From Isoetes taiwanensis (Eukaryota; Streptophyta; Lycopodiopsida; Isoetales; Isoetaceae), in assembly GCA_021234155.1 (NCBI GenBank), contig JAJEKV010000081.1:124001-188000 (forward strand): 64,000 nt of DNA. The letters are read 5' to 3'. The notes beneath the pieces are model-generated. The model was not told the DNA's origin, did not search any database, and worked only from the letters and a program-made list of their open reading frames with translations. A program made the position numbers and the translations under genes. Positions 1-64,000 of the stretch are shown here, piece by piece (position 1 is the stretch's first letter; every line of letters starts with the position of its first letter).

Positions 1-90
1 TAATTTATCAAAATCATGAAAATGATATAAGAGTAAATTCGTGGTTATAGACGCGAGAAATTGCCTGCAACTTTAGAAATTATTTTTTAT

Positions 91-700
91 TTAGCAGCAA
101 CAGTAATAGCAGGAGCCTTTGTATCGTGTGAGAAATTCTGATGCAGTCAAAGCTGTCGTGGGAAATGCACTTGAGCATCGTATGCAAACTATGAGTGGCA
201 GAATACACCTGTTACACATCATGTGAAAAATTCTGGTGGAGTTAATTGACAAATTCCAGAAGTGCTTGACTGAAACCCTAAGAATCTCTTTAAACATAAA
301 AGAGCATGACTGGAAGCTGAGAAAATGAACCATTAAAAACATCCAATATCCTTTAACTTATGTGTTGAGAGGGAAGAACATGAAGATCCTTTGAATGAGA
401 GCTTGAACTGTTTTCTGAAGCAACAGTAATAGCAGGGACTTCTGTTGTGAGTAGCAAAATATTTAGTATAGTTGTTGTCCGCACTTGAGCATCATGTGCA
501 AACAATAGTAGCAGAATATTGCCTGTTAGCTGTAATTGAGCATGTGGAAACTGTGATACAGTTAAACTTGTTGAAACTTGTTGCAAGAACACACACTTGA
601 AATCAAGTACAAATTTCAAAAGTCCGAGACCTTAAAAACCCTAAGAATCTCGATAAGCATAACAGAGGATGACTGAAGCTAAGAAAATAAAGCATTAAAG
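91..700. repeat. Diverged direct repeat, two units
   Basis: Two similar stretches, about 91-345 and 412-700, lie in the same orientation about 320 bp apart. Both begin with AGCAACAGTAATAGCAGG. Both then contain a variant of CACTTGAGCATC followed by GTGCAAAC or ATGCAAAC, and both end with AAACCCTAAGAATCTC before a shared GACTGAAGCT-like stretch. No coding sense is seen in either unit. This looks like an old tandem duplication or two copies of an unclassified repeat. Confidence 0.6.
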
Positions 701-1223
701 GCATATTCAACATGCTTACCTGCTATGGCCCAAAATGTTCTAATATGTGAAGAGAAATTATAAAAGATCTAGAAAAGCTTGGCCAAGGACATTTGAGCGC
801 AATTGCTACCAATGCCCTAGAAAAACTTAGAATGTCAGAGCACAGTAAAGGCCAACTTAAAAGAATAACTGTACAATGCATATTTATTATCAAAATTGGA
901 TGTGAGACCTTTGAGTCCTCTGCAGTTGCTAAGGAGAGCCTCCAGAAACATCTAATGAATGCCTACATCTATTATCTGCTCCAAACCATCCGGCTATTCC
1001 TGCACACAACGAAAAGGCTTTTAGAGCATTTCAAGCCATGGCAAACTCAGAAATTCTGACATTCATTACACATCTAAATGCATCCATAAGTTTACCAAGG
1101 TAACAAAACACTATCCATTTTACAAATATTGTACCTGAGAATCACGCCTCAATTCCAGACCAAAATGTCACCTGTGGGATTTGGTCCCTAGCTTTGATAC
1201 TCGTTGTTCACCACTTTTGGCAG

Positions 1224-2246
1224 GAATTTGCAGCGCATGGTTCCAGATTAAATGCTGGGTATCAACTACCTTCTGAACTTTTCCTTATATATTCAAGAAA
1301 TAAAAAGCAAACACTGATCTTGCCAGAAGTCTTAAAGGTTAAGGTGGAAGCTATCTTTCCACATGATGTCTATTGTGGGCATATGGAACTACGGGTCAAG
1401 AAGAAAGGAAGCAATATATTTTCTTTCAAGACAACAGGCACACCATTGTCACAAACACTGACCAAATGTGGAGAGTATAATTTCAAATTCTACTTGGTAG
1501 TGCATATGGAGGATGTTTTCCGCCTTTAGGAACATGTAATCAAATTTAATCTGGAGTTCCCGTTGCACTTGTGCAGGCAAATGATTCTAACTGTATATAT
1601 GAGGCAGTACAGCCCATTGAAAAACATTTATTCATTGTACCATCAAGTGAAACAGCAAAATGGGATGCACAGTTTCCATATGATAATTCTGTCTTTAGGT
1701 TTGTTCTGTATCTTACCTAATCTACTTGCTCATTTTCTAAGATTAATACGTTAAGATCTGAAGTTACATTTCATCTGGTATTTTACAGGGAACAACTGAT
1801 AAAGTTCCTGATAAATGGAACTAAGTTGATAATAGCAGTGGGTTTAGCAAGTTCAGCTTGGCTTGGTTCCTCATCTTGTTACAGCCAGCAGAGTTTTCGA
1901 TTCTTAGCATATACATATTTTCTTGAATCACTTTTTACCTGATCTGCTTACTCATATTCTATGGCAGATATAAAAGTTACATTTTAGTTGGTATCTAGTC
2001 TAGAATCCTAATGTATTCTCGTAGTTCTCTCTGACATGGCGTTTCTTCCTAATGCCCAGATTAGGAGAACGTTTAGAGTTCGAATTTCAAATTCATGAAT
2101 ATGATAAGTACGAAAATAAACAGTGTTTTGAGAAAATACCTTCAGTTTGGGCCGAAGTTCTCTCCCCATATGGTCATCCTCTTGGCCTAGAATGGACTCC
2201 TGTGAAGGAAGCTGTTTTTGCAAAAGTGGAGACAATCCAGTTTCAG
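1224..2246 (+). CDS. Three-exon gene fragment, possibly SMCHD1/GMI1-like
   Basis: Three stretches join with matching splice phases. Exon 1224-1496 starts after an AG and ends before GTAGTG in phase 0. Exon 1577-1698 ends before GTTTGT in phase 2. Exon 2060-2246 starts with the single base that completes the split codon and ends before GTATAA in phase 0. The joined product is about 194 residues with no internal stop. It has beta-rich, Ig-like character, with a segment FKTTGTPLSQTLTKCGEYNF in exon 1 and AEVLSPYGHPLGLEW in exon 3. Neither a start codon nor a stop codon is visible in frame, so this is the interior of a larger gene or a captured fragment. The texture recalls the repeats of SMCHD1/GMI1-type hinge proteins, but I offer that only as a weak guess. 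Matching phases across both introns make a real gene-derived segment much more likely than chance. Confidence 0.55.
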
Positions 2247-4863
2247 GTATAAATATCTTGTTCAAGCATCAATAGCACACCATATTGAGTGTTACAAAAA
2301 GCGAGACTCAAAGAACATAATCAGAAATAAAAAGGAGCGTGTTTCCAATGGTTCAACTATTGAATAGTTCAAAGTTGAAGTACCAAATACTCCAAGAACG
2401 TGCCTCTATGATATAGCAGCACAGCAGCCAGGTGTGGGAACATGCATATTATGAGGAAAGAATGGACTTCGTCTGTTCTTTCATTCAGGGATACAATTGG
2501 CATCTATGACAATGAGGCAGTGGAGGTATTGCAAAATCTAAAAATATTCAAGATTTAAACTGAAAATACAACTACTGGATCTCTATAATCTACATGAAAT
2601 AGCACCTTGAAATTTCCCAAACATGACATCCATACCTATTTTTCAAATTGCATGCTCGATCATCATGAGAAGACCTAGCCAAATCAAGGAAGAACCATTG
2701 CAAAAGAGATAAGAAATCTTCTCATTTCGAAATTCTGGATCCAAGATTATGCATCTGAAGATTGTCAAGCCTCCAAACTCCTGAGTGTTGCTTAGAATCA
2801 GTTCTAGCACAGATAACGAATAACTTCTGTATAGTAGCAAATGATTAAATGTGCAAATAAATTATCTGAAATGTTGACGTGTCAGTTACAATATGAATTT
2901 AAAAAATCAAACAATCGTCATTACCTTGGGCTTTGCACATGTGGTGGTTATAACATTTTCCTCTAAACTGGTGACTAATATGGGCAATGAGCATTGAAAT
3001 TGATTTGCCTCTGGCATTTTCAGAGGGTACATATTCTGTTTTTGCTGAACCAGAGATCATTAACCAACTAAGAAGTGTGGCAGAGTAAGGCAATTATTCA
3101 TAACGATCTCGTAACCTATAGCTTGTTGCTAGTATCACATGACATCCTAGGAAATGCATGAAATAGAATGTGCATTATCTCAACTGGAATGATGCCTCTC
3201 ATCTGGAATTCTCTACTAAGGAGATTCGGCTAACGGCAGTAGACATGGAGAACTTGATTCATAGTCCTAGATCATGAAGTACTTTCTCTACTCCTAACAT
3301 GCTAGATTATGCAGATAGCACCTCAACATTAGCTAGAACAAAAAAGACAGTTAGGTTAACGGAAAATTTTTAACGGAGCAATGACAATCAATTTGCCTTA
3401 CCTCAAAGGAAGACTTCATGTCGCCTGCTCTGCATCATGGCTGTTACCCTTTCCTCGTTAATAAAACTATCTATACAAAGCCATCAAATAAAAAACTTAC
3501 AAATCTGAAAATATTTCTATTGTTGTCATCTTGTATTTACATAAGCTGGTAGCAGCATGGAAGAGTCCATCAGATGACTTATGACGTCTCCAACATGTAT
3601 AATGTGCTACAAATTCAGAAATAATGCTCAATGCTGTTAGCAACCCATATCTTCTAGAGGAAATTCAAAATGCAGCATATACAAAAAGGCAAGTAGGAAA
3701 TTGTGAAGCTAGGAATGTGTCCTTATAAAAGATGGAATCAGCCTTTTACTATAAAAGTAGACGAATCTATCCGATTTAAATAGCTATTCAATGCATTAAC
3801 ATGATGAACAACCTGGAAATGTGTTGCAGAAACAATTAGATACTCAACTCTTTCCATGCATTTTGTTGAAGATGCTTGTAACAGAAATTGAGCCCTGCCA
3901 TTTAAGTAAGTGACAAAGTATTTTACCTCCAGAGAGCCCCCCTTTCAACTGGAATCCAAGAAGTTGGTCATTGCAACTCTATGTCTTCCTCTTCAATTGG
4001 AATCCAGGTGTTGGGAGAAAGCAAATATGCGGTAAAAAATACCCTGAGAAAACTCTATTCTATATCAAAATCCTATTATCCCACCTCCTTAAATTGGCCT
4101 GCATATTTAGTGCTGGAAACACCTATCGGAACTTGTTTACAACTTAATCTCCATTTAAAAAGGATAATATCTTGCGAACAACATCATGGATTAAGCATGC
4201 ATGCTGCATAACTGAATCATAAATCTAACACCATCCAAAATGCTACACAGCAGTAAATGGGCCTTATCCAGAGCAATATTTAAGAATTAGAAACCAAGCC
4301 AAGATCAAACCTGATTAGAAGCACTCCAGATATAAGCACCATGTCAGAAGGATTGTTTACTTCAGCCGAATCTATTTGTATTCAACTGTTTTGGGCATCC
4401 AAGCAAAACGTCACAGCACCAAGAATGCCTGCCAGGATCGGCTACATGAATAGGCACCCCTTCATCTGTCTATAAAGTCGTTGCAGTCCCAAAGAGCCGA
4501 TCCAATGAAGTGGCAGTCAAACGTCAAGAACAATCCAACCTGTAGGGCTTACCTATTGCGGCATCTTAGCGCTAAGAGTCCCAGTAGCAGAGCAAATACA
4601 TGGTGTCCTCCATGCCATCCACGATGTCCTCCATGCCGTTCACATAAGCATGCCGGATTTGAAGGTCGAAATAAAAAAGGGGCAAAATCGAAACCAAAAT
4701 CCAAGGCTAAAGGAATTTTTTGACTTTTGGCAAATCGGAATTGTTTTCCGGCAGGCAAAACCCTCGAAACCTTAGGAAATCAAGTTAAGAGAAAATTCCA
4801 AAAAGTTTTCGGAACCCCGGAAAAACCAAATTTAAACAATAGGATAGATTTATTAGGTGAGAC
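2247..4863. other. Stretch without recognisable genes
   Basis: Only short ORFs in AT-rich sequence occur here, none with a recognisable motif or good splice context. A 240-bp Pro/Arg/Lys-rich ORF at 4481-4723 overlaps the imperfect repeats GGTGTCCTCCATGCC and GATGTCCTCCATGCC and looks compositional. The copia target site lies at the right edge. Confidence 0.5.
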
Positions 4864-4868
4864 ATCTT

Positions 4869-5097
4869 TGTTAGAATATTGAGTATTGGACTTGTAAAAT
4901 ATTATCAACATGCATTAGATTGCATGCATGTACATGCATATGCGCATGCACGCATGTGATTGCATGCACAACACTTGTATAGTATGCATATGCATTGAGA
5001 TTTATTCTTTGTATATATATTGGATGTGAATAAAGGAGAAAGTGTCTTGGTTTGGTGAAGGATCTTGATTATTGTTCTCCTCTACCTATTCTTTACA
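4869..5097 (+). repeat. Copia 5' LTR (229 bp)
   Basis: It starts TGTTAG and ends TTTACA, directly before the primer site. It contains a TATATATA stretch near position 5015 that could serve as the promoter, and a short mixed CATGCA-rich tract around 4915-4965. Its mate at 9311-9569 has the same ends. Confidence 0.95.
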
Positions 5098-5110
5098 TGG
5101 TATCAGAGCT
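5098..5110 (+). other. Primer binding site (initiator tRNA-Met)
   Basis: TGGTATCAGAGCT lies immediately after the 5' LTR, where minus-strand DNA synthesis of plant LTR retrotransposons is primed from initiator tRNA-Met. Confidence 0.95.
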
Positions 5111-5138
5111 GTAGGTTGATCTTGTCTCGTTGTTCGAG

Positions 5139-5990
5139 ATGTCTAAGTTTATAAAGATTGAGTCCACGCTAAAGCCTTTTGATGGAACGCATTGGCATTC
5201 TTGGAAGTTTCGAGTGAAGGGTTTGTTGGAAGCCGATGATTGTTGGTCTGTGATAGGAGAGTCTAAACCACAAACTCTGACAGATGATTGGAAGGAGAAA
5301 GATCGAAGGGCAATAGCATTTCTTCTAAATGTTATCACTGATGGTGTATTAATGCAGTTACCCGGAAGTAGTTCTATATCTTCATCATCTTCACCAACTT
5401 CTTTCACATCTGCGCATGATCTTTGAGAGGCTTTAGAAGCAAAGTATGGCCAATTAAACTCTGCAGAGCTTGCTGCTTTAGAGGCAAAGTTAGATACTTT
5501 GAAGTATAAGGAAGGAGAAGACGTGGAAAAACTCATTGTAGCTTTCAATGAGATATTTGCAAAGTTTGCTGCTGCAGGCCAAGCTAAGACTCAGGAGGCT
5601 CAAAGTAATAGCTTTCACAAAAGCTTTTCCTCAAAGACTTAATCCTTTAAAGATGTCTATAAGGACACTTTATAAAGGTAATTTTGTAGAAGCGTGTAGT
5701 TCCATTAAGGCTGAGCTTGAGACACAACAAGCTGCAGGATATAGAAGTAATTCTAATGAAGTGGCTCTTGCAATACGTGGCCGTGGACGTGGAAGAGGTC
5801 GCGCTTATGTATATCGTGGACGTGGTCGTGGTGGCCGAGGAGGTGTAGGTACAAGTAGAGGTACCACACAAGAAGATGGTAATGGTCGTGGAGGACGTTG
5901 GCGTGATGATGGGAGATTTGCCAATGTCGAGTGTAACTATTGCCATAAGTTGGGTCACATATAAAGATTTTGTAGACAAAGAAAAGCTGA
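5139..5990 (+). pseudogene. Copia gag (stops and a frameshift)
   Basis: The reading frame starts at ATG 5139, in the sequence MSKFIKIESTLKPFDGTHW, which is typical of copia gag (UBN2-like) proteins. It is broken by TGA at 5424-5426, where TGG (Trp) would be expected in LxEALEAKYG. A frameshift follows near 5560-5640. The rest continues in the other frame with ALAIRGRGRGRGRAYV, an Arg-Gly-rich run, and a CCHC zinc knuckle CNYCHKLGHI-x-RFC at about 5935-5976. A TAA (5962-5964) sits inside the knuckle between HI and RFC. The product would form the particle and bind RNA, but this copy cannot make it whole. Confidence 0.9.
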
Positions 5991-5991
5991 T

Positions 5992-8310
5992 TTGATGAGA
6001 TTGTCAGCTAAGTACAAGAGCCAAAATGTGAATGATATTGCTCCAGCTAGTAGTGCAACAAACGTTGCATTCTCAGGTGATATAAAAAATGAAAATAACG
6101 AAGAGATTGGTTTGAAAGTTATGGAGGTTGCTGATAGTCGTTTGTGCATTGATTCTGGTGCAACAAACAATATGTTTTCATCTCGTGCTTGGTTTGATAA
6201 GTTGCAGAACACTTCAACTACGGTGAGAGTTGGAGATGGTGATGAGAAGATTGTAGGTGGAGTAGGAGATGCACGAATCCCTTTGTCAAATGGAAAGGTT
6301 TTGCGTTTCTATGATGCTTTATTGGTACCTGATTTGATAACTAATCTTGTATCAGTGGCAAAGATTTGCGACATGGGACATCGAATGTTGTTTGAGAGTG
6401 AATACTGTAGAATCTTCAATCTAGATTGGAAGGTGGTTCTTCAAGTTGAACGTCGAGGTAACTTGTATGAAATCTTGGTTGATTCTGACCAAGAGAAGTT
6501 GTTGAGTCTTGTAGCAAAACCTCCTGCTTCTCAACTTGAACTTTGGCATCGTAGGTTGGCACATTTGAATGTGGCCACGATCCAACATATGGTGAAGAAT
6601 CAATTGGTAGCAGATCTTAGTTGTGGACATGAAACTAAGATGGGTGTTTGTTCAGGATGCATGCTTGGAAAGATGCATGTTTTGCCTTTCAAAGACTCTG
6701 AAAGGAAAACTAGTGAAGTATTGGAACTTGTTCATTCTGATGTTGTTGGACCCATGCAGGTTTCTTCTTTGAATAGAAAATTATACGTTGTAACTTTCAT
6801 TGATGATTTTAGCAGGAAATGCAAATGTTATTTCCTGAGCACAAAGGATGAAGCTTTTTGAGTTTTCAAGCAATATAAAGCATGGGCAGAGAACTTGATT
6901 GGAAAAAAGATCAAATGTTTGAGATCTGATCGTGGTGGTGAGTACATGTCAAGAGAGTTCCAGGAGTTTTGTGCTTCTCATGGAATCAAACGTGAATACA
7001 CGTGCTTGTACATGTGTCCAGGTACACCTCAACAAAATGGAGTTGCAGAACGTAAGAATAGAACATTGGTTGAAGCAGCACGGAGTATGTTGTGGTTATC
7101 TGGTTTACCTCTCTCTCTTTGGGCTGAAGCAAGGAACACGACTTGTTATGTGCAAAATCGAATTCCCATCATCCGGAGACCGTATAAAATTCCAGAAGAA
7201 GTTTGGAGTGGTAAAAAGCAGAGTGTAAAACACTTACGTTCTTTTGGGTGTTTATCTTATAGTTTTGTTCCAGATGATGATCGAAGAAAGTTGGATGCCA
7301 AAAGTGAGGAGTACTATCTTGTTGGATATTCAGAAGAATCCAAAGGTTATCGTTTGTATAATCCAAGGAAGAGGAATATTCACATATCATGCAATGTAGT
7401 CTTTGATGAGACACGATTGTATAGGAGCGATCCAACTTCAATAAGTAAAATTGATGAAGAATGGATTCTTGTGGATTGGTTGGATGTGCAATCTAATACC
7501 AAGCCATTGGAGATCAAATTTGAAGATGGAGATGAGGAGCGTGATGGTGTACTCGAAGATGTTGATGGTGATGTACCTGCTGTACTTGCACCAGATGTTC
7601 AAAGAAAACGACGTGATGTTCCTGAACAGTTATATGATTCTGAATTGTATGGTCGCGGCAAACAGATAAAGCAACCATCAAAGATGCTTTGGAAATCTGG
7701 TGAACCCCAAGAAGAAGTCACTAGTGCATGTTTTCTAGTAACTGAGCCAATATCATACAAGGAGGCAATGAAATCGAAGGATGCTCCTAAATGGCGAGAA
7801 GCAACTGATGCAGAGTATACAAGTTTGATGGAGAATAAGACTTGGGTGTTGGTAGATTCTCCTCTTAATGCTCATGTGATTGGTTGTATGTGGGTTATGG
7901 TGCAGAAGCTTGATCTTGACGGCAAGATGGAGAGGTACAAAGCAAGACTTGTTGCTCAAGGTTTCTCACAGATTGAAGGGATTGAGTGCAATAAAAGATT
8001 TGCTCCAGTTGTGAAATCACCCACGGTAAAACTTCTTCTTGCCATGACAACAGAATTTAACTTGATTGCAGAGACAATGGACGTAAAGGCAGCATTTCTC
8101 AATGGAGATCTTGAAGAAGTGATTTACATGAAACAACCTGAAGGATACAATGTTCTAGGACGAGAAAACAAAGTTTGTTTATTGAAGAAGTCATTGTATG
8201 GATTGAGACAAGCTGCGAGACAATGGTATGCATGCCTAGATCAATTTTTCAAATCAAAAGGTTTTGTGACTTCTCCAGCAGATGATTGTCTTTTATATTG
8301 GAAGGTGTGA
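5992..8310 (+). pseudogene. Copia pol: protease, integrase, RT N-part
   Basis: This continues in the same frame as the zinc knuckle. The protease shows LCIDSGATNNMFS (about 6145-6180). The GAG-pre-integrase part has LELWHRRLAHLN and the C-x2-C of CSGCMLGK. The integrase core shows VHSDVVGPM (first Asp) and IKCLRSDRGGEYMS (second Asp), followed by QQNGVAERKNRTLVEAAR (catalytic Glu in AERKNR). A TGA at 6859-6861 interrupts integrase where DEAF-x-VFKQYKAW should read through. RT begins near 7760 (ALVDSPLNAH-type start, then YKARLVAQGFSQ, DVKAAFLNGDLEEVIYM, KSLYGLRQAARQWY). The frame ends at 8310 before the catalytic motif. Confidence 0.93.
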
Positions 8311-9303
8311 TGATGGAGTATGTTTTATTGGGATTCATGTTGATGACAGTCTCATTGTTGGGAATTCACGACAATATGTGGATTTTGTGAAAAATATCTT
8401 AAGCGATTTCAAATGACAGATCAAGGTTATATACATCATTACCTTGGCATGAAGGTGAAGATTGATCATGATCAAGGTAAAGTCAAATTGAGCCAACGTG
8501 GATATGTTGAAAAGATGTTGGAGAAATTTAGAATGCAGACTTGCAAACCTGTGGCAACACCAATTGTACCAGGTACTATCTTATCTATGCAGATGAGACC
8601 TAAAACGCAGGGGAGTATGAAGCAATGTTGAAAACACCATACCAAAGCTTGATTGGAGCATTGATGCACCTTGCATTGAATACTAGATCAGATATTGCTT
8701 TTGCAACAGGATATCTTAGCAGGTTTATGTCTGAACCAGGTTCTCAACATTGGCAAGCTGCTAAGCGTGTTCTTTGGTATTTAAAAGGTACTATTGATTA
8801 TGGTTTACTACTTCATGGTGGACAAAAGTTGTTAGTATACTCAGATGCAGATTGGGCTGGTGACATTGATACTAGAAGATCCACTAGTGGCATGGGTGTT
8901 TTTCTTGATGGTGGAAGTTTGATTTCATGGAGATGTAAACGTCAAGAATCAGTGGCATTATCATCAGCTGAAGCAAAGTATATAGCGGTCTCAAAGTGCT
9001 GCAAGAGAAGTGGTATGGATGCGAAGACTTATGAAAAGTATTTTTATGAAACAAATAGAATCAACAAAAATATTGTGCGACAATCAAAGTTGTATTGCTA
9101 TAGCGAAGAATCCTGTGTACCATTATAGAACAAAACATATTGCTATTCGTCATCATTTTATACGTCAAGTAGTAAAGAAGCGGAAGATTAAGTTGGAGTA
9201 TGTACATACTGAAACACAGGTTGCAGATATATTTACCAAACCATTGCGGCGTGCTCGTTTTGAAGAATTACGCCATATTTTGGGAGTTCAAGTGTTGGCA
9301 TGA
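8311..9303 (+). pseudogene. Copia pol: RT C-part and RNase H, frameshifted
   Basis: The RT catalytic stretch reads IGIHVDDSLIVGNS (about 8325-8370), so the usual YVDD is HVDD. A frameshift at about 8380-8395 moves to the frame with RFQMTDQGYIHHYLGMKV. Another near 8625 leads into the block with YQSLIGALMHLALNTRSDI and RNase H residues YSDADWAGDIDTRRSTSG and SSAEAKYIA. A last shift near 9010-9060 leads to LCDNQSCIAIAKNPVYHYRT, ADIFTKPLRR and the stop at 9301-9303. The family functions are copying RNA into DNA and degrading the RNA strand. Three frameshifts make this copy non-functional. Confidence 0.92.
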
Positions 9304-9310
9304 GGGGGAG
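9302..9310 (+). other. Polypurine tract
   Basis: GAGGGGGAG overlaps the pol stop region and directly precedes the 3' LTR, the standard plus-strand primer position. Confidence 0.9.
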
Positions 9311-9569
9311 TGTTAGAATATTGAGTATTGGACTTGTAAAATATTATCAACATGCATTAGATTGCATGCATGCACATGCACATGCACATGCACATGCACA
9401 TGCACATGCACATGCACATGCACGCATGTGATTGCATGCACAACACTTGTATAATATGTATATGCATTGAGATTTATTCTTTGTATATATATTGGATGTG
9501 AATAAAGGAGAAAGTGTCTTGGTTTGGTGAAGGATCTTGTTTATTGTTCTCCTCTACCTATTCTTTACA
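9311..9569 (+). repeat. Copia 3' LTR (259 bp) with CACATG expansion
   Basis: The ends match the 5' LTR. Length differs by 30 bp because a pure (CACATG)n run of about nine units occupies 9371-9423, where the 5' LTR has a short mixed CATGTA/CATATG stretch. The rest is almost identical, with a few point changes. Confidence 0.95.
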
Positions 9570-9574
9570 ATCTT

Positions 9575-10938
9575 TATGTGGCAATCCATAAGAGACTGTA
9601 AGTTGTCTTTTGAGTTTTCTTTGCACGAATGCATGCAAGAAGCTAACATACTGGAGCAACCAGAACAACAAAGACATATGACATCTTGTGGATGTTGTTT
9701 GGTATTATGCTACTGGTGAGGTCCTTTGCCATGCTACAAGTTATGAAGTTGTTATGTAAATACTTAATTCTATAATTTATTTGAAGTAGCTTATAAATGC
9801 TTCATGAGTATACTATGGTTTAACGTGGTATTTTTTATCCTCATTGTCATAGCGCTATCTTCTATTAATTTAGGTCTTCGCTATGATTCAATTTATGCTT
9901 AACTGCCACAGTCGATGGGGTTATAAGCTTTTTGCACTAGGGTGACCATATTATTTTGTTCAATTTACTCTAAGTACGTAATAACTGTTGTTGAATGGTA
10001 TGTAGCGTTGAATGGTATGCAGCACGTGGGTAATGATCAAGAAAGATACAAGAAGGTTCCTCGAGGATACCAAAGGATATGCAAGTAGAGATATCTCCAT
10101 ATATTTAGACCGTTGTGTGATTCAAGATGATTTATTATCGAAGATGAAGAAGCTTGATGATGATGCACCACATAGGCCAAATATTGCAGTAGGTTGAAGG
10201 CCATTAGTGATCTTTAAAAGAGTTAATGAAATCAATCCTTAGAATACTTTAGCAGAAAAGAATCTGTAGAAGTCTATTCTAATCACATGTAATGCTGGAC
10301 AATATTGCACTAAGCTTAGCAACAGATAATTGCTGTGGTGCAAAATGGAGCCTATCAGGTGGAAAGTTGTTGAAACTAAATATTTGAACTACCTTCTATT
10401 GTAACATAGCATGATTGTTTCCACATAGGCATGTGAAAGTAGCTGATGTACGATGAGTGGAGCTCAGAAGAATCATAGCCTGTCGGATGTAAGATGTAAG
10501 ATTGGCTCTATACAAGAAGCAAAGTTTCTCAAGATCTTTAAGAACTTTATTGTCTTTTGAGACTGAGCATTCATGTGTCAAAGGATGTCCTGAGATTCTA
10601 CATTTCAAACTTGAGCATCTTGAGGCTTTGAAGGGAAAGTCAATGTGTCAAATGATGTTTGGAGATTGAGATGTAGAAATAGAAATATGTTGGAGAGCAC
10701 TATTCCACTATTGTTCACAAAGGCCTCGAGATTGAGATGTAGAAGCATTAAACATTCTTTTGGGCTTCTTTTATCTTGCTTTGTAAACCATACATTGGTT
10801 TTATTAAAGTCCCATGACTTCTACATTTGTAAGTGAGCAAGGGGTTAACATCTATAATTGATACATTTACTTAACAAGTCTACTTAACAATTGTAATCCT
10901 TTTTATCCATATATTGTTCCTTATGCATTTTGTCTAGT
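9575..10938. other. Stretch without recognisable genes
   Basis: This AT-rich sequence holds short ORFs without motifs, such as 10012-10197 (+) and 10396-10608 (-). The phrase GAGATTGAGATGTAGAA occurs twice (near 10661 and 10729). I see no firm gene or element. Confidence 0.45.
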
Positions 10939-11159
10939 GGGCGTTTAGTCTAGTGGTAATACACTAGGTCTAGCAACTATAGGTCTCGAGTTCGAGACTG
11001 CCCAGAATCGCACTCTGAACTGTTGGGTGTCAAAACCCACAGACGCAATGTAAAGTGGTTGGGGGCAGGGCCCAACCAAGCAATGTGGTGTGTGGTCACA
11101 TGTCCAGTTGGATGCTGCCTAGTGGCGTGACGTTAAAATACTATCTATCTATCTATCTT
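10939..11159 (+). mobile_element. tRNA-derived SINE with (CTAT)n tail
   Basis: A tRNA-like head starts GGGCGTTTAGTCTAGTGG. It has an A-box-like TAGTCTAGTGGT (10946-10957) and a B-box-like GAGTTCGAGAC (10988-10998) set in a strong arm pairing GTCTC with GAGAC. GCCC after the arm pairs with the initial GGGC, so the acceptor-stem relic is still visible. A tRNA-unrelated body follows, ending GGATGCTGCC, TGACGT, AAAATACTATCTATC and a tetranucleotide tail. The same 3' end occurs at about 23655-23715 without this head, which supports a mobile family. It would be transcribed by RNA polymerase III and moved by a LINE. Confidence 0.85.
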
Positions 11160-11834
11160 CTAATTTCTTCAGCTCATAATTTAATAAATTATTGTATTTA
11201 GCAAGTTCTAAGATTGTGCTACACAATCCTTGACATATAGAGTTCACGATTTAGGTTAATGTAGTTTAGATTTCACATAGTATAATTTCTCACCTAAATC
11301 CTAAACCCTAAACCATAAGTTGCCACAAAATTGACAACATAAAAAAACAATAATGGACCACATTAACACACATCAATGTTTTCATTGCAAAAAATATTGA
11401 TGTGAATGATTATTTTTCCTCTCAAGGTCCTTATAAACTTGCTAATGAACCATTTGTTTAATGAAATCTAATACAATGATTTTCTTCAAGAACTTTGATA
11501 ACAAATAGAAATAAGATGAATCACTCAGATGTATCAACCATTGTCACTCTTTCTGTTGCTTTTAAGGATCGTTTCTTCGGAAGGCATACATGTTTCATAC
11601 AAGATTAGATAATAGTGTGTTTACATTTAAGAACAAGATATGTTATCATGTAGATGAGTGTTTCCTATTTCTAGTCAACTACAATCATGCAATATGCCTT
11701 CTTGCCCATAACATTTACATAGATTTTATAAACTCTATTGTAGCTGCAGAATCTAATACCCTAGACCCATTCTGCACGCTCTCGAGAAGCGCTCGACATC
11801 GCCGGGCACACGTTTCTAGTACCTATATATGACT
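11160..11834. other. Stretch without recognisable genes
   Basis: AT-rich sequence with one 80-codon ORF (11590-11832) lacking recognisable motifs. The last part abuts the decayed 3' end of the gypsy element that follows. Confidence 0.4.
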
Positions 11835-12205
11835 TAGGAAGGAAGGAATATCCTTGGTCCTCAAGGATCATGGGAACATGTGTATTTTGACACGTATTCC
11901 CTTCCTAGGTCATTCGGTGGCCATGGTTTTGCCATCTCGTCCCTTTAGAAACCCGTAGCTGGATCACAATGTGATCATGGTTTCATCCTCTAGTCCCTTT
12001 GGAAACCCGTTCCCTGTATCACCTCATGATCATGGTTTTCATCCTAATCCATTCAAAAACCCCTTCTCTGAACCACGCCGTGATCATGCTTTTGTAGCTC
12101 ATTCTTTTGCAGACGTCCTACTTGTCATCTATATTGATGAAAGTCTCTAATTCTTTACTCTTACATAACTGACCTCACATTGACTCCACTAATCCTTCTG
12201 TGCCT

Positions 12206-12394
12206 TCATGGGTTTTGAGTCAGGTGAGGATTTGGTTGCACGTACTCTTCACTCTCCCATGTGCCCTCGGGAAGTGATTGATCTAGCCACAAGAACCAGT
12301 ACTCTGCAATATTCCTATTGTGCATCTTTTGAATGCAAGTGTCTAGAATAGCTTCAGGAGTTAGCTCAGAGCTAAGGGCTAGGAGTATTGTCAC
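12206..12394 (-). pseudogene. Gypsy integrase chromodomain
   Basis: Reads as NRNIAEYWFLWLDQ followed by PEGTWESEEYV. This matches the chromodomain pattern of a repeated basic segment, YxVxW-type beta strand and xTWExEE helix, carried at the integrase C-terminus of chromoviruses and used to target chromatin. One core aromatic position reads WLD in place of KWK. A homologous, inverted copy lies at 16740-16870. Confidence 0.75.
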
Positions 12395-12699
12395 TATTCT
12401 TGGACATTGTTTCTTTCTTGAACTGGCTTATGTGGAATATAGGATGCATTCCTAATCCATTCACAAGTTCTAACTCGACTCGTATGATGTCTTCATTGAC
12501 CTTCTTGAGTCCAAGATATCGGGACATTGTTGACTAATGGTCTTAAGGTTCTTACCTTGCCACTAGTAGCATATTCTAGTAAAAGGAAAAGGAAATTGTT
12601 TCAAGAAGAATAATTAAGGTTTAGCAATTTGGAGAAAGGGTCACTCTTTCATCAGGATTTGAAATAGATTGTGGGACCATGCTTCTTTTAGAAGTGAAC

Positions 12700-13065
12700 T
12701 TGGTCCATATTCTTCTTCAGCTGAATAGCCAAATGCGCATGGTATATGTTCATCAAGTTGCTCCAACTCGTCCAGCCTAGCTCTTGCTCAACAAAAATTC
12801 TTAAAGAAGGGACCTCCATCTCGTATGGTAAAACTGCTTCACAACCATAAACCAACTGAAATGGAGTATACCATATTGCACCTTTCTCATGTGTCCTGTC
12901 CGCCCAAAGGGCAGCATGTAAATGTGCATGCCAATTATTACCATTCTCAAAAATCATCTTGGTGATGATGTGTATCAGTTGCTTGTTGGTACTTTCTGCC
13001 TGTCCATTCCCCTGGAGGTAAAAACAGCTTGAAAAGACATTGTTGGTTAATTCTTGCATCAGCTG
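12700..13065 (-). pseudogene. Gypsy integrase core, C-terminal half
   Basis: The stretch GNGQAESTNKQLIHIITKMI carries the third catalytic residue (Glu of AES). It is followed by ALWADRTHEKGAIWYTPFQL and YGCEAVLPYEMEVPSLR, typical of Ty3/gypsy integrase. The other half lies at 13907-14050, on the far side of an inserted LTR fragment. Confidence 0.85.
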
Positions 13066-13069
13066 TGTT

Positions 13070-13906
13070 TTGGAAAGGGGGGTAGAGACCTAGTGGCTCT
13101 TATCTATATGATGCTTGTAGCTTAGACCCCTTAGTTCCTATTATTATGTGGCCTGTGCATAGAAACCCACCCGGCTAGGGGCTATAGAGTGACTTAGCAC
13201 CATACAACGAGGCTAGTGGCAAAGCAGAGAGAGGTCCCTGCTGAGCACGGCTACTGGGGACCCATAGTGGGCTAGGCCTATAGTCCGTCACTTCGTGTGG
13301 GCCGGATATGGGTCCGAAACTTTCTGGGTCAATAGTGTCGCCCTGACCCTCAAGAGTTGCAGGCGTTGACCTGGCTCTTGTTTTGGGGAGTTCAGTCGGG
13401 TACAAATCGTGTGTCGCCACGATCCTCTAGCCGCCCATGGAACCACTAGACCTTGAGAAGGGGAAATGGAACCCTTCCTACCTCATCGGACTAGGGAGAT
13501 GCAATCCAGAGTAGTCTCGATGGGTGATACCATGAGACTACGTATCCAGCAAGTTATAGTCACACCAGAGCCCGATTTAGCCAGTCTGCAAAGTATGCAC
13601 GGGAGGAGCGAATGGAGTGGTCAACCCTAGCCATTGTCTATAGCTAGCCCCGCCATTGCCATATCTCGGTCCACTCTATCTTGAGGCTTAACTGTCAGTC
13701 TGCTTACCTTACGAGTCTGAGCCTGCGTAGGAGCTCATATGTTTTATGGCGTGTTGGTATCTTTGATGTATCTTTAGTAGTATGGATGTGCTACCCTTTG
13801 AGGTAGCCGATTGTATTATTTAGTGTTAGCGCTGACATTATGTTATGCTTTGGTTATTATAGGAGCCCATAGGGGAAGGGCACCAAGGCACCTCCGAGTC
13901 CCCTTC
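13070..13906 (+). mobile_element. LTR fragment nested in gypsy integrase
   Basis: This segment is the plus-sense copy of the LTR family found on the minus strand at 22453-24657 and 37022-38467. Shared marks include GGCTCTTGTTTTGGGGAG, CGATCCTCTAGCCGCCC and AGGAGCCCATAGGGGAAGGG. It lacks both outer ends of the full LTR, so it is a truncated copy. It separates two halves of an integrase frame (MSSSRHQYILMAMDYFTKWA on one side, GNGQAESTNK on the other), which shows it arrived after the older gypsy element. Confidence 0.85.
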
Positions 13907-14050
13907 CCGCACCTTTGCTGGAATTGCCTCTGCCCACTTAGTGAAGTAATCCATGGCCATAAGGATGTACTGGTGTCTAGAGGATGACATGGGGATTGGG
14001 CCTATGAAATCTATCCCCCAAAGTGTGGAAAGGTCCAAAAATAGGAACAA
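13907..14050 (-). pseudogene. Gypsy integrase core, N-terminal half
   Basis: Reads LWGIDFIGPIPMS (first catalytic Asp) and ILMAMDYFTKWAEAIPAK, the hallmark start of a Ty3/gypsy integrase core. Coding similarity stops at AIPAK, where the nested LTR fragment begins. Confidence 0.88.
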
Positions 14051-14315
14051 TGGCTAAATCAGCAAAGTTGGCTCGCTTAGGTTGATGAAATTGACAGGCT
14101 TGGCATCTTAGGTATGATTATGTGCGTCCTTGAATAAGATGGGCCAATAATAGCCTGCTCGCAAGATCCTCTTGGCTGTAGCTTGCCCGGCGAAGTGACC
14201 TGAAACATACGGCAAATACCCACTTGTGCTAAGAGTGTGAGCTTATTTGACATTTACTTTTGATGCTTAGCTTTCTTAAGGCTCTTCCCTGATATGAGTG
14301 GCATGGGATTCTTTT

Positions 14316-14597
14316 TCATGATGACTTCAGTGTGCTCCTTAAGTAGAAGGTGTTCATGCCTATGAAATAAGAATACCAATGCACAATGTACAGGATATCT
14401 GTTCTCCACATCTGTAAGTTGCCTCCCGGAGTAGCAAATATATCATATCCCTTCATCTCATTCTTTTGATGTAAAGCAACCTTGATGGCCCACTTAGTTA
14501 CTGTGACAAATGCATTGTAAGGACGACCGTCTTGTGATGGCACTAAAACTGTACCACTTGTCATTATCTGCAGGCAGTTTGGCATTCTTCTGTCCAA
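14316..14597 (-). pseudogene. Gypsy pol middle region (degraded)
   Basis: An open stretch between the RT C-part and integrase, on the same strand as both. The family pattern is hard to see; RNase H or connection sequence is expected here from position. The call rests mainly on context. Confidence 0.4.
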
Positions 14598-14830
14598 TGC
14601 ACAGGTGTACTTTTACTTTGCCATTTTAAGAGCTTCCCAACATGGGTAAGCTTGGTAATTGGACCCATTAAATGTGAAAAATCTAGAATATGTATCCGTA
14701 GAAAAGAACACAGCCCAATCGGCTTCCTTACCTCTTTCACTGTTTTGGGCACATGTAGCTTATGAATAATTTCGATCTTCTCACTTGAAATTTGTATCCC
14801 TTTGGTTGAAACATAGTGCCCCAAAAGCAC
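14564..14830 (-). pseudogene. Gypsy RT C-terminal part
   Basis: Reads LLGHYVSTKGIQISSEKIE then VPKTVKEVRKPIGLCSFLR. This matches the end of Ty3/gypsy RT (FLGHxVSxxGI; PxxxxxxRxFLGLxxYYRxFI). The following LTHVGKLLKWQ and TPVHWTEECQTA continue into the RT/RNase H connection. Confidence 0.88.
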
Positions 14831-15305
14831 TCATCCATCACAAAAGAACTGGCACTTAGCTAGATTAAGACACACTTGGGATGCTCCGCTTAAGGTCAGC
14901 ACTTCCTCCAACTATTTTAAGTGATTTGCACGTTTGTTAGCCAAGCATAAATCATCAAGGAAGATGTCTAAACCTTGCTGAAGCATGATGCGATATGCCA
15001 CGGCCATACATTTTGAAATGTGGCATGGGCGTTCATTAAGCCAAAGGCATCACATTCATGGCGTAGATGCGCCAAGGCGTGATGAATGCAGTTTTTGGCC
15101 TATCTTTCGGACAAAAAGAGATTTGGTTAAAACCGCTAAAGCCATCCATGAATGAAAATACCTCCTGTGTAGCCACTTGATAAAGTATATCTTCTTAGAA
15201 TGGTAAGGGATAAGGATCCTTCAAAGTGGCCTTGTTCAAGTCTTGATAGTCCACACATACTCTGATCTTCTTGTTCCTTTTTAGCACATGGACAATACGC
15301 GACAC

Positions 15306-15560
15306 TCACATCGGATGTTCAATCTCGCAGATATAACCAACTTGCAACAATTTGTCAAGCTCTTCTTTCACCATATTGAGCAGGTGCGGGTTAATCCTCC
15401 TCAGCTTGTCCTTGACCGGCATCACTTCTTCTTTTGTATTGATATGGAACTCACAAACCTCTGGAGGTATTCCTTTTAGCTCCCCATAGTCCCAAGCAAA
15501 ACGGCCTACAAACTTGTTAAACATTTTGGTCAGCTCTGTTTTTTCTTTCTCATTAGCCAT
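15306..15560 (-). pseudogene. Gypsy RT N-terminal part
   Basis: Reads KDKLRRINPHLLNMVKEELD then LLQVGYICEIEHP, the start of a Ty3/gypsy RT (QRRRxxPxxxxxVKEELxKLLxxGFIxxxxxP). The catalytic middle between here and 14830 is present only in broken frames. Confidence 0.85.
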
Positions 15561-16139
15561 GACTCTAATCTTTTAAGTTCTCTCCTTCCCATTCTTCACA
15601 ATTGTGATTTCAGATAATTCATTGGCCAAGTCAGTAGATATAGTAAAAATTTCACACATGTGCTATTCAAAACCCTGTGGCAGCTCGTCTTCTCTTACCA
15701 TTCCCTCATACAAAGCCTCCATAATAATCTTTTTACATAAAGCATCAGCTTCTGTGTTGTTATTCTTGTGTTATGCCCAATTATGATTTAGATCATTTTG
15801 CAATTATGGGACATGCATGTCGTTATGGGCTAATGAAATAATCTAATGCAATGGTATTTTGATTATTATGGTCGCGGGTTCCCCTAGTCTATATGAATGG
15901 TGCACCTTGATAGATCTTAGGCTAGGGTGCAACGGGATACGTGCAAATAATAAAATGTGGTTACAACATTGCTTGTTTGCATGGGGTCTTGTGATAGTGG
16001 GCGTTAGAATGGTTAAAATGCCAGTGGGCCATTTAAGGGTCCAATAACCTTTAAGATTAATGGGTCGTGAATTGAAATATGGATGTGGAACCCAACCGTG
16101 GTTATTAAAGAATTCATATAATAAGGACATATAGGTTGT

Positions 16140-17067
16140 TAGACTAAGGAGAAAAATTTAACCTAGAGAGGTCGTTGTTCTGACAGGGCCAGCCATACCA
16201 TGAAATAGTTAACAAGGCCAATAAAGGGCCGACTCTTAGCCACCCCTCCTTATTATCAAAGTAGTATTATTCATGATTAGCCATAATGGGTGTATTGTCT
16301 ATTTATGGAGCAAGGTCTCCAGAAATGCAAGAGCTAACCTGAGGTTTATATTGCATAAGATCTCTAATGAAAGATCAGAGTGTGAGTTAAGGTGGTACAA
16401 TTGTTAGAAGCTTGCTTCTAATTAGATTTACATGGGGTCTATAGTTATTACCATTGTATTGATATAATCACAAAGAAACAGGATCTTCTGCAGCATGGTA
16501 TTCTTAGATCTAAGATCAAGAATATGGTACTAATAGCAAGATAAGAACCTTAAGACCATTAGTCAACGATGCCCCAATAGCTGGACTCAAGAAGGTCAAT
16601 GAAGACATCACATTAGTCGAGCTAGAACTTCTAAATGGATTAGGAATGCATCCTATATTCCATATAAGTCAACTCAAGAAAGCAATAATGTCCAGGGATA
16701 GTGACAATACTCCTAGCCCTTAGCCCTGAGCTAACTCCTGAAGCTATTATAGACACTCGCATTCGGAGGATGTGCAATAGGAATATTGCAGAGTACTGGA
16801 TCTTATAGCGAGATCCTCACCTGAAGAGTACATGCAACCAAATCCTCACCTGACTCAAAACCCATGGAGGCACGGAAGAATTAGTGGAGTCAATATGAGG
16901 CCAGTTACGTAAGAATAAGAATTAGAGACTTTCATCAACATATTGTGATCTAGGAACGGGTTTCTAAAGGGATTAGATGGTGAAACCATGGCCACCGGAT
17001 GACCTAGGGAATATGTGTCAAAATACACATATTCTCATGATCCTTCGGGACCAAGTATTTGAAGGGG
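16140..17067 (+). mobile_element. 3' end of a plus-strand gypsy chromovirus
   Basis: From about 16540 the plus strand is homologous to the inverted 12180-12540 region: HPIFHISQLKKA, then a degraded chromodomain with NRNIAEYW-like sequence and stops, then EEYMQPNPHLTQNP. A shared 3' untranslated part follows to a polypurine tract AAGGGGAGAGG (about 17055-17065) directly before an LTR start. Upstream 16140-16540 shows no clear coding sense. Only the last part of this element survives. Confidence 0.75.
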
Positions 17068-17490
17068 AGAGGTATGTTACGTACATATGTTAGGCCTTAG
17101 GTCATATAGGTATGTTACATATATATGTTGGGCCCTAAGTCATATGTGACCATTAAACCTAAGGATTTTAGGTTTAAGGACAAGTGGCATTAATGCATAA
17201 TAGAAGGGCCAAGTGTCTAAAGACAACCAATTAAGTGGTTGTTCACTAGAGTTAGCACATGCATGCATGCATATGCGTGGCAACATGCCACTAGAGTTGG
17301 TACGCTTTATAAGAGATCATAGATCTCATTATGTAGAATTGTTCTGGGAATGATTGGGAATTGCAGTATGTTGCAGTATGGATCTAAGGGATCAACGCAA
17401 GTTTGGCGTAAGGAGTCCAAGGGGCTCAAGGAGTGGGGAACCCATGGAGTTCATGGTAGTCAGACTTGACCTCTTGTGCGATTTTCAACA
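17068..17490 (+). repeat. Gypsy LTR (plus)
   Basis: It starts TATGTTACGTACATATG after a polypurine tract and ends near TTTTCAACA. It is followed by TTGCCATCAGAGC, which resembles the initiator tRNA-Met primer site TGGTATCAGAGC with changes. A mate in inverted orientation lies at about 18150-18527. Shared marks are AAGTGGCATTAATGCATAAT-like and GGAGTTCATGGTAGT. Having a polypurine tract on one side and a primer-site relic on the other suggests an LTR shared by two internal regions. Confidence 0.7.
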
Positions 17491-17815
17491 TTGCCATCAG
17501 AGCAAAGTTCATTCTCCTCATATGGCAATTAACGAGGTTAATCGTGGGACGTTGAACAGGGAGTGGTTCTTCTATTATTTTTTTCTTGTATTGTGTGTTT
17601 GTTACAGGTTCTGGAGGCATTTCAAAGAGTGAGGGGCTCTTGCACTGGTGAAAGGAGATCAAGGAATCCCGAGTGTAGTAATGGAATAATTGGTCATATC
17701 TAGGTCATGAGAAACTTATTGAGGTTATGCATAACTATCCAATTAGCCACAATAGCTTTTTGGGCATCAGGCAATGGATCTAACCCATAGAGCCTTGTCC
17801 CAGTGATATTATATT
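17491..17815 (+). repeat. Gypsy leader-like direct repeat, copy 1
   Basis: This is homologous to about 19755-20080 in the same orientation. Both contain ATGGCAATTAACGAG, GCAGGGAGTGGTTCT or ACAGGGAGTGGTTCT, TTTGTTACAGGTT, GGAGGCATTTCAAAGAG and CCACAATAGCTTTTTGGGCAT. Copy 1 directly follows the LTR primer-site relic, so it is probably the 5' leader of a gypsy-like element. Confidence 0.65.
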
Positions 17816-18149
17816 AAGATTATTCCTTCATCTAACTGGATTCATATAGGGTGTAGTCGCTCCAAGTGTGATGCTTGTCCCCAAGTGGCTTGTCCTTAAC
17901 ACTTGGGAAGTGTTAGAACAAAGTCGGGGACTCGCTAGCGGAAAGTAAATGAACTACATGGTAATGGGGAACATGGGCTATACTTTGAAGTATATAAACT
18001 CATAGAGTTTGGATCATAAATCTAGTTGATGACTAGTTTTGATCCAGGGATGATTCTTTTTGAAGAGCATCCTTACATTCAAGGAACTCAGAGAAATGTT
18101 GCTTTCACAAAAAGCATTATTGCCTCCTAAATGTTAAAAAATCCTACAA
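17816..18149. other. Stretch between inverted LTRs
   Basis: No ORF or motif is recognised here. It lies between the leader-like repeat and an inverted LTR copy, so it is probably internal retrotransposon sequence. Confidence 0.4.
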
Positions 18150-18527
18150 GAGGCCAAGTATAACTACCATGAACTCCTTGGGTTCCCCTATCCTTGAGTC
18201 CCTTGGACTCCCCACGTCAAACTTGCGTTGATCCCTCGGATCCATGCTCCAACATAGTGTAATTCCCAATTATTTCTAGAACAATTCTACTTGGTGTCCT
18301 TTCCTTGATCTATGATCGCTTACATAGCATACCAACTCTAGTGGCATGCTGCTAGATATATTCATGCATTCATGTGTTAACTCTAATGAACAACCACTTA
18401 ACTGGCTCTCTTTAGACACTTGGCCCTTCTATTATGCATTAATGCCACTTGTCCTTTAAACCTATAATTCTTAGGTCTAATGGTACTATATGATCTAGGG
18501 CCCAACATACGTATGTAACATACCACC
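18150..18527 (-). repeat. Gypsy LTR (minus), inverted mate of 17068-17490
   Basis: The reverse complement starts GGTATGTTACATACG and ends near CCAAGGAGTTCATGGTAG, matching the plus LTR along its length with moderate divergence. The two LTRs face opposite ways about 660 bp apart, forming a potential long hairpin. Confidence 0.75.
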
Positions 18528-19564
18528 AAAACGTACACAAGGTCAATCCTTGTATTCCGAAATGTTCTGGGGGCAATTCGGCCTGCTCCCAGCTTCCTTG
18601 AAATTCCATTCTTCCTTCTCGCCTCAATCTGCTATCTGTGTTTGTTCCTGGAACCCAATCCGGCTGCTGTAGTCTTCGCGGCTTGCCCCCTCTAACAGGC
18701 CGCCGCCCCTTTATGTTGGAAACCCCTACCCACATGGCAGGGCCACGTGGCAGCATACATATGGCAGGTCATCCTGTCGAGAACAAATCCGGTGGCCCAG
18801 GTCTCTCCCAGCCCGGCCGTTATGTTGCTGCAGACATCACGTTGGTGGCATCCCCCACTATTGGGGTGCTCACCTTTTAAACAATGGCTATTTAAACCAT
18901 TGTAGCATAAGCAATATCTTCATCAAACATATCCTAGATCACCACGTGGTAAGTTTGATAATGCTATTGCATTCCATCTTGCTTATTCTTTCTCGAGGTT
19001 AGGAAATCGTTTTCCTCTCCCTTTCAGAAAGTTAGCTAATTGAGCAATCCTTTGCTTTTGGAAGTGAATATTGAATTGAATTTAATTGAATTGAATGCTT
19101 ATCATCCACGGAGACCAATTGGCCTATGAGACCCAATATAGGAGCGCAGTAGCGTATCACTGCCCCGATTAAAAAACCAATTTACAACTTAACATAGAAC
19201 TTATCTAATACTCAGCTTGGATGATATACTTATAGGAGTTTTGACCATTCCCTAAGGTTATAAGACTTTTGACTCCTCTCAAGCTACCGTATGGTGGTGT
19301 TCCTAGTCAAACAATCCAAGTGCCTTGCCTTGCAATATTGAGCAATAAAACCCTTAAGTCTATGCTCACACTCTTTCTACAGAGTCAAAGGTTATAACAA
19401 CTTTAATATTTAACTATAACTGGCTTCCATAGCCTAGCATCCCAAGTAATGCATCATCAAATCCTAAATTTGATTTGCAACCCCAACTAACACATTGGCA
19501 TAGACCACTTCTAGGTCTCTTACATGCTCACATCAAAGAACTACTATCTCATCCCTAGATGTAA
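18528..19564. other. Repeat-derived stretch, no gene
   Basis: No convincing gene is seen. An inverted repeat ACAATGG / CCATTGT surrounds CTATTTAAA at about 18881-18903. The GAATTGAATT-rich phrase near 19070-19100 and the ACCACGTGGT palindrome near 18950 are the only other marks. Confidence 0.4.
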
Positions 19565-19633
19565 ATAATGGTGCTTCACTTGCATCGCAATGGTCTCTAA
19601 GAGACCATTGCATCGCAAGTGAAGCACCATTAT
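19565..19633. repeat. Near-perfect 69-nt palindrome
   Basis: The arms ATAATGGTGCTTCACTTGC and AATGGTCTCT pair with their inverted copies around a centre TCTCTAAGAGA with essentially no loop. Only three consecutive positions (ATC against GAT) fail to pair in about 34-bp arms. It could be a MITE core, a small-RNA hairpin or a recombination product. Confidence 0.85.
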
Positions 19634-19754
19634 GCTCCATCCATACATCAATCAATATGGCCTCCATCCATACATGTGTTTGCTATTAATACAAAATTTA
19701 TGCAAAAAGGTGACGGTGTGTGGGGGTGTGGGGGTGAGCGGTAGGGGAGGGTAT

Positions 19755-20080
19755 CGAGCAAAGTTGTTCTCCTCTTATGGCAATTAACGAGCTTAATTGT
19801 GGGATGTTGAGCAGGGAGTGGTTCTTATATTTTTTTTTTGTTTTATTTTTTATTTTATTTTTTTGTGTTGTGTTTGTTACAGGTTATGGAGGCATTTCAA
19901 AGAGCCAGGAGCTATCGCACTAGTGAGAGGTAAGGGACTCTGAGGGTAGTAATGGAATAATTGATCATATCTAGATAATGAAAAAACCTTTTGAGAATAT
20001 GCATAATGATTCCAGCTAGCCACAATAGCTTTTTGGGCATTTGAGCAACGGATCTAACCTATAAAAGCTTGTCCTAGTCA
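19755..20080 (+). repeat. Gypsy leader-like direct repeat, copy 2
   Basis: This is the second copy of the 17491-17815 sequence (see its marks there). Here it is preceded by a G/T-rich run (about 19715-19750) and ATCGAGCAAAG in place of ATCAGAGCAAAG. A T-rich stretch in the middle is expanded. Confidence 0.65.
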
Positions 20081-20084
20081 AATA

Positions 20085-20125
20085 TTCTTTCCATTGGATG
20101 TCATCATATGTAAGTCATTTTTTTT
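20085..20125. repeat. 40-bp match to the cupin 3' flank
   Basis: The phrase GTCAAATATTCTTTCCATTG followed by G, two changed bases and CATCATATGTAAGTCAT is repeated at 39377-39418, downstream of cupin copy B, with only two or three differences. At 20126 the LINE poly(A) tail begins, so this is the LINE target site or the end of another repeat. Confidence 0.7.
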
Positions 20126-20457
20126 TTTAATTTTTTTTTTTTTGATGAGTGAATGAGATATTTTTTCCATTAATTATAGATTGAAAAGTACATACTACTC
20201 AGGTATTTGACCAACTAAATGGATCAAATACCAGGAATAGGTAATAAGCATTCCAAAGAACAATGCATATAAGGTTCTAAAAACAACAATATAAGGGTTG
20301 ACCAAAAGGTGAACAAACAATGTAGCAGATATTTTAACAGAGGTAAGTAGCCGATTGAGATCTCCATATTATGCGTTAGAGGCATAAGTCTTGATAGCTG
20401 AGTACTTGAAAGCCTGAACGAGAAATATGATAATGAAAAAACAAATGAGGTTGGTCT

Positions 20458-21183
20458 TTATAAGTCAAGAAATGTAAAGTGGTCAGAGAAGGAAGGCTGC
20501 GAGATGAAATTGATGTGCTTTCCCCAGTCCAAACAATCCAGCAGATCAGAAACACAAGAAGTAGCCATTATGATCAATAAGTTTCCATAAGCATCTGTCT
20601 TTCCTCTACGGTAATAATAGCATTCCCTGTAGAATAAAAACTGCCTTTCTGTCATCTGCATGTTAATAGTATCCAGAAACCAGAGTAATGTATACATTTG
20701 ATATGTGCTCTTGCAAAACTCATATGCCCACTGGATTTCTGCAACTGGAAAATCTTCAAGCTTAGGAAGTATTCTGTTTGGTATCTTGGACTTCCAATAA
20801 AAATCCTCAAAGGCATTGACTTGAGTGTTTATCTGACCCAAATATCTGACTGCCTCTATGTAATCAAAACTAGTATCCAGATCCCTCTTGCGGAACTCTA
20901 GATACTCTAGCAGAATCATGAACAAAATTGCTGTTAGTATGTGAACAATGCAGTTTGAATAAACTAAAATTCCCATAGAAATTGCCAATTCTATTCCATT
21001 TGTCATCGAAGGAATTATCTTCATTTTGCAATCTTTGAGCAGTAGCAGCATTTTCCAGATCATATACAATATTAATCTTAATCCAAGGGATGGAGATTGG
21101 GTGTTTCCCATACAAACATCTGTTCCTGTGTTTCCAAATATTCCGTAATATGATAAAAACAACAGTGTTATAGAAAGCATCAT
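20458..21183 (-). pseudogene. LINE ORF2 extreme C-terminal region
   Basis: A 241-codon open frame follows the zf-RVT region in the same orientation. From about 20880 down it includes RKRDLDTSFDYIEAVRYLGQ and a mostly helical stretch. In some plant LINEs an RNase H-like domain sits here, but I cannot identify its acidic residues. The assignment is mainly by position and strand; a separate host ORF is possible. Confidence 0.45.
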
Positions 21184-21294
21184 TCTTTAAAAAGTATTCA
21201 ATAAAAGAATTAGCTTTTTTAATTCTGAAGTTCTCCTCACATCAATTCCATACATCATTTAATTTACTGCAATGAAACATGTGGAACCATGGAC

Positions 21295-21921
21295 TCAACA
21301 GAATTTTTCACATAATACACAATTTGAGGATAAAGGCTCAAGTCCACAATTGAGCCTGCTAGGATTGTATAATTTTGCAGCAGTTTCTATATTAGGGAGG
21401 CTTTTATTGGCCATGAGCCAAATAAAATATGATATCTTTGGGGTGCAGTAGGAAAGCCAGATATTTTTGCAAAGTCTCCTCTCCTTATTAATTTTCCAGT
21501 AAAGCTTAGCTTTTGAAGGCCTATCATTATTTGCAAGCATGTTGTAGATGGAAGAGACTTTGTAATTTGCTTTGCCTCTGCAAATCCAATCAGTAGCACA
21601 AGAGCTAGGGGTAATGCCGAGATTCAACAAAGAGGCTCTAATGTAATTGAAAAGTTTCTTATCAGATAAGGTGCCTCTTAACTTCCTCTTGAGCACAGTC
21701 CAAGTAATCCATCTGTTATCCTCTTGTAGATCACCAACGGTGGTAATCCCAGCATTTTTCCATTTCTTGTAAATCCTTGGATGTTTGAATGCCAAAGGAA
21801 TAGTCCTAGAATGAGAGAGAGCCGAATTCCAGAAAATTGAAGTATGCTTTTGGAAATTGTTGATCATCTGATGTTCAAAACAACCTGATATTTTATTCCA
21901 AGCAATAAACATATTTCTCAT
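21295..21921 (-). pseudogene. LINE ORF2 fragment with zf-RVT region
   Basis: An open frame of about 208 codons reads AWNKISGCFEHQ, then NYKVSSIYNMLAN, then WLSYCTPKISYFIWLMANKS and CVLCEKFC. This is the conserved zinc-binding end of plant LINE RTs (W....PPKVxxFxWxxxxxxLxT...L......CxLC). It ends in a stop shortly after the CxLC pair. In the intact family this lies just after the RT and helps template recognition. Confidence 0.85.
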
Positions 21922-23174
21922 GATGGGCGAGATGTTTGGAGCAGGCCGGATTATGAAGAAAGCAGATGAGGGAAGATTGTGTTCAACAGTAGGATGACCT
22001 TTAAATTTGCATTTATCTAGCCAATATTTAATAAAGACAATGGCTGGATTATTTTTTTGGAAAAGAGCTCTCCAGATATATTTGCCAACTAAGGCAGAGC
22101 CTTGTAGAAAAAGGCTCTTGCAGCCAATACCACCCCTTGATTTGGGTTTAGTTAAATAGTTCCAATTGATTAGATGCTGTTTTCCCTAGATGAAGTTCCT
22201 GATAATTTTTTCCAACTGAAGATAAACAGATTTGGGTGCAAGCAATGCAGAGGAGAAATAGACGTGAGAACTTGCAATAACAGCATTTGCAATAATAATC
22301 CTTCCAGCGATAGAGAGAATTTGGTAACTCCAGAAGTTTGGTAGCTTGTGAGGAATTTAAACAATTAATTCCACATATACTTTGTTGCTCTATTTCACTA
22401 ATTATGCTGCATTTGCTGAAATTGAGAAAGATACCAGAGGCTGTGACGCTTTTTACAAAATATACGGCGCCCGGCCGTACACTCCATAGGAATTCCCCCA
22501 TCGGGTCCTTCGACCGCATGGGCCTTCCGTCTATCCCGCACTCCAGGGTATCCCTAGTGCTGGAAGGGGACACGAAGGTGTCTTGTGCACCCTTCCCCTA
22601 TGGGCTCCTATCACAGCAGAAGCATAAACAATGTCAGAACTAGCAATAACAATACATCACGCTACCTCGAAGGGTAGTACATCCACACATCCATAGCTAC
22701 AACAGAGATAAACATATGCCGTAAAACATGTGAGCTTCTACCTAAGACTCAGACTCATGGGGAGGTAGATTGACGGCTAGGTCTAAAGATAGAGCAGACT
22801 GAGTCATAACAATAGCAGAGCTGGCTATAGACAATGGCTAGGGTTGACCACTCCATCTGCCCCTCCTGTGCATACGTTGCAGATGGGCTAAATTGGGCTC
22901 TGGCATGACTCTAGCCTTCCTGATACGCAATCTCATGGCATCACCCATCAAGACTACTCCGGGTTGCATCTCCCCGGTCCGTTGAGGCAGGAAGGGTTGC
23001 ATCTCCCTTTTCCCGGGGTCTAGAGGTTCCTCGGGCGGCTAGAGAATCGTGGTGACGCACGATTCGTCCCCGACTTAACCCCCCAAAACAAGAGCCAGGC
23101 CAACACATGCAGCTCTTGAGAGGCAGGGCAACACCATTGCCCCAGGAGGTGTCAGACCCATGCCCCGCCCACAC

Positions 23175-23729
23175 CATCGAAAAAATTAGTGGCTAAACTT
23201 AGCTAAATGGCGAAATTTTAGCCTTGTTTGAAAAAACATTGGCTAAACTATGGCCCTTTTTGGGCTAAAAAAAATAAAATTTTAGCCAAGTCTATTTCAC
23301 GCCCCACCTCCATTTCGTCCAACTTTAGCTAATCGCAAGAAAGTGTAAGTGCCAAAATTTGGAAAGTTTAGCCAAAACTTAGAAGCTTTTACGTCAAATT
23401 TTAGTGTACTTTAGCCAAATTAACTTATAGCCTTTATATTTATTATGGTCAGTTAATATTTCAGTCTTAAATTAGTGCAAAATAGTCAAAAGATAGAAGA
23501 TTTTTTCTTTTTTAAATAACAGTTTAGCCAAACGTAAGAAAGTATAGGTGGCAAAATTTAGAAAGTTTAGCTAAACATTAGAAGCTTTCACCTCAAATTT
23601 TGGCATACTTTAGCCAAGTCTATTTCACCACTTTGAATATAAAAGTTCCTTATGTCCTCATGGATGCTGCCAATGTGGCATGACGTAAAAATACTATCTA
23701 TCTATCTATCTATCTTAATTTTTTCCCTG
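23175..23729. mobile_element. hAT-type MITE with 8-bp target duplication
   Basis: A 555-bp insertion in the LTR is flanked by GCCCACAC on both sides (23167-23174 and 23730-23737). Its ends are inverted repeats: CATCGAAAAAATTA at the left, and CAGGGAAAAAATTA read inward from the right. An 8-bp duplication with CA-GG-type ends is the signature of hAT elements. It has no ORF. The interior is rich in GGCTAAA/TTTAGCC phrases. A related copy lies at 31601-32204. Confidence 0.9.
23655..23715 (+). mobile_element. SINE 3'-end fragment with (CTAT)n tail
   Basis: GGATGCTGCC, then TGGCATGACGT, AAAAATACTATCTATC and several CTAT units match the 3' end of the SINE at 10939-11159. No tRNA-like head is present, so this is a 5'-truncated copy. 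It sits near the right end of the MITE. Confidence 0.8.
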
Positions 23730-24657
23730 GCCCACACGAAGTGACCAGCCATAAGCCTAGCCCGCTATGAGGTCCCAAGTAGCGACGCTCAGCAGAGACC
23801 CTCCCTTCGTATCTCCCCTAGCCCCGTTATGTAGTGCTGAGTCACATCATAGCCCCCGTAGCCCGGTGGGTTCCTATGCACAGGCTGCATAATAATAGGA
23901 ACTAAAGGGTCTAACTAGGAGCATTACTAAGTAAGGCTACTAGGTCTTTACCCCCCTTTCCAATACAAGAGGAGCAAACATGATCAACCATCATCATACA
24001 ACTTCATATCATGATAATCATCAGAATAGCATCTAACCTAATCATACATATCTAACTTACAGTTAGGGTTCCTTGATTAGGGTTCAAGATATTGAATGAG
24101 GGTTCTAGGATGGCTCTACTCTAGATACGATCTACTACCTCATCTGGAGTTCTAACTTCCAGATGAACTACTAAGAATACTACTCCAAATACCTGCTCCC
24201 GAAGCGCTCCCTCCCATTCCTGGCGTCTCCATGATCCTCGAAGCGATCGATGCTGCGCTCACTCCAAGATCGTGCGTGCACTCTGGAGCTGCTGCACTAG
24301 GCTATGCCACAGCAGACGACGCTCGAAACGGAGTTTCGAGTGCGAAGAAGGTTCCTAAGGTGTTAGGGCTAGGAAAAAAGATCTAGGGTTAGGGTTTAGG
24401 TTAATATAGGTTAGGGTCCACATGGGATGATACGTGGCTCCACGTGGCTCTAATGGGACATGGCCATGTGGTGGTTGCCCAATAGGGTACGACCATGTGG
24501 GAAATGGGCCTTATCCTAAGGTTATCTAAGTTATATATATAACTTAGATATGCACCCATGCCACTTCCTAAGGTATACAAGGCTACGAAGTAGACTTGTA
24601 TAGTGACGTACCTGGAAATATACGTATTTATAGTGTATATTACTCTGGAACGTCACA

Positions 24658-24670
24658 TTCTCCCCCCTTT
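24658..24670 (-). other. Gypsy polypurine tract (minus)
   Basis: On the minus strand AAAGGGGGGAGAA runs straight into the LTR start TGTGACG. This defines the LTR as the 3' one and the element as minus-strand. Confidence 0.88.
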
Positions 24671-25207
24671 AGGACAATGCTATCCTCAGCATTGCGCTAA
24701 GGTGACGAACCTACACTATCCCTGCAAAAACAACATAAGTATACAACTTCAATTTAACTGAAGTGATCAACTTCCTATTAAACAGTTAATGTGTAATATA
24801 GGCTACATTTGTACTTATACAAAATTATATAGCCGTAACAAGGTTACTCCTTATAATAAGTCAAAACATTATCACAAAAGTTATTAGGGTTCATAATTTA
24901 AGTCTAAATCATGGCTCCCCATCTCCACGTAATGCGCTCCTCCTCGATGCTCCCCTCTCACTGGCCTGCACGAGTAGCACATTACGTTAGTTTAGTTAAT
25001 AAGTTTGTGGTTTTAGGGAACCACCCCCCTAATTACCTCCTCGAGCCAAACTACTAGCTCAAGCTTACCCTACTACCTTGCACTCGATCATGGCCCCATA
25101 AGGATTTGAGCTTAAGAACCATTTAAGATGATCCTATCATTGCCCATGATCAAGTGCTACCTTGTACTCGATTCCCGTGGTCGAGTAGTGCTTCATGCCC
25201 CCGAGGG
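24671..25207 (-). mobile_element. Gypsy 3' untranslated remnant, left part
   Basis: Non-coding sequence between the polypurine tract and the left inverted repeat of the 9.2-kb unit. The phrase ATGATCCTATCATTGCCCATGATCA (about 25130-25155, quoted in part) resembles repeated phrases at 34448-34680 beyond the right end of that unit. Both therefore belong to one gypsy 3' region that was split. Confidence 0.65.
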
Positions 25208-25240
25208 ATTAGAGTTTTTTTGAGAGGTCAAATAAGGGCC
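25208..25240 (+). repeat. Left terminal inverted repeat
   Basis: Thirty-three bases beginning ATTAGAGTTTTTTTGAG and ending AAATAAGGGCC. It pairs with the inverted right end (34404-34434), apart from a 2-bp AG insertion. Confidence 0.8.
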
Positions 25241-25726
25241 TTGTAAGAATATATTAGGGGGGCCGCCACGTAGGATCCCGAACCTAGCTTTCCCCCCTCC
25301 ATACCTAACTTTCACTCTCCCCTATAACCTAACTACCTAACCTCCGAACCTAACCTCCGAACCTAACTTTGCAATCATTATTTCGTAACGACCTGAATAT
25401 TTGATGATTACATCTAAGATTTTCATTTTCTCACCATCGAGCTTCAGCGCCATCGAGCTTCATCGCCCTCGCGCCATCGAGCTTGCCATCGCGCCATCGA
25501 GCGCCAACGATCTTGCCATCGCGCCCAAGCATTGTTTGAATTCGAATTATGGCGGATTCTTGCCAGCAAATAGAGCGAAATTTCTCTGTTTGTTGGCAAG
25601 AATCTTCCTAATTCTAAGCTCCGCTCCGGTTCTTGGTCTTTTGCAACGTCAATGGCAAAGGTATTTGGTTTCCGAGTTGTCATTGCATTCCTTTGAGTGT
25701 TCTTGGTTCTAATACTTCTGTTTCAG

Positions 25727-26983
25727 GATCAAACTAATTTCGAGGGTCAATTTAGAGTGCAAGTGCCAAAAGGATGCCTGCCTTACAGGAATAAGTTCAC
25801 TTGGAAGCAACCAATAGATGAAGATGCATTGCGAGCTTCTGGAGCCATGAATATAGACCTCTGGGCTAAAGGCCAACTGTATCCTTGTGATCCTTTCACT
25901 CGAGCCCATCCAAACTTCCACTCTGCATCCGGTCTTATTGAATTTGCTTGTAAGGGACAGCAAGGGTTACTAGGTTACTGTAATAATTTGGTTAATGGTA
26001 ATACTGATCCACATTTGCGTGCCATGTATAACCACTTTATCAGATGTTAATCAGCTCCAACAGACGAACTACTTTCTGTCTCAACAATGCCGCAAGCTCA
26101 ATGAATTGGAGGTAGAAAATCAGAAATTGGTGACGGAGATGAAATCACTGCAGCAAGGAATAAAGAGGGTTGCGCAAGAAAATGATTCCCTTCACAAGCG
26201 AGTCAAACGCTTGAAAAGAACTCCACTGGGGATCAGGGAGAGGGCAAGAAACCTGAAGCCCATAAATATATTAGCCCATGGGGGTGGAGGCTAAAAAAAA
26301 AGGGTCATGGCTATTAAAAAGCTTGTTGATCCAAATCTTGCAGCCCGTTTATTAAAGAAATTAGTTACTAAAGATGATGTATTGAGAATGTTAAAGCTTC
26401 CTGGTAGCATTCAACTTAGGAAAGCTGTAGTACAACAACTGTTGCAGGAGTTGGGGAACAGTCAAACCTCAGAATCAGTGCAAGAACTGTGTGACAATGT
26501 CGGAATAAGTAGGCAAGCTTATATTGCTTTGTTCAGATGCTTGCAGGATGGCCTTAAACAACAAGGCATTACCAAAACTATTCTACTACCAAGGATGGCT
26601 AGTGTGAGGACTTGTAGGTCATCGAGAAACAGACAAGTGCAAGAGCTTCTTGGTGATATGTATCAGCTGACCAGCAGTGTCAATTTGGATACATTGCCAT
26701 CCTATACCAAAGGTAAGAAGAAGTCGAAGTTTGGTACAGAGGTTCAGTTGCGAATTCCTTACAGCAGATGTGTCAATGGTTTTACAGAAGGATCGAGTCC
26801 AAATGGGTGAAGAAATCACGGAACCAGAGTGAATCAACACTTGCTAAGTTGTTTAGACAAAAAACCCAGCGGAAAAAAAAGAGGGAAGCTTGGTATAAGT
26901 CCGCAGCTGTTGAGCGATCAAGGGAGTGGAGATCAATGAGATGTAGGCAAGGCAAAGGTTATGTCCGTATTGAGAACTCTTGA
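25727..26983 (+). pseudogene. Coiled-coil, basic-tailed unknown protein (interrupted)
   Basis: An exon starts after TTGTTTCAG at 25727 and reads FEGQFRVQVPKGCLPYRNKF and RASGAMNIDLWAKGQLYPCD. It continues into a second stretch after TTTATCAG (about 26048) if GTAATACTG is used as donor, which keeps the frame. That stretch is a coiled coil with Leu spacing (LNELEVENQKLVTEMKSLQQ, then ENDSLHKRVKRLKR). A TAA at 26292-26294 is followed in the same frame by IKKLVDPNLAARLLKKLV and a helical region to about 26725. There the frame must change to reach a very basic tail (FRQKTQRKKKREAWYKSAAV) ending at 26983. I do not recognise the family; a DNA- or RNA-binding role would fit the tail. The stop and shift suggest decay, unrecognised introns or read-through. 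Confidence 0.55.
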
Positions 26984-27074
26984 TAATGTCTCTACTGTAA
27001 AAGAGTTGGTTTATTTATCAGTTCGATAGTGCTCAATGTACGAAATGCTGTATTGTAAGTAAACTGGATGCATG

Positions 27075-27400
27075 TATTGCGCATCGTGGCCACGGTGCAA
27101 AATAGGCCCTTCAATAATTTATAACTGAGTCGATTTCGAACCGTGGCTACGGTGCGAAATAGGCCCTTCAATAATTTGTAACTGAGTCGATTTCGCACCG
27201 TGGCTACGGTGCGAAATATGGGCCTGTAACTAAACTGGATCCACGTATTTTGCACCGTAGCCACGGTGTGAAATAGGCCCTTCAATAATTTGTAACTTAG
27301 TCGATTTTGCACCGTGGCTATGGTGCGAAATATGCCCTTCAATAACTTGTAACCGAGTCGATTTCGCACGTGGCTACGGTGCGAAATATGGGCTTGTAAC
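27075..27400. repeat. Hairpin repeat cluster 1
   Basis: Six copies of a palindrome with arms TTTCGCACCGT and ACGGTGCGAAA around GGCT or AGCC are spaced about 60 bp apart by the linker AGGCCCTTCAATAATTTGTA. The cluster lies between the 3' end of the plus ORF (26983) and the 3' end of the minus ORF (27643), that is, between convergent genes. Confidence 0.92.
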
Positions 27401-27642
27401 TAGAGAATATTAACATATTAGAGAACATATTAATATATTAGAGAACATATTAACACGGTATCATATGAATTATGTATGATAGATAGCAAAGGTTACTAGA
27501 GACCACGGCAGTATGTCCCTAGTAACCTTCCCCTAGGTTCCTAACACCTTCCCCTTCCCCTTTTCCTTCCCCTGCGAGGGGTAACCCACGCAGCTGGATT
27601 AGGAAACCAGAGCTCACGCGTATCCCAGCTTGATTCTTCCCA

Positions 27643-28137
27643 CTATATGGGGTACCTAGTCATTAGAAAAAGTAATTCCGCGTGATGATACTCACGGAAG
27701 AAGAGCGGACTCAACTCCACAAAGTTGTTGTACTCGTTATAGTACATCCTAATAAGGCCATACATCTGTCCCTTACAAATTTCATGAATGAACTCTGATA
27801 TGTATTGATCCAGAGAGTATGCTAAATAACCAGCACGAAGAAGAGGCCTCAATTGCTGTAGCATCTCGTCCAAATAAGGAGGGGGTTCAAGAATTCCCCT
27901 CATTGCAAGTCTCTTATAACATTCAGATGGATTAATTTCCATCAGTGGCTCATGACCACAATCAAATCGCTCCAGAATGAAGTTGATCAACTCCATTGCA
28001 AGCTCCTTGGTGGGACTGTGGTGCAACCTCCACTCCAAGAAATGGTCAAATAGCTCATCAGTTTCAGGCCGCACAGAATGCCTGGGACATGCTTGCAGGC
28101 CTTCTGGAGTAGCCCAGGGAGGATTGGGTCCAATCAT
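27643..28137 (-). CDS. Unknown helical protein, paralogue 1
   Basis: An open frame of 164 codons runs from ATG 28137, chosen because similarity to the second copy begins there. It starts MIGPNPPWATPEGLQACPRH, continues with FDHFLEWRLHHSPTKELAME and LINFILERFDCGHEP, then GILEPPPYLDEMLQQLRPLL, AGYLAYSLDQYISEFI, and ends LFLMTRYPI-stop. It is acidic and aromatic-rich, predicted mostly helical, with no signal peptide or membrane segment. The protein coded at 29154-29701 is clearly related (WADPEYLQACGR, LINFIIDRY, GLLEPPSDLEDRLEQLKDML, GFMAYSLDHYV). Two paralogues conserved at protein level imply a real family that I do not recognise. Upstream is a long pyrimidine-rich strand on the coding side. 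Confidence 0.7.
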   Translation of the reverse strand: MIGPNPPWATPEGLQACPRHSVRPETDELFDHFLEWRLHHSPTKELAMELINFILERFDCGHEPLMEINPSECYKRLAMRGILEPPPYLDEMLQQLRPLLRAGYLAYSLDQYISEFIHEICKGQMYGLIRMYYNEYNNFVELSPLFFREYHHAELLFLMTRYPI

Positions 28138-28149
28138 TTGCAAAAGCAA

Positions 28150-28665
28150 GCAAGGATCACCGACGGAGCAAGGAACAAGGAGCAGAGCAAGGAACAAGGA
28201 GCAAGAAGCAAGAAGCAAGGAACAAGACCAAGTAGCAAGGAGCACGAAGATTAAGTAGCAAGGAACAAGGATCAAGATCAAGTAGCAAGAAGCAAGGAAC
28301 AAGGAAGATCGAGGAGCAAGAAGATCAAGGAACAAGGAAGATCATGGAGCAAGGAAGCAAGGAACAAGATCAAGTAGCAAGATCAAGAGCAAGGAACAAG
28401 ATCAAGTAGCATGAAGGAGCACGAAGATGAAGTAGCAAAGAACAAGGATCAAGATCAAGTAGCAAGGAACAAGGAAGACCAAAGACCAAGAAGATAAAGG
28501 AACAAGGAAGATCAAGGAGCAAGAAGCAAGGATCAAGATCAATTAGCATAGAACACGGAACACAAGGTGAGAAGTGAAAGCAAGGCGAGAACACGAGAAG
28601 TGAAAGCAAGGTGAAAACATGGAACAAAGGTGAGAAGTGAAAGCAAGGTGAAAGAATTTATAGCT
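28150..28665. repeat. Purine-rich degenerate minisatellite
   Basis: About 500 bp of almost pure A/G/C without long T runs, built from variants of AGCAAGGAACAAGGATCAAG and AAGATCAAGTAGCAAG. It lies directly upstream of the minus ORF at 27643-28137, so the coding strand is strongly pyrimidine-rich there. It may be a promoter, a leader or a triplex-prone tract. Hydrophobic ORFs through it are compositional. Confidence 0.85.
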
Positions 28666-28789
28666 ACGAATCCAATAATGTTGAAGTATAATACTAATAC
28701 TGTTGAAGTATAATACCAAGAATGTTGAAGAATAATACCAATAATGTCGAAGAATAATACCAATAATGCTGAAGTATTATACCATTCGA

Positions 28790-28960
28790 TGGTGGCGAAA
28801 TAGGCCCTTCAATAATTTGTAACTGAGTCGATTTTGCACCGTGGCTACGGTGCGAAATATGGGCCTATTTTCGCACCGTAGCCACGGTGCGAAATAGGCC
28901 CTTCAATAATTTGTAACTGAGGCAATTTCGCACCGTGACTACGGTGCCGAATATGACCAT
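28790..28960. repeat. Hairpin repeat cluster 2
   Basis: Three palindromes of the TTTCGCACCGT / ACGGTGCGAAA type with the same AGGCCCTTCAATAATTTGTA linker as cluster 1. The cluster lies downstream (3') of the minus ORF at 29154-29701. The middle palindrome carries the loop as AGCC, the complement of its neighbours' GGCT, so it is inverted relative to them. Confidence 0.9.
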
Positions 28961-29153
28961 AGAACAATCACATGAGAAAATACAAGGAAAATGGTAGAAG
29001 AAATCATTCAATTACACTAAAAGTGTAAGATTGCCAAGATAATACATGATAATATAAGGATGTTACTTAATTACACGGAAATCACTTGCCTATATACTTA
29101 ATTTCTATGAAAATCTTTATACCAGTTTATACACATATTCCAATGGAGTATCT

Positions 29154-29701
29154 TTACCTGTGATATGTACGTATTATGTGCTGTGTGCTATGTAGCCATA
29201 GGTCACGTGTGTCCCAAGGAATTGTATCCCAGGTGGGGAATTTAGATAGTAACCACAGGATGTTGAAGTCAAGGGAACAGATTAGGAGCTGGCCAATATC
29301 CACAAAAGATTTGTGATGGAAGTTGTAAAGTTCAATGAGGATATAAATCCTATTCCTTTCACTAGTAGGAATGACCAGAGGCACATAGTGATCCAGAGAG
29401 TAGGCCATGAAACCATGGAAAAGCATGTCCTTCAACTGTTCTAGCCTATCTTCTAAATCTGAGGGGGGTTCAAGAAGTCCCAAAGCACTTAGAGTGATCC
29501 TTGCAGTGGAGGGAGATGATGAGTATAGCGATCGATAATGAAGTTGATCAGCTGCCTTGCAAGCTCTGTGGTTGGACCGTGACGCCATCGATGCTCCCAA
29601 AAGTTGCTAAAAAATTCATCAAAAGTGCACGTATTTATTCTGCCGCATGCTTGCAGGTATTCCGGATCAGCCCAACGAGGATGTTCTTGCAAAGTTACCA
29701 T
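29154..29701 (-). pseudogene. Unknown helical protein, paralogue 2 (frameshifted)
   Basis: From ATG 29701 the frame reads LQEHPRWADPEYLQACGR, then FDEFFSNFWEHRWRHGPTTE and LARQLINFIIDRYTHH, and stops soon after. A different frame then carries on with LSALGLLEPPSDLEDRLEQL, GFMAYSLDHYVPLVI and IYILIELYNFHHKSF to the stop at 29154. Both halves align in order with the product of 27643-28137, so one frameshift at about 29470-29530 (or a small unspliced intron) explains the break. Compared with paralogue 1, the C-terminus is about 25 residues longer. Confidence 0.65.
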
Positions 29702-29714
29702 TTGCAAGAAACTA

Positions 29715-29850
29715 GTGGAGCAGATAAGGAACAACTAGTGGAGCAGATAAGGAACAACTAGTGGAGCAGACAGGGAGGCAAGGAGCATGCAAGAAAGGAG
29801 CAGACAGGGAGGCAAGGAGCAACAAGAAGCGGACAGGGAGGCAAGGAGCA
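29715..29850. repeat. Purine-rich short tandem repeats
   Basis: Three copies of AACTAGTGGAGCAGATAAGG-like sequence are followed by three of GGACAGGGAGGCAAGGAGCA-like sequence, directly upstream of the frameshifted minus ORF. The position and purine strand bias mirror the tract upstream of the first paralogue. Confidence 0.85.
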
Positions 29851-30048
29851 TGCAGACAACGACAATGAATGCATAGATGCCTATTTAAAGAGAAACCAGG
29901 TATATATACTATATACGTACATTATATTTACATGTGTATTTTGTGCATTATGCTCGTATATATAACCAATAATGCTGCTACATTGCATGTCAATAATTTT
30001 GTTCGATATAAGTACAGATCCATTCAATGCAGAAGGCATCCATTTGCT

Positions 30049-30331
30049 ATGTCTCGGCCTGGTTATTCTTATTACAGGGGGTCTACCTTGCCTCCTCGTC
30101 CCGAAGATATGGACTCCATTACTTGCACTATGACATATAATGATCTTTATAGATGTTCTCAGAGGGGTATCCCCCTTGATCCCTGGCTGGAAGGAGTAGC
30201 AGAGGGTCGAAATCGTTCTTCCAACGGGTTTTATCGTGTTGCTATCCACCTATCGGGTTCCAGAGCATCGCGTCTATGAGATTAATTGCATCACTCAACT
30301 ACCTGCTCATGATGATCTCGATTGCGAATGA
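30049..30331 (+). CDS. Small unknown ORF, uncertain 3' end
   Basis: ATG 30049 opens a frame MSRPGYSYYRGSTLPPRPED, then TMTYNDLYRCSQRGIPLDPW, to a stop near 30280. A better-looking continuation, YRVPEHRVYEINCITQLPAH then DDLDCE-stop at about 30331, lies in another frame. A small intron or indel near 30235-30260 is therefore possible. No known family is recognised, and there is no signal peptide or membrane segment. It is divergent from the 29154-29701 frame with about 350 bp between starts, and convergent with the histone-like ORF across hairpin cluster 3. Confidence 0.45.
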
Positions 30332-30534
30332 ACTTCTGCATTCATGTATGCTATGCCTCTTATATGAGTTCTAAATTCTGTTACTAGAATATTTCAGACA
30401 TTCGCTAGTTATATATAAGTATGTAACCATAAGTGATACATGTGATCCATCTGTTTACCGCATATTTTCAATTTGGAAAGCTCTTGGCCATTTTTCTTAC
30501 ATGTAGATTCTAAATTCAGATAAGCATTCTCTTC

Positions 30535-30850
30535 CGCGGTGTGTGGAGCGATGCATTTAGCACCGTGAAGTTACGATGTAAATTGCGCCCCAAAAACTTT
30601 GGAACTACTATTTTTTTCCGTGGCGGCGACGCGCGAAAATAGACCTTCCCACAAAGTGTGGAATAGTCATTTTCGCACCGTGACGACGGTGCGAAATAGA
30701 CCTTCCCACTAAATGTGGAATAATCATTTACGGTGCGAAATAGACCTTCCCACTGAATGTGGAATAGTCATTTTCGCACCGGCGACGGTGCGAAATAGAC
30801 CTTCCAACAGAATGTGGAATAGTCATTTTCGCACCGTGCCCACGGTCAAC
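30535..30850. repeat. Hairpin repeat cluster 3
   Basis: About five units of roughly 62 bp. Each has palindrome arms TTTCGCACCGT / ACGGTGCGAAA and a linker TAGACCTTCCCAC then TGTGGAATAGTC, different from the linker of clusters 1 and 2. One unit lacks its left arm. The cluster lies between the 3' ends of the convergent ORFs at 30049-30331 and 31004-31603. Confidence 0.92.
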
Positions 30851-31003
30851 ACTAGTAGATAAATACACAGCCGCAATAAATAGAATAGCAAATAATTACA
30901 GATAAATATAAAACACTCATAACCATAAATATTAAAAACACTCATATATTAACAACCAAAAACACTCATATATTAACAACCCAAAAAGGGTTACAAAAGG
31001 ATC

Positions 31004-31603
31004 CTAGGGGAGGCATCCACGGAAGTATCTAGCTAAGGCATAGTCCCTATCCTGCACAGTAACACGTCCTCTATGCACACAACAGCGGACACTATCCTCA
31101 AAGAGGCTAATTAGATGAGCCTCTGCTGCCTCTTGCAGTATATCCAAGGCCTCTGCTTGGATTCTATTCATCTCCTCCTCCACCATCGGGACGAAGTCTG
31201 CTGCTCTGTCCGTCCTCTTCCTCCTTGCTTCCTTCCTCCTGTCAATAATGGCACGCATCTCCGTGCACGACCATTCTAGCCAAGGCAAGCTTGGGAATCG
31301 AGGTCGGGTGCGTGCACACAAGACCCTAATCTCCCTTAAAGCCTGAGTGACAGGAGGAGCACCCTTTATCTTTTCAGGGCCACCATATCTAATACTAGGC
31401 TCCCCTTCCTTCGGCTTCCGCTTATTCCCAAGCTTATCTGTCTCCTTGGCTGCATCTCTCTCAGCTTGTCTCCAACTAGGAATAAGCTTAGGAGGCTTTG
31501 CTTAGGGTCGGTTTCTTCTAGTGGATTTTAAACACGCATGGGCTTCCCTAGTACCTGCTCCATTTGGGCTTTTGCCTGCAGTGATCAACCTGATCCTGCT
31601 CAT
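31004..31603 (-). pseudogene. Divergent histone H3-like protein
   Basis: The minus-strand frame contains the H3 fold in order: VTQALREIRVLC (alpha-N with the H3 motif ALREIR), FPSLPWLEW (alpha-1 start, compare LPFQRLV), and ALDILQEAAEAHLISLFEDS (alpha-2, compare MALQEASEAYLVGLFEDT). It ends with CCVHRGRVTVQDRDYALARY then FRG (loop 2 and alpha-3, compare [23 protein letters not shown]). Between alpha-1 and alpha-2 it has about 17 extra, Arg-rich residues, a longer loop 1 even than CENH3. The tail is Lys/Arg-rich but keeps no canonical modification motif. A TAA at 31502-31504 interrupts the tail in an otherwise open frame from ATG 31603, and that ATG is made by the end of a MITE. The core has no stop. 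An upstream exon or start past the MITE is possible. Confidence 0.82.
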
Positions 31604-32204
31604 GGAATAATTTAAGGGCTAAACTTAGCTATTTGGCGATTTTTTAGCACATTTTCAAAAACAATTGGCTAAAGTAAATGGAAAAAATTGAGAAAAAAAA
31701 TATAATTTTAGCTTAACTTTTTTTGGGACTGCGCCAACCTTGGAGCTCTTTAGCCAAACGCTAGAAAGTAAGAGAGTGAAATTTTGTATTGTTTAGCTAA
31801 ACCATAAGAACTTTTGGAATGAATTTTGGGCTAGTTTAGCTCGCATCATTCTAGTTTATATGAAATATATGATTAGTAGTTTAGTTTCTAGCATTATGAA
31901 TTAATTTGAGTAGTAGACTTTGCTAATTAGCATTGTTTTAGAATGTTTTCACAAAGAAAATGACTAAAATAAGTGGAATATATTGAAAAAAAAGTATAGT
32001 AATTTGGCTTAATATTTTATGTTGGCCACACCATAGAAATTTTTGGGATGATATTTGGGTTAGTTTAGCTAAATGCTAGAAAGTATGAGAGGAAAAATGT
32101 GTACAGTTTAGCTAAACCACAGAAAGTTTTGGGATTAATATTGAGCAAGTTTAGCTAAAGTCATTATGGCTAATAAGAAATATGCGATTAGTAATTTATT
32201 CCCG
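31601..32204. mobile_element. hAT-type MITE, second copy
   Basis: It is related to the MITE at 23175-23729: both begin CAT-GAA and share GGCTAAACTTAGCTA then TGGCGA. Ends: CATGGAATAATTTA at the left; read inward from the right, CGGGAATAAATTA. The flanks ATCCTGCT (31593-31600) and ATCCTGGC (32205-32212) fit a decayed 8-bp duplication. It has landed on the 5' side of the histone-like ORF and supplies its first in-frame ATG. Confidence 0.75.
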
Positions 32205-32345
32205 ATCCTGGCGAGCATCTTTGGTCCTGGCGATCTTGTCGTCTTTGGTCCTGGCGATCTTCTTGGTCCGGCCCATCCTGGCCGATCATCTTTGGACCGG
32301 TGATCTTGATCATCTTGAACCGGTGATCGCGATCATCTTTGCACT
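32205..32345. repeat. Degenerate short repeats (TTTGGTCCTGGCGATCTT)
   Basis: Five or six variants of TTTGGTCCTGGCGATCTT or TTTGGACCGGTGATC occur in a row. They lie 5' of the histone-like ORF on the minus strand. Open frames through this stretch are explained by the repeat. Confidence 0.75.
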
Positions 32346-32346
32346 T

Positions 32347-32550
32347 CCATATCTGGCTGGCGCCTCTAGCACTTGTTCCTCCCCCTCACCACTGCCTAAC
32401 ATTTGGGAATGTAGTGGTGGTCCCAACGCTGATGACGAGGGGGTTACCTGATTCAGCAGCCACTGGGCACCATGGCTCTGGTCAACCCGCCACAACACCT
32501 GGCCGTGTATAGAGGGGCCCTGTGGTTTCATCATGTAGTAACAACCCTTC
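32347..32550 (-). CDS. Possible short exon or ORF
   Basis: The minus strand from ATG at about 32535 reads MMKPQGPSIHGQVLWRVDQS, then HGAQWLLNQ, after which GTAACC could be a splice donor. It lies upstream of the histone-like ORF on the same strand, so it could be an earlier exon of that gene or an independent remnant. No family is recognised. Confidence 0.25.
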
Positions 32551-32624
32551 AATATCTTATTGTATGTACAATTTAAGACCGTGGGCTCGGTCGGTCTCTC
32601 TTCCATTTTTATGTTGTGCACATT

Positions 32625-32765
32625 TTTGCACCATGGCTACGGTGCGAAAATGGCCCTTCCATATTTTATGAGATCCACAATTTCGCACCGTAAGTACGGT
32701 GTGAAAACACATCCGCAATTTATGTTGTACATAATTTTGCAACATGGCTACTTTAAGTCTTATAT
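32625..32765. repeat. Hairpin repeat cluster 4 (degraded)
   Basis: Two or three decayed copies of the TTTCGCACCGT / ACGGTGCGAAA palindrome (for example TTTGCACCATGGCTACGGTG) occur with a linker GGCCCTTCCATATTTTATG. Arm mismatches are more frequent than in the other clusters. Confidence 0.8.
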
Positions 32766-33153
32766 AATCCAACGAAAGCAAATATTTGCAATTAATATAC
32801 AATAGATCTCCAATTAACAATCACTTATATTTATATTAGATAGATTCATATACAGATATGACTTTGGGTGGCATGCATGATCCCAATTTATAGCATTCTT
32901 CTCTGCGCTTTCCCACCTTACGGCTAGTCTATCATGAAATGGAGGAAATTTAAGTCCGTCTCAAACTCTAATTGCCACCGAACATCGAATAGAGACCACT
33001 TCGCTCTCAACTCTCGACTTTTGAACAGTGATTATCCTTATGAATGTTCAAGTCTATGACAACGGAATGAGTGCCATCATTATCATCTTGTTCTCATGAA
33101 TCGGGCGTTTTTCTTCCTTCCGCGGACATTTAAGCCATCTCCTATACTTAAAA

Positions 33154-33576
33154 GTGACATACAAAGTTTGCTTCGAATGCAATATCATGAAAACCGTGTC
33201 TCGACTTATCCATTCGGTACATTTTGCTCCCAGAGCACTCCAACCTTCAAAAATACACTATCTAAAAACTATCCACCCATTTGAAGGCGTAAACATCTTC
33301 AAGGTCTTCTTTACATTGTCGGCTCTTGAATATGGCAATGAACGAGATCAATTCCTAAATTTACCTTCACATGCCCTCCTCCTCCTTCTCCTTCAATGCA
33401 CCGAACATTTTCTTGCGACAACTTACCGTGCTAATAAGATAGAAGTGGCATCGAGGCTGCGGTATAATCGGACAGTGGGCAATGGAAGCTCAATTAGCTT
33501 GGATCTTAGTGGAGAGTATTCATACCTCGAACTATATACCCCTTTCTACGAAATATGTCTTGGTGTGCTATCTTGA
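33154..33576 (+). CDS. Unknown 140-codon ORF
   Basis: An ATG-initiated open frame contains MTYKVCFECNIMKTVSRLIH and FKVFFTLSALEYGNERDQFL. It has no recognised domain and no supporting paralogue. It lies in the right part of the inverted-repeat unit. It could be chance in AT-balanced sequence. Confidence 0.25.
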   Translation: MTYKVCFECNIMKTVSRLIHSVHFAPRALQPSKIHYLKTIHPFEGVNIFKVFFTLSALEYGNERDQFLNLPSHALLLLLLQCTEHFLATTYRANKIEVASRLRYNRTVGNGSSISLDLSGEYSYLELYTPFYEICLGVLS

Positions 33577-33599
33577 ACAACAAGCAGCCAATACCTTGG

Positions 33600-34403
33600 T
33601 TGAAAGCAATGGAATACACTACTTATCAAGTGTGAAGAGGCGATGTTCTCCACATCGGATATACACAAACTGAGAGAATAGGAATGAACCGGATAAATGG
33701 CGAACTAATTTAAATATGGATTGCATAGAAGTGCATACTCACAATTTGCTTCTAGCAGTGGGAAAGTTAGGTAAAACTTGCTTATTTTTCTTTTGCCATA
33801 TACATTGGAGTGTATACATGCCTTACTTGTACAAATATCTCTTTGCACGATCGAAATTCGACCACCAAAACCTTCAATGTGAAACATCATTTCTCTCTGC
33901 ATCTTTTTGACTTCGCCATTCACCTCGCATTGCGGGGTTGGAGTGTAACAAAGCTCCGGTCGACACCACGAAGCTTTCAAAGTCATTTTCAACTGTGATA
34001 GAGCTTATAGCCATCTAGTCACAGAATTCAAATCAGAAGGTGGAGCAGAATCGAAATACTAGGAAAGACTACGCGATTTTACCTTGATCGAAGTTTTTCT
34101 GTGGTCGAAACTCCCTTTGGCGCAGGTCGAAGCAGCTCCCGAGCAAACCGAAGCTCCCTTGGCGCGGGCAATCGATCTTCGCGCAAACTCTGTTGAGAAA
34201 AACATCTGAGCGGGAATTGAGGGCGGGAGCTAACGGTCATAATTGCCACGTGTGTAATCTGACACCCGAAGCTACAAGCACGTATATTACCGAAGCTACG
34301 TTCAGTTGACACCTGGAACGGCCAAACCAAGGCTCGATAAAAAAGTTCTTTACAAGATCGGCTCCCCATTGGCCGCAAGCTTTTTGACGTGGCATCAATT
34401 AAG
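33600..34403. other. Right interior of the inverted-repeat unit
   Basis: No firm gene is seen. A minus frame at 33705-33992 has CYTPTPQCEVNGEVKKMQRE and RDICTSKACIHSN, which looks protein-like but matches nothing I know. The phrase CCGAAGCT(C/A)C recurs at 34100-34310 in Arg/Glu-coding sequence. Confidence 0.35.
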
Positions 34404-34434
34404 GGCCCTTATTTGACCTCAAAAAAACTCTAAT
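34404..34434 (-). repeat. Right terminal inverted repeat
   Basis: This is the inverted counterpart of 25208-25240. Read on the minus strand from 34434 it gives ATTAGAGTTTTTTTGAGG, then TCAAATAAGGGCC. Confidence 0.8.
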
Positions 34435-34769
34435 GGTTTTAAGCTAGGGAATGTCTCATGATCCCATCATCGCTCATGATCACTTATACCTCACCGTGAC
34501 CCCCCTATGATCAGGTGCGCGTGCCCCGCATCGTGGCATAGAGATCATCCGACAGATGTCCCATCATCGCCCACCATACCTAACTTCCTCTCTCACATGA
34601 CCCTCCTGGTCATGTGCACCCTTGGTGCGTGTTGGCCTAGAGAATGCCTTTGAAGCGTATCCCATCATCGCCTACACGTCCAAGATCCTGGCACATGCAT
34701 CTTACTGACTAGAATGCATGTGCCTTACTCAAGCTAACTAAGAGCACACTAAGCTAAGCACCTGGCAAG

Positions 34770-35110
34770 TCGGCGTCGACAAGATCGGAGACGACTCGCC
34801 CATCAAACTCCCTCATGAAGTCCGGGTACTGCTTCTCTAAATCTTGCTTCAATACCCACGTTGCATCTTACACGGGCAAGTGCTTCCACTTGACCAAATA
34901 TTGGAGCAACTGAGACCTCCTGGTCTTCTTGAATGCCTTATCAAAAAGCAATTCAGGCACAATTTCAACTTGTTCCTCCGTCATTTTCAACAGGGTTGGA
35001 GTTTCCAAAACCCCATTAGGATTTGGGTTGTGTCTTTTTAAGACGTTATGGACTTTGAGGTGCGCTGGAAGATCTAGCTTGTAGGCCTGGGTGCCCACCC
35101 GGTCCAAGAT
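34770..35110 (-). pseudogene. Gypsy integrase C-terminus and chromodomain
   Basis: Reads RVGTQAYKLDLPAHLKVHNV, then PELLFDKAFKKTRRSQLL and YLVKWKHLPV, then in a shifted frame ATWVLKQDLEKQYPDFM-like sequence. This is the GPF/Y-type end and chromodomain (QYLVKWxxxPxxxATWE), here with short breaks near 34870. Confidence 0.85.
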
Positions 35111-35291
35111 CTTAAAAGGACCACCTTAAATTCCCTTACGGTCCTGTGCCTGTCGGCTACACTCTTTTGCCGACTTCTTGTTGCTAATAAATATCCCTTA
35201 TCTCTTCAACCAGCTGCTGCATATCTGATAGCATTTGCTGGGAGACTTCTACCTTTGACACTGGGTTGTGCCATGTATCAGGGGTCAGGCA

Positions 35292-35849
35292 CTAGTACCC
35301 ATAATTAATCATGAAAGGAGACATCTGCGACGATTCCTGCTTCGTGCTGTTGTAGACGAACTCCACTAAGTGGATGAAATCATCCCACTTAGACTGTTTA
35401 TTCCAAACATAATTTCGTAGCATGTCTTCAATGATTCTGTTGGTGCGTTTTGTCTGACCATCCGTCTGAGGATGATAGACCGTGCTCATGGAGAGCTTGG
35501 TCTGGATGGTGCTAAACAAATCCTGCCAGAATGCACTCATAAATTTTGAGTCTCTATCCGAGATTATCTCACGAGGCATGCCATGGAGTCTAAAAATCTC
35601 CTTTGTGAATAAGACGACGGTGTCTAGCGTCGTATCTATGGTTCTACAAGGCACAAAGTGTGCCACCTTGGACAACTTATCCACAACCACCATCAATGCA
35701 TCCTTGCCTCTTACAGTTCTTGGGAATCCCGTAATGAAATCCATACTCATGACTTCCCATTTTGCATTTGGCACGGGCAATGGCTCTAAGGCTCCTGGGA
35801 TTCGGAGTTTCTGACACTCCCGAACATATTTGGCTATCTGTTTCTTCAT
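35292..35849 (-). pseudogene. Gypsy integrase core with Glu-to-Lys change
   Basis: A 185-codon frame reads VRECQKLRIPGALEPLPVP, MSMDFITGFPRT (first Asp), DKLSKVAHFVPC, ISDRDSKFMSAFWQ (second Asp) and STVYHPQTDGQTKRTNRIIE. In active Ty3/gypsy integrases the last motif is GQ(S/T)ERxNR with the third catalytic residue Glu; here it is TKR, so the acidic residue is replaced by Lys. Otherwise the core is intact. Confidence 0.9.
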
Positions 35850-35861
35850 GCCTGGCTAGAA

Positions 35862-36805
35862 TTAACTACTTCTTATCTTGAAATATGTCTTCATGAACCC
35901 CGCATGCCCGGCTATGGGACTGTTGTGTGTATCGTGGAGTATCAGCTTCCTTACTCCCGAAGATCCTGGTACACACAACTTATTCTTATGATATAGCAGG
36001 CTACCTTCCTTCTTATAATGCTTGAAGGTCTCCCTTTCCTTATCTGTTCTTGCCTTTTTAGAGAGGCTTGCCCATAGCTCCTTAAAGTCGCCATCTGATG
36101 GCAATGTTTCTTCAATCCTCTTGCCATACTCACTTGAGAGAGTCGATATGGCATTGCAATGGGTTCTTGTCTCGAATGGCCTTCTGGAGAGGGCATCTGT
36201 AACTACATTCAACTTGCCAGGTTTGTAGACTATTTCGAAGTCGTACTCTTCGAGAAACTCCATCCACCTCCTTTGACTTAGATTTAGGAGTGGTTGCATG
36301 AAGATGTACTGGAGACTTTGGTGATCTGTATCTAGTTGGAACTTTCTTCCCAACAAATAGTGTCTCCAGATTCTCAAGGCCCTCGCAATGGCCAAAAGCT
36401 CTTGGTCATGAGTCGAGTAGCATTGCTCTGCATCATTCATCTTCTTGGAGTCGTATGCGACTACTCTTCCTTCTTGCATGAGGATTGCTCCTGTTGCTAG
36501 CTTGCTAGCATCTATCGCCACTAGCTTATCCTTGCTTGGATCCGGTAGGATGAGGACCGATGCTGTGGTTATTGCCTCTTTGAGCTTCTCAAAGGAGGCT
36601 TGGACATTCTCGAACCAAGCCTTGGTGATGTCCAATAGAGGGGACGCCCACTTAGCGAAGTCTTTCACGAACTTCCGATAATACCCTACCACGCCGAGGA
36701 AGCTTCTTACTTCGCCCACTTTCCTTGGTGCCGGCCAATCTACTATGGCTTCAATCTTTGCCGGATCAGTGGAGATAGATGTCACTACATGACCCAAATA
36801 GCATT
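35862..36805 (-). pseudogene. Gypsy RT end, RNase H and zinc-binding region
   Basis: The frame begins [20 protein letters not shown], then [20 protein letters not shown] (RT thumb). RNase H follows with [15 protein letters not shown] (Asp), [30 protein letters not shown] (Glu), [11 protein letters not shown] and [10 protein letters not shown] (Asp). The zinc-binding HH region [20 protein letters not shown] ends at a stop in 35862; its CC pair continues in 35849. Upstream of 36805 the open frame is cupin sequence, not RT. Confidence 0.92.
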
Positions 36806-38747
36806 CGTACTTATTACTATAGCATCGAGTTGGCAATGAAAGAGGAAGGTAACATTGACAAAGAGACGAAAAGGCGAAGGGTGATATCCCTCGCCTTAAG
36901 ATTCCTACCGATGTGGAAGAAAGCAATGCCAAGTATCTCTACCCGCTCTTCTTGGTCATTGTAAAACTAAAATGCATGTCCGCAAGATATGGCCCTTATA
37001 TGGAATTTGTGATGCTCTCGATGAAATATACGACGCCCCATCGTATACCTCTTGGGAAATCCCCCATTCGGCAAGGTCTGCCACACTTGCCCTCCATCTA
37101 TCCCGTCTTGGGATGGCCCGGACACGGGAAGGAGACACGAAGATGTCTTGCGCGCCTGTCTCCTATGGGCTCCCATACAGCAGAAGCATAAATATAAACA
37201 TCAGCACTAGCAATAACAATACAAGCATCTACCTCGAAAGATAGTGCCATCCATCCATCCATAGATCCATCATAGACATCAATATGTCATCCATCACATG
37301 ATCTCCTACCCAGGCTCAGATTCATGGGGAAAGTAGACTGACAGCTGGAGTCTCGAGATAGAACAAACTGAGTTTATGACAATGACTTGGTTTGGCAATA
37401 GACAATGGCTAGGATTGACCACTCTATGCGCCCCTCCCATGAATGCTTTGCAGATACGATGAATTAGGCTTTGTTATGACTATAATCTGCCAGAGATATA
37501 ACCCCTTGATGTCACCCAATAAGGCTACTCCGGGTTCCCCTGTCCGATAACATAGGAAGGGTTGCATGTTCCCTTTCCAGAACCCAGTGGTCTGATAGGT
37601 GGCTGCAGGATCCTGAGGACGCACGTCCTTACCCAAATGAACTCCCCAAAACAAGAACCAGACCAACACTTGCAACTCTTATGGTCAGGGCGACACTATA
37701 ACTAAAGGGTCTAAACTAGAACCATCCTCTACACAAGGCTACTAGGTCTCTAACTCCTTTCCTAATACAGGAGGTGCAAACATGATCAACCAACATTGTC
37801 TACCCACATAACGCGATAAATAATAAGAATAATATCTAATCCTAATCGCATGCACCTAACTTACAATTAAGGTTCATTGATTAGGGTTCGAGATCCAAAC
37901 TAAGGGTCCTAGAATGGCTCTACTAGAGATACATGATGCTAACTCATTTGGACCTAACTTCCAGATGATCTACCAAGGAAACTACTCTAAATACCTACTC
38001 TAGAGGATCTTCCACCTGCTCCTGGCATCTCCATCGCTCTGCGAGTGGTTTGAGGTAGCTAATGTGCACATGCTCCTAGAGCTGTTGTGCTATGCTATGC
38101 TATGCTATGCTATGCTATGCTATGCTACGTTGCAGTAGACGATTCTCGAATGGAGTTTTGAGCGCGAACAGGGTTCTAGGACGGTTGAAGAAGAAGAATG
38201 GCATAGGGTTAGGGTTTGGCCATTAGTAGGTTCGGGTTGCCATGTCATGCCATGTGGCTCCAATAGAGTGCATCCATGTGGCAGGTTGCCAATAGGATGG
38301 AACCATGTGGAAATAGTTCCATACCTACGGTTAGCTAAGTTATGTATGATGACTTAGCCATGTTCCCTTCGACACACTAAGGTATACAAGGCTAGTAAGG
38401 TAGGCTTATATGGTAATGTGGCCTAAAATATACATATTTACATCATATATTTTAGGGGAACGTCACAGAATTGACTTCTCTGAGCAATGATGACACCTAT
38501 GATTCCATAACCTATCACGATGGTCCTCAAGCAACCGACACTGGAACATAAAGGAGACCAATCCATTAGAGTCAACGGCAATTCGATCTGCATTGAATCC
38601 AAACTTTTCTAGCATTGAGGACTCTTCCATATTCTTTCTCTGTAGTCTACCTCCCTCACTCTCTATCTCAGTCCTTGGCTGTCGAGCTTGGATAATGCCT
38701 TAGAGAAGAAGGACAAGAACGGCAATTAGGAATTTGTGCATGGCCAT
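36806..38747 (-). pseudogene. 11S-like cupin gene, copy A (broken)
   Basis: Exon 1 (38747-38468) starts MAMHKFLIAVLVLLL. A TAA stop then falls inside the signal peptide where copy B has Tyr. The rest is still recognisable: ARQPRTEIESEGGRLQRKN and GFNADRIAVDSNGLVS. A solo LTR (37022-38467) follows, then a second cupin piece (36990-36806) matching copy B. That piece is cut off where gypsy RT sequence begins. The C-terminal cupin half is absent. Copy B lies about 0.8 kb upstream on the same strand, so these are tandem duplicates. The stop, LTR and truncation together leave no functional product. Confidence 0.82.
37022..38467 (-). repeat. Solo LTR in cupin copy A
   Basis: On the minus strand it starts TGTGACGTTCC (38467) and ends CGTATATTTCA (37022), so it has TG...CA ends and is 1446 bp. 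No polypurine tract or primer site adjoins it. It interrupts cupin sequence that is continuous in copy B (AGTCAATT at the left edge). A simple repeat (GCTAT)n lies at about 38088-38127. It belongs to the same family as 22453-24657. Confidence 0.85.
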
Positions 38748-39513
38748 TTCGCTTGCAGAATCGTACGTTGCCTTTGGCGGAGGACAAGAGGCCTAGCCGC
38801 CAATCCAATTTCACACCCCCATAGCATGTTAGTCACCTACAAAGGCTGCACACATGTACATAAATTGCTTGCCATCAGTAGTTTGACTGGTAGATTAATG
38901 AGTTCATGTCTTCTACGTTTGAGACTCAGAAATAAACAAAATTACCAAAAAATGCATGTAAAAATATGATGTTTGATTGCTAAAACAACAATCTAGATTT
39001 CTTCCCCCCTTTTTTTTTGTTTTGTTCTATAACTGATGCAAAAAATTGCATGCAACAAAATCTATAGATGAGAGTGCGATCTTCTCAATGGAAGCAAAGT
39101 TGGAATCTTCAAATTACAATCTTTTCATTAAGTTATCTAAAAAACAACTCTAACGACCCTCAAACATTTCTTTTTTGTCACGTAAGCTTCAAACGTTTAT
39201 TGAGCCAATGAGTATGGGTAAGCTGCTCGATTGTTGATGCTTACTTTTAAGCTAGGTTTCATATGGATTTCACGTGAATACTTAACATGCCCTTTAAATG
39301 TTGTTGCAACTTATGCAGAGAAAACCACGACAAAGCAAAGTAAAGACAAAGACTACATGAACGCAAGAACATGATGTCAAATATTCTTTCCATTGGACAT
39401 CATCATATGTAAGTCATATATTTTTCATGCTCGACAACATGTTGTGTACTTCGATAGGCACACCACCACATTACAAATGGTGATGGAGAGGAAGAATGAA
39501 GCATATAGAAAAG
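38748..39513. other. Intergenic, between cupin copies
   Basis: No gene is seen. The stretch 39377-39418 downstream of copy B recurs at 20085-20125. Poly(T) and AT-rich stretches are present. Confidence 0.5.
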
Positions 39514-41289
39514 CTATACAGAGCTTCTCCTCTCCCTAGCTGGAAAAATAATTGAATCGCTTGGGCAACGAGATGATAGCTCCTCAGCCACCTCTGTGCT
39601 TGCTCCGAGCACGCTCAACAAGACATCTCTGGGAATGCATGCATGCACGAAATTGCCTACAACAAGAAAGGACGTCGTAGGCTGTATATTCGACATTAGG
39701 AGAAGACAAAAACAAATGAATGGAGAAAGTGAGAAGGGAGGCAACGTGCAAGTTTGAACAATCAATGAAAGTGCAGTGTTGGTTTATTGATCATTATTGA
39801 TCCCTTCAAACGAGTAGAACCCCTCCTCCTCGGCGAGCAACACATGAGTATGGGATCTAGGGATCAATGCAAGGTCTCCCTGCCTCACTTCATCGGCGAG
39901 CAACACATGAGGATGGGATCTAGGGATCAATGCACAGTCTCCCTGCCTCAGTTTCCCTTCGGCGACCCTTTTCCCATTGCTCGAAATGACCTCTAGCCCC
40001 GTGGATCCTTGGATGATGTAAACGATTTTGTCACCATTATGGACGTAGTTTGGTGCAAACATGGCTCTTTGACAACATGAAGAAGAAAGCACATGTAAGT
40101 CAAACCAAACAACTCAGGAAACATGGCTTAGCACCCCCTCTACGCTCCGTCCCTAAAGCAACATGCTCACCCCTTCTAAGCGCAGATAGTGTGTTGCCAT
40201 ATGCAAATGTGCAAAAAAGGGCATCCTTCCACTGTTCACGTCATGGGGATCTCTGTCGTTTCTCACTCTGACCTATGGGAAGCCTGCCCGGAGCTGGTGA
40301 ACAAGGTGGATAGCACGTAGGTTCAATATGGACCTTTGTGGCTGCATATCCTGTAAAACATGGCTCTCTAACGTCATGAACAAAAACACATGCATAAGAT
40401 AAACCAAACAACTAAGGTAACATGGCTTAGCACCCCCTCTACCCTCCGTCCCTAAAGCAATATGCTCACCCCTTCTAAGCCTAGATAACGTGCTGCCATA
40501 CGCAAATGTGCCAAGAAGGACATCCTCCTGTTGTTCACCTCGTGGAGCTCTCCGCCATTTCTTACTCTGAACTCTGGGAAGCCTGCCGCGAGCTAGTGAA
40601 TAAGGTGGGTGGCACCTATGTTCAAGATAGATCTTTGTGGCTACATATCCTGTCTAGAGACCTTGATAATTCTAGTTTGGTTTTGTTGCCTCTCGACCAA
40701 CTCCCGCACACTTTGCTCAGAGATGTCCCACGCTTGAGGTAAAGCATGCGGGCTGAAGGCAGTGGCGACATTGAAGAGGTCAGAGTCCTGCATCCAAGAA
40801 CAACATGTGTTCGTAATTTATTACTATAGGATCGAGCTGGCAATGAAAGAAGAAGATAACATTGACAGGGTGGCATCCCTCGCCTTAGAATTCCAGCCGA
40901 TGTCGGAGAAACCAATGCCAAGTATTTCTCCCCGCTCTTCTTGGTCATTGTAAAACCAAAATGCATGTCTGCGAGGTATGGCTACACATTGCCCTCCCTT
41001 ACACGAAATTGACTTCTTTGGCTAATGGGTGCAGTAATGACACCTATGATTCCGAAACCTCTCACAATGGCCCTCAAGAAATTGACGCTCTGGAACACAG
41101 GGGAGACCAATCCATTAGACTCAACGACAATTTGATCTGCGTTGAATCCAGACTTTTCTAGCCCAGGAACTCTTCCCTATTCCATCTCTCTAGTCTACCT
41201 CCCTCACTCTCTATCTCAGTCCTTGGATGTCGAGCTTGAATAACGCCATAGAGGAGAAGGACAAGGACAACAAATAGGAATTTGTGCAT
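39514..41289 (-). CDS. 11S-globulin-like two-cupin protein, copy B
   Basis: Start ATG 41289 gives a clear signal peptide, MHKFLFVVLVLLLYGVIQA. The 11S N-terminal pattern follows: TEIESEGGRLERWNREEF, GFNADQIVVESNGLVSPVF, to a GTAAGG donor-like site at 41003. Further pieces in order are HPVNVIFFFHCQLDP (about 40840), DSDLFNVATAFSPHALPQAW then SVRELVERQQNQTRIIKVS (40780-40650), and NGGELHEVNNRRMSFLAHLR (about 40580-40500, start of cupin 2). The second barrel reads FAPNYVHNGDKIVYIIQGST and RQGDCALIPRSH (40075-39785). The end is CIPRDVLLSVLGASTEVAEE to the stop at 39516. Such proteins are secretory-pathway storage or cupin proteins. Exon joins are not all resolved: some segments differ in frame over very short distances, so frameshifts may also exist. 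The first barrel core seems to be missing or unrecognised. Confidence 0.72.
39801..39935 (-). repeat. In-frame duplication inside the cupin barrel
   Basis: A 66-bp segment coding RQGDCALIPRSHPHVLLADE is followed at once by RQGDLALIPRSHTHVLLAEE. It adds 22 residues to the strand-loop region of the second cupin domain without changing the frame. The copy at 61040-61140 also shows both units. Confidence 0.88.
40060..40662 (-). repeat. About 300-bp tandem duplication containing a cupin exon
   Basis: The halves 40060-40360 and 40361-40662 are about 85-90% alike by eye. Shared phrases include ACATGGCTTAGCACCCCCTC, GCTCACCCCTTCTAAGC and GGGAAGCCTGCC. The upstream (higher-coordinate) half encodes NGGELHEVNNRRMSFLAHLR. 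The same place in the other half is frame-broken, so only one exon copy is usable. Confidence 0.8.
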
Positions 41290-42608
41290 GGCCCATTTCG
41301 CTTGCAGAAGCATTTGTTGCGTTTGACAGCGGACAGGAGGCCTAGCCACAAGGGCACTCTTTGTATAGACGTCAATAGGCCGTTGCATGCACATGCATGG
41401 CTGCATTCCAATTTTACACTCCCATGGCATGGTGGTTACCTACCATTAGAGGCAATTTGAGATCTCATTTCATCCCCATAAGAATCCTCCAATAGAATGG
41501 CTACCCTCTATAGAAGGCCATGCACATGTATAGAAACTGCTTGCCATTAGTAGTTTGACTGGTAGATTAATGGATTCACGTCTAGGTTTGAGATTTTGCA
41601 GTACCATGGTGTTTAGGGTCTGGGTTCGGGATCGTCTGCAAGACAGCCCTTTGTGAGGACCCTTGAATCAAACAGACAAATCCTAGCAGAGTGTCACAGG
41701 GGATTTTGCAAAGAGATCAGAATAGAAGACCCTGGTCTTCACTCGCCGTCCGGCGTTAACTCAAACGAGGGGCTTCGATTTCACCAAGTGGACGGTCCAA
41801 CTATACTGTAGCATAGGTGATCCCGAAGGACTGCCTCACCGAAATATCCTCGCCGGGGATCCCGGAGGGCAGCATATTCTTGGCCCCCCGCGATCGGCCA
41901 TAGTGGTGATCCCGAAGGCGGGAATAACTTGGCCTATATCGAGGGGCCGATATCGGCCGTGCGTTGGCAATCCTGGAGGAGGGAATCACATCCGCCGGAT
42001 GCGGGGATCCCGGGCATCGAGGTTACCACAGTTGATTTCGGGAGCATTATCCATCACGGCAAGGAGATCCCGGAGGCCGGGATCACATGTTGGTGATTCC
42101 AGATGGCGGGATCACCATGTACTTTTATGGTGATACTGGAGGCGGGGAACACCATAGACGGTCCGGGTGTTTGACGGGAGCGGACGACCGAGATTGGCGC
42201 AGGGCCCCTCACGTGTGTCAGTACGATGAAACAGAGGGGCCTAGAACGCGTTCTATCGAGAGATAGCAGTAATACCGGAGGCAGGTATTTTCACCTCCGG
42301 GATCCCCGAAACCAAGATAAGACTATCATGAGCCACCATGACGTAAGGCAGCTGCTTTAAATCAAGGCAGTAATATGGAATGATTACTTTATTACTGTTT
42401 ATAGTAGGTAACTTACTTGTGTTGTCATAGGTGAAACCGGCTGGATTCCCTACCAGAAAAACACCCTTTCTAGTTTGAAATTACCGAGTGGTTATTATAA
42501 AAGTTTTTATTAATCCAATCCAACCCATTTCTCCGTATACTAGGCTAGCTGTCTGTTTTTAGATCTACATTAAGCGTACTGCTAAACGCAAATTTCAAGA
42601 AGTTGGCT
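41290..42608. promoter_or_regulatory. Divergent intergenic region, cupin / E2F-DP
   Basis: The cupin gene starts leftward at 41289 and the E2F/DP-like gene rightward at 42609, so this 1.3-kb region holds both 5' flanks. It contains a (CA)TGCATG-rich stretch near 41390 and about nine short hairpins between 41813 and 42310. The sequence ATTCCCGC, a perfect fit to the E2F consensus WTTSSCSS, lies on the minus strand at 41918-41925 in one hairpin. Confidence 0.5.
41813..42310. repeat. Array of about nine GC-rich hairpins (GTGATCCCG-GAGG-CGGGATCAC)
   Basis: Variants of GTGATCCCG, GAGG, CGGGATCAC occur at about 41813, 41854, 41904, 41968, 41999, 42064, 42089, 42128 and 42270. Each can fold on itself; the clearest are at 42064 (AGATCCCGGAGGCCGGGATC) and 42089. 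Spacing is irregular (20-140 bp) and the sequences between are unique, so this is not a simple tandem repeat. A second, error-rich copy lies at 63010-63500. Confidence 0.82.
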
Positions 42609-44113
42609 ATGGCGGGTATGCATAATTCTTCAAAAGATCCTCAACCCACAGAATTGACCCTTGCTCCGTCGACGCCCACAGCTCCGGCACAGAATTTTGA
42701 TAGGTAAACACAATCTTTATGACAGAATTTTCAACTTGAATTGTCTTCTTGTTCTTCATCTTTTTTGGTTCATACCGGTTGTTTTTAGACTCAATAATAA
42801 TTCGTGTTGATTTCTGATTGATCTGTGATATTATAGCAACATTTCCAAGAATCATGCAGCAGAAAGCTCACGTAAATCTATCAAGCTCAAATCTAGAACA
42901 AGAAGGGTAAGATTGAGGCATAATCCTTTGAAACGCTTGGCGGCAATACTCTGGAAAAAATTGAAAGATACAAACGGTTTTCCTTGCAGCTTATTACATG
43001 TTTGTCCTTTGCCCAAATGATTGAATCCTTATTCTGTTTACTCGATAAAGGGGATTGTTGCTAACTCTGTCGCTTTGTACCAATTCAGATAGCCAAAGAA
43101 ATTAAAGATGAGATTGGAGTAAGAATTGTGAGCCTTCTCTGTTTTTTTTTGTTCCCAGTTTTATTGTAGTAACGTTATTTTGCCTTCAGGACGAGAGTGA
43201 TACTTCTATGCGAAGAATTTATGATGTGGTGAATGTTTTTGAGGCCGTAGGTATGCGTCTGTTTATAGATTGCTGATTTGGAGGCATTGTTGCTTTATTC
43301 ATTTTCTTACTTGCAAATCTAGGTCTGATTGTCCGATTCGCTAAACCGGCTAATAACAGAAAATTATGGTGCGAGAACATGAAAAAGAAGATGAATCTTG
43401 CACCCAAGAGACCAAGAGGAGCTCAGATTATGTTAGTTTCATCGATTTTTTAAAGAATTGCGCATTCTTTTATCTATCAACCGATCTTTTTCCGCTTCTA
43501 AATGTCTGGTGGTATGTGTGGATGACCAGCTTGGTTAAAGAATCATATCAAGGAGTTGATCCTTCTAATCTCTTACTTCAGGTGTAAATTTTTATCTACG
43601 GATCTTCATTACTGGAAAAAAATACTAAATTATCTCTGAAAATGGTGTCGCAGGAGGAAAGATGTTATTGCATGCAAAGACTAGAAGAAAAAAACAGGGA
43701 GTTTTGTGCCCTTTCTGAGCAGGTATATTTTCAACGCTTTCTTGAGAAGAACAAATTAATATCATTTGTTCTAACATGAGATTTATAGCTTGCATCGCAA
43801 TTTGCCCTGATAAAGCACAATCAGAAGAATGCCCAAAGTAAGGACAATCGGACTGCCGGATTTACCCTTCAGAACCATCTGCTTAAGCAGCTCCATTTTC
43901 CCTTTACTTTCTTGACTACTAATTCCAACACGTAAGTATTAGTTTAACATCTAGCAGCATTTGGTGCACCCATTTCAATCCATGCATTCTTCACTCTGAC
44001 TTGGATTTGCAATAATTTTGCGCAGAAACATAGAAATTTCTATGAACGAGGAACCAACTGATATTGTTCATTTCCAGTTGGACCAAGAATACCAACTTTA
44101 CAATCATATCCAG
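42609..44113 (+). CDS. E2F/DP-family transcription factor-like gene
   Basis: Eight exons with consistent phases: 42609-42703, 42837-about 43000, 43089-43118, 43190-43250, 43323-43431, 43530-43581, 43654-43722, 43789-43931 and 44026-44113 (nine intervals if the uncertain second is counted). ATG 42609 starts MAGMHNSSKDPQPTELTLAP. The winged helix has LRHNPLKRLAAILWKKLKD, IAKEIKDEIG and MRRIYDVVNVFEAVG, then LIVRFAKPANNRKLW; RRxYDxxNVxxxxxLI is the E2F/DP signature. A coiled coil (MQRLEEKNREFCALSEQLAS) and a DP-like marked box (HFPFTFLTTNSNTNIEISMN, then IVHFQLDQEYQLYNHI) follow. The DNA-binding helix is closer to E2F/DEL and the C-part to DP. DP proteins pair with E2F at cell-cycle promoters. 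The final exon is not certain: 44416-44598 (SMRKACKRRRKTEEV) is a candidate. Splice sites give GT-AG throughout. Confidence 0.85.
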
Positions 44114-44415
44114 GTAATAGAAATGCTTATCCTGACGAGAAAAGAGGAATAGCGTCACAAGATTAGTACTGCCCAAATGGCACATGTAGGATACTCACAT
44201 AACCACATTTGCCAAGGGAATGGCGATTCTTTTATCCCAACAATACATTCTGCCAATGGGAATGGCATGTGTCTCTATCTTTGAAATAAAGTAAGGAAGC
44301 ATTGCCATATACGTATGCTCTTTGATGTTCTCTCTATCTTTGAAATAAAGTAAATGAAGCATTTCCATATACTTATGGTCTTTAATGGTGGCCTTTAATT
44401 CCCTTTTTTGTTCGT

Positions 44416-44598
44416 GTGTGTAACCTCGTCCACAATATTAAATCTATGCGAAAAGCATGCAAAAGGAGAAGAAAGACAGAAGAAGTAAATTGTAATCCCA
44501 AAAAGCAAGAGTATGGGGTTGACCATTGGCTGTGCATTCAATTAACAATCTTCAAATACAATATGGTATTTGGGTCACTATTGTTTGCCTTGGGTTAA
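44416..44598 (+). CDS. Possible last exon of the E2F/DP-like gene
   Basis: An open stretch with NIKSMRKACKRRRKTEEVNC then a stop at 44596-44598. IKSMRKAC recalls the xVLKRMGxAC that ends the DP marked box, and the position 300 bp downstream fits. No convincing acceptor AG is seen just before it, so it may be chance. Confidence 0.3.
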   Translation: MCNLVHNIKSMRKACKRRRKTEEVNCNPKKQEYGVDHWLCIQLTIFKYNMVFGSLLFALG

Positions 44599-44599
44599 T

Positions 44600-45000
44600 T
44601 TCGTACTGCCACGTGGCAGACAATTCCGTTGCAGAATGGTAGTTGAGTCTACCATTCCGCATCTCCGGTTTCTAGCCGGTTAATCCTCTGTTTCTTGCCA
44701 TCCTTTGTTTCTTGCCAGTCAACAATCCTCTGTTACTGGTAGAGCCAAGCCTGAATCGACCCTAGAGCAAGCTTCAATCGACCTGTTAAGACCAAGGCGA
44801 GGGCGAGCTTGAATCTGGTGGCTTGAATCCATAGATCATAGATTTTTGACTGTAAAAAATGATTGTGGCTTCTTTATCTGTTAGGACCAAAGATGGGGCC
44901 CCCGTTTTGAGAAAGGCAGCCATAGCTTGAATTATAGCTTCTTCACCTCGTAAAATGGCTAGTATTGCATGAAGTTAAGCAAGAAAAAGAGGAGCCCAAC
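44600..45000. other. Stretch without recognisable genes
   Basis: It includes short repeated phrases CTCTGTTTCTTGCCA, CCTTTGTTTCTTGCCAGTCA and CTTGAATC. Nothing else is supported. It runs into the tandem array at 45001. Confidence 0.4.
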
Positions 45001-46620
45001 GGATGTGTGGTGAGTTGGTATAGGCCTAGTAATGCCAAAATAAATGTGCATTTAGTCGGGGGTTCAAACCCCGCCGCATGTTTAGCTTTGGGAGTTGGTT
45101 CTTGAGGTTATCTGCCATGATCCCCCGACGTGGTAGAACTTGTGTCTATAATGTCCTCCACTTTGTCTCGCCATATGGCGGCCAGGATAAAACTCCACAA
45201 TAATGAGTATGCACCCGGTAAAAATTGGCTTCCATGTACACGGGCCGGTATAATTGGTTGTTGCCTAAAATCCCCTCGACTTCCCGGCGGGGATTCTATC
45301 CCGCCTACAAAGTGTGCATGTATGGCTAAAGTTTTGCCCAACGGATGTGTGGTGAGTTGGTATAGGCCTAGTAATGCCAAAATAAATGTGCACTTGGTCG
45401 GGGTTCAAACCACGCCGCCAGTATGTTTAGCTTTGGGAGTTGGTTCTTCGGGTTATCTGACCATGATCCCCGACGTGGTAGAACTTGTGTCTATCGTGTC
45501 CACTTTATTCGCCATATGGCAGCGGATAAGCTCCACAATAATGAGTATGCACCCGGTTCCATGTACACCGGTATCTTGGTTGTTGCCTAAAAAATTCCCC
45601 CTTCTTCACGAGGGATTCTATCCCCCTACAAAGTGTGCATGTATGGCTAAAAGTATTTGCCCAACGGATGTGTGTGAGTTAGTAATGCCAAAATAAATGT
45701 GCACTTGGTCGGGGTTCAAACCCGGCGGTGTATGTTTAGCTTTGGGAGTTGATTCTTGGGGTTATCGGCCATGATCCCAAGCGTGGTAGAACTTGTGCCT
45801 ATATCGTGTCCTCCACTTTGTTCCGCCATATGGCGGCGGATAAGCTCCACAATAATTGTGTGAGTATGCACCAGGTAAAATTGGCTTCCATGTACACCGG
45901 GCCGGGTATCTTTGGTTGTTGCCTAAAAATTTCCCCACTTCTGAGGCGGGATTCTATCCCGCCTACAAAGTGTGCATGTATGGCTAAAAGTTTTGCCCAA
46001 TGGATGTGTGGTGAGTTGGTATAGGCCTAGTAATGCCAAAATAAATGTGCACTTGGTCGGGGTTCAATCACGGCGGTGTATGTTTAGCAGGTGTTGATTC
46101 ACTGGGTTATCCGATGATGATCCCCGGCGTGGTAGAACTTGTGCCTATATCGTGTCCTCCACTTTGTCTCCGCCATAAATAGGCAGGATAAGCTCCACAA
46201 TAATTGTGTGAGTATCGCAGTAAAATTGGCTTCCATGTACACAGGGCTGGTATCTTTGTTGTTGTCTAAAATTTTCCCACTTCGGGCGGGATTCTATCCC
46301 GCCTACAAAGTATGCATGTATGGCTAAAGTTTTGCCCAACGGATGTGTGGTGAGTTGGTATAGGCCTAGTAATGCCAAAATAAATGTGCACTTTGTCAGG
46401 GGTTCAATCCTGGCCAGTGTATGTTTAGCTTTGGGTGTTGGTTACTGGGGTTATACGATGATGATCTCTGACGTGGTAGAACTTGTGCTTATACGTGTCC
46501 TCCATTTTGTCTGCCATAAGGCAGCAGGATAAGCTCCACAATAATTGTGTGAGTATGCGCTAGTAAAAATTGGCTTCCATGTACACTGGGGCTGGTATAC
46601 TGGTTGTTGTCTATTGGCAT
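45001..46620 (+). repeat. Tandem array of tRNA-headed units (about 340 bp x 4.8)
   Basis: Units start at 45001, 45343, 45666, 46002 and 46341 with GGATGTGTGGTGAGTTGG, giving periods of 342, 323, 336 and 339 bp; the fifth is partial. Each head continues TATAGGCCTAGTAATGCC and, about 60 bp from the start, GGTCGGGGTTCAAACC. This is an A-box-like and a B-box motif in a T-arm-like hairpin (CGGGG / CCCCG in unit 1). The body has GACGTGGTAGAACTTGTG, GCTCCACAATAAT and GATTCTATCCCGCCTACAAAG. The units look like SINE or tRNA-derived monomers that spread by tandem duplication. Confidence 0.85.
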
Positions 46621-48227
46621 TACAAAGTCAGGGATTGAATAGGCTTTGCGTCTTCAATAGATGTCTCTACCTTTTAGAAAAGGTTTGCTGCCTGCCTCAC
46701 TGGATTTTTGTTTGCAGGTAAGATCTGGTGGAGTTTTGCAAGCCACAGTTTAATCTCCTTTCATGAAAAGGATGCAAACGAAAATCTTAGCTACGCACAA
46801 ACCACGCATAAAGCCTCAAGATCTTTAACCGAGGAACCAGGCCGATCTTTAACCTAGAAACCGGTCGAAGAGGCGTAAGATGGGCGAGAGCGTAAGACGC
46901 TTCTAGTAGCTAGGATCTCTCACACCAACACCATAGCCACCACAATGTCGAAAAAGCGCTCAAGGTGTTTGTTGGACGATTACATGGGTTAACTCCGTAA
47001 ACCAACGGGTCGGCGGGACCCCACCGGTCATGCATGGAATGTCCTCACAAACACCTTGAAGCTATACATTCAATCTTTGGTGAATTTATCAAAATTTACA
47101 TTGAAGACTTGAAGATTTATGAATAGATAGACCGCATTTACCATTGGATTGGAATCAGTAAAAAACAAATGCACACAATTGTACTATAACCTGCACTAAA
47201 AATAGGTAAATGATTTTGGACAAGGAGGTATGGAATGTATATTATCCTTACGCATACGGTTCGCGAGGTTTGTTCGGATTTAATGGACCGTTGGTTTTTG
47301 ATTTACCGCCGAATAATAACATGCTGCGGTTGAAAAATTACGTAGATCTTCTATAACAGCCTAGGATAATCTATGGACAATGCCATAACACCCTAGGGAT
47401 TTCCACCGGCTTCTCTATAATTTTTTTCGCAGATTACAAACCCGTTTCGAGACTACGCACCACATTTTTCAAAGATTTCTAGACCCTCATTCTGAGATGT
47501 TGATTTTGCTTCATTGAAACTTTGCGGGAATAGGTTTCATTTCACTTTATTGAGTGCTTCTCACGAGAATGGAGTTTAGCGCCAACGGGCTCTAAACTCA
47601 CGATTTTGCTTCAAAATAGAGCCAAGAAAACTCGCCATAGCCACCTCCGCCCGCGAAAAACAATACCACCTCCATTTCGGCCTCTGCTTCCATTCCTCGA
47701 AGAAAAACTCCTCTCTGCTTGCATTTCGAGCCACCCGAAAAAAACTACGCCTTGCTCCCAGTCCCGTGCCCTGCTTCTATTAAGGTGTTACACCACTTTT
47801 CATCTTTGGCGGATGCCTTCTCGCCCTCTCTCTTGCAAACCCTCGAACCCGAGGCGTTCTTGCCGCGACACCCTCGCCATTTGGCCATGGCCACATGGCC
47901 CTCAAATTTTCTCAATAACCCCTCGAGGCCGGGCGTTATCTACACCATAACAAAACAACGACCACCTGATAAAGTGCTTAATTTTATATTGACTTTATAA
48001 CTTTCTGTATTGAGGGTTTGAATGCAATTTCATAGTGTATATTGTTCATATCCTTACTCAGCATCAAAGTATCATATTCTATGTAATCAATGGATACCTT
48101 TGCTTGATTACGCAATATCTTGCTCAAATTTCTATTGGCAATATTTGCATGTGCGATTACTTTTGAAATCTAAATCAATTTGACTTCGATGACAAATTTA
48201 AGCTAAAGTACATTACCTTAATATTTA
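46621..48227. other. Stretch without recognisable genes
   Basis: ORFs at 47606-48000 overlap in two frames and lack motifs. The phrase GATCTTTAACC(G/T)AG occurs twice near 46825-46865. No element is identified. Confidence 0.4.
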
Positions 48228-48352
48228 TATGCCTTCACAGCTTCTATGAGTCAAGACAGTGGATCCAATATTGGTTGGAGACCATAGTGAAGGCCTTCAA
48301 AGTCATATGCCTTTACAGTTTCCTTGAGTCAAGATAGTGGATCCAATATTTG
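48228..48352 (+). repeat. Short tandem duplication
   Basis: Two copies of ATATGCCTTCACAG(C/T)TTC, GAGTCAAGACAGTGGATCC and AATATTGGTTG lie about 75 bp apart (48228 and 48303), with a few differences. Confidence 0.75.
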
Positions 48353-48619
48353 TTGTATAAACTGCCCTCTGTGGGAAATGCATTTATTACACGTACATTT
48401 GATGCAAATGAACTATCCTTAAAGGTCACAATACATATAAAAAAGAGAGAACTTGATTGGTCTTGCTTTTGCATGCTAGCGATGGCCAGTCGTGTTGAAC
48501 ATGCCGACGTGCCCAGAGATAGCTCAACATGGGCGTTGTTTACAATGTCTAATTTGCCTTCACCATTTGAAGTGTCTTCAACCCGTAATGCAGATAGGAC
48601 AAGCAGATGTATCCAGATA

Positions 48620-48860
48620 TTATACTAGGAAAAGCCGTGAAGATATCCTAGCAAGATTCAGAATGGGAAGCCATGACCTAAGAATTGAAAAAGGACAGAT
48701 GGCGAGAATAGAGAAGATGATCTGATATGCAGAACTGCGGATGAGGGGAAGGAAGACAAAAAATTCATACGCTTAAATGAGTGTCTAATATATGAAGACA
48801 TCGTGAACAAGTACGTAAACGTAAGATGGGGTCACCCAGATACACCATGATGGCAAGGAC
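48620..48860 (+). pseudogene. LINE-type RT C-terminal remnant
   Basis: ILARFRMGSHDLRIEKGQ is followed, after a frame change, by DDLICRTADEGKEDKKFIRL, CLIYEDIVNKYV and VRWGHPDT. This matches the common end of many LINE RTs (RFRxxxHxLxIExGRxxxxxxxxRxCxxCxxxxxEDExHFLxxCPxY). Some of the zinc-binding Cys are replaced (RTADEG in place of RTCDxG). The rest of the RT is not visible. Confidence 0.55.
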
Positions 48861-49167
48861 AAACAATGAGGGATCTGCGACGCAATACGAAAATGACGAA
48901 GACCGGGAAGGCACATAAAGCAAAAGGGCTTTTGTTATGAACCGGCCAGAGGCGCACCATACCTGCCCAAAATGCTCAACTCAAAGCTGATTGATAATGA
49001 CGATCTGCAAACGGCCTTTGAAGCCGATCCAAAGCGGTGCCTTATTATGAAAAGTGAAGCCTTCAAAAAGGCTACAATAGAAACCAGCATGATGTGCTAG
49101 TAGCACCCATCGAGAGCTCGCTCATGTTACATAAGTCCACGGGCCTCGGGGCACAAGGGACAATAAT

Positions 49168-49198
49168 GTATTCTATTCTATTCTATTCTATTCTATTA
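49168..49198. repeat. (TTCTA)n microsatellite
   Basis: About five and a half repeats of TTCTA. Confidence 0.9.
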
Positions 49199-51344
49199 TA
49201 ATATAACGACCACCATATAACATACATAACATTGAACCATTACATCCAACACTTAAAAATTAAATTCCCCGAAGCCCTTTGGTTTGGGTGCATATTCACC
49301 GCAGGGTTTTTTTGGACACCGAGTCGGATGGGCATATTTGCCCTTTATTCCTTGATCTAGGCCGCATACATAGCAATCCTTATTTTTTGGGGCAAGTTTT
49401 TGTATCTTTGTATATTGAGGTTTTGCAAAATACTATTAAGGTTTGAGGAATGTACATAATGGTATTAATTTTGTACATGTCATTCATCTCGTGAGTTTCT
49501 ACAATGGTGGATAATGGGTAGTCGCACACATCACGAACTACCCACAAAAAATAAAGGGAAAATCAATTATATCATTTGACTGACAAAATACAATGCTAAT
49601 AGAGATTGGACTAGTGTACACCTTGAAAGCTTATCATCGGGGATTAAAAACCCGCCCTTCGGGTTTTCGAGGAAAACCCTAGTGATAAGCCTTGACGAGG
49701 CTTGAACAAGCGTAAGGCATAAAAATCGGCTCCCAAAACCCACGAATGGAGAAGCCAAAAGCAGGATCTTGGCTCGCTAGCTTTGTACGCACATCACCAA
49801 TAAAACAACAAGACAAAACAAACCTCCCAGTGGAGGGAGTGATTCTGTGGCGTGCCGCGATAAAAATACTAAAAACAAAGAAGGGGGAGGGTGGGTTCAA
49901 GAGAAATAAGAGTGCTGGCGAGAAGAGGAAAGCGGGTAAGGGCGATCGATCTTGGCTCGCCTAAAATAGCGAACTCCCAACCGGGCAGACATCGCCGCGT
50001 CGTGACCGGGCTGGAGTGCTGGGGAGGGAGGCGGCTTCCTCAGCTGCTCTCGGTGATGTGATTCTAAGTCAGGATGAAACCAACAAACCGCGCAGATACC
50101 CGAAAGGACTTCCTTGACTGGATCGAAGGTCCTGAGGAATGAGCTAAGGCGGAAGGATGACGCCAATTGGTAGGCCGGTATTCAAAAGGCTAGCCTCATT
50201 GTTGCCTTGTTCAAATATTCATTGTCCTTCTGTGACCAGATCTTCTGTTCGATCTCAGCCAGTCGATTCTAGGTCCATCGTCCAGGGGCCGTCAAATTCT
50301 CGACCGTGCGTCGGCGGGCGCTCATCGATCCTCTCGGCGATACCTTCTGAACCCGCCTCCCCGCTGTTGTCGGCGGCGGCCTCCCGGGCTGATGACCGGT
50401 GATCGCGTTGATCGGTTCTTGTCGCAAGTTTTCTTCAGCCAGTTGGCCACAGGATCAAATGCCTGTTGCCTCCCTGTGGGTGGGCTGGTGATCCCAGGAC
50501 AGGTGATTTTTGGGAACCCACCGATGTGAATATGCACTCAAACCAAGGGGTTTGGGAATTTAATTTCTAAGTGTTGGATGTAATGGTTCATGTTATGTAT
50601 TGTTATATTATCGTTATGGCTTAAAAAATTCGAGCCCCTTCGAGGCCAAAAGGATTACATTACAACAACAAAACAATGATATCGACAACACATGGTGATA
50701 GTGGATGGTGAACCATTGGGAATTTTAATGATTCCATTAGATGAAAAACTAGGGAATAAAAGCAATACCTCCAAACTAGAACGCAGAAAGATGCAATTTA
50801 TGCATGTAATAGTAGAACAATATACTTATGGCATGGGACTTGAACCAATCATATCTTTCAAATAATTGCAGCTATTTTGCGAATATATGTGCTTGTAGTA
50901 GGAAATACCATGTGAATTGATATTTAGGTTCTTGAAGATTCTCAATGTAATCAGTTCCATATATAAAATCCAAAAGAGCTTTATTAGCAAGAGCAAAGGC
51001 ACAGTTCATATTTAAAATCCAAAAAGCTTCATGTACAAGAGGTTGCACAATAACATTTGACCAATTTATAACACCATTTTTAATCCTAGATGATGTATGA
51101 AGGAGGATTCACATACATAAATTCACATATATAAAATAATAATGGAGAATTCTGTACTTATCTGGGTCTTGCCTCAAGGAGCCATTGCTGCTTCTTCCAT
51201 TCCTGCTTCTCTGTATAGATTTAGGGCAAGAGGTAACTGATTCTAAACTTAATGAAAGATTCTTAAACAGTTTGATCTCACAAGCTTGTTGTAGATTGCT
51301 TAGTCCCTACAAATTAGTAGAATATATGATAGTGTTGTGAATGA
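49199..51344. other. Stretch without recognisable genes
   Basis: GC content rises in 49,600-50,530, where short ORFs overlap on both strands (for example 49897-50166 and 50157-50402). None shows a known motif and codon patterns do not favour one strand. The rest is AT-rich. I see no element ends. Confidence 0.4.
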
Positions 51345-52085
51345 CACATTCTTCCGGCAAACTCATCAACTTATTAGAAAGTAAAGCACCACAGGTACTC
51401 GATTTACCACCCAACTGGACCAACTAGAAGAGATGTCACCAAGTCAAGCTACTCCGCAAGACAAGCTCTCTCTAGCCACCAACCACTGGTGTTACATGAA
51501 CTCCTTCTAATGATATGATCAAGCAAGGAACAAGAAAAGATACTAGAAGGTAAGGCTAGGCACATCAGCAACATAGAAGAAGCGGCATCTATTGTGCGAT
51601 CAACTCAGACCCCTATGCACCTTTTCTAGGCATAACTTTCAAATCGTAAAGAATCTATGGACAAAGCAAGCCCAATCTGAAACTAGACTTCAAGGGCTTT
51701 CCAAAACGGTAAGGATCGCCGATTTCTGAGTTGTGGTCGCGGAGATATCACATCTCAAAGTTGTCCTTTATTTATAGGTAAATAATACCGCTTTTTGCCT
51801 TTTGCTTCTAAATAAAGGTCAAGGTTTATTTTTAGCTCTCTTTGATAATATCATACATTAGACATAATAGATGGCTTTCTTTACTTGACCATATCAATAA
51901 ATATTGTTCCATGCAACACCAGTATTGGTGGCTAGAGAGAGCCGTCTTGCTGAAAGAAGCTTGACTTGCGGACATCTCTTCTAGTTGGTCCTATGGTGGT
52001 AAATCGAGCACTGTGGTGCTTTTCTTTACTTTCTGTATCAGTTGATGAGTTTGCAGAAGAATGTGTCATCTACACTTTGCATCGT
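51345..52085. repeat. Long inverted repeat (about 170-bp arms, 390-bp spacer)
   Basis: Arm 51345-51515 is the inverted copy of 51909-52085. The right arm reads GCCGTCTTGC, AAGCTTGACTTG, GGACATCTCTTCTAGTTGGT, GGTGGTAAATCGAG, CTGTGGTGCTTT, GTTGATGAGTTTGC and AGAAGAATGTGTCAT. The left arm reverse-complemented has the same series, with scattered changes and indels. The outer boundary is abrupt (after GTGTCAT). No ORF spans it. A MITE or a foldback that makes small RNAs is plausible. Confidence 0.85.
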
Positions 52086-55000
52086 GAGCGTACCAAGCCT
52101 TTGGGTTATGGGTCATGTTCGGACCAATCAGGTGTTGTGGTCCGATTGGAGCAGACCTAAGATCAGATCTTCGCGGTCGAACAAGTTCAATGCGGTTGCG
52201 GCGGATACCGGTGAATTCCGCTCGCGCCACCTCGGGTGGCGTCGTTCCCTGTTATAGCTGATGGGGCCTTTCAACCAAGGGTTGTTTCATCTATTTTCTC
52301 CTGATCATTTAAGGTGGAGTCTGTTCGATCCACTGCCTTTATTACAGTAGTTAACTGCGGAGCAATTTCCCTATTTTTGCCTTATCTCTTAAAAAATATC
52401 CCCTCTAATGGGGTGTTGAATAAACAATGGTTACAAGGGCAAGATACCATGGAATATGGGGGGCAAGATATTGATAAACGGTGAAAATCATTCACCTTTT
52501 GAGATCCAAGAAAAAGGAGCTTCAGACATTGTTAAAGAATATTTTCAAGTTGATCCGCTAACTCTTTATCATCATCATCCTACCATCGCTTTGATTATTG
52601 TGTGCTACAATTTGCTCATGACTAAAATGGGTAATCCGGGTATGTCTAGAAACAAGAAAACTTAAATATATAGTTGTATATGCATGTGTTCTTAAAAAAC
52701 TAATTTCTTTTCAAAAACTACCATTACATATGTCAATTTGTCTACACTCAACATGAACACAAGAAATGCCCATGACCAGGAAATCGGCATGATTGACAAC
52801 ATTGCAAAAGTTGGAATAAGCTAAATCTAGGATAATCCATGTTTACTTATTGACGCTTTTTATGATGGAAGAGCATTTGAAATGCAAGCATTAAATCAAT
52901 TCAAAACGACTAGCAAACAATCCTTGCAAGTACTAGTGGGTGTTCTGGCGCCTCAAGAAAATAATACATTTATCCAACTCATATCACATGGGTCTCCATG
53001 CACGCCAGCCCTTTGTGGAAGGATTGATCCTTTCCTCATAGCCTTAACGCTTTGGTAATTTAGAAGAAACCGATGCTCGCCCATAACCTCACGCTTATAG
53101 TCCTCTCAAGCCCACGGTTGATTCTCAAAACCCTATGCATATAATTCTTTTTTAATAAAAAAGAGGGTTTTCATTGTAAACCCTTTGATCTCTTTCAATA
53201 AAAAAGAGGGCTTCAAGAAGCTCCTTTATCTTTGAAGAAGGATAAGAAAATTGTACAAACCGATGCAAAAATGTGCACCTTCTAGATGTACCAATTAAGA
53301 CCATATAATATAATAATGCCATCAAATCAAACTATAAAAACCATATAAAAAAATGCATACTTCATATTGTGCTACATATTGCTCTTTTTACACTACTAAA
53401 AATAGGGACAACGGTAAAACAAATGGCACATTTTCATGAATTTTGCCATTTGGTAATCATTGTAATGGGCAAATAAAAAATGTGACATGGCAGCATTTAC
53501 GGGTAATTATTTTGCCTCCCTATTCAACAAGATTGCCTATACCAATGTAAAAGCACTACATGTGATGAACCAAGATAAACCCGCAGTAACATAAAAGAAT
53601 AAAATAAAAAGGTGCTACGACGGAGGGTTGCTCCATGGCCTGAGGGTGAAGTGGCTTAAATCATAGTTCAAAAGTCATATTTTGACAATCAATTCAAATT
53701 GGTTACTTCTAGACAATAGAATACTTGATACCATGGCTTTTATGGAAATTGGCCTCAAGAAATCTTTCGTGCTTGGCATGGAAGAAGCATAAGGATACTA
53801 GAGTAGAGAATGGAAATACATGTTTTGTTAGCATAGAAATGAGAGAACTCCTTGAAGACCCCCATCTATTTTTGTAATGGAGACCTTCAAACATCCGAGG
53901 AGCAGTGTTTTGTAGAGGAATGAAACATTATGTATAAGGGCATTGTATCAGCCCCACTTGCCCGGCAAGAATTTGTTTTAATCCTAATACCTTTCCTACC
54001 TCAATAGTCATGAATTCAAAAGCAAAGAAGATCTAAAAGCATCGTCTAGAAGCAAAGATCGGTCCAGAAGTAGAGGGGGCTTCCTCGTCTAATAAATATT
54101 AAAATGTATTAATGACATATAAAGAAGAAAGAATGATTTTGTCGTCCAAAAGAAAATTGGAATCTATCACATTAGAAAGAAATAAAAATATAACATCTCA
54201 AAGAAAAGTATTCCATGCAAAGAAACAATACTAGAGATAAGCCCCAAGATAGTAGAAACATGTAGTCTCGCCTTATTATAGAAAATGTTTGACCAAAGTG
54301 AGTTTTTTCTTATTAGAAACATACAAATAGGCCTTCTTATAGAAGATGTTATAATCAAGCCCTCCAACGCCAAGGAGTTGCAAAGGATTTTCTTATTGTC
54401 TCACAACGATAAATCTTTACGTGAAACTTTCATTTTATGACATTTTTTTCATCAATGCCTATAGATCCATATACCGTAAGAGCTTTTCAATATAGAACTA
54501 TTGTGCATGAGCAAAGTTTTATTTGGAAAAGAAAATAATATCTCCATGTAGATTAAATGAAGCCCGCGAAACCACGCATGCATGTGATCCACTTGGACAA
54601 GGCAGAAATTATGGCCCTTACATACAAAAATAGGTTTAGGTTAAAATGTTTAAGGCTTTTTATAATTCCTATCCCAAACGTCAGTTAAGAACATCCCGGG
54701 TTGAATGTACATTCCATATCGCTATTAAACAATTATATAATCCACATTTCTTTACCAAATTAAACAATTTTACCTTATTCATATTAGTTCTAACATTGTC
54801 CGCTCACATTAGCATAGTTTAGCATTGTCAACCGGTTTGATCTAAGAAGAGGAAGAATTATGAGTTGTTTTGCATGTGAATTTTGTTTTAGGTATGAAGG
54901 AAGAATTTTTAAAGTGAAGAAGGTTGCTAAGAATTTAACAAAGATGGAATACATGGAAGTTGCAAGCCAAGTAAAGATGTTTAAAAATATGAAGGGATGT

Positions 55001-56265
55001 CTTTTGTTGTTGTATAGTTATGGATCATGTTTTGAGCCTAGATCCCGTGGAAGGCAAAATGATTTGGAGTCCATGGCTTGAGCTCAAATGTGCATTTACT
55101 TGGGCTCATCGCTTTGGCTAATGATCGAGGATCCGCGATAAGGACAACCTTGTCGAATACAGCCTCCTACAGCTACACGAAATCGAACGATAAGAAATCA
55201 TGCCACAACAAGTAGGTTACACTTCCCGATAACAAGAAAGAATAAAAAAAAAAAAGTTTTAGCAAAACTAATTCTCGTGACTATCAAACTAGATACCCAA
55301 GTCCCATCGCTGCCATCTCAAGCCCATCAACAAGAGGCACGGCTTCAAGAAAAACAAGTATGTTAGATGTATATGTTATTACGACAATCACAGTGAAGTA
55401 AAAAGAATAACGTTTTTCAATCGCCGCATAAAGATGCAAAAGAAAACTTGTCAAATTATTTTGGCCAGCCACAGTTGAAGGTTCACGATTTAACATGTCC
55501 CCGAATAGGCTGCAAGATGTTAAATTGCTACAAAAACAGATTTTTTAAAACCACCAAAGAATCGAGATTGGAATTAAGTTTTGATATTTTCAGATCAAGC
55601 AGCTTTATTTCTTTCTTTCATTTTTAACTTGAACACCCTCAAATTTATAAACCAATAAAACAATATCATCGATACAAAATCGGCAGTCAAAACCTCAATA
55701 ATTCAATTTGAAGTGGAAGTTGGACCGATCAACATTCCCAAGGAGTTCCATGTAGTTTGAATTCAATGTTTCTTCCATTATAACGTGAAGTGGATTGGTG
55801 AACTTAAATCGAAGGGTACATAGAATGATGGCAATCTTCCCTTATATTCCAAGTTTCCATCTAGATAAATCGAATTAATGTTTCTAGAAGCACCATAATT
55901 GTATTTGTAGAACTACCATCCCTAAAAACATATCTATCCGCATCTAGTACTCATATAGGAATGTCTATCATTGGGGAAAACAATGCTAGGGTCATATGGC
56001 CAAAATGGTTTGGGCATGGCGGCATAAACATAGAAAATCCAAAAAGGCAAGCAACAAGAGGCTTGGGCGCCTAGGCTTGAATTCAAGAATATGTAGCATA
56101 ATAACAGGGGGTTACTTTTTATTTTTATAATGCCACATGGTTTTTCTATGATTTCGCTTTTGTTGTATTCATTGAGGTGTACCTAAAATAGTATTTCTAG
56201 AGTGCACCCCTTTGGGTCAAGCACTGGCTATCGAAACAATCCGGGGGTTGTTGTCTTCCTCGCAT
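52086..56265. other. Gene-poor stretch
   Basis: AT-rich sequence with only short ORFs (for example 52456-52665, 54860-55081) that match nothing I know. A phrase AATAAAAAAGAGGG is repeated at about 53152 and 53200. No transposon ends are identified. Confidence 0.4.
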
Positions 56266-56425
56266 GTTTGCATGAACACCGCCGCATGTGTATGCATGCA
56301 TGTGCGCATGTGCACGCAGCATGTGCATGCATGTGCATGTGCACGTGCATGTGCATGTGCATGTGCATGTGTATTCTGCATTGTGCATTCTCACAGATGC
56401 ATGTGCATGCGATGTGCATGTGTAC
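56266..56425. repeat. (GCATGT)n-type microsatellite
   Basis: An impure run of GCATGT, GCATGC and GTGCAT units covers about 160 bp. It creates Cys/His/Met-rich ORFs on both strands (56197-56655) that are artefacts of the repeat. Confidence 0.92.
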
Positions 56426-57626
56426 TTGCCCTCTTGATCTTTTGTTGCCTGAGTGGATGTTTGTCATGGAAGGTTATCACGGTAGATGGATTGTTTGCTC
56501 ACATTTTACAAAGGTATTTGTTTTTAATGTTTCTTTTCACTAATATAATGGTATTTTTACAAGATATTGGTTTTTTATTCTACAAATGCAATGTCGAAAA
56601 AAACCCTCTTTTGTTTCTTCACTTTGTCTGCTCTAAGATTTGTTGCGTATTCTAAAAGAGTTTAGAGTTTTAGGCCCTCTCGTTTGCTTTAACTTTGGAT
56701 ATTCCCGCCCATTGATTATTCATAGTAACCAGCCTTAGCTTCAATCAACAAATGATTTCTTGTGCACACAACAAAGTGATTATTCCCATGCCGCTTTCCG
56801 AAGTCGCGTGACCGTACCAAACAAAGGCCATATGGAGCATCCAAAAATCATATATGGATTGATAAACAATGGTTTCCATTGTGAAAGAGAAATAGCCGTG
56901 AGTCATAACACGCGCAAATGCTAATGAAAGCAAGCTTGCTTCAAAAACCTCTATCCTTGATCTCGCCTTCATCGATCAAGTTACAGAAACCTACTCCCAC
57001 ATCACCAAACCGCCGATTCTCTTCACTTGTTAACCAAAGCCAAAGGCAACCTTATGAGTGCCATTAAGTTCTTGAAAACCCCAAACATTGTTACCGCAGA
57101 GTAACGTGATGTTGTTGTCTTTCATGCAATGGTTTAGAATAAACGGTCATTGTCGCATTATCAATGTCTAAAGCTTTTATTTGATTCAATTTTATTTTGT
57201 TTCAAAGGTTTGTGAATAAAACATTATTGTAGAGCATATCGTTGTCAAAAGCTTTTATTGATTCAATTTTATTTCACTAAGAAAATTCTATTTTCTAAAT
57301 TAATATCAATTCCAAATGCCACTTTTTCCTTTACGTCATGCATACGTATAGGGAATTCCTCAATCCATCAATTTCCATATGATATTTATGCTCGCCCGAA
57401 CATGATGTTGATCCAACACATCAGACAGAAATCCAATAAATGAAGATCAGTTCACCGTAGTCCCTCACTATCACAAGAACCACCACCGCAATAGGCTAAC
57501 GGCCAATGGTTTCCTCTTTATTTAAGCGCAAGTAAATAGGCTAACCAAATCGCTTTTTCTGATAGGCAAATCAACGAAGATGTATATCATATCTTAAGCC
57601 GCCCATTTTGAGTGCTTCAAAATTGC
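56426..57626. other. Gene-poor stretch before the gap
   Basis: Nothing coding is recognised. The phrase AAAGCTTTTAT(T)TGATTCAATTTTATTT occurs twice (about 57171 and 57249, quoted in part). Sequence stops at a run of N. Confidence 0.45.
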
Positions 57627-57639
57627 NNNNNNNNNNNNN
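57627..57639. other. Assembly gap (13 N)
   Basis: A run of 13 N. The sequence before it is unrelated to what follows; the sequence after it matches 36395 onward. Confidence 0.99.
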
Positions 57640-58049
57640 GCTCTTAGTCATGAGTCGAGTAGCATTACTCATCCATTCATATTCGCAGTTATTATCAAGG
57701 CCTACTCTTCCTTCTTGCATGAGGATTGCTCCACCAATTTGCAGCTTGGCAGCATCTATGTACTAAACTTATCCTTGCTTGGATCCGGTGGGATGAGGGA
57801 CCGATCTTTGTGGTTTATTGCCTCTTTTGAGCTTCAAAGGAGGCTTGGACATTCGAACCAAGCCTTGGTGATGTCAACAGAGGGGATTTCCACTTAGCTT
57901 AAGTCTTTCCGCGAACTCCGATAATACCCTACCAATGGTGAAGCTTCTTACTTAGCCCACTTTCCTTGGTGCGACCAATCTACTATGGCTTCAATCTTTG
58001 CGGATCGGTGGAGATAGATGTCACTACATGACCCAAATAGCATTCGTGA

Positions 58050-60000
58050 TTCTTATTACTATAGCATCGAGTTGGCAATGAAAGAGGAAGGTAACATTGA
58101 CAAGAGAGCTAAAAAGGCTAAGGTGATATCCTCGCCTTAAGATTCCTAACATGGAAGAGCAATGCCAAGTATCTCTACCCGCTCTTCTTGGTCATTTGTA
58201 AAACTAAAATGTATGTCCGCAAGATATGGCCCTTTATGGAATTTGTGATGCTCTCGATGAAATATCTACGGCCCATCAGATACCTCTTTGGGAAATCCCC
58301 ATTCTAAGGTCTGCCACACTTGCCCTCCATCTATCGAATCTTGGGGATGTGTCTGACACGGAAGGAGACAATGTCTTCTTTGCGCTTTGTCTCCTATGGG
58401 CTCCCCATACGTTGGTAAGCATAAATATAAACATCAGCACTAGCAATAACAATACAAGCATCTACCTCGAAGATAGTGCCATCCATCCATCCATAGATCC
58501 ATCATAGACATCAATATGTCATCCATCACATGATCTCCTACCCGTGCTCGATTCATGGGGAAAGTAGGATCGACAAATTGAGTCCGAGATAGAACAAACC
58601 GAGTTTATGACAATGACTTGGTTTGGCAATGAACAATGGCTAGGATTGACCACTCTATCGCCCCTCCATGGATAAGCTGCGGAATCACGATGAATTAGGC
58701 TTTGTTATGACTATAATGCGCGGAGATATAACCCCTTGATGTCACCCAATAAGGCTACTCGAAGGGTTCCACAATTCAGATAACATAGGAAGGGTTGCAT
58801 GTTCCCTTTCGAGAACCGGTCCGGATAGGTGGTGCGGGGATCGAGGGAGGACGTCCTTACCCAAATGAACTCCCAAACAAGAACTGGTTAACACTTGCAA
58901 CTCTTATGGTCGTATTTACACTATAACTAAAGGGTCTAAACTAGAACCATCCTCTACACAAGGCTACTAGGGTCTCTAACTCCTTTTCCTAATATGTGAG
59001 GTGCAAACATGATCAACCAACATTGTCTACCCACATAACGCCGATAAATAATAAGAATAATATCTAATCCTAATGGCATGCACCTAACTTTAATTAAAGG
59101 TTCATTGATTGGGGTTAGGAGATCCAAACTATAATATCCTAGAATGGCTCTACTAGAGATACATGATGCTAACTCATTTTGGACCCTAACTTCGGATGAT
59201 CTACCAAGGAAACTACTCTAAATACCTACTCTAGAGGATCTTCCACCGGCCTCGGCATCTCCATGCAGCTCTGCGAAGTGGTTTGAGGTAGCTAATGTGC
59301 ACATGCTCCTAGAGCTGTTGTGCTATGCTATGCTATGCTATGCTATGCTATGCTATACTTTCGTTCGAGACGAGGCGATTCTAATGGAGTTTGGCTGGCG
59401 AGCGAGGGTTCTAGGGCGGTTGAAGAAGAAGAATGGCATAGGGTTAGGGTTTAGCCATTAGTAGGTTCGGGTTGCCATGTCATGCCATGTGGCTCAATAG
59501 AGTGCATCCATGGCAGGTTGCAATAGGGATGGAACCATGTGGAAATAGTTCCATACCTGTTGGTTAAGCTAAGTTATGATGATGACTTAGCCATGTTCCA
59601 CTCCCGACACACTAAGGTATACAAGGCTAGTAAGGTAGGCTTATATGGTAATGTGGGCCTAAAATATACATATTTACATCATATATTTTAGGGGAATCGC
59701 CATGAATTGACTTCTCACGAAAGCAATGATGACACCTATGATTCCAGTAAACCTATCCGCGATGGTCCCTCAAACAAACGACACTGAACATAAAGGAGAG
59801 GCCAACCCATTAGAGTCAACGGCTAATTCGATAAGACGTGAATCCAAACTTTTCTAGCATTGAGGACTCTTCCATATTCTTTCTCCGTAGTCTCTACCTC
59901 CCTCACTCTCATCTAGGTCCTTGGTCAGCCGAGCTTGGATAATGCCCTTAGAAAGAAGGACAAAACGGCAATTAGGAATTTGTGCATGGCCATTTCGCTT
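58050..60000 (-). pseudogene. Cupin copy A, second-block copy
   Basis: It matches 36806-38747 with added indels. The signal-peptide region near 59940-59990 is itself altered, and no frame of useful length survives. Confidence 0.8.
58257..59700 (-). repeat. Solo LTR, second-block copy
   Basis: It corresponds to 37022-38467, with the same (GCTAT)n at about 59318-59356 and the same insertion site in cupin copy A. This shows the block was duplicated (or resequenced) after the LTR had inserted. Confidence 0.9.
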
Positions 60001-60769
60001 AAGCGGTCAGACGTTGCCTTTGGCGGAGGACAAGAGGCCTGCCGCCAATCAATTTCACACCCCCATAGCATGTTAGTCACCTACAAAGGCACACATGTAC
60101 ATATTATTGCTTGCCATCGTAGTTTGATTGGTAGATTAATGAGTTCATGTCTTCACGCTTGAGACTCGTAAATAAACAAAATTACCAAAAAATGCAAAAC
60201 ATGATGTTTGATTACAAAACAACAATCTAGATTTCCCCCTTTTTTGTTTTGTTCTATAACCGATGCAAAAATTGTAATTTTGCAACAAAATCTATGATGA
60301 GAGCAGCGATCTTCTCAATGGAAGCAAAGTTGGAATCTTCAAATTACAAATTTTCATTGTTATTCTAAAAACAACTCTAACGACCTCAAACATTTCTTTT
60401 TTTGTCATAAGCTTCAAACGTTTATTGAGCCAATGAGTATGGGTAAGCTGCTCGATTGTTGATGCTACTTTTAAGCTAGGTTTCATATGGATTTCACGTG
60501 AATACTTAACATGCCCTTTAAATGTTGCTTTGCAACTTATGCAGAGAAACCACGACAAAGCAAAAGTAAAGACAAAGACTACATGAACGCAAGAACATGA
60601 TGTCAACATTTTTCCATTGACATCATCATATGTAAGTCATATATTTTTCATGCTCGACAACATGTTGTGTACTTCGATAGGCACACCACCACATTACAAA
60701 TGGTGATGGGAGAGGAAGAATGAAGCATATAGAAAGCTATACGGTAGCCCTCCCTAGCTGGAAAAATAA

Positions 60770-62495
60770 TTGAATCGCTTGGGCAAGGATGATAGCGTCA
60801 GCCCACTTCCTCGGTTTTGCTCAGCACGCCAACAAGACATCTCTGAATGCATGCATGACCCAAATTGCTTTACAACAAGAAAGGACGTCAGAGGGTCAGA
60901 TATCTCGAGCATTAGAGAAGACAAAACAAAATGAATGGAGAAAGTGAGAAGGAGGCAACGTGCAAGTTTGAACAATCAATGAAAGTGCAAAGGTTGGTTT
61001 ATTGATCATTATTGATCCTCTAAACGTAGAACCCTCCTCCTCGGCGAAAGCAACACATGAGTATGGGATCTAGGGATCAATGCAAGCGGTCCCCCCTCAC
61101 TTCATCTACAGCAACACATGAGGATGGATCTTAGGATCAATGCACGTTTCCCCGCCTCGGGCCTTCTACGGCCCCTTTTCCCATTGCTCGAATGACCTGA
61201 GCCCCGTGGATCCTTGGATGATGTAAACGATTTTGTCAATTTCATTATGGACGAAGTTTGGTGCAAACATGGCTCTTGACAACATGAAGAAGAAAGCACA
61301 TGTAAGTCAAACCAAACAACTCGTGAAACATGGCTTAGCACCCCCTCTATGGCCCCTAAAGCAACATGCTCACCCCCTTCTACGCAGATAGTGTGTTGCC
61401 ATATGCAAATGTGCAAAAGGGCATCCTTTCCACTGTTTCACGCCATGGGGATTCTCATTCGCTTTCACTCGGACCTATGGGAAGCCTCGCCCGAGTCCGG
61501 GTGAAACAAGGTGGATAAAGACGTGAGGTTCAATATGGACCTTTGTCGTGACATCCCGTAAAAACATGGCTCTCTAACGTCATGAACAAAAACACATGCA
61601 TAAGATAAACCAAACAACTAAGGTAACATGGCTTAGCACCTCTACCCCTCCGGCCCTCCTAAAGCAATATGCTCACCCCTTCTAAGCCTAGATAACGGCC
61701 GCCATAATGAAATGTGCCAAGAAGGACATCCTCCGTTGTTCACCCTGCGGAGCCTCCGCCCATTTCTTACCTCAACGGGAAGCCCCGGCCATGAAGCTAG
61801 TGAATAAGGTGGGTGGGTAACCCCTATGTTCAAGATAGATCTTTGTGGGCTACATATCCCGCCTAGAGACCTTTGATAATTCTAGTTTGGTTTTGTTGCC
61901 TCTCACCAACTCGACACTTTGTTTCAGATGTCCCACGCTTTGAGGTAAAGCATGCTGGCTGAAGGCAAAGGGCTTACATTGAAGAGGTCGAGTCCCGCAG
62001 ATCCAAGAACAACATGTGTTCGTAATTTTATTACTATAGGATCGAAATGGGCAATGAAAGAAGAAGATAACATTGACAGGTGGCATCCCGCTTTAGAATT
62101 CCAGCCGATACCTGAGAAACCAATGCCAAGTATTTCTCCCCATTTCTTGGTCATTGTAAAACCAAAATGCATGTCCGCGAGGTATGGCTACACATTGCCC
62201 CTCCCCATTAATCTAAATTGACTTCTTTTGGCTAATGGGCGAATGACAATTCCAAGGATTCAAACCTCTCACAATGGCCTCAAGAAATTGACGCTCGAAC
62301 ATTGTGGGAGACTAATCCATTAGACCTAACGACAATTTGATCTCGCTGAATCCGCACTTTTCTTAGCCCAGAACTCTTTCCCTATTCCATCTCTAGTCTA
62401 CCTCCCTCAATTTCCTATCTCAAATTTTGGATGTCGAAGCTTGAATAACGCCATAGAGGGAGAAGGACAAGGACAACAACAGGAATTTGTGCATG
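60770..62495 (-). pseudogene. Cupin copy B, second-block copy
   Basis: It matches 39514-41289. Fragments such as RRGEHVALGAIEG-like and FGFTMTKKWGE are still readable but change frame repeatedly. The differences are mostly one- to four-base indels, as expected for sequence error and not for slow decay alone. Confidence 0.8.
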
Positions 62496-63009
62496 GCCCA
62501 TTTCCCGGCTATGTACATTTTTGCGCTTTGACGGACAGAGGCCTAGCCACAAGGGCACTCTTTGTATAGACGTCAATAGGCCGTTGCATGCACATGCATG
62601 GCTGCATTCCAATTTTACACTCCCATGGCATGGTGGTTACCTACCATTAGAGGCAATTTGAGATCTCATTTCATCCCATAAGAATCCTCCAATAGAATGG
62701 CTACCCTCTATAGAAGGCCATGCACATGTATAGAAACCGCTTGCCATTAGTAGTTTGATCGGTAGATTAATGGATTCACGTCTAGGTTTGAGATTTTGGC
62801 ACCATGGTGTTTAGGGTCTGGGTTCGATCGTCACGCAAGACGCCTTTGTGAGGACCCTTGAATCAAACAAATGAACAAATCCTAGCAGAGTGTCAATGTG
62901 GGATTTTGCAAAGAGATCGTAATAGAAGACCCTCGGTTCTTCACGTCCGGCGTTAACTCAAAGCAGGGGCTTCGATTTCACCAAGTGGACGGTCCAACTA
63001 TATTTGAAA

Positions 63010-63500
63010 GCATAGGTGATCCCAAGGGTGACCAACCAAATATCCTCGCTTCACGGGGATCCCTGAGGGCAGATATTCTTGGCCCCCGCGATCGGCCATA
63101 GTGGTGATCCCGGCGGGGAATAACTTGGTTTATATCGAGGGGGCCGACATCGCCGCGGCGTTGGCAATCCCGGAGAGGGAATCATCCAGCGGATGCGGGG
63201 ATCCCCGCCGAGGTTACCACGCTTGATTTCGAGCATTATCCATCCATTTGCAAGGAGATCCCGAGGTCGGATCACATGTTGGTGATTCCAGATGGCGGGA
63301 TCACCATGTACTTTTATGGTGATATCGAGGCAGGGGAACACCATAGACGGTCCTGGTGTTTGACGGGAGCTTGACGACTGAGATTGGCGCAGGCCCTCAC
63401 GATGTGTCCGGCGACGATGAAGCAGAGGGGCCTAGAACGCAGCTCTCTATCGAGATAGCAGTATATCTGGGAGGCGTGTTTTCACCTCCGGATCCCCTCA
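63010..63500. repeat. Hairpin array, second-block copy
   Basis: This is the counterpart of 41813-42310. Several hairpins are damaged by short deletions at CCGG and CTGG positions. The best conserved one is at about 63280 (GGTGATTCCAGATGGCGGGA). Confidence 0.85.
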
Positions 63501-63795
63501 AACCAAGATAAGACTATCATGAGCCACCATGAAGGCGGCTGCTTTTAAATCAAGGCAGTAATATGGAATGATTACTTTATTACTGTTTATAGTAGGTAAT
63601 CACTTGTGTTGTCATAGGTGAAACCGGCTGGATTCCCTACCAGAAAAACACCCTTTCTAGTTTGAAATTACCGAGTGGTTATTATAAAAGTTTTTATAAA
63701 TCCAATCCAACCCATTTCTCCGTATACTAGGCTAGCTGTCTGTGTTTAGATCTACATTAAGCGTACTGCTAAACGCAAATTTCAAGAAGTTGGCT

Positions 63796-63890
63796 ATGGC
63801 GGGTATGCATAATTCTTCAAAAGATCCTCAACCCACAGAATTGACCCTTGCTCCGTCGACGCCCACAGCTCCGGCACAGAATTTTGATAG
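63796..63890 (+). CDS. E2F/DP-like gene exon 1, second-block copy (partial gene)
   Basis: Identical in length (95 nt) and reading frame to exon 1 at 42609-42703, ending before GTAAACAC. The rest of the gene is beyond the window edge. Flanking introns show only single-base differences from the first copy. Confidence 0.88.
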
Positions 63891-64000
63891 GTAAACACAA
63901 TCTTTATGATAGAATTTTCAACTTGAATTGTCTTCTTGTTCTTCATCTTTTTTGGTTCATACCGGTTGTTTTTAGACTCAATAATAATTCGTGTTAATTT

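Follow-up and report, generated by a model that had tools for sequence, protein, structure and literature searches.

A probable decayed member of a 13-kb DNA transposon family with several genes, among them a histone H3-like one, in Isoetes taiwanensis

Histone marks serve to keep mobile elements in check, and most of those that move by cut-and-paste leave a target-site duplication of more than 2 bp. hAT elements are characterized by an 8-bp target duplication and a hAT domain, Mutator-like elements by long ends, a duplication of ~9 bp and a MULE domain, CACTA elements by CACTA ends and a 3-bp duplication, and PIF/Harbinger elements by a 3-bp T-A duplication together with a recognisable transposase domain. 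Histone genes are said to be mentioned in a study on Helentrons (PMC4067079), and a second fungal case of an H3-carrying element (PMC3538342), besides the one considered here, is reportedly present in the literature. In the literature surveyed, H3-carrying elements are fungal cases (PMC6710886 and one more), and no claim of being first in print is made. According to excerpts of PMC6710886, the former is a hAT transposon of Pseudocercospora fijiensis, 9.5-9.9 kb long, that has short inverted ends, a hAT domain, 8-bp target duplications and an H3-like sequence in hundreds of copies, the amplified H3 copies being inactivated by RIP. Gene sequences are also found inside the inverted-repeat elements known as Pack-MULEs and Pack-TYPE elements, and many viral histones are fused doublets (PMC9145170, from the excerpts available).

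Within a window of 64,000 nucleotides of I. taiwanensis DNA, a 9.2-kb unit (25208-34434) carries genes on both strands, and is very probably a decayed copy, shortened by internal deletions, from a multi-gene family of 13-kb DNA transposons whose inverted ends are ~31 bp long. Dispersed copies have the same ends and a common gene order, the core of gene 1 is lost from the window copy, and dN/dS of the H3-like gene is well below 1 in the stop-free set. Precise ends common to dispersed copies in different flanks are a general trait of terminal-inverted-repeat transposons, and the unit resembles Mutator, CACTA, PIF/Harbinger and Tc1/mariner elements in its inverted ends and putative DDE-type enzyme. 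However, neither its ends nor its target duplications match those of Mutator, CACTA or Harbinger, and gene 1 has no Pfam transposase match. The unit has neither an 8-bp duplication nor a hAT domain, neither long ends, a ~9-bp duplication nor a MULE domain, neither CACTA ends nor a 3-bp duplication, and neither a 3-bp T-A duplication nor a Harbinger transposase domain; the TA duplication of Tc1/mariner would be compatible with the constant ATTA at the ends, and no Tc1/mariner DDE transposase domain was recognised. The tests run could not assign the family to a known one.

With the P. fijiensis hAT (PMC6710886, as excerpted), the unit has in common that it is a DNA transposon with short inverted ends and a multi-copy H3-like sequence, whereas it has no hAT domain or 8-bp duplication, and its H3-like gene is divergent with a low dN/dS. 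Like Pack-MULE and Pack-TYPE elements it holds gene sequence, but its genes recur together in copies and include a putative transposase. Giant viruses likewise have H3-like genes and hairpins near gene 3' ends, but in the excerpted sources their histones are often fused doublets (PMC9145170), and Mimivirus hairpins lack sequence conservation (PMC4402537).

Ends, copies and internal deletions

The two ends (Table 1) match at 31 of 33 positions with one 2-nt indel (whole-window E 1.3e-5), as the initial annotation had described, and no inverted pair as good was found in any of 60 first-order Markov windows, in a search that used a longer word (best 36.5 vs 49.1 bits); the ORFs it had placed on both strands were also seen. 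When the unit's own genome (1.66 Gb) was searched for further copies, the left end gave 40 scored matches (window included) among 331 candidates, 89-100% identical and all starting at base 1 of the inverted repeat. Seven copies were fetched, five of them picked for a nearby H3-like match: three are whole (12.9-13.0 kb, both ends within 20 kb), with the shared ends and gene order, and in four of the seven the right end was absent from the search result. Genes 1-4, the H3-like gene and pieces of gene 6 are all present in 4/7, and the H3-like gene is at least partly present in 6/7. In copies readable throughout, the order is kept: gene 1, gene 2, gene 3, gene 4, H3-like gene, further minus-strand coding. 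Copy C930 has at least seven genes, counting as one each the further minus-strand pieces and a second gene 4-like frame (alike by eye) that is absent from the window copy; judged by sequence, the ORFs of the window unit are remnants of this gene set. The earlier suggestion of a large transposon unit is thus upheld, as the ends recur in the genome together with the interior, and the seven copies read are the opposite of ends found elsewhere without it: they hold the interior and more.

The window unit is a deletion derivative of the 13-kb element: gene 1 has lost ~1.25 kb, and a further 2.75-3.0 kb are gone next to the H3-like gene. At window position 26735, all seven fetched copies have an extra 1.25-1.77 kb. 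The ~0.6-kb insertion specific to the window copy in the comparison of Table 1 sits in the 5' part of the H3-like gene, and contains a repeat (31601-32198) that recurs in part at 23175-23286.

No target-site duplication longer than 2 bp was seen by eye in the three whole copies and the window copy. The base adjoining the left end is C in 11/11 other copies and G in the window copy, and the base adjoining the right end is G in 4/4, window copy included. Given these constant neighbours, the ends may be CATTAG..CTAATG without duplication, or AT may be duplicated inside CATG. As for the flanks, whose attribution to one split gypsy element is only partly borne out, the right one is a chromovirus-type pol end, but the left one only shares a single 25-bp motif (22/25) with it.

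Table 1. Features of the unit, in window positions
Feature	Positions	Strand	Basis or remark
Left terminal inverted repeat	25208..25240	+	End comparison and genomic matches
Gene 1 remnant, putative transposase	25727..26980	+	Frame scores; 797-aa reading in copy C930; extra DNA in 7/7 copies
Hairpin array, 57-bp period	27076..27391	.	Between 3' ends of genes 1 and 2
Gene 2, paralogue of gene 3, function unassigned by homology	27643..28137	-	Sequence comparison
Purine-rich tandem repeats	28165..28562	.	Upstream of gene 2
Hairpin array	28797..28955	.	Downstream of gene 3
Gene 3, paralogue of gene 2	29154..29701	-	Frameshifted in window copy; single reading frame in copy C930
Gene 4, 76 aa	30049..30279	+	ORF and frame scores
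Hairpin array	30614..30850	.	Between 3' ends of gene 4 and H3-like gene
Histone H3-like gene body	31004..31501	-	Pfam PF00125, PDB H3, comparison with other copies
Insertion of ~0.6 kb, window copy	31563..32239 (limits approximate)	.	Absent from 5/5 copies that align on either side of it
Deletion point (approximate), where 2.75-3.0 kb were lost, including minus-strand coding fragments ("gene 6")	32538..32539	.	4/4 copies aligned on both sides
Fourth hairpin site	32624..32710	.	Sequence pattern
Right terminal inverted repeat	34404..34434	-	End comparison; same right end in 3/7 fetched copies, where found

Gene 1 and its neighbours

In the window, the gene 1 remnant has one in-frame stop (26292-26294), its core region is missing at ~26735/26736, and it would be an exon following a TTTCAG acceptor. 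The core gave 109 matches at 103 scored places among 3300 candidates in the genome, the main ones 57-100% identical, with subfamilies at 60-70% identity. The 797-aa protein of copy C930 matched nothing in Pfam above cut-off and nothing in PDB, and prokaryote contigs searched with gene 1 held no relative. Gene 1 contains residues that we take to be D-D-E-like, around KLDEME, AADLKT and QGMEKSH, between which lies a CPYC motif; as Pfam and PDB give no match, the transposase label rests on this motif layout. Gene 1 is a putative transposase, and points to a transposase family absent from Pfam. Its protein would act on the inverted ends, and could mobilise deleted copies, such as the window copy, in trans.

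Genes 2 and 3, which had been called paralogues, score 361 for their likeness vs 139 +/- 31 in neutral simulation (0/2000), and coding homology in gene 2 runs beyond its stop to ~27607. The structure model of gene 2 has a pLDDT of 42. In the 46 stop-to-stop segments of at least 60 aa in the unit, none matched a transposase, integrase or polymerase above the Pfam cut-off, in line with the initial annotation; the matches above cut-off were the histone and, in gene 1, a DivIC coiled-coil (31.6 vs 28.9 bits), and a few fell below it, two of them virus-named (MS2 lysis, movement protein p6). Protein database searches (E 1e-8; E 10) gave no match.

The H3-like gene and its possible role

The histone H3-like gene was correctly recognised at the outset: its ORF matches Pfam PF00125 (E 1e-12) and PDB H3 (best E 1.4e-11), and the alpha2-alpha3 histone fold of H3 is recognised through these matches. 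In the window copy, an in-frame TAA (31502-31504) and the insert beyond it sever the N-terminal part. Relative to plant H3.1, 45 of 100 aligned residues are identical; whole-length scores are 151 vs CENH3 and 141 vs H3.1, and those of alpha2-alpha3 alone 122 vs 131. In the tree, the gene forms a long branch of its own (1.01 changes per column), far from host H3. A single-sequence structure model (pLDDT 68, pTM 0.30) was of insufficient quality for a test of the fold, and the fold search returned no histone. The stretch preceding the gene in the window was considered as an H3 tail, as it ranked first of 950 ATG-led frames in its likeness to the canonical tail (shuffle 0.0035-0.0105), and was rejected: at this place, other copies have a Q/D-rich stretch followed by a lysine-rich linker, and phmmer gave no alignment.

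In the genome, 150 H3-like places were scored of 5257 candidates, and many copies are broken. Over 191/210 pairs, dN/dS has a median of 0.45 (range 0.23-0.86) in a set of 20 stop-free copies and the window copy, a stop-free choice that biases it downward. Given this median, the gene looks resident in the element and selected. Aligned to plant H3.1, the residues C, H, R and D of the H3-H3' contact, which we take to be positions 110, 113, 116 and 123, are kept. The H3-like protein might pair with H4 and enter nucleosomes on or near the element DNA or its targets, thus aiding integration or escape from silencing, and the hairpins might serve the element as transcript ends or as sites where proteins bind, a scheme to which we give somewhat less than an even chance. 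Does the gene instead have no part in transposition, as a passenger or decoy kept by chance or as a silencing mimic? The many broken copies would fit such a view, but we find it rather unlikely in the face of the dN/dS of the chosen stop-free set and of the retained contact residues.

A separate H3 fusion gene is carried by a gypsy-type element in the same genome, and genes 2-4 show no likeness to its N-terminal part. On a tentative reading, which we hold with reserve, the transposon family could represent a new superfamily of large DNA transposons, with an unclassified transposase and no or a 2-bp target duplication, keeping its own H3 variant for chromatin control of transposition, the gypsy-type element having gained its H3 fusion independently and histone capture being a repeated strategy of mobile DNA. 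If true, a family with its own maintained H3 variant, together with a gypsy-type H3 fusion in one genome, would make nucleosome editing by mobile DNA directly testable; an element's own odd H3 hints that mobile DNA may exploit chromatin proteins.

Hairpin arrays and the question of origin

The 10-base hairpin cores occur at four places, all inside the unit when the whole window is searched, consistent with the shared hairpin repeat noticed earlier between the ORFs. Among nine well-kept hairpins and six spacers, chosen by hand, arms are 91-100% alike between array types and spacers 55-65%. At gathering scores, the replication-dependent histone 3' stem-loop had 0 Rfam matches in the window, and prokaryote contigs had no match to the hairpin. 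A link of the inverted-end motif to the hairpin spacer was dismissed (best of 12 comparisons 0.008, not significant), as was a strand bias of wobble pairs in the nine chosen hairpins (7 plus, 1 minus, 1 mismatch), which are too few and not independent.

A non-autonomous Pack-TYPE element with captured pieces of host genes, H3 being one recent capture, would account for a window copy without intact transposase, and there is a fungal precedent for a hAT transposon that captured H3 (excerpts of PMC6710886). It is nevertheless very unlikely, and appears largely refuted by gene set, dN/dS and copy structure: the same gene set is found in other copies (4/7 fetched), and the H3-like gene, so distant from host H3, has a low dN/dS among copies.

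The endogenised viral origin entertained by the initial annotation, in which a large DNA virus or fragment would have spread in the genome, is most improbable. A unit with several genes on both strands, one of them a histone, and with hairpins close to the gene ends does recall viral traits, and viral histones (PMC9145170) and Mimiviridae transcript-end hairpins (PMC4402537) are already published in the excerpted sources, but no viral hallmark exceeded the Pfam cut-off in the 46 unit segments or in 10 proteins of copies C930 and C1016, where a few hits with phage or virus names fell below it. In the viral contigs searched, neither the H3-like gene nor gene 1 or gene 2 had a relative and the hairpin pattern had no match, although absence from such collections does not prove the point; the precise short inverted ends in differing flanks look like transposition, the hairpins are conserved whereas those of Mimivirus are not in sequence (PMC4402537, as excerpted), and a foreign composition was rejected (42.9 for the unit vs 33.6-97.7 in nine other stretches). 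Pfam likewise gave none of the DNA polymerase, integrase, capsid or packaging genes of a Polinton/Maverick or endogenous large DNA virus. The 18-base inverted-end pattern has one match in a viral contig (L001), and a collection of that size would be expected to give one by chance (an estimate).

Inverted ends and copies of the family

The inverted ends by which the initial annotation delimited the 9.2-kb unit hold up well: 31 of 33 positions are identical, with one 2-nt indel, the pair has an E value of 1.3e-5 over the whole window, and 60 windows simulated with a first-order Markov model contained no pair to equal it. In the 1.66-Gb assembly from which the window comes, a 693-bp left-end query gave 331 candidates; the 40 main matches scored (the window itself included) all begin at base 1 with 89-100% identity. 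Seven copies were fetched for their close left ends, five of them also for a nearby H3-like match, and both ends were found within 20 kb in three, with lengths of 12.95, 12.87 and 13.0 kb. The right end was not found in the fetched stretch of the other four: the match runs to shortly before it in C1071, other DNA lies inside the element in C907 and C1032, and only the first part matches in C1034. Set beside these copies, the window copy is an internally deleted member of a ~13-kb transposon family, also carrying an insert in the 5' part of its H3-like gene (see table); its in-frame stops and frameshift show that it is decaying.

A C precedes ATTAG in all 11 other left ends (G in the window copy), and a G follows CTAAT in all four right ends, window copy counted. 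By eye, no target duplication beyond a 2-bp AT was seen at the ends of the copies, and the element can be read either as CATTAG..CTAATG without duplication, or as inserted with duplication of AT within CATG.

Gene content and hairpins

Genes 1 to 4, the H3-like gene and further minus-strand coding pieces (gene 6) occur together in four of the seven fetched copies; the set is mostly present in C907 and C1032, and the C1034 stretch shows only genes 1 and 2. Copy C930 has a second frame resembling gene 4 by eye, which the window copy lacks. It also provides gene 1 as a single 797-aa reading, for which no Pfam match above the cut-off (weak coiled-coil hits only) and no PDB match were obtained. Its motifs (KLDEME at 406, AADLKT at 504, ACPYC at 526, QGMEKSH at 760) are laid out in a way that would fit a D-D-E enzyme with a zinc-like insert. 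Scoring of 103 places among 3300 candidates for the gene 1 core gave 109 matches, the main ones being 57-100% identical; many of the gene 1 copies fetched are frameshifted.

Genes 2 and 3 are indeed diverged paralogues, as first proposed: their likeness of 361, compared with 139 +/- 31 under neutral simulation, was reached in none of 2000 simulations (175 aligned codons), which leave out the choice of frames to fit. Their dN/dS is ~0.59 at a dS of ~1, a few codons being counted twice. A codon-use scan, with the retroelement frames of the window as its training set, placed the annotated frame first of six for seven of the 10 pieces: the exon, body and tail of gene 1, genes 2 and 4, the H3 body, and the stretch preceding that body. 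It did not do so for the gene 1 coiled coil or either gene 3 piece.

The shared hairpin was recovered with its core TTTCGCACCG..CGGTGCGAAA and close forms at four sites, within the window only inside the unit. Between array types, stem arms are 91-100% alike and spacers 55-65% (nine well-kept hairpins, degenerate ones excluded), and each of six folded stretches was better than all its 200 shuffles. Three of the four sites lie ~95-335 bp beyond gene stop codons, and no hairpin lies in the spacer from which genes 3 and 4 diverge; with few spacers available, this placement after gene stops is suggestive only.

Two carriers of histone H3

The assignment of the H3-like gene is borne out by Pfam PF00125 (E 1e-12) and a best PDB H3 match (E 1.4e-11). 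The protein scores 141 against a plant H3.1 (300 shuffles reach 46 at most) and 151 against a CENH3 (shuffles at most 44); this order is reversed for the alpha2-alpha3 part alone (131 and 122, respectively), so that it sides clearly with neither. Its body gave 150 scored matches of 5257 candidates in the genome. Among 20 copies listed without stops plus the window copy (210 pairs), median dN/dS is 0.45 (range 0.23-0.86 over 191 non-independent pairs with dS above 0.05; 0.48-0.76 for pairs with the window copy), the stop-free choice biasing it down and dead copies up. A tree was built from 23 rows, 19 of them different. Its family rows, comprising nine of the 20 fetched and the window copy, group as a single clade (support 100/100) whose branch measures 1.01 changes per column, apart from host H3, gypsy H3 and centromeric forms under midpoint rooting, the CENH3 and CENP-A rows being long. 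This separate long-branch clade shows that the gene is not a fresh capture of host H3; it looks resident and under selection.

A CENH3 query gave 150 scored matches of 7073 candidates. The 12 loci read comprise five with canonical H3 (97-98% identity to H3.1) and seven with a longer open frame of 291-480 aa that has the H3 domain at its end (77-85% identity to H3.1; PF00125 at 3.5e-41 in one protein). The fusion protein, an uncharacterised N-terminal part joined to the H3 domain, is carried by a gypsy-type element family (G000 loci L052-L057, L063, L064-L067), and long open frames are seen in many others among the 150 matches listed. An alignment of two fusion loci extends over 8.3 kb at 87%. 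The family-1 end motif (family 1 being that of the unit) is absent from both stretches, and the one fusion locus compared, C985, has no match to C930. A gypsy-type RNase H domain, 66% alike to that of the gypsy adjoining the unit, follows the fusion frame in one of the two loci; the other stretch ends earlier. The H3 of this carrier lies beside host H3 in the tree (clade support 88/94, below the 95 mark) and the family clade lies apart, so that the two carriers very likely arose separately.

Possible mobility, relatives and other features

The structure of the family suggests that gene 1 would act on its inverted ends, and that deleted copies, the window copy among them, would move in trans. 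The H3-like protein may work on chromatin at the element or target, as its low dN/dS and kept histone-fold residues suggest. Among known relatives, Pseudocercospora fijiensis has a hAT element carrying H3 (PMC6710886); it is similar in size to the present family but differs from it by its hAT domain and its 8-bp duplications. When tested, a viral origin, initially offered as one reading, gained no support apart from one 18-base match in a viral contig.

Features of the unit and of the surrounding window
Feature	Window position (strand)	Detail
Unit	25208-34434	
Gene 1 remnant	25727-26980 (+)	
Deletion	26735	~1.25 kb missing; 7/7 copies carry 1.25-1.77 kb more
Gene 2	27643-28137 (-)	
Gene 3	29154-29701 (-)	
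Gene 4	30049-30279 (+)	
H3-like gene	31004-31501 (-)	
Insert	31562 to ~32239	~0.6 kb; missing from 5/5 copies aligned on both sides
Deletion	near 32538	2.75-3.0 kb missing (4/4 copies aligned on both sides)
Copia-type pol pieces	5965-8307 (+)	integrase, RVT_2 and related domains
Inverted pair	11976-12013 / 16953-16990	38 bp, 4.9 kb apart; adjoins larger inverted repeats
Palindrome	19565-19633	69 bp, near-perfect
Gypsy-related stretches	36398-42813 / 57640-64000	88.5% alike over ~6.4 kb
Gap	57627-57639	13 N; adjoins second gypsy-related stretch
Tandem array	44994-46613	period ~345 bp, 4.8 copies
Inverted pair	49215-49299 / 50526-50608	~86 bp, 90.7% alike, separated by 1.2 kb; may be a further small inverted-repeat element
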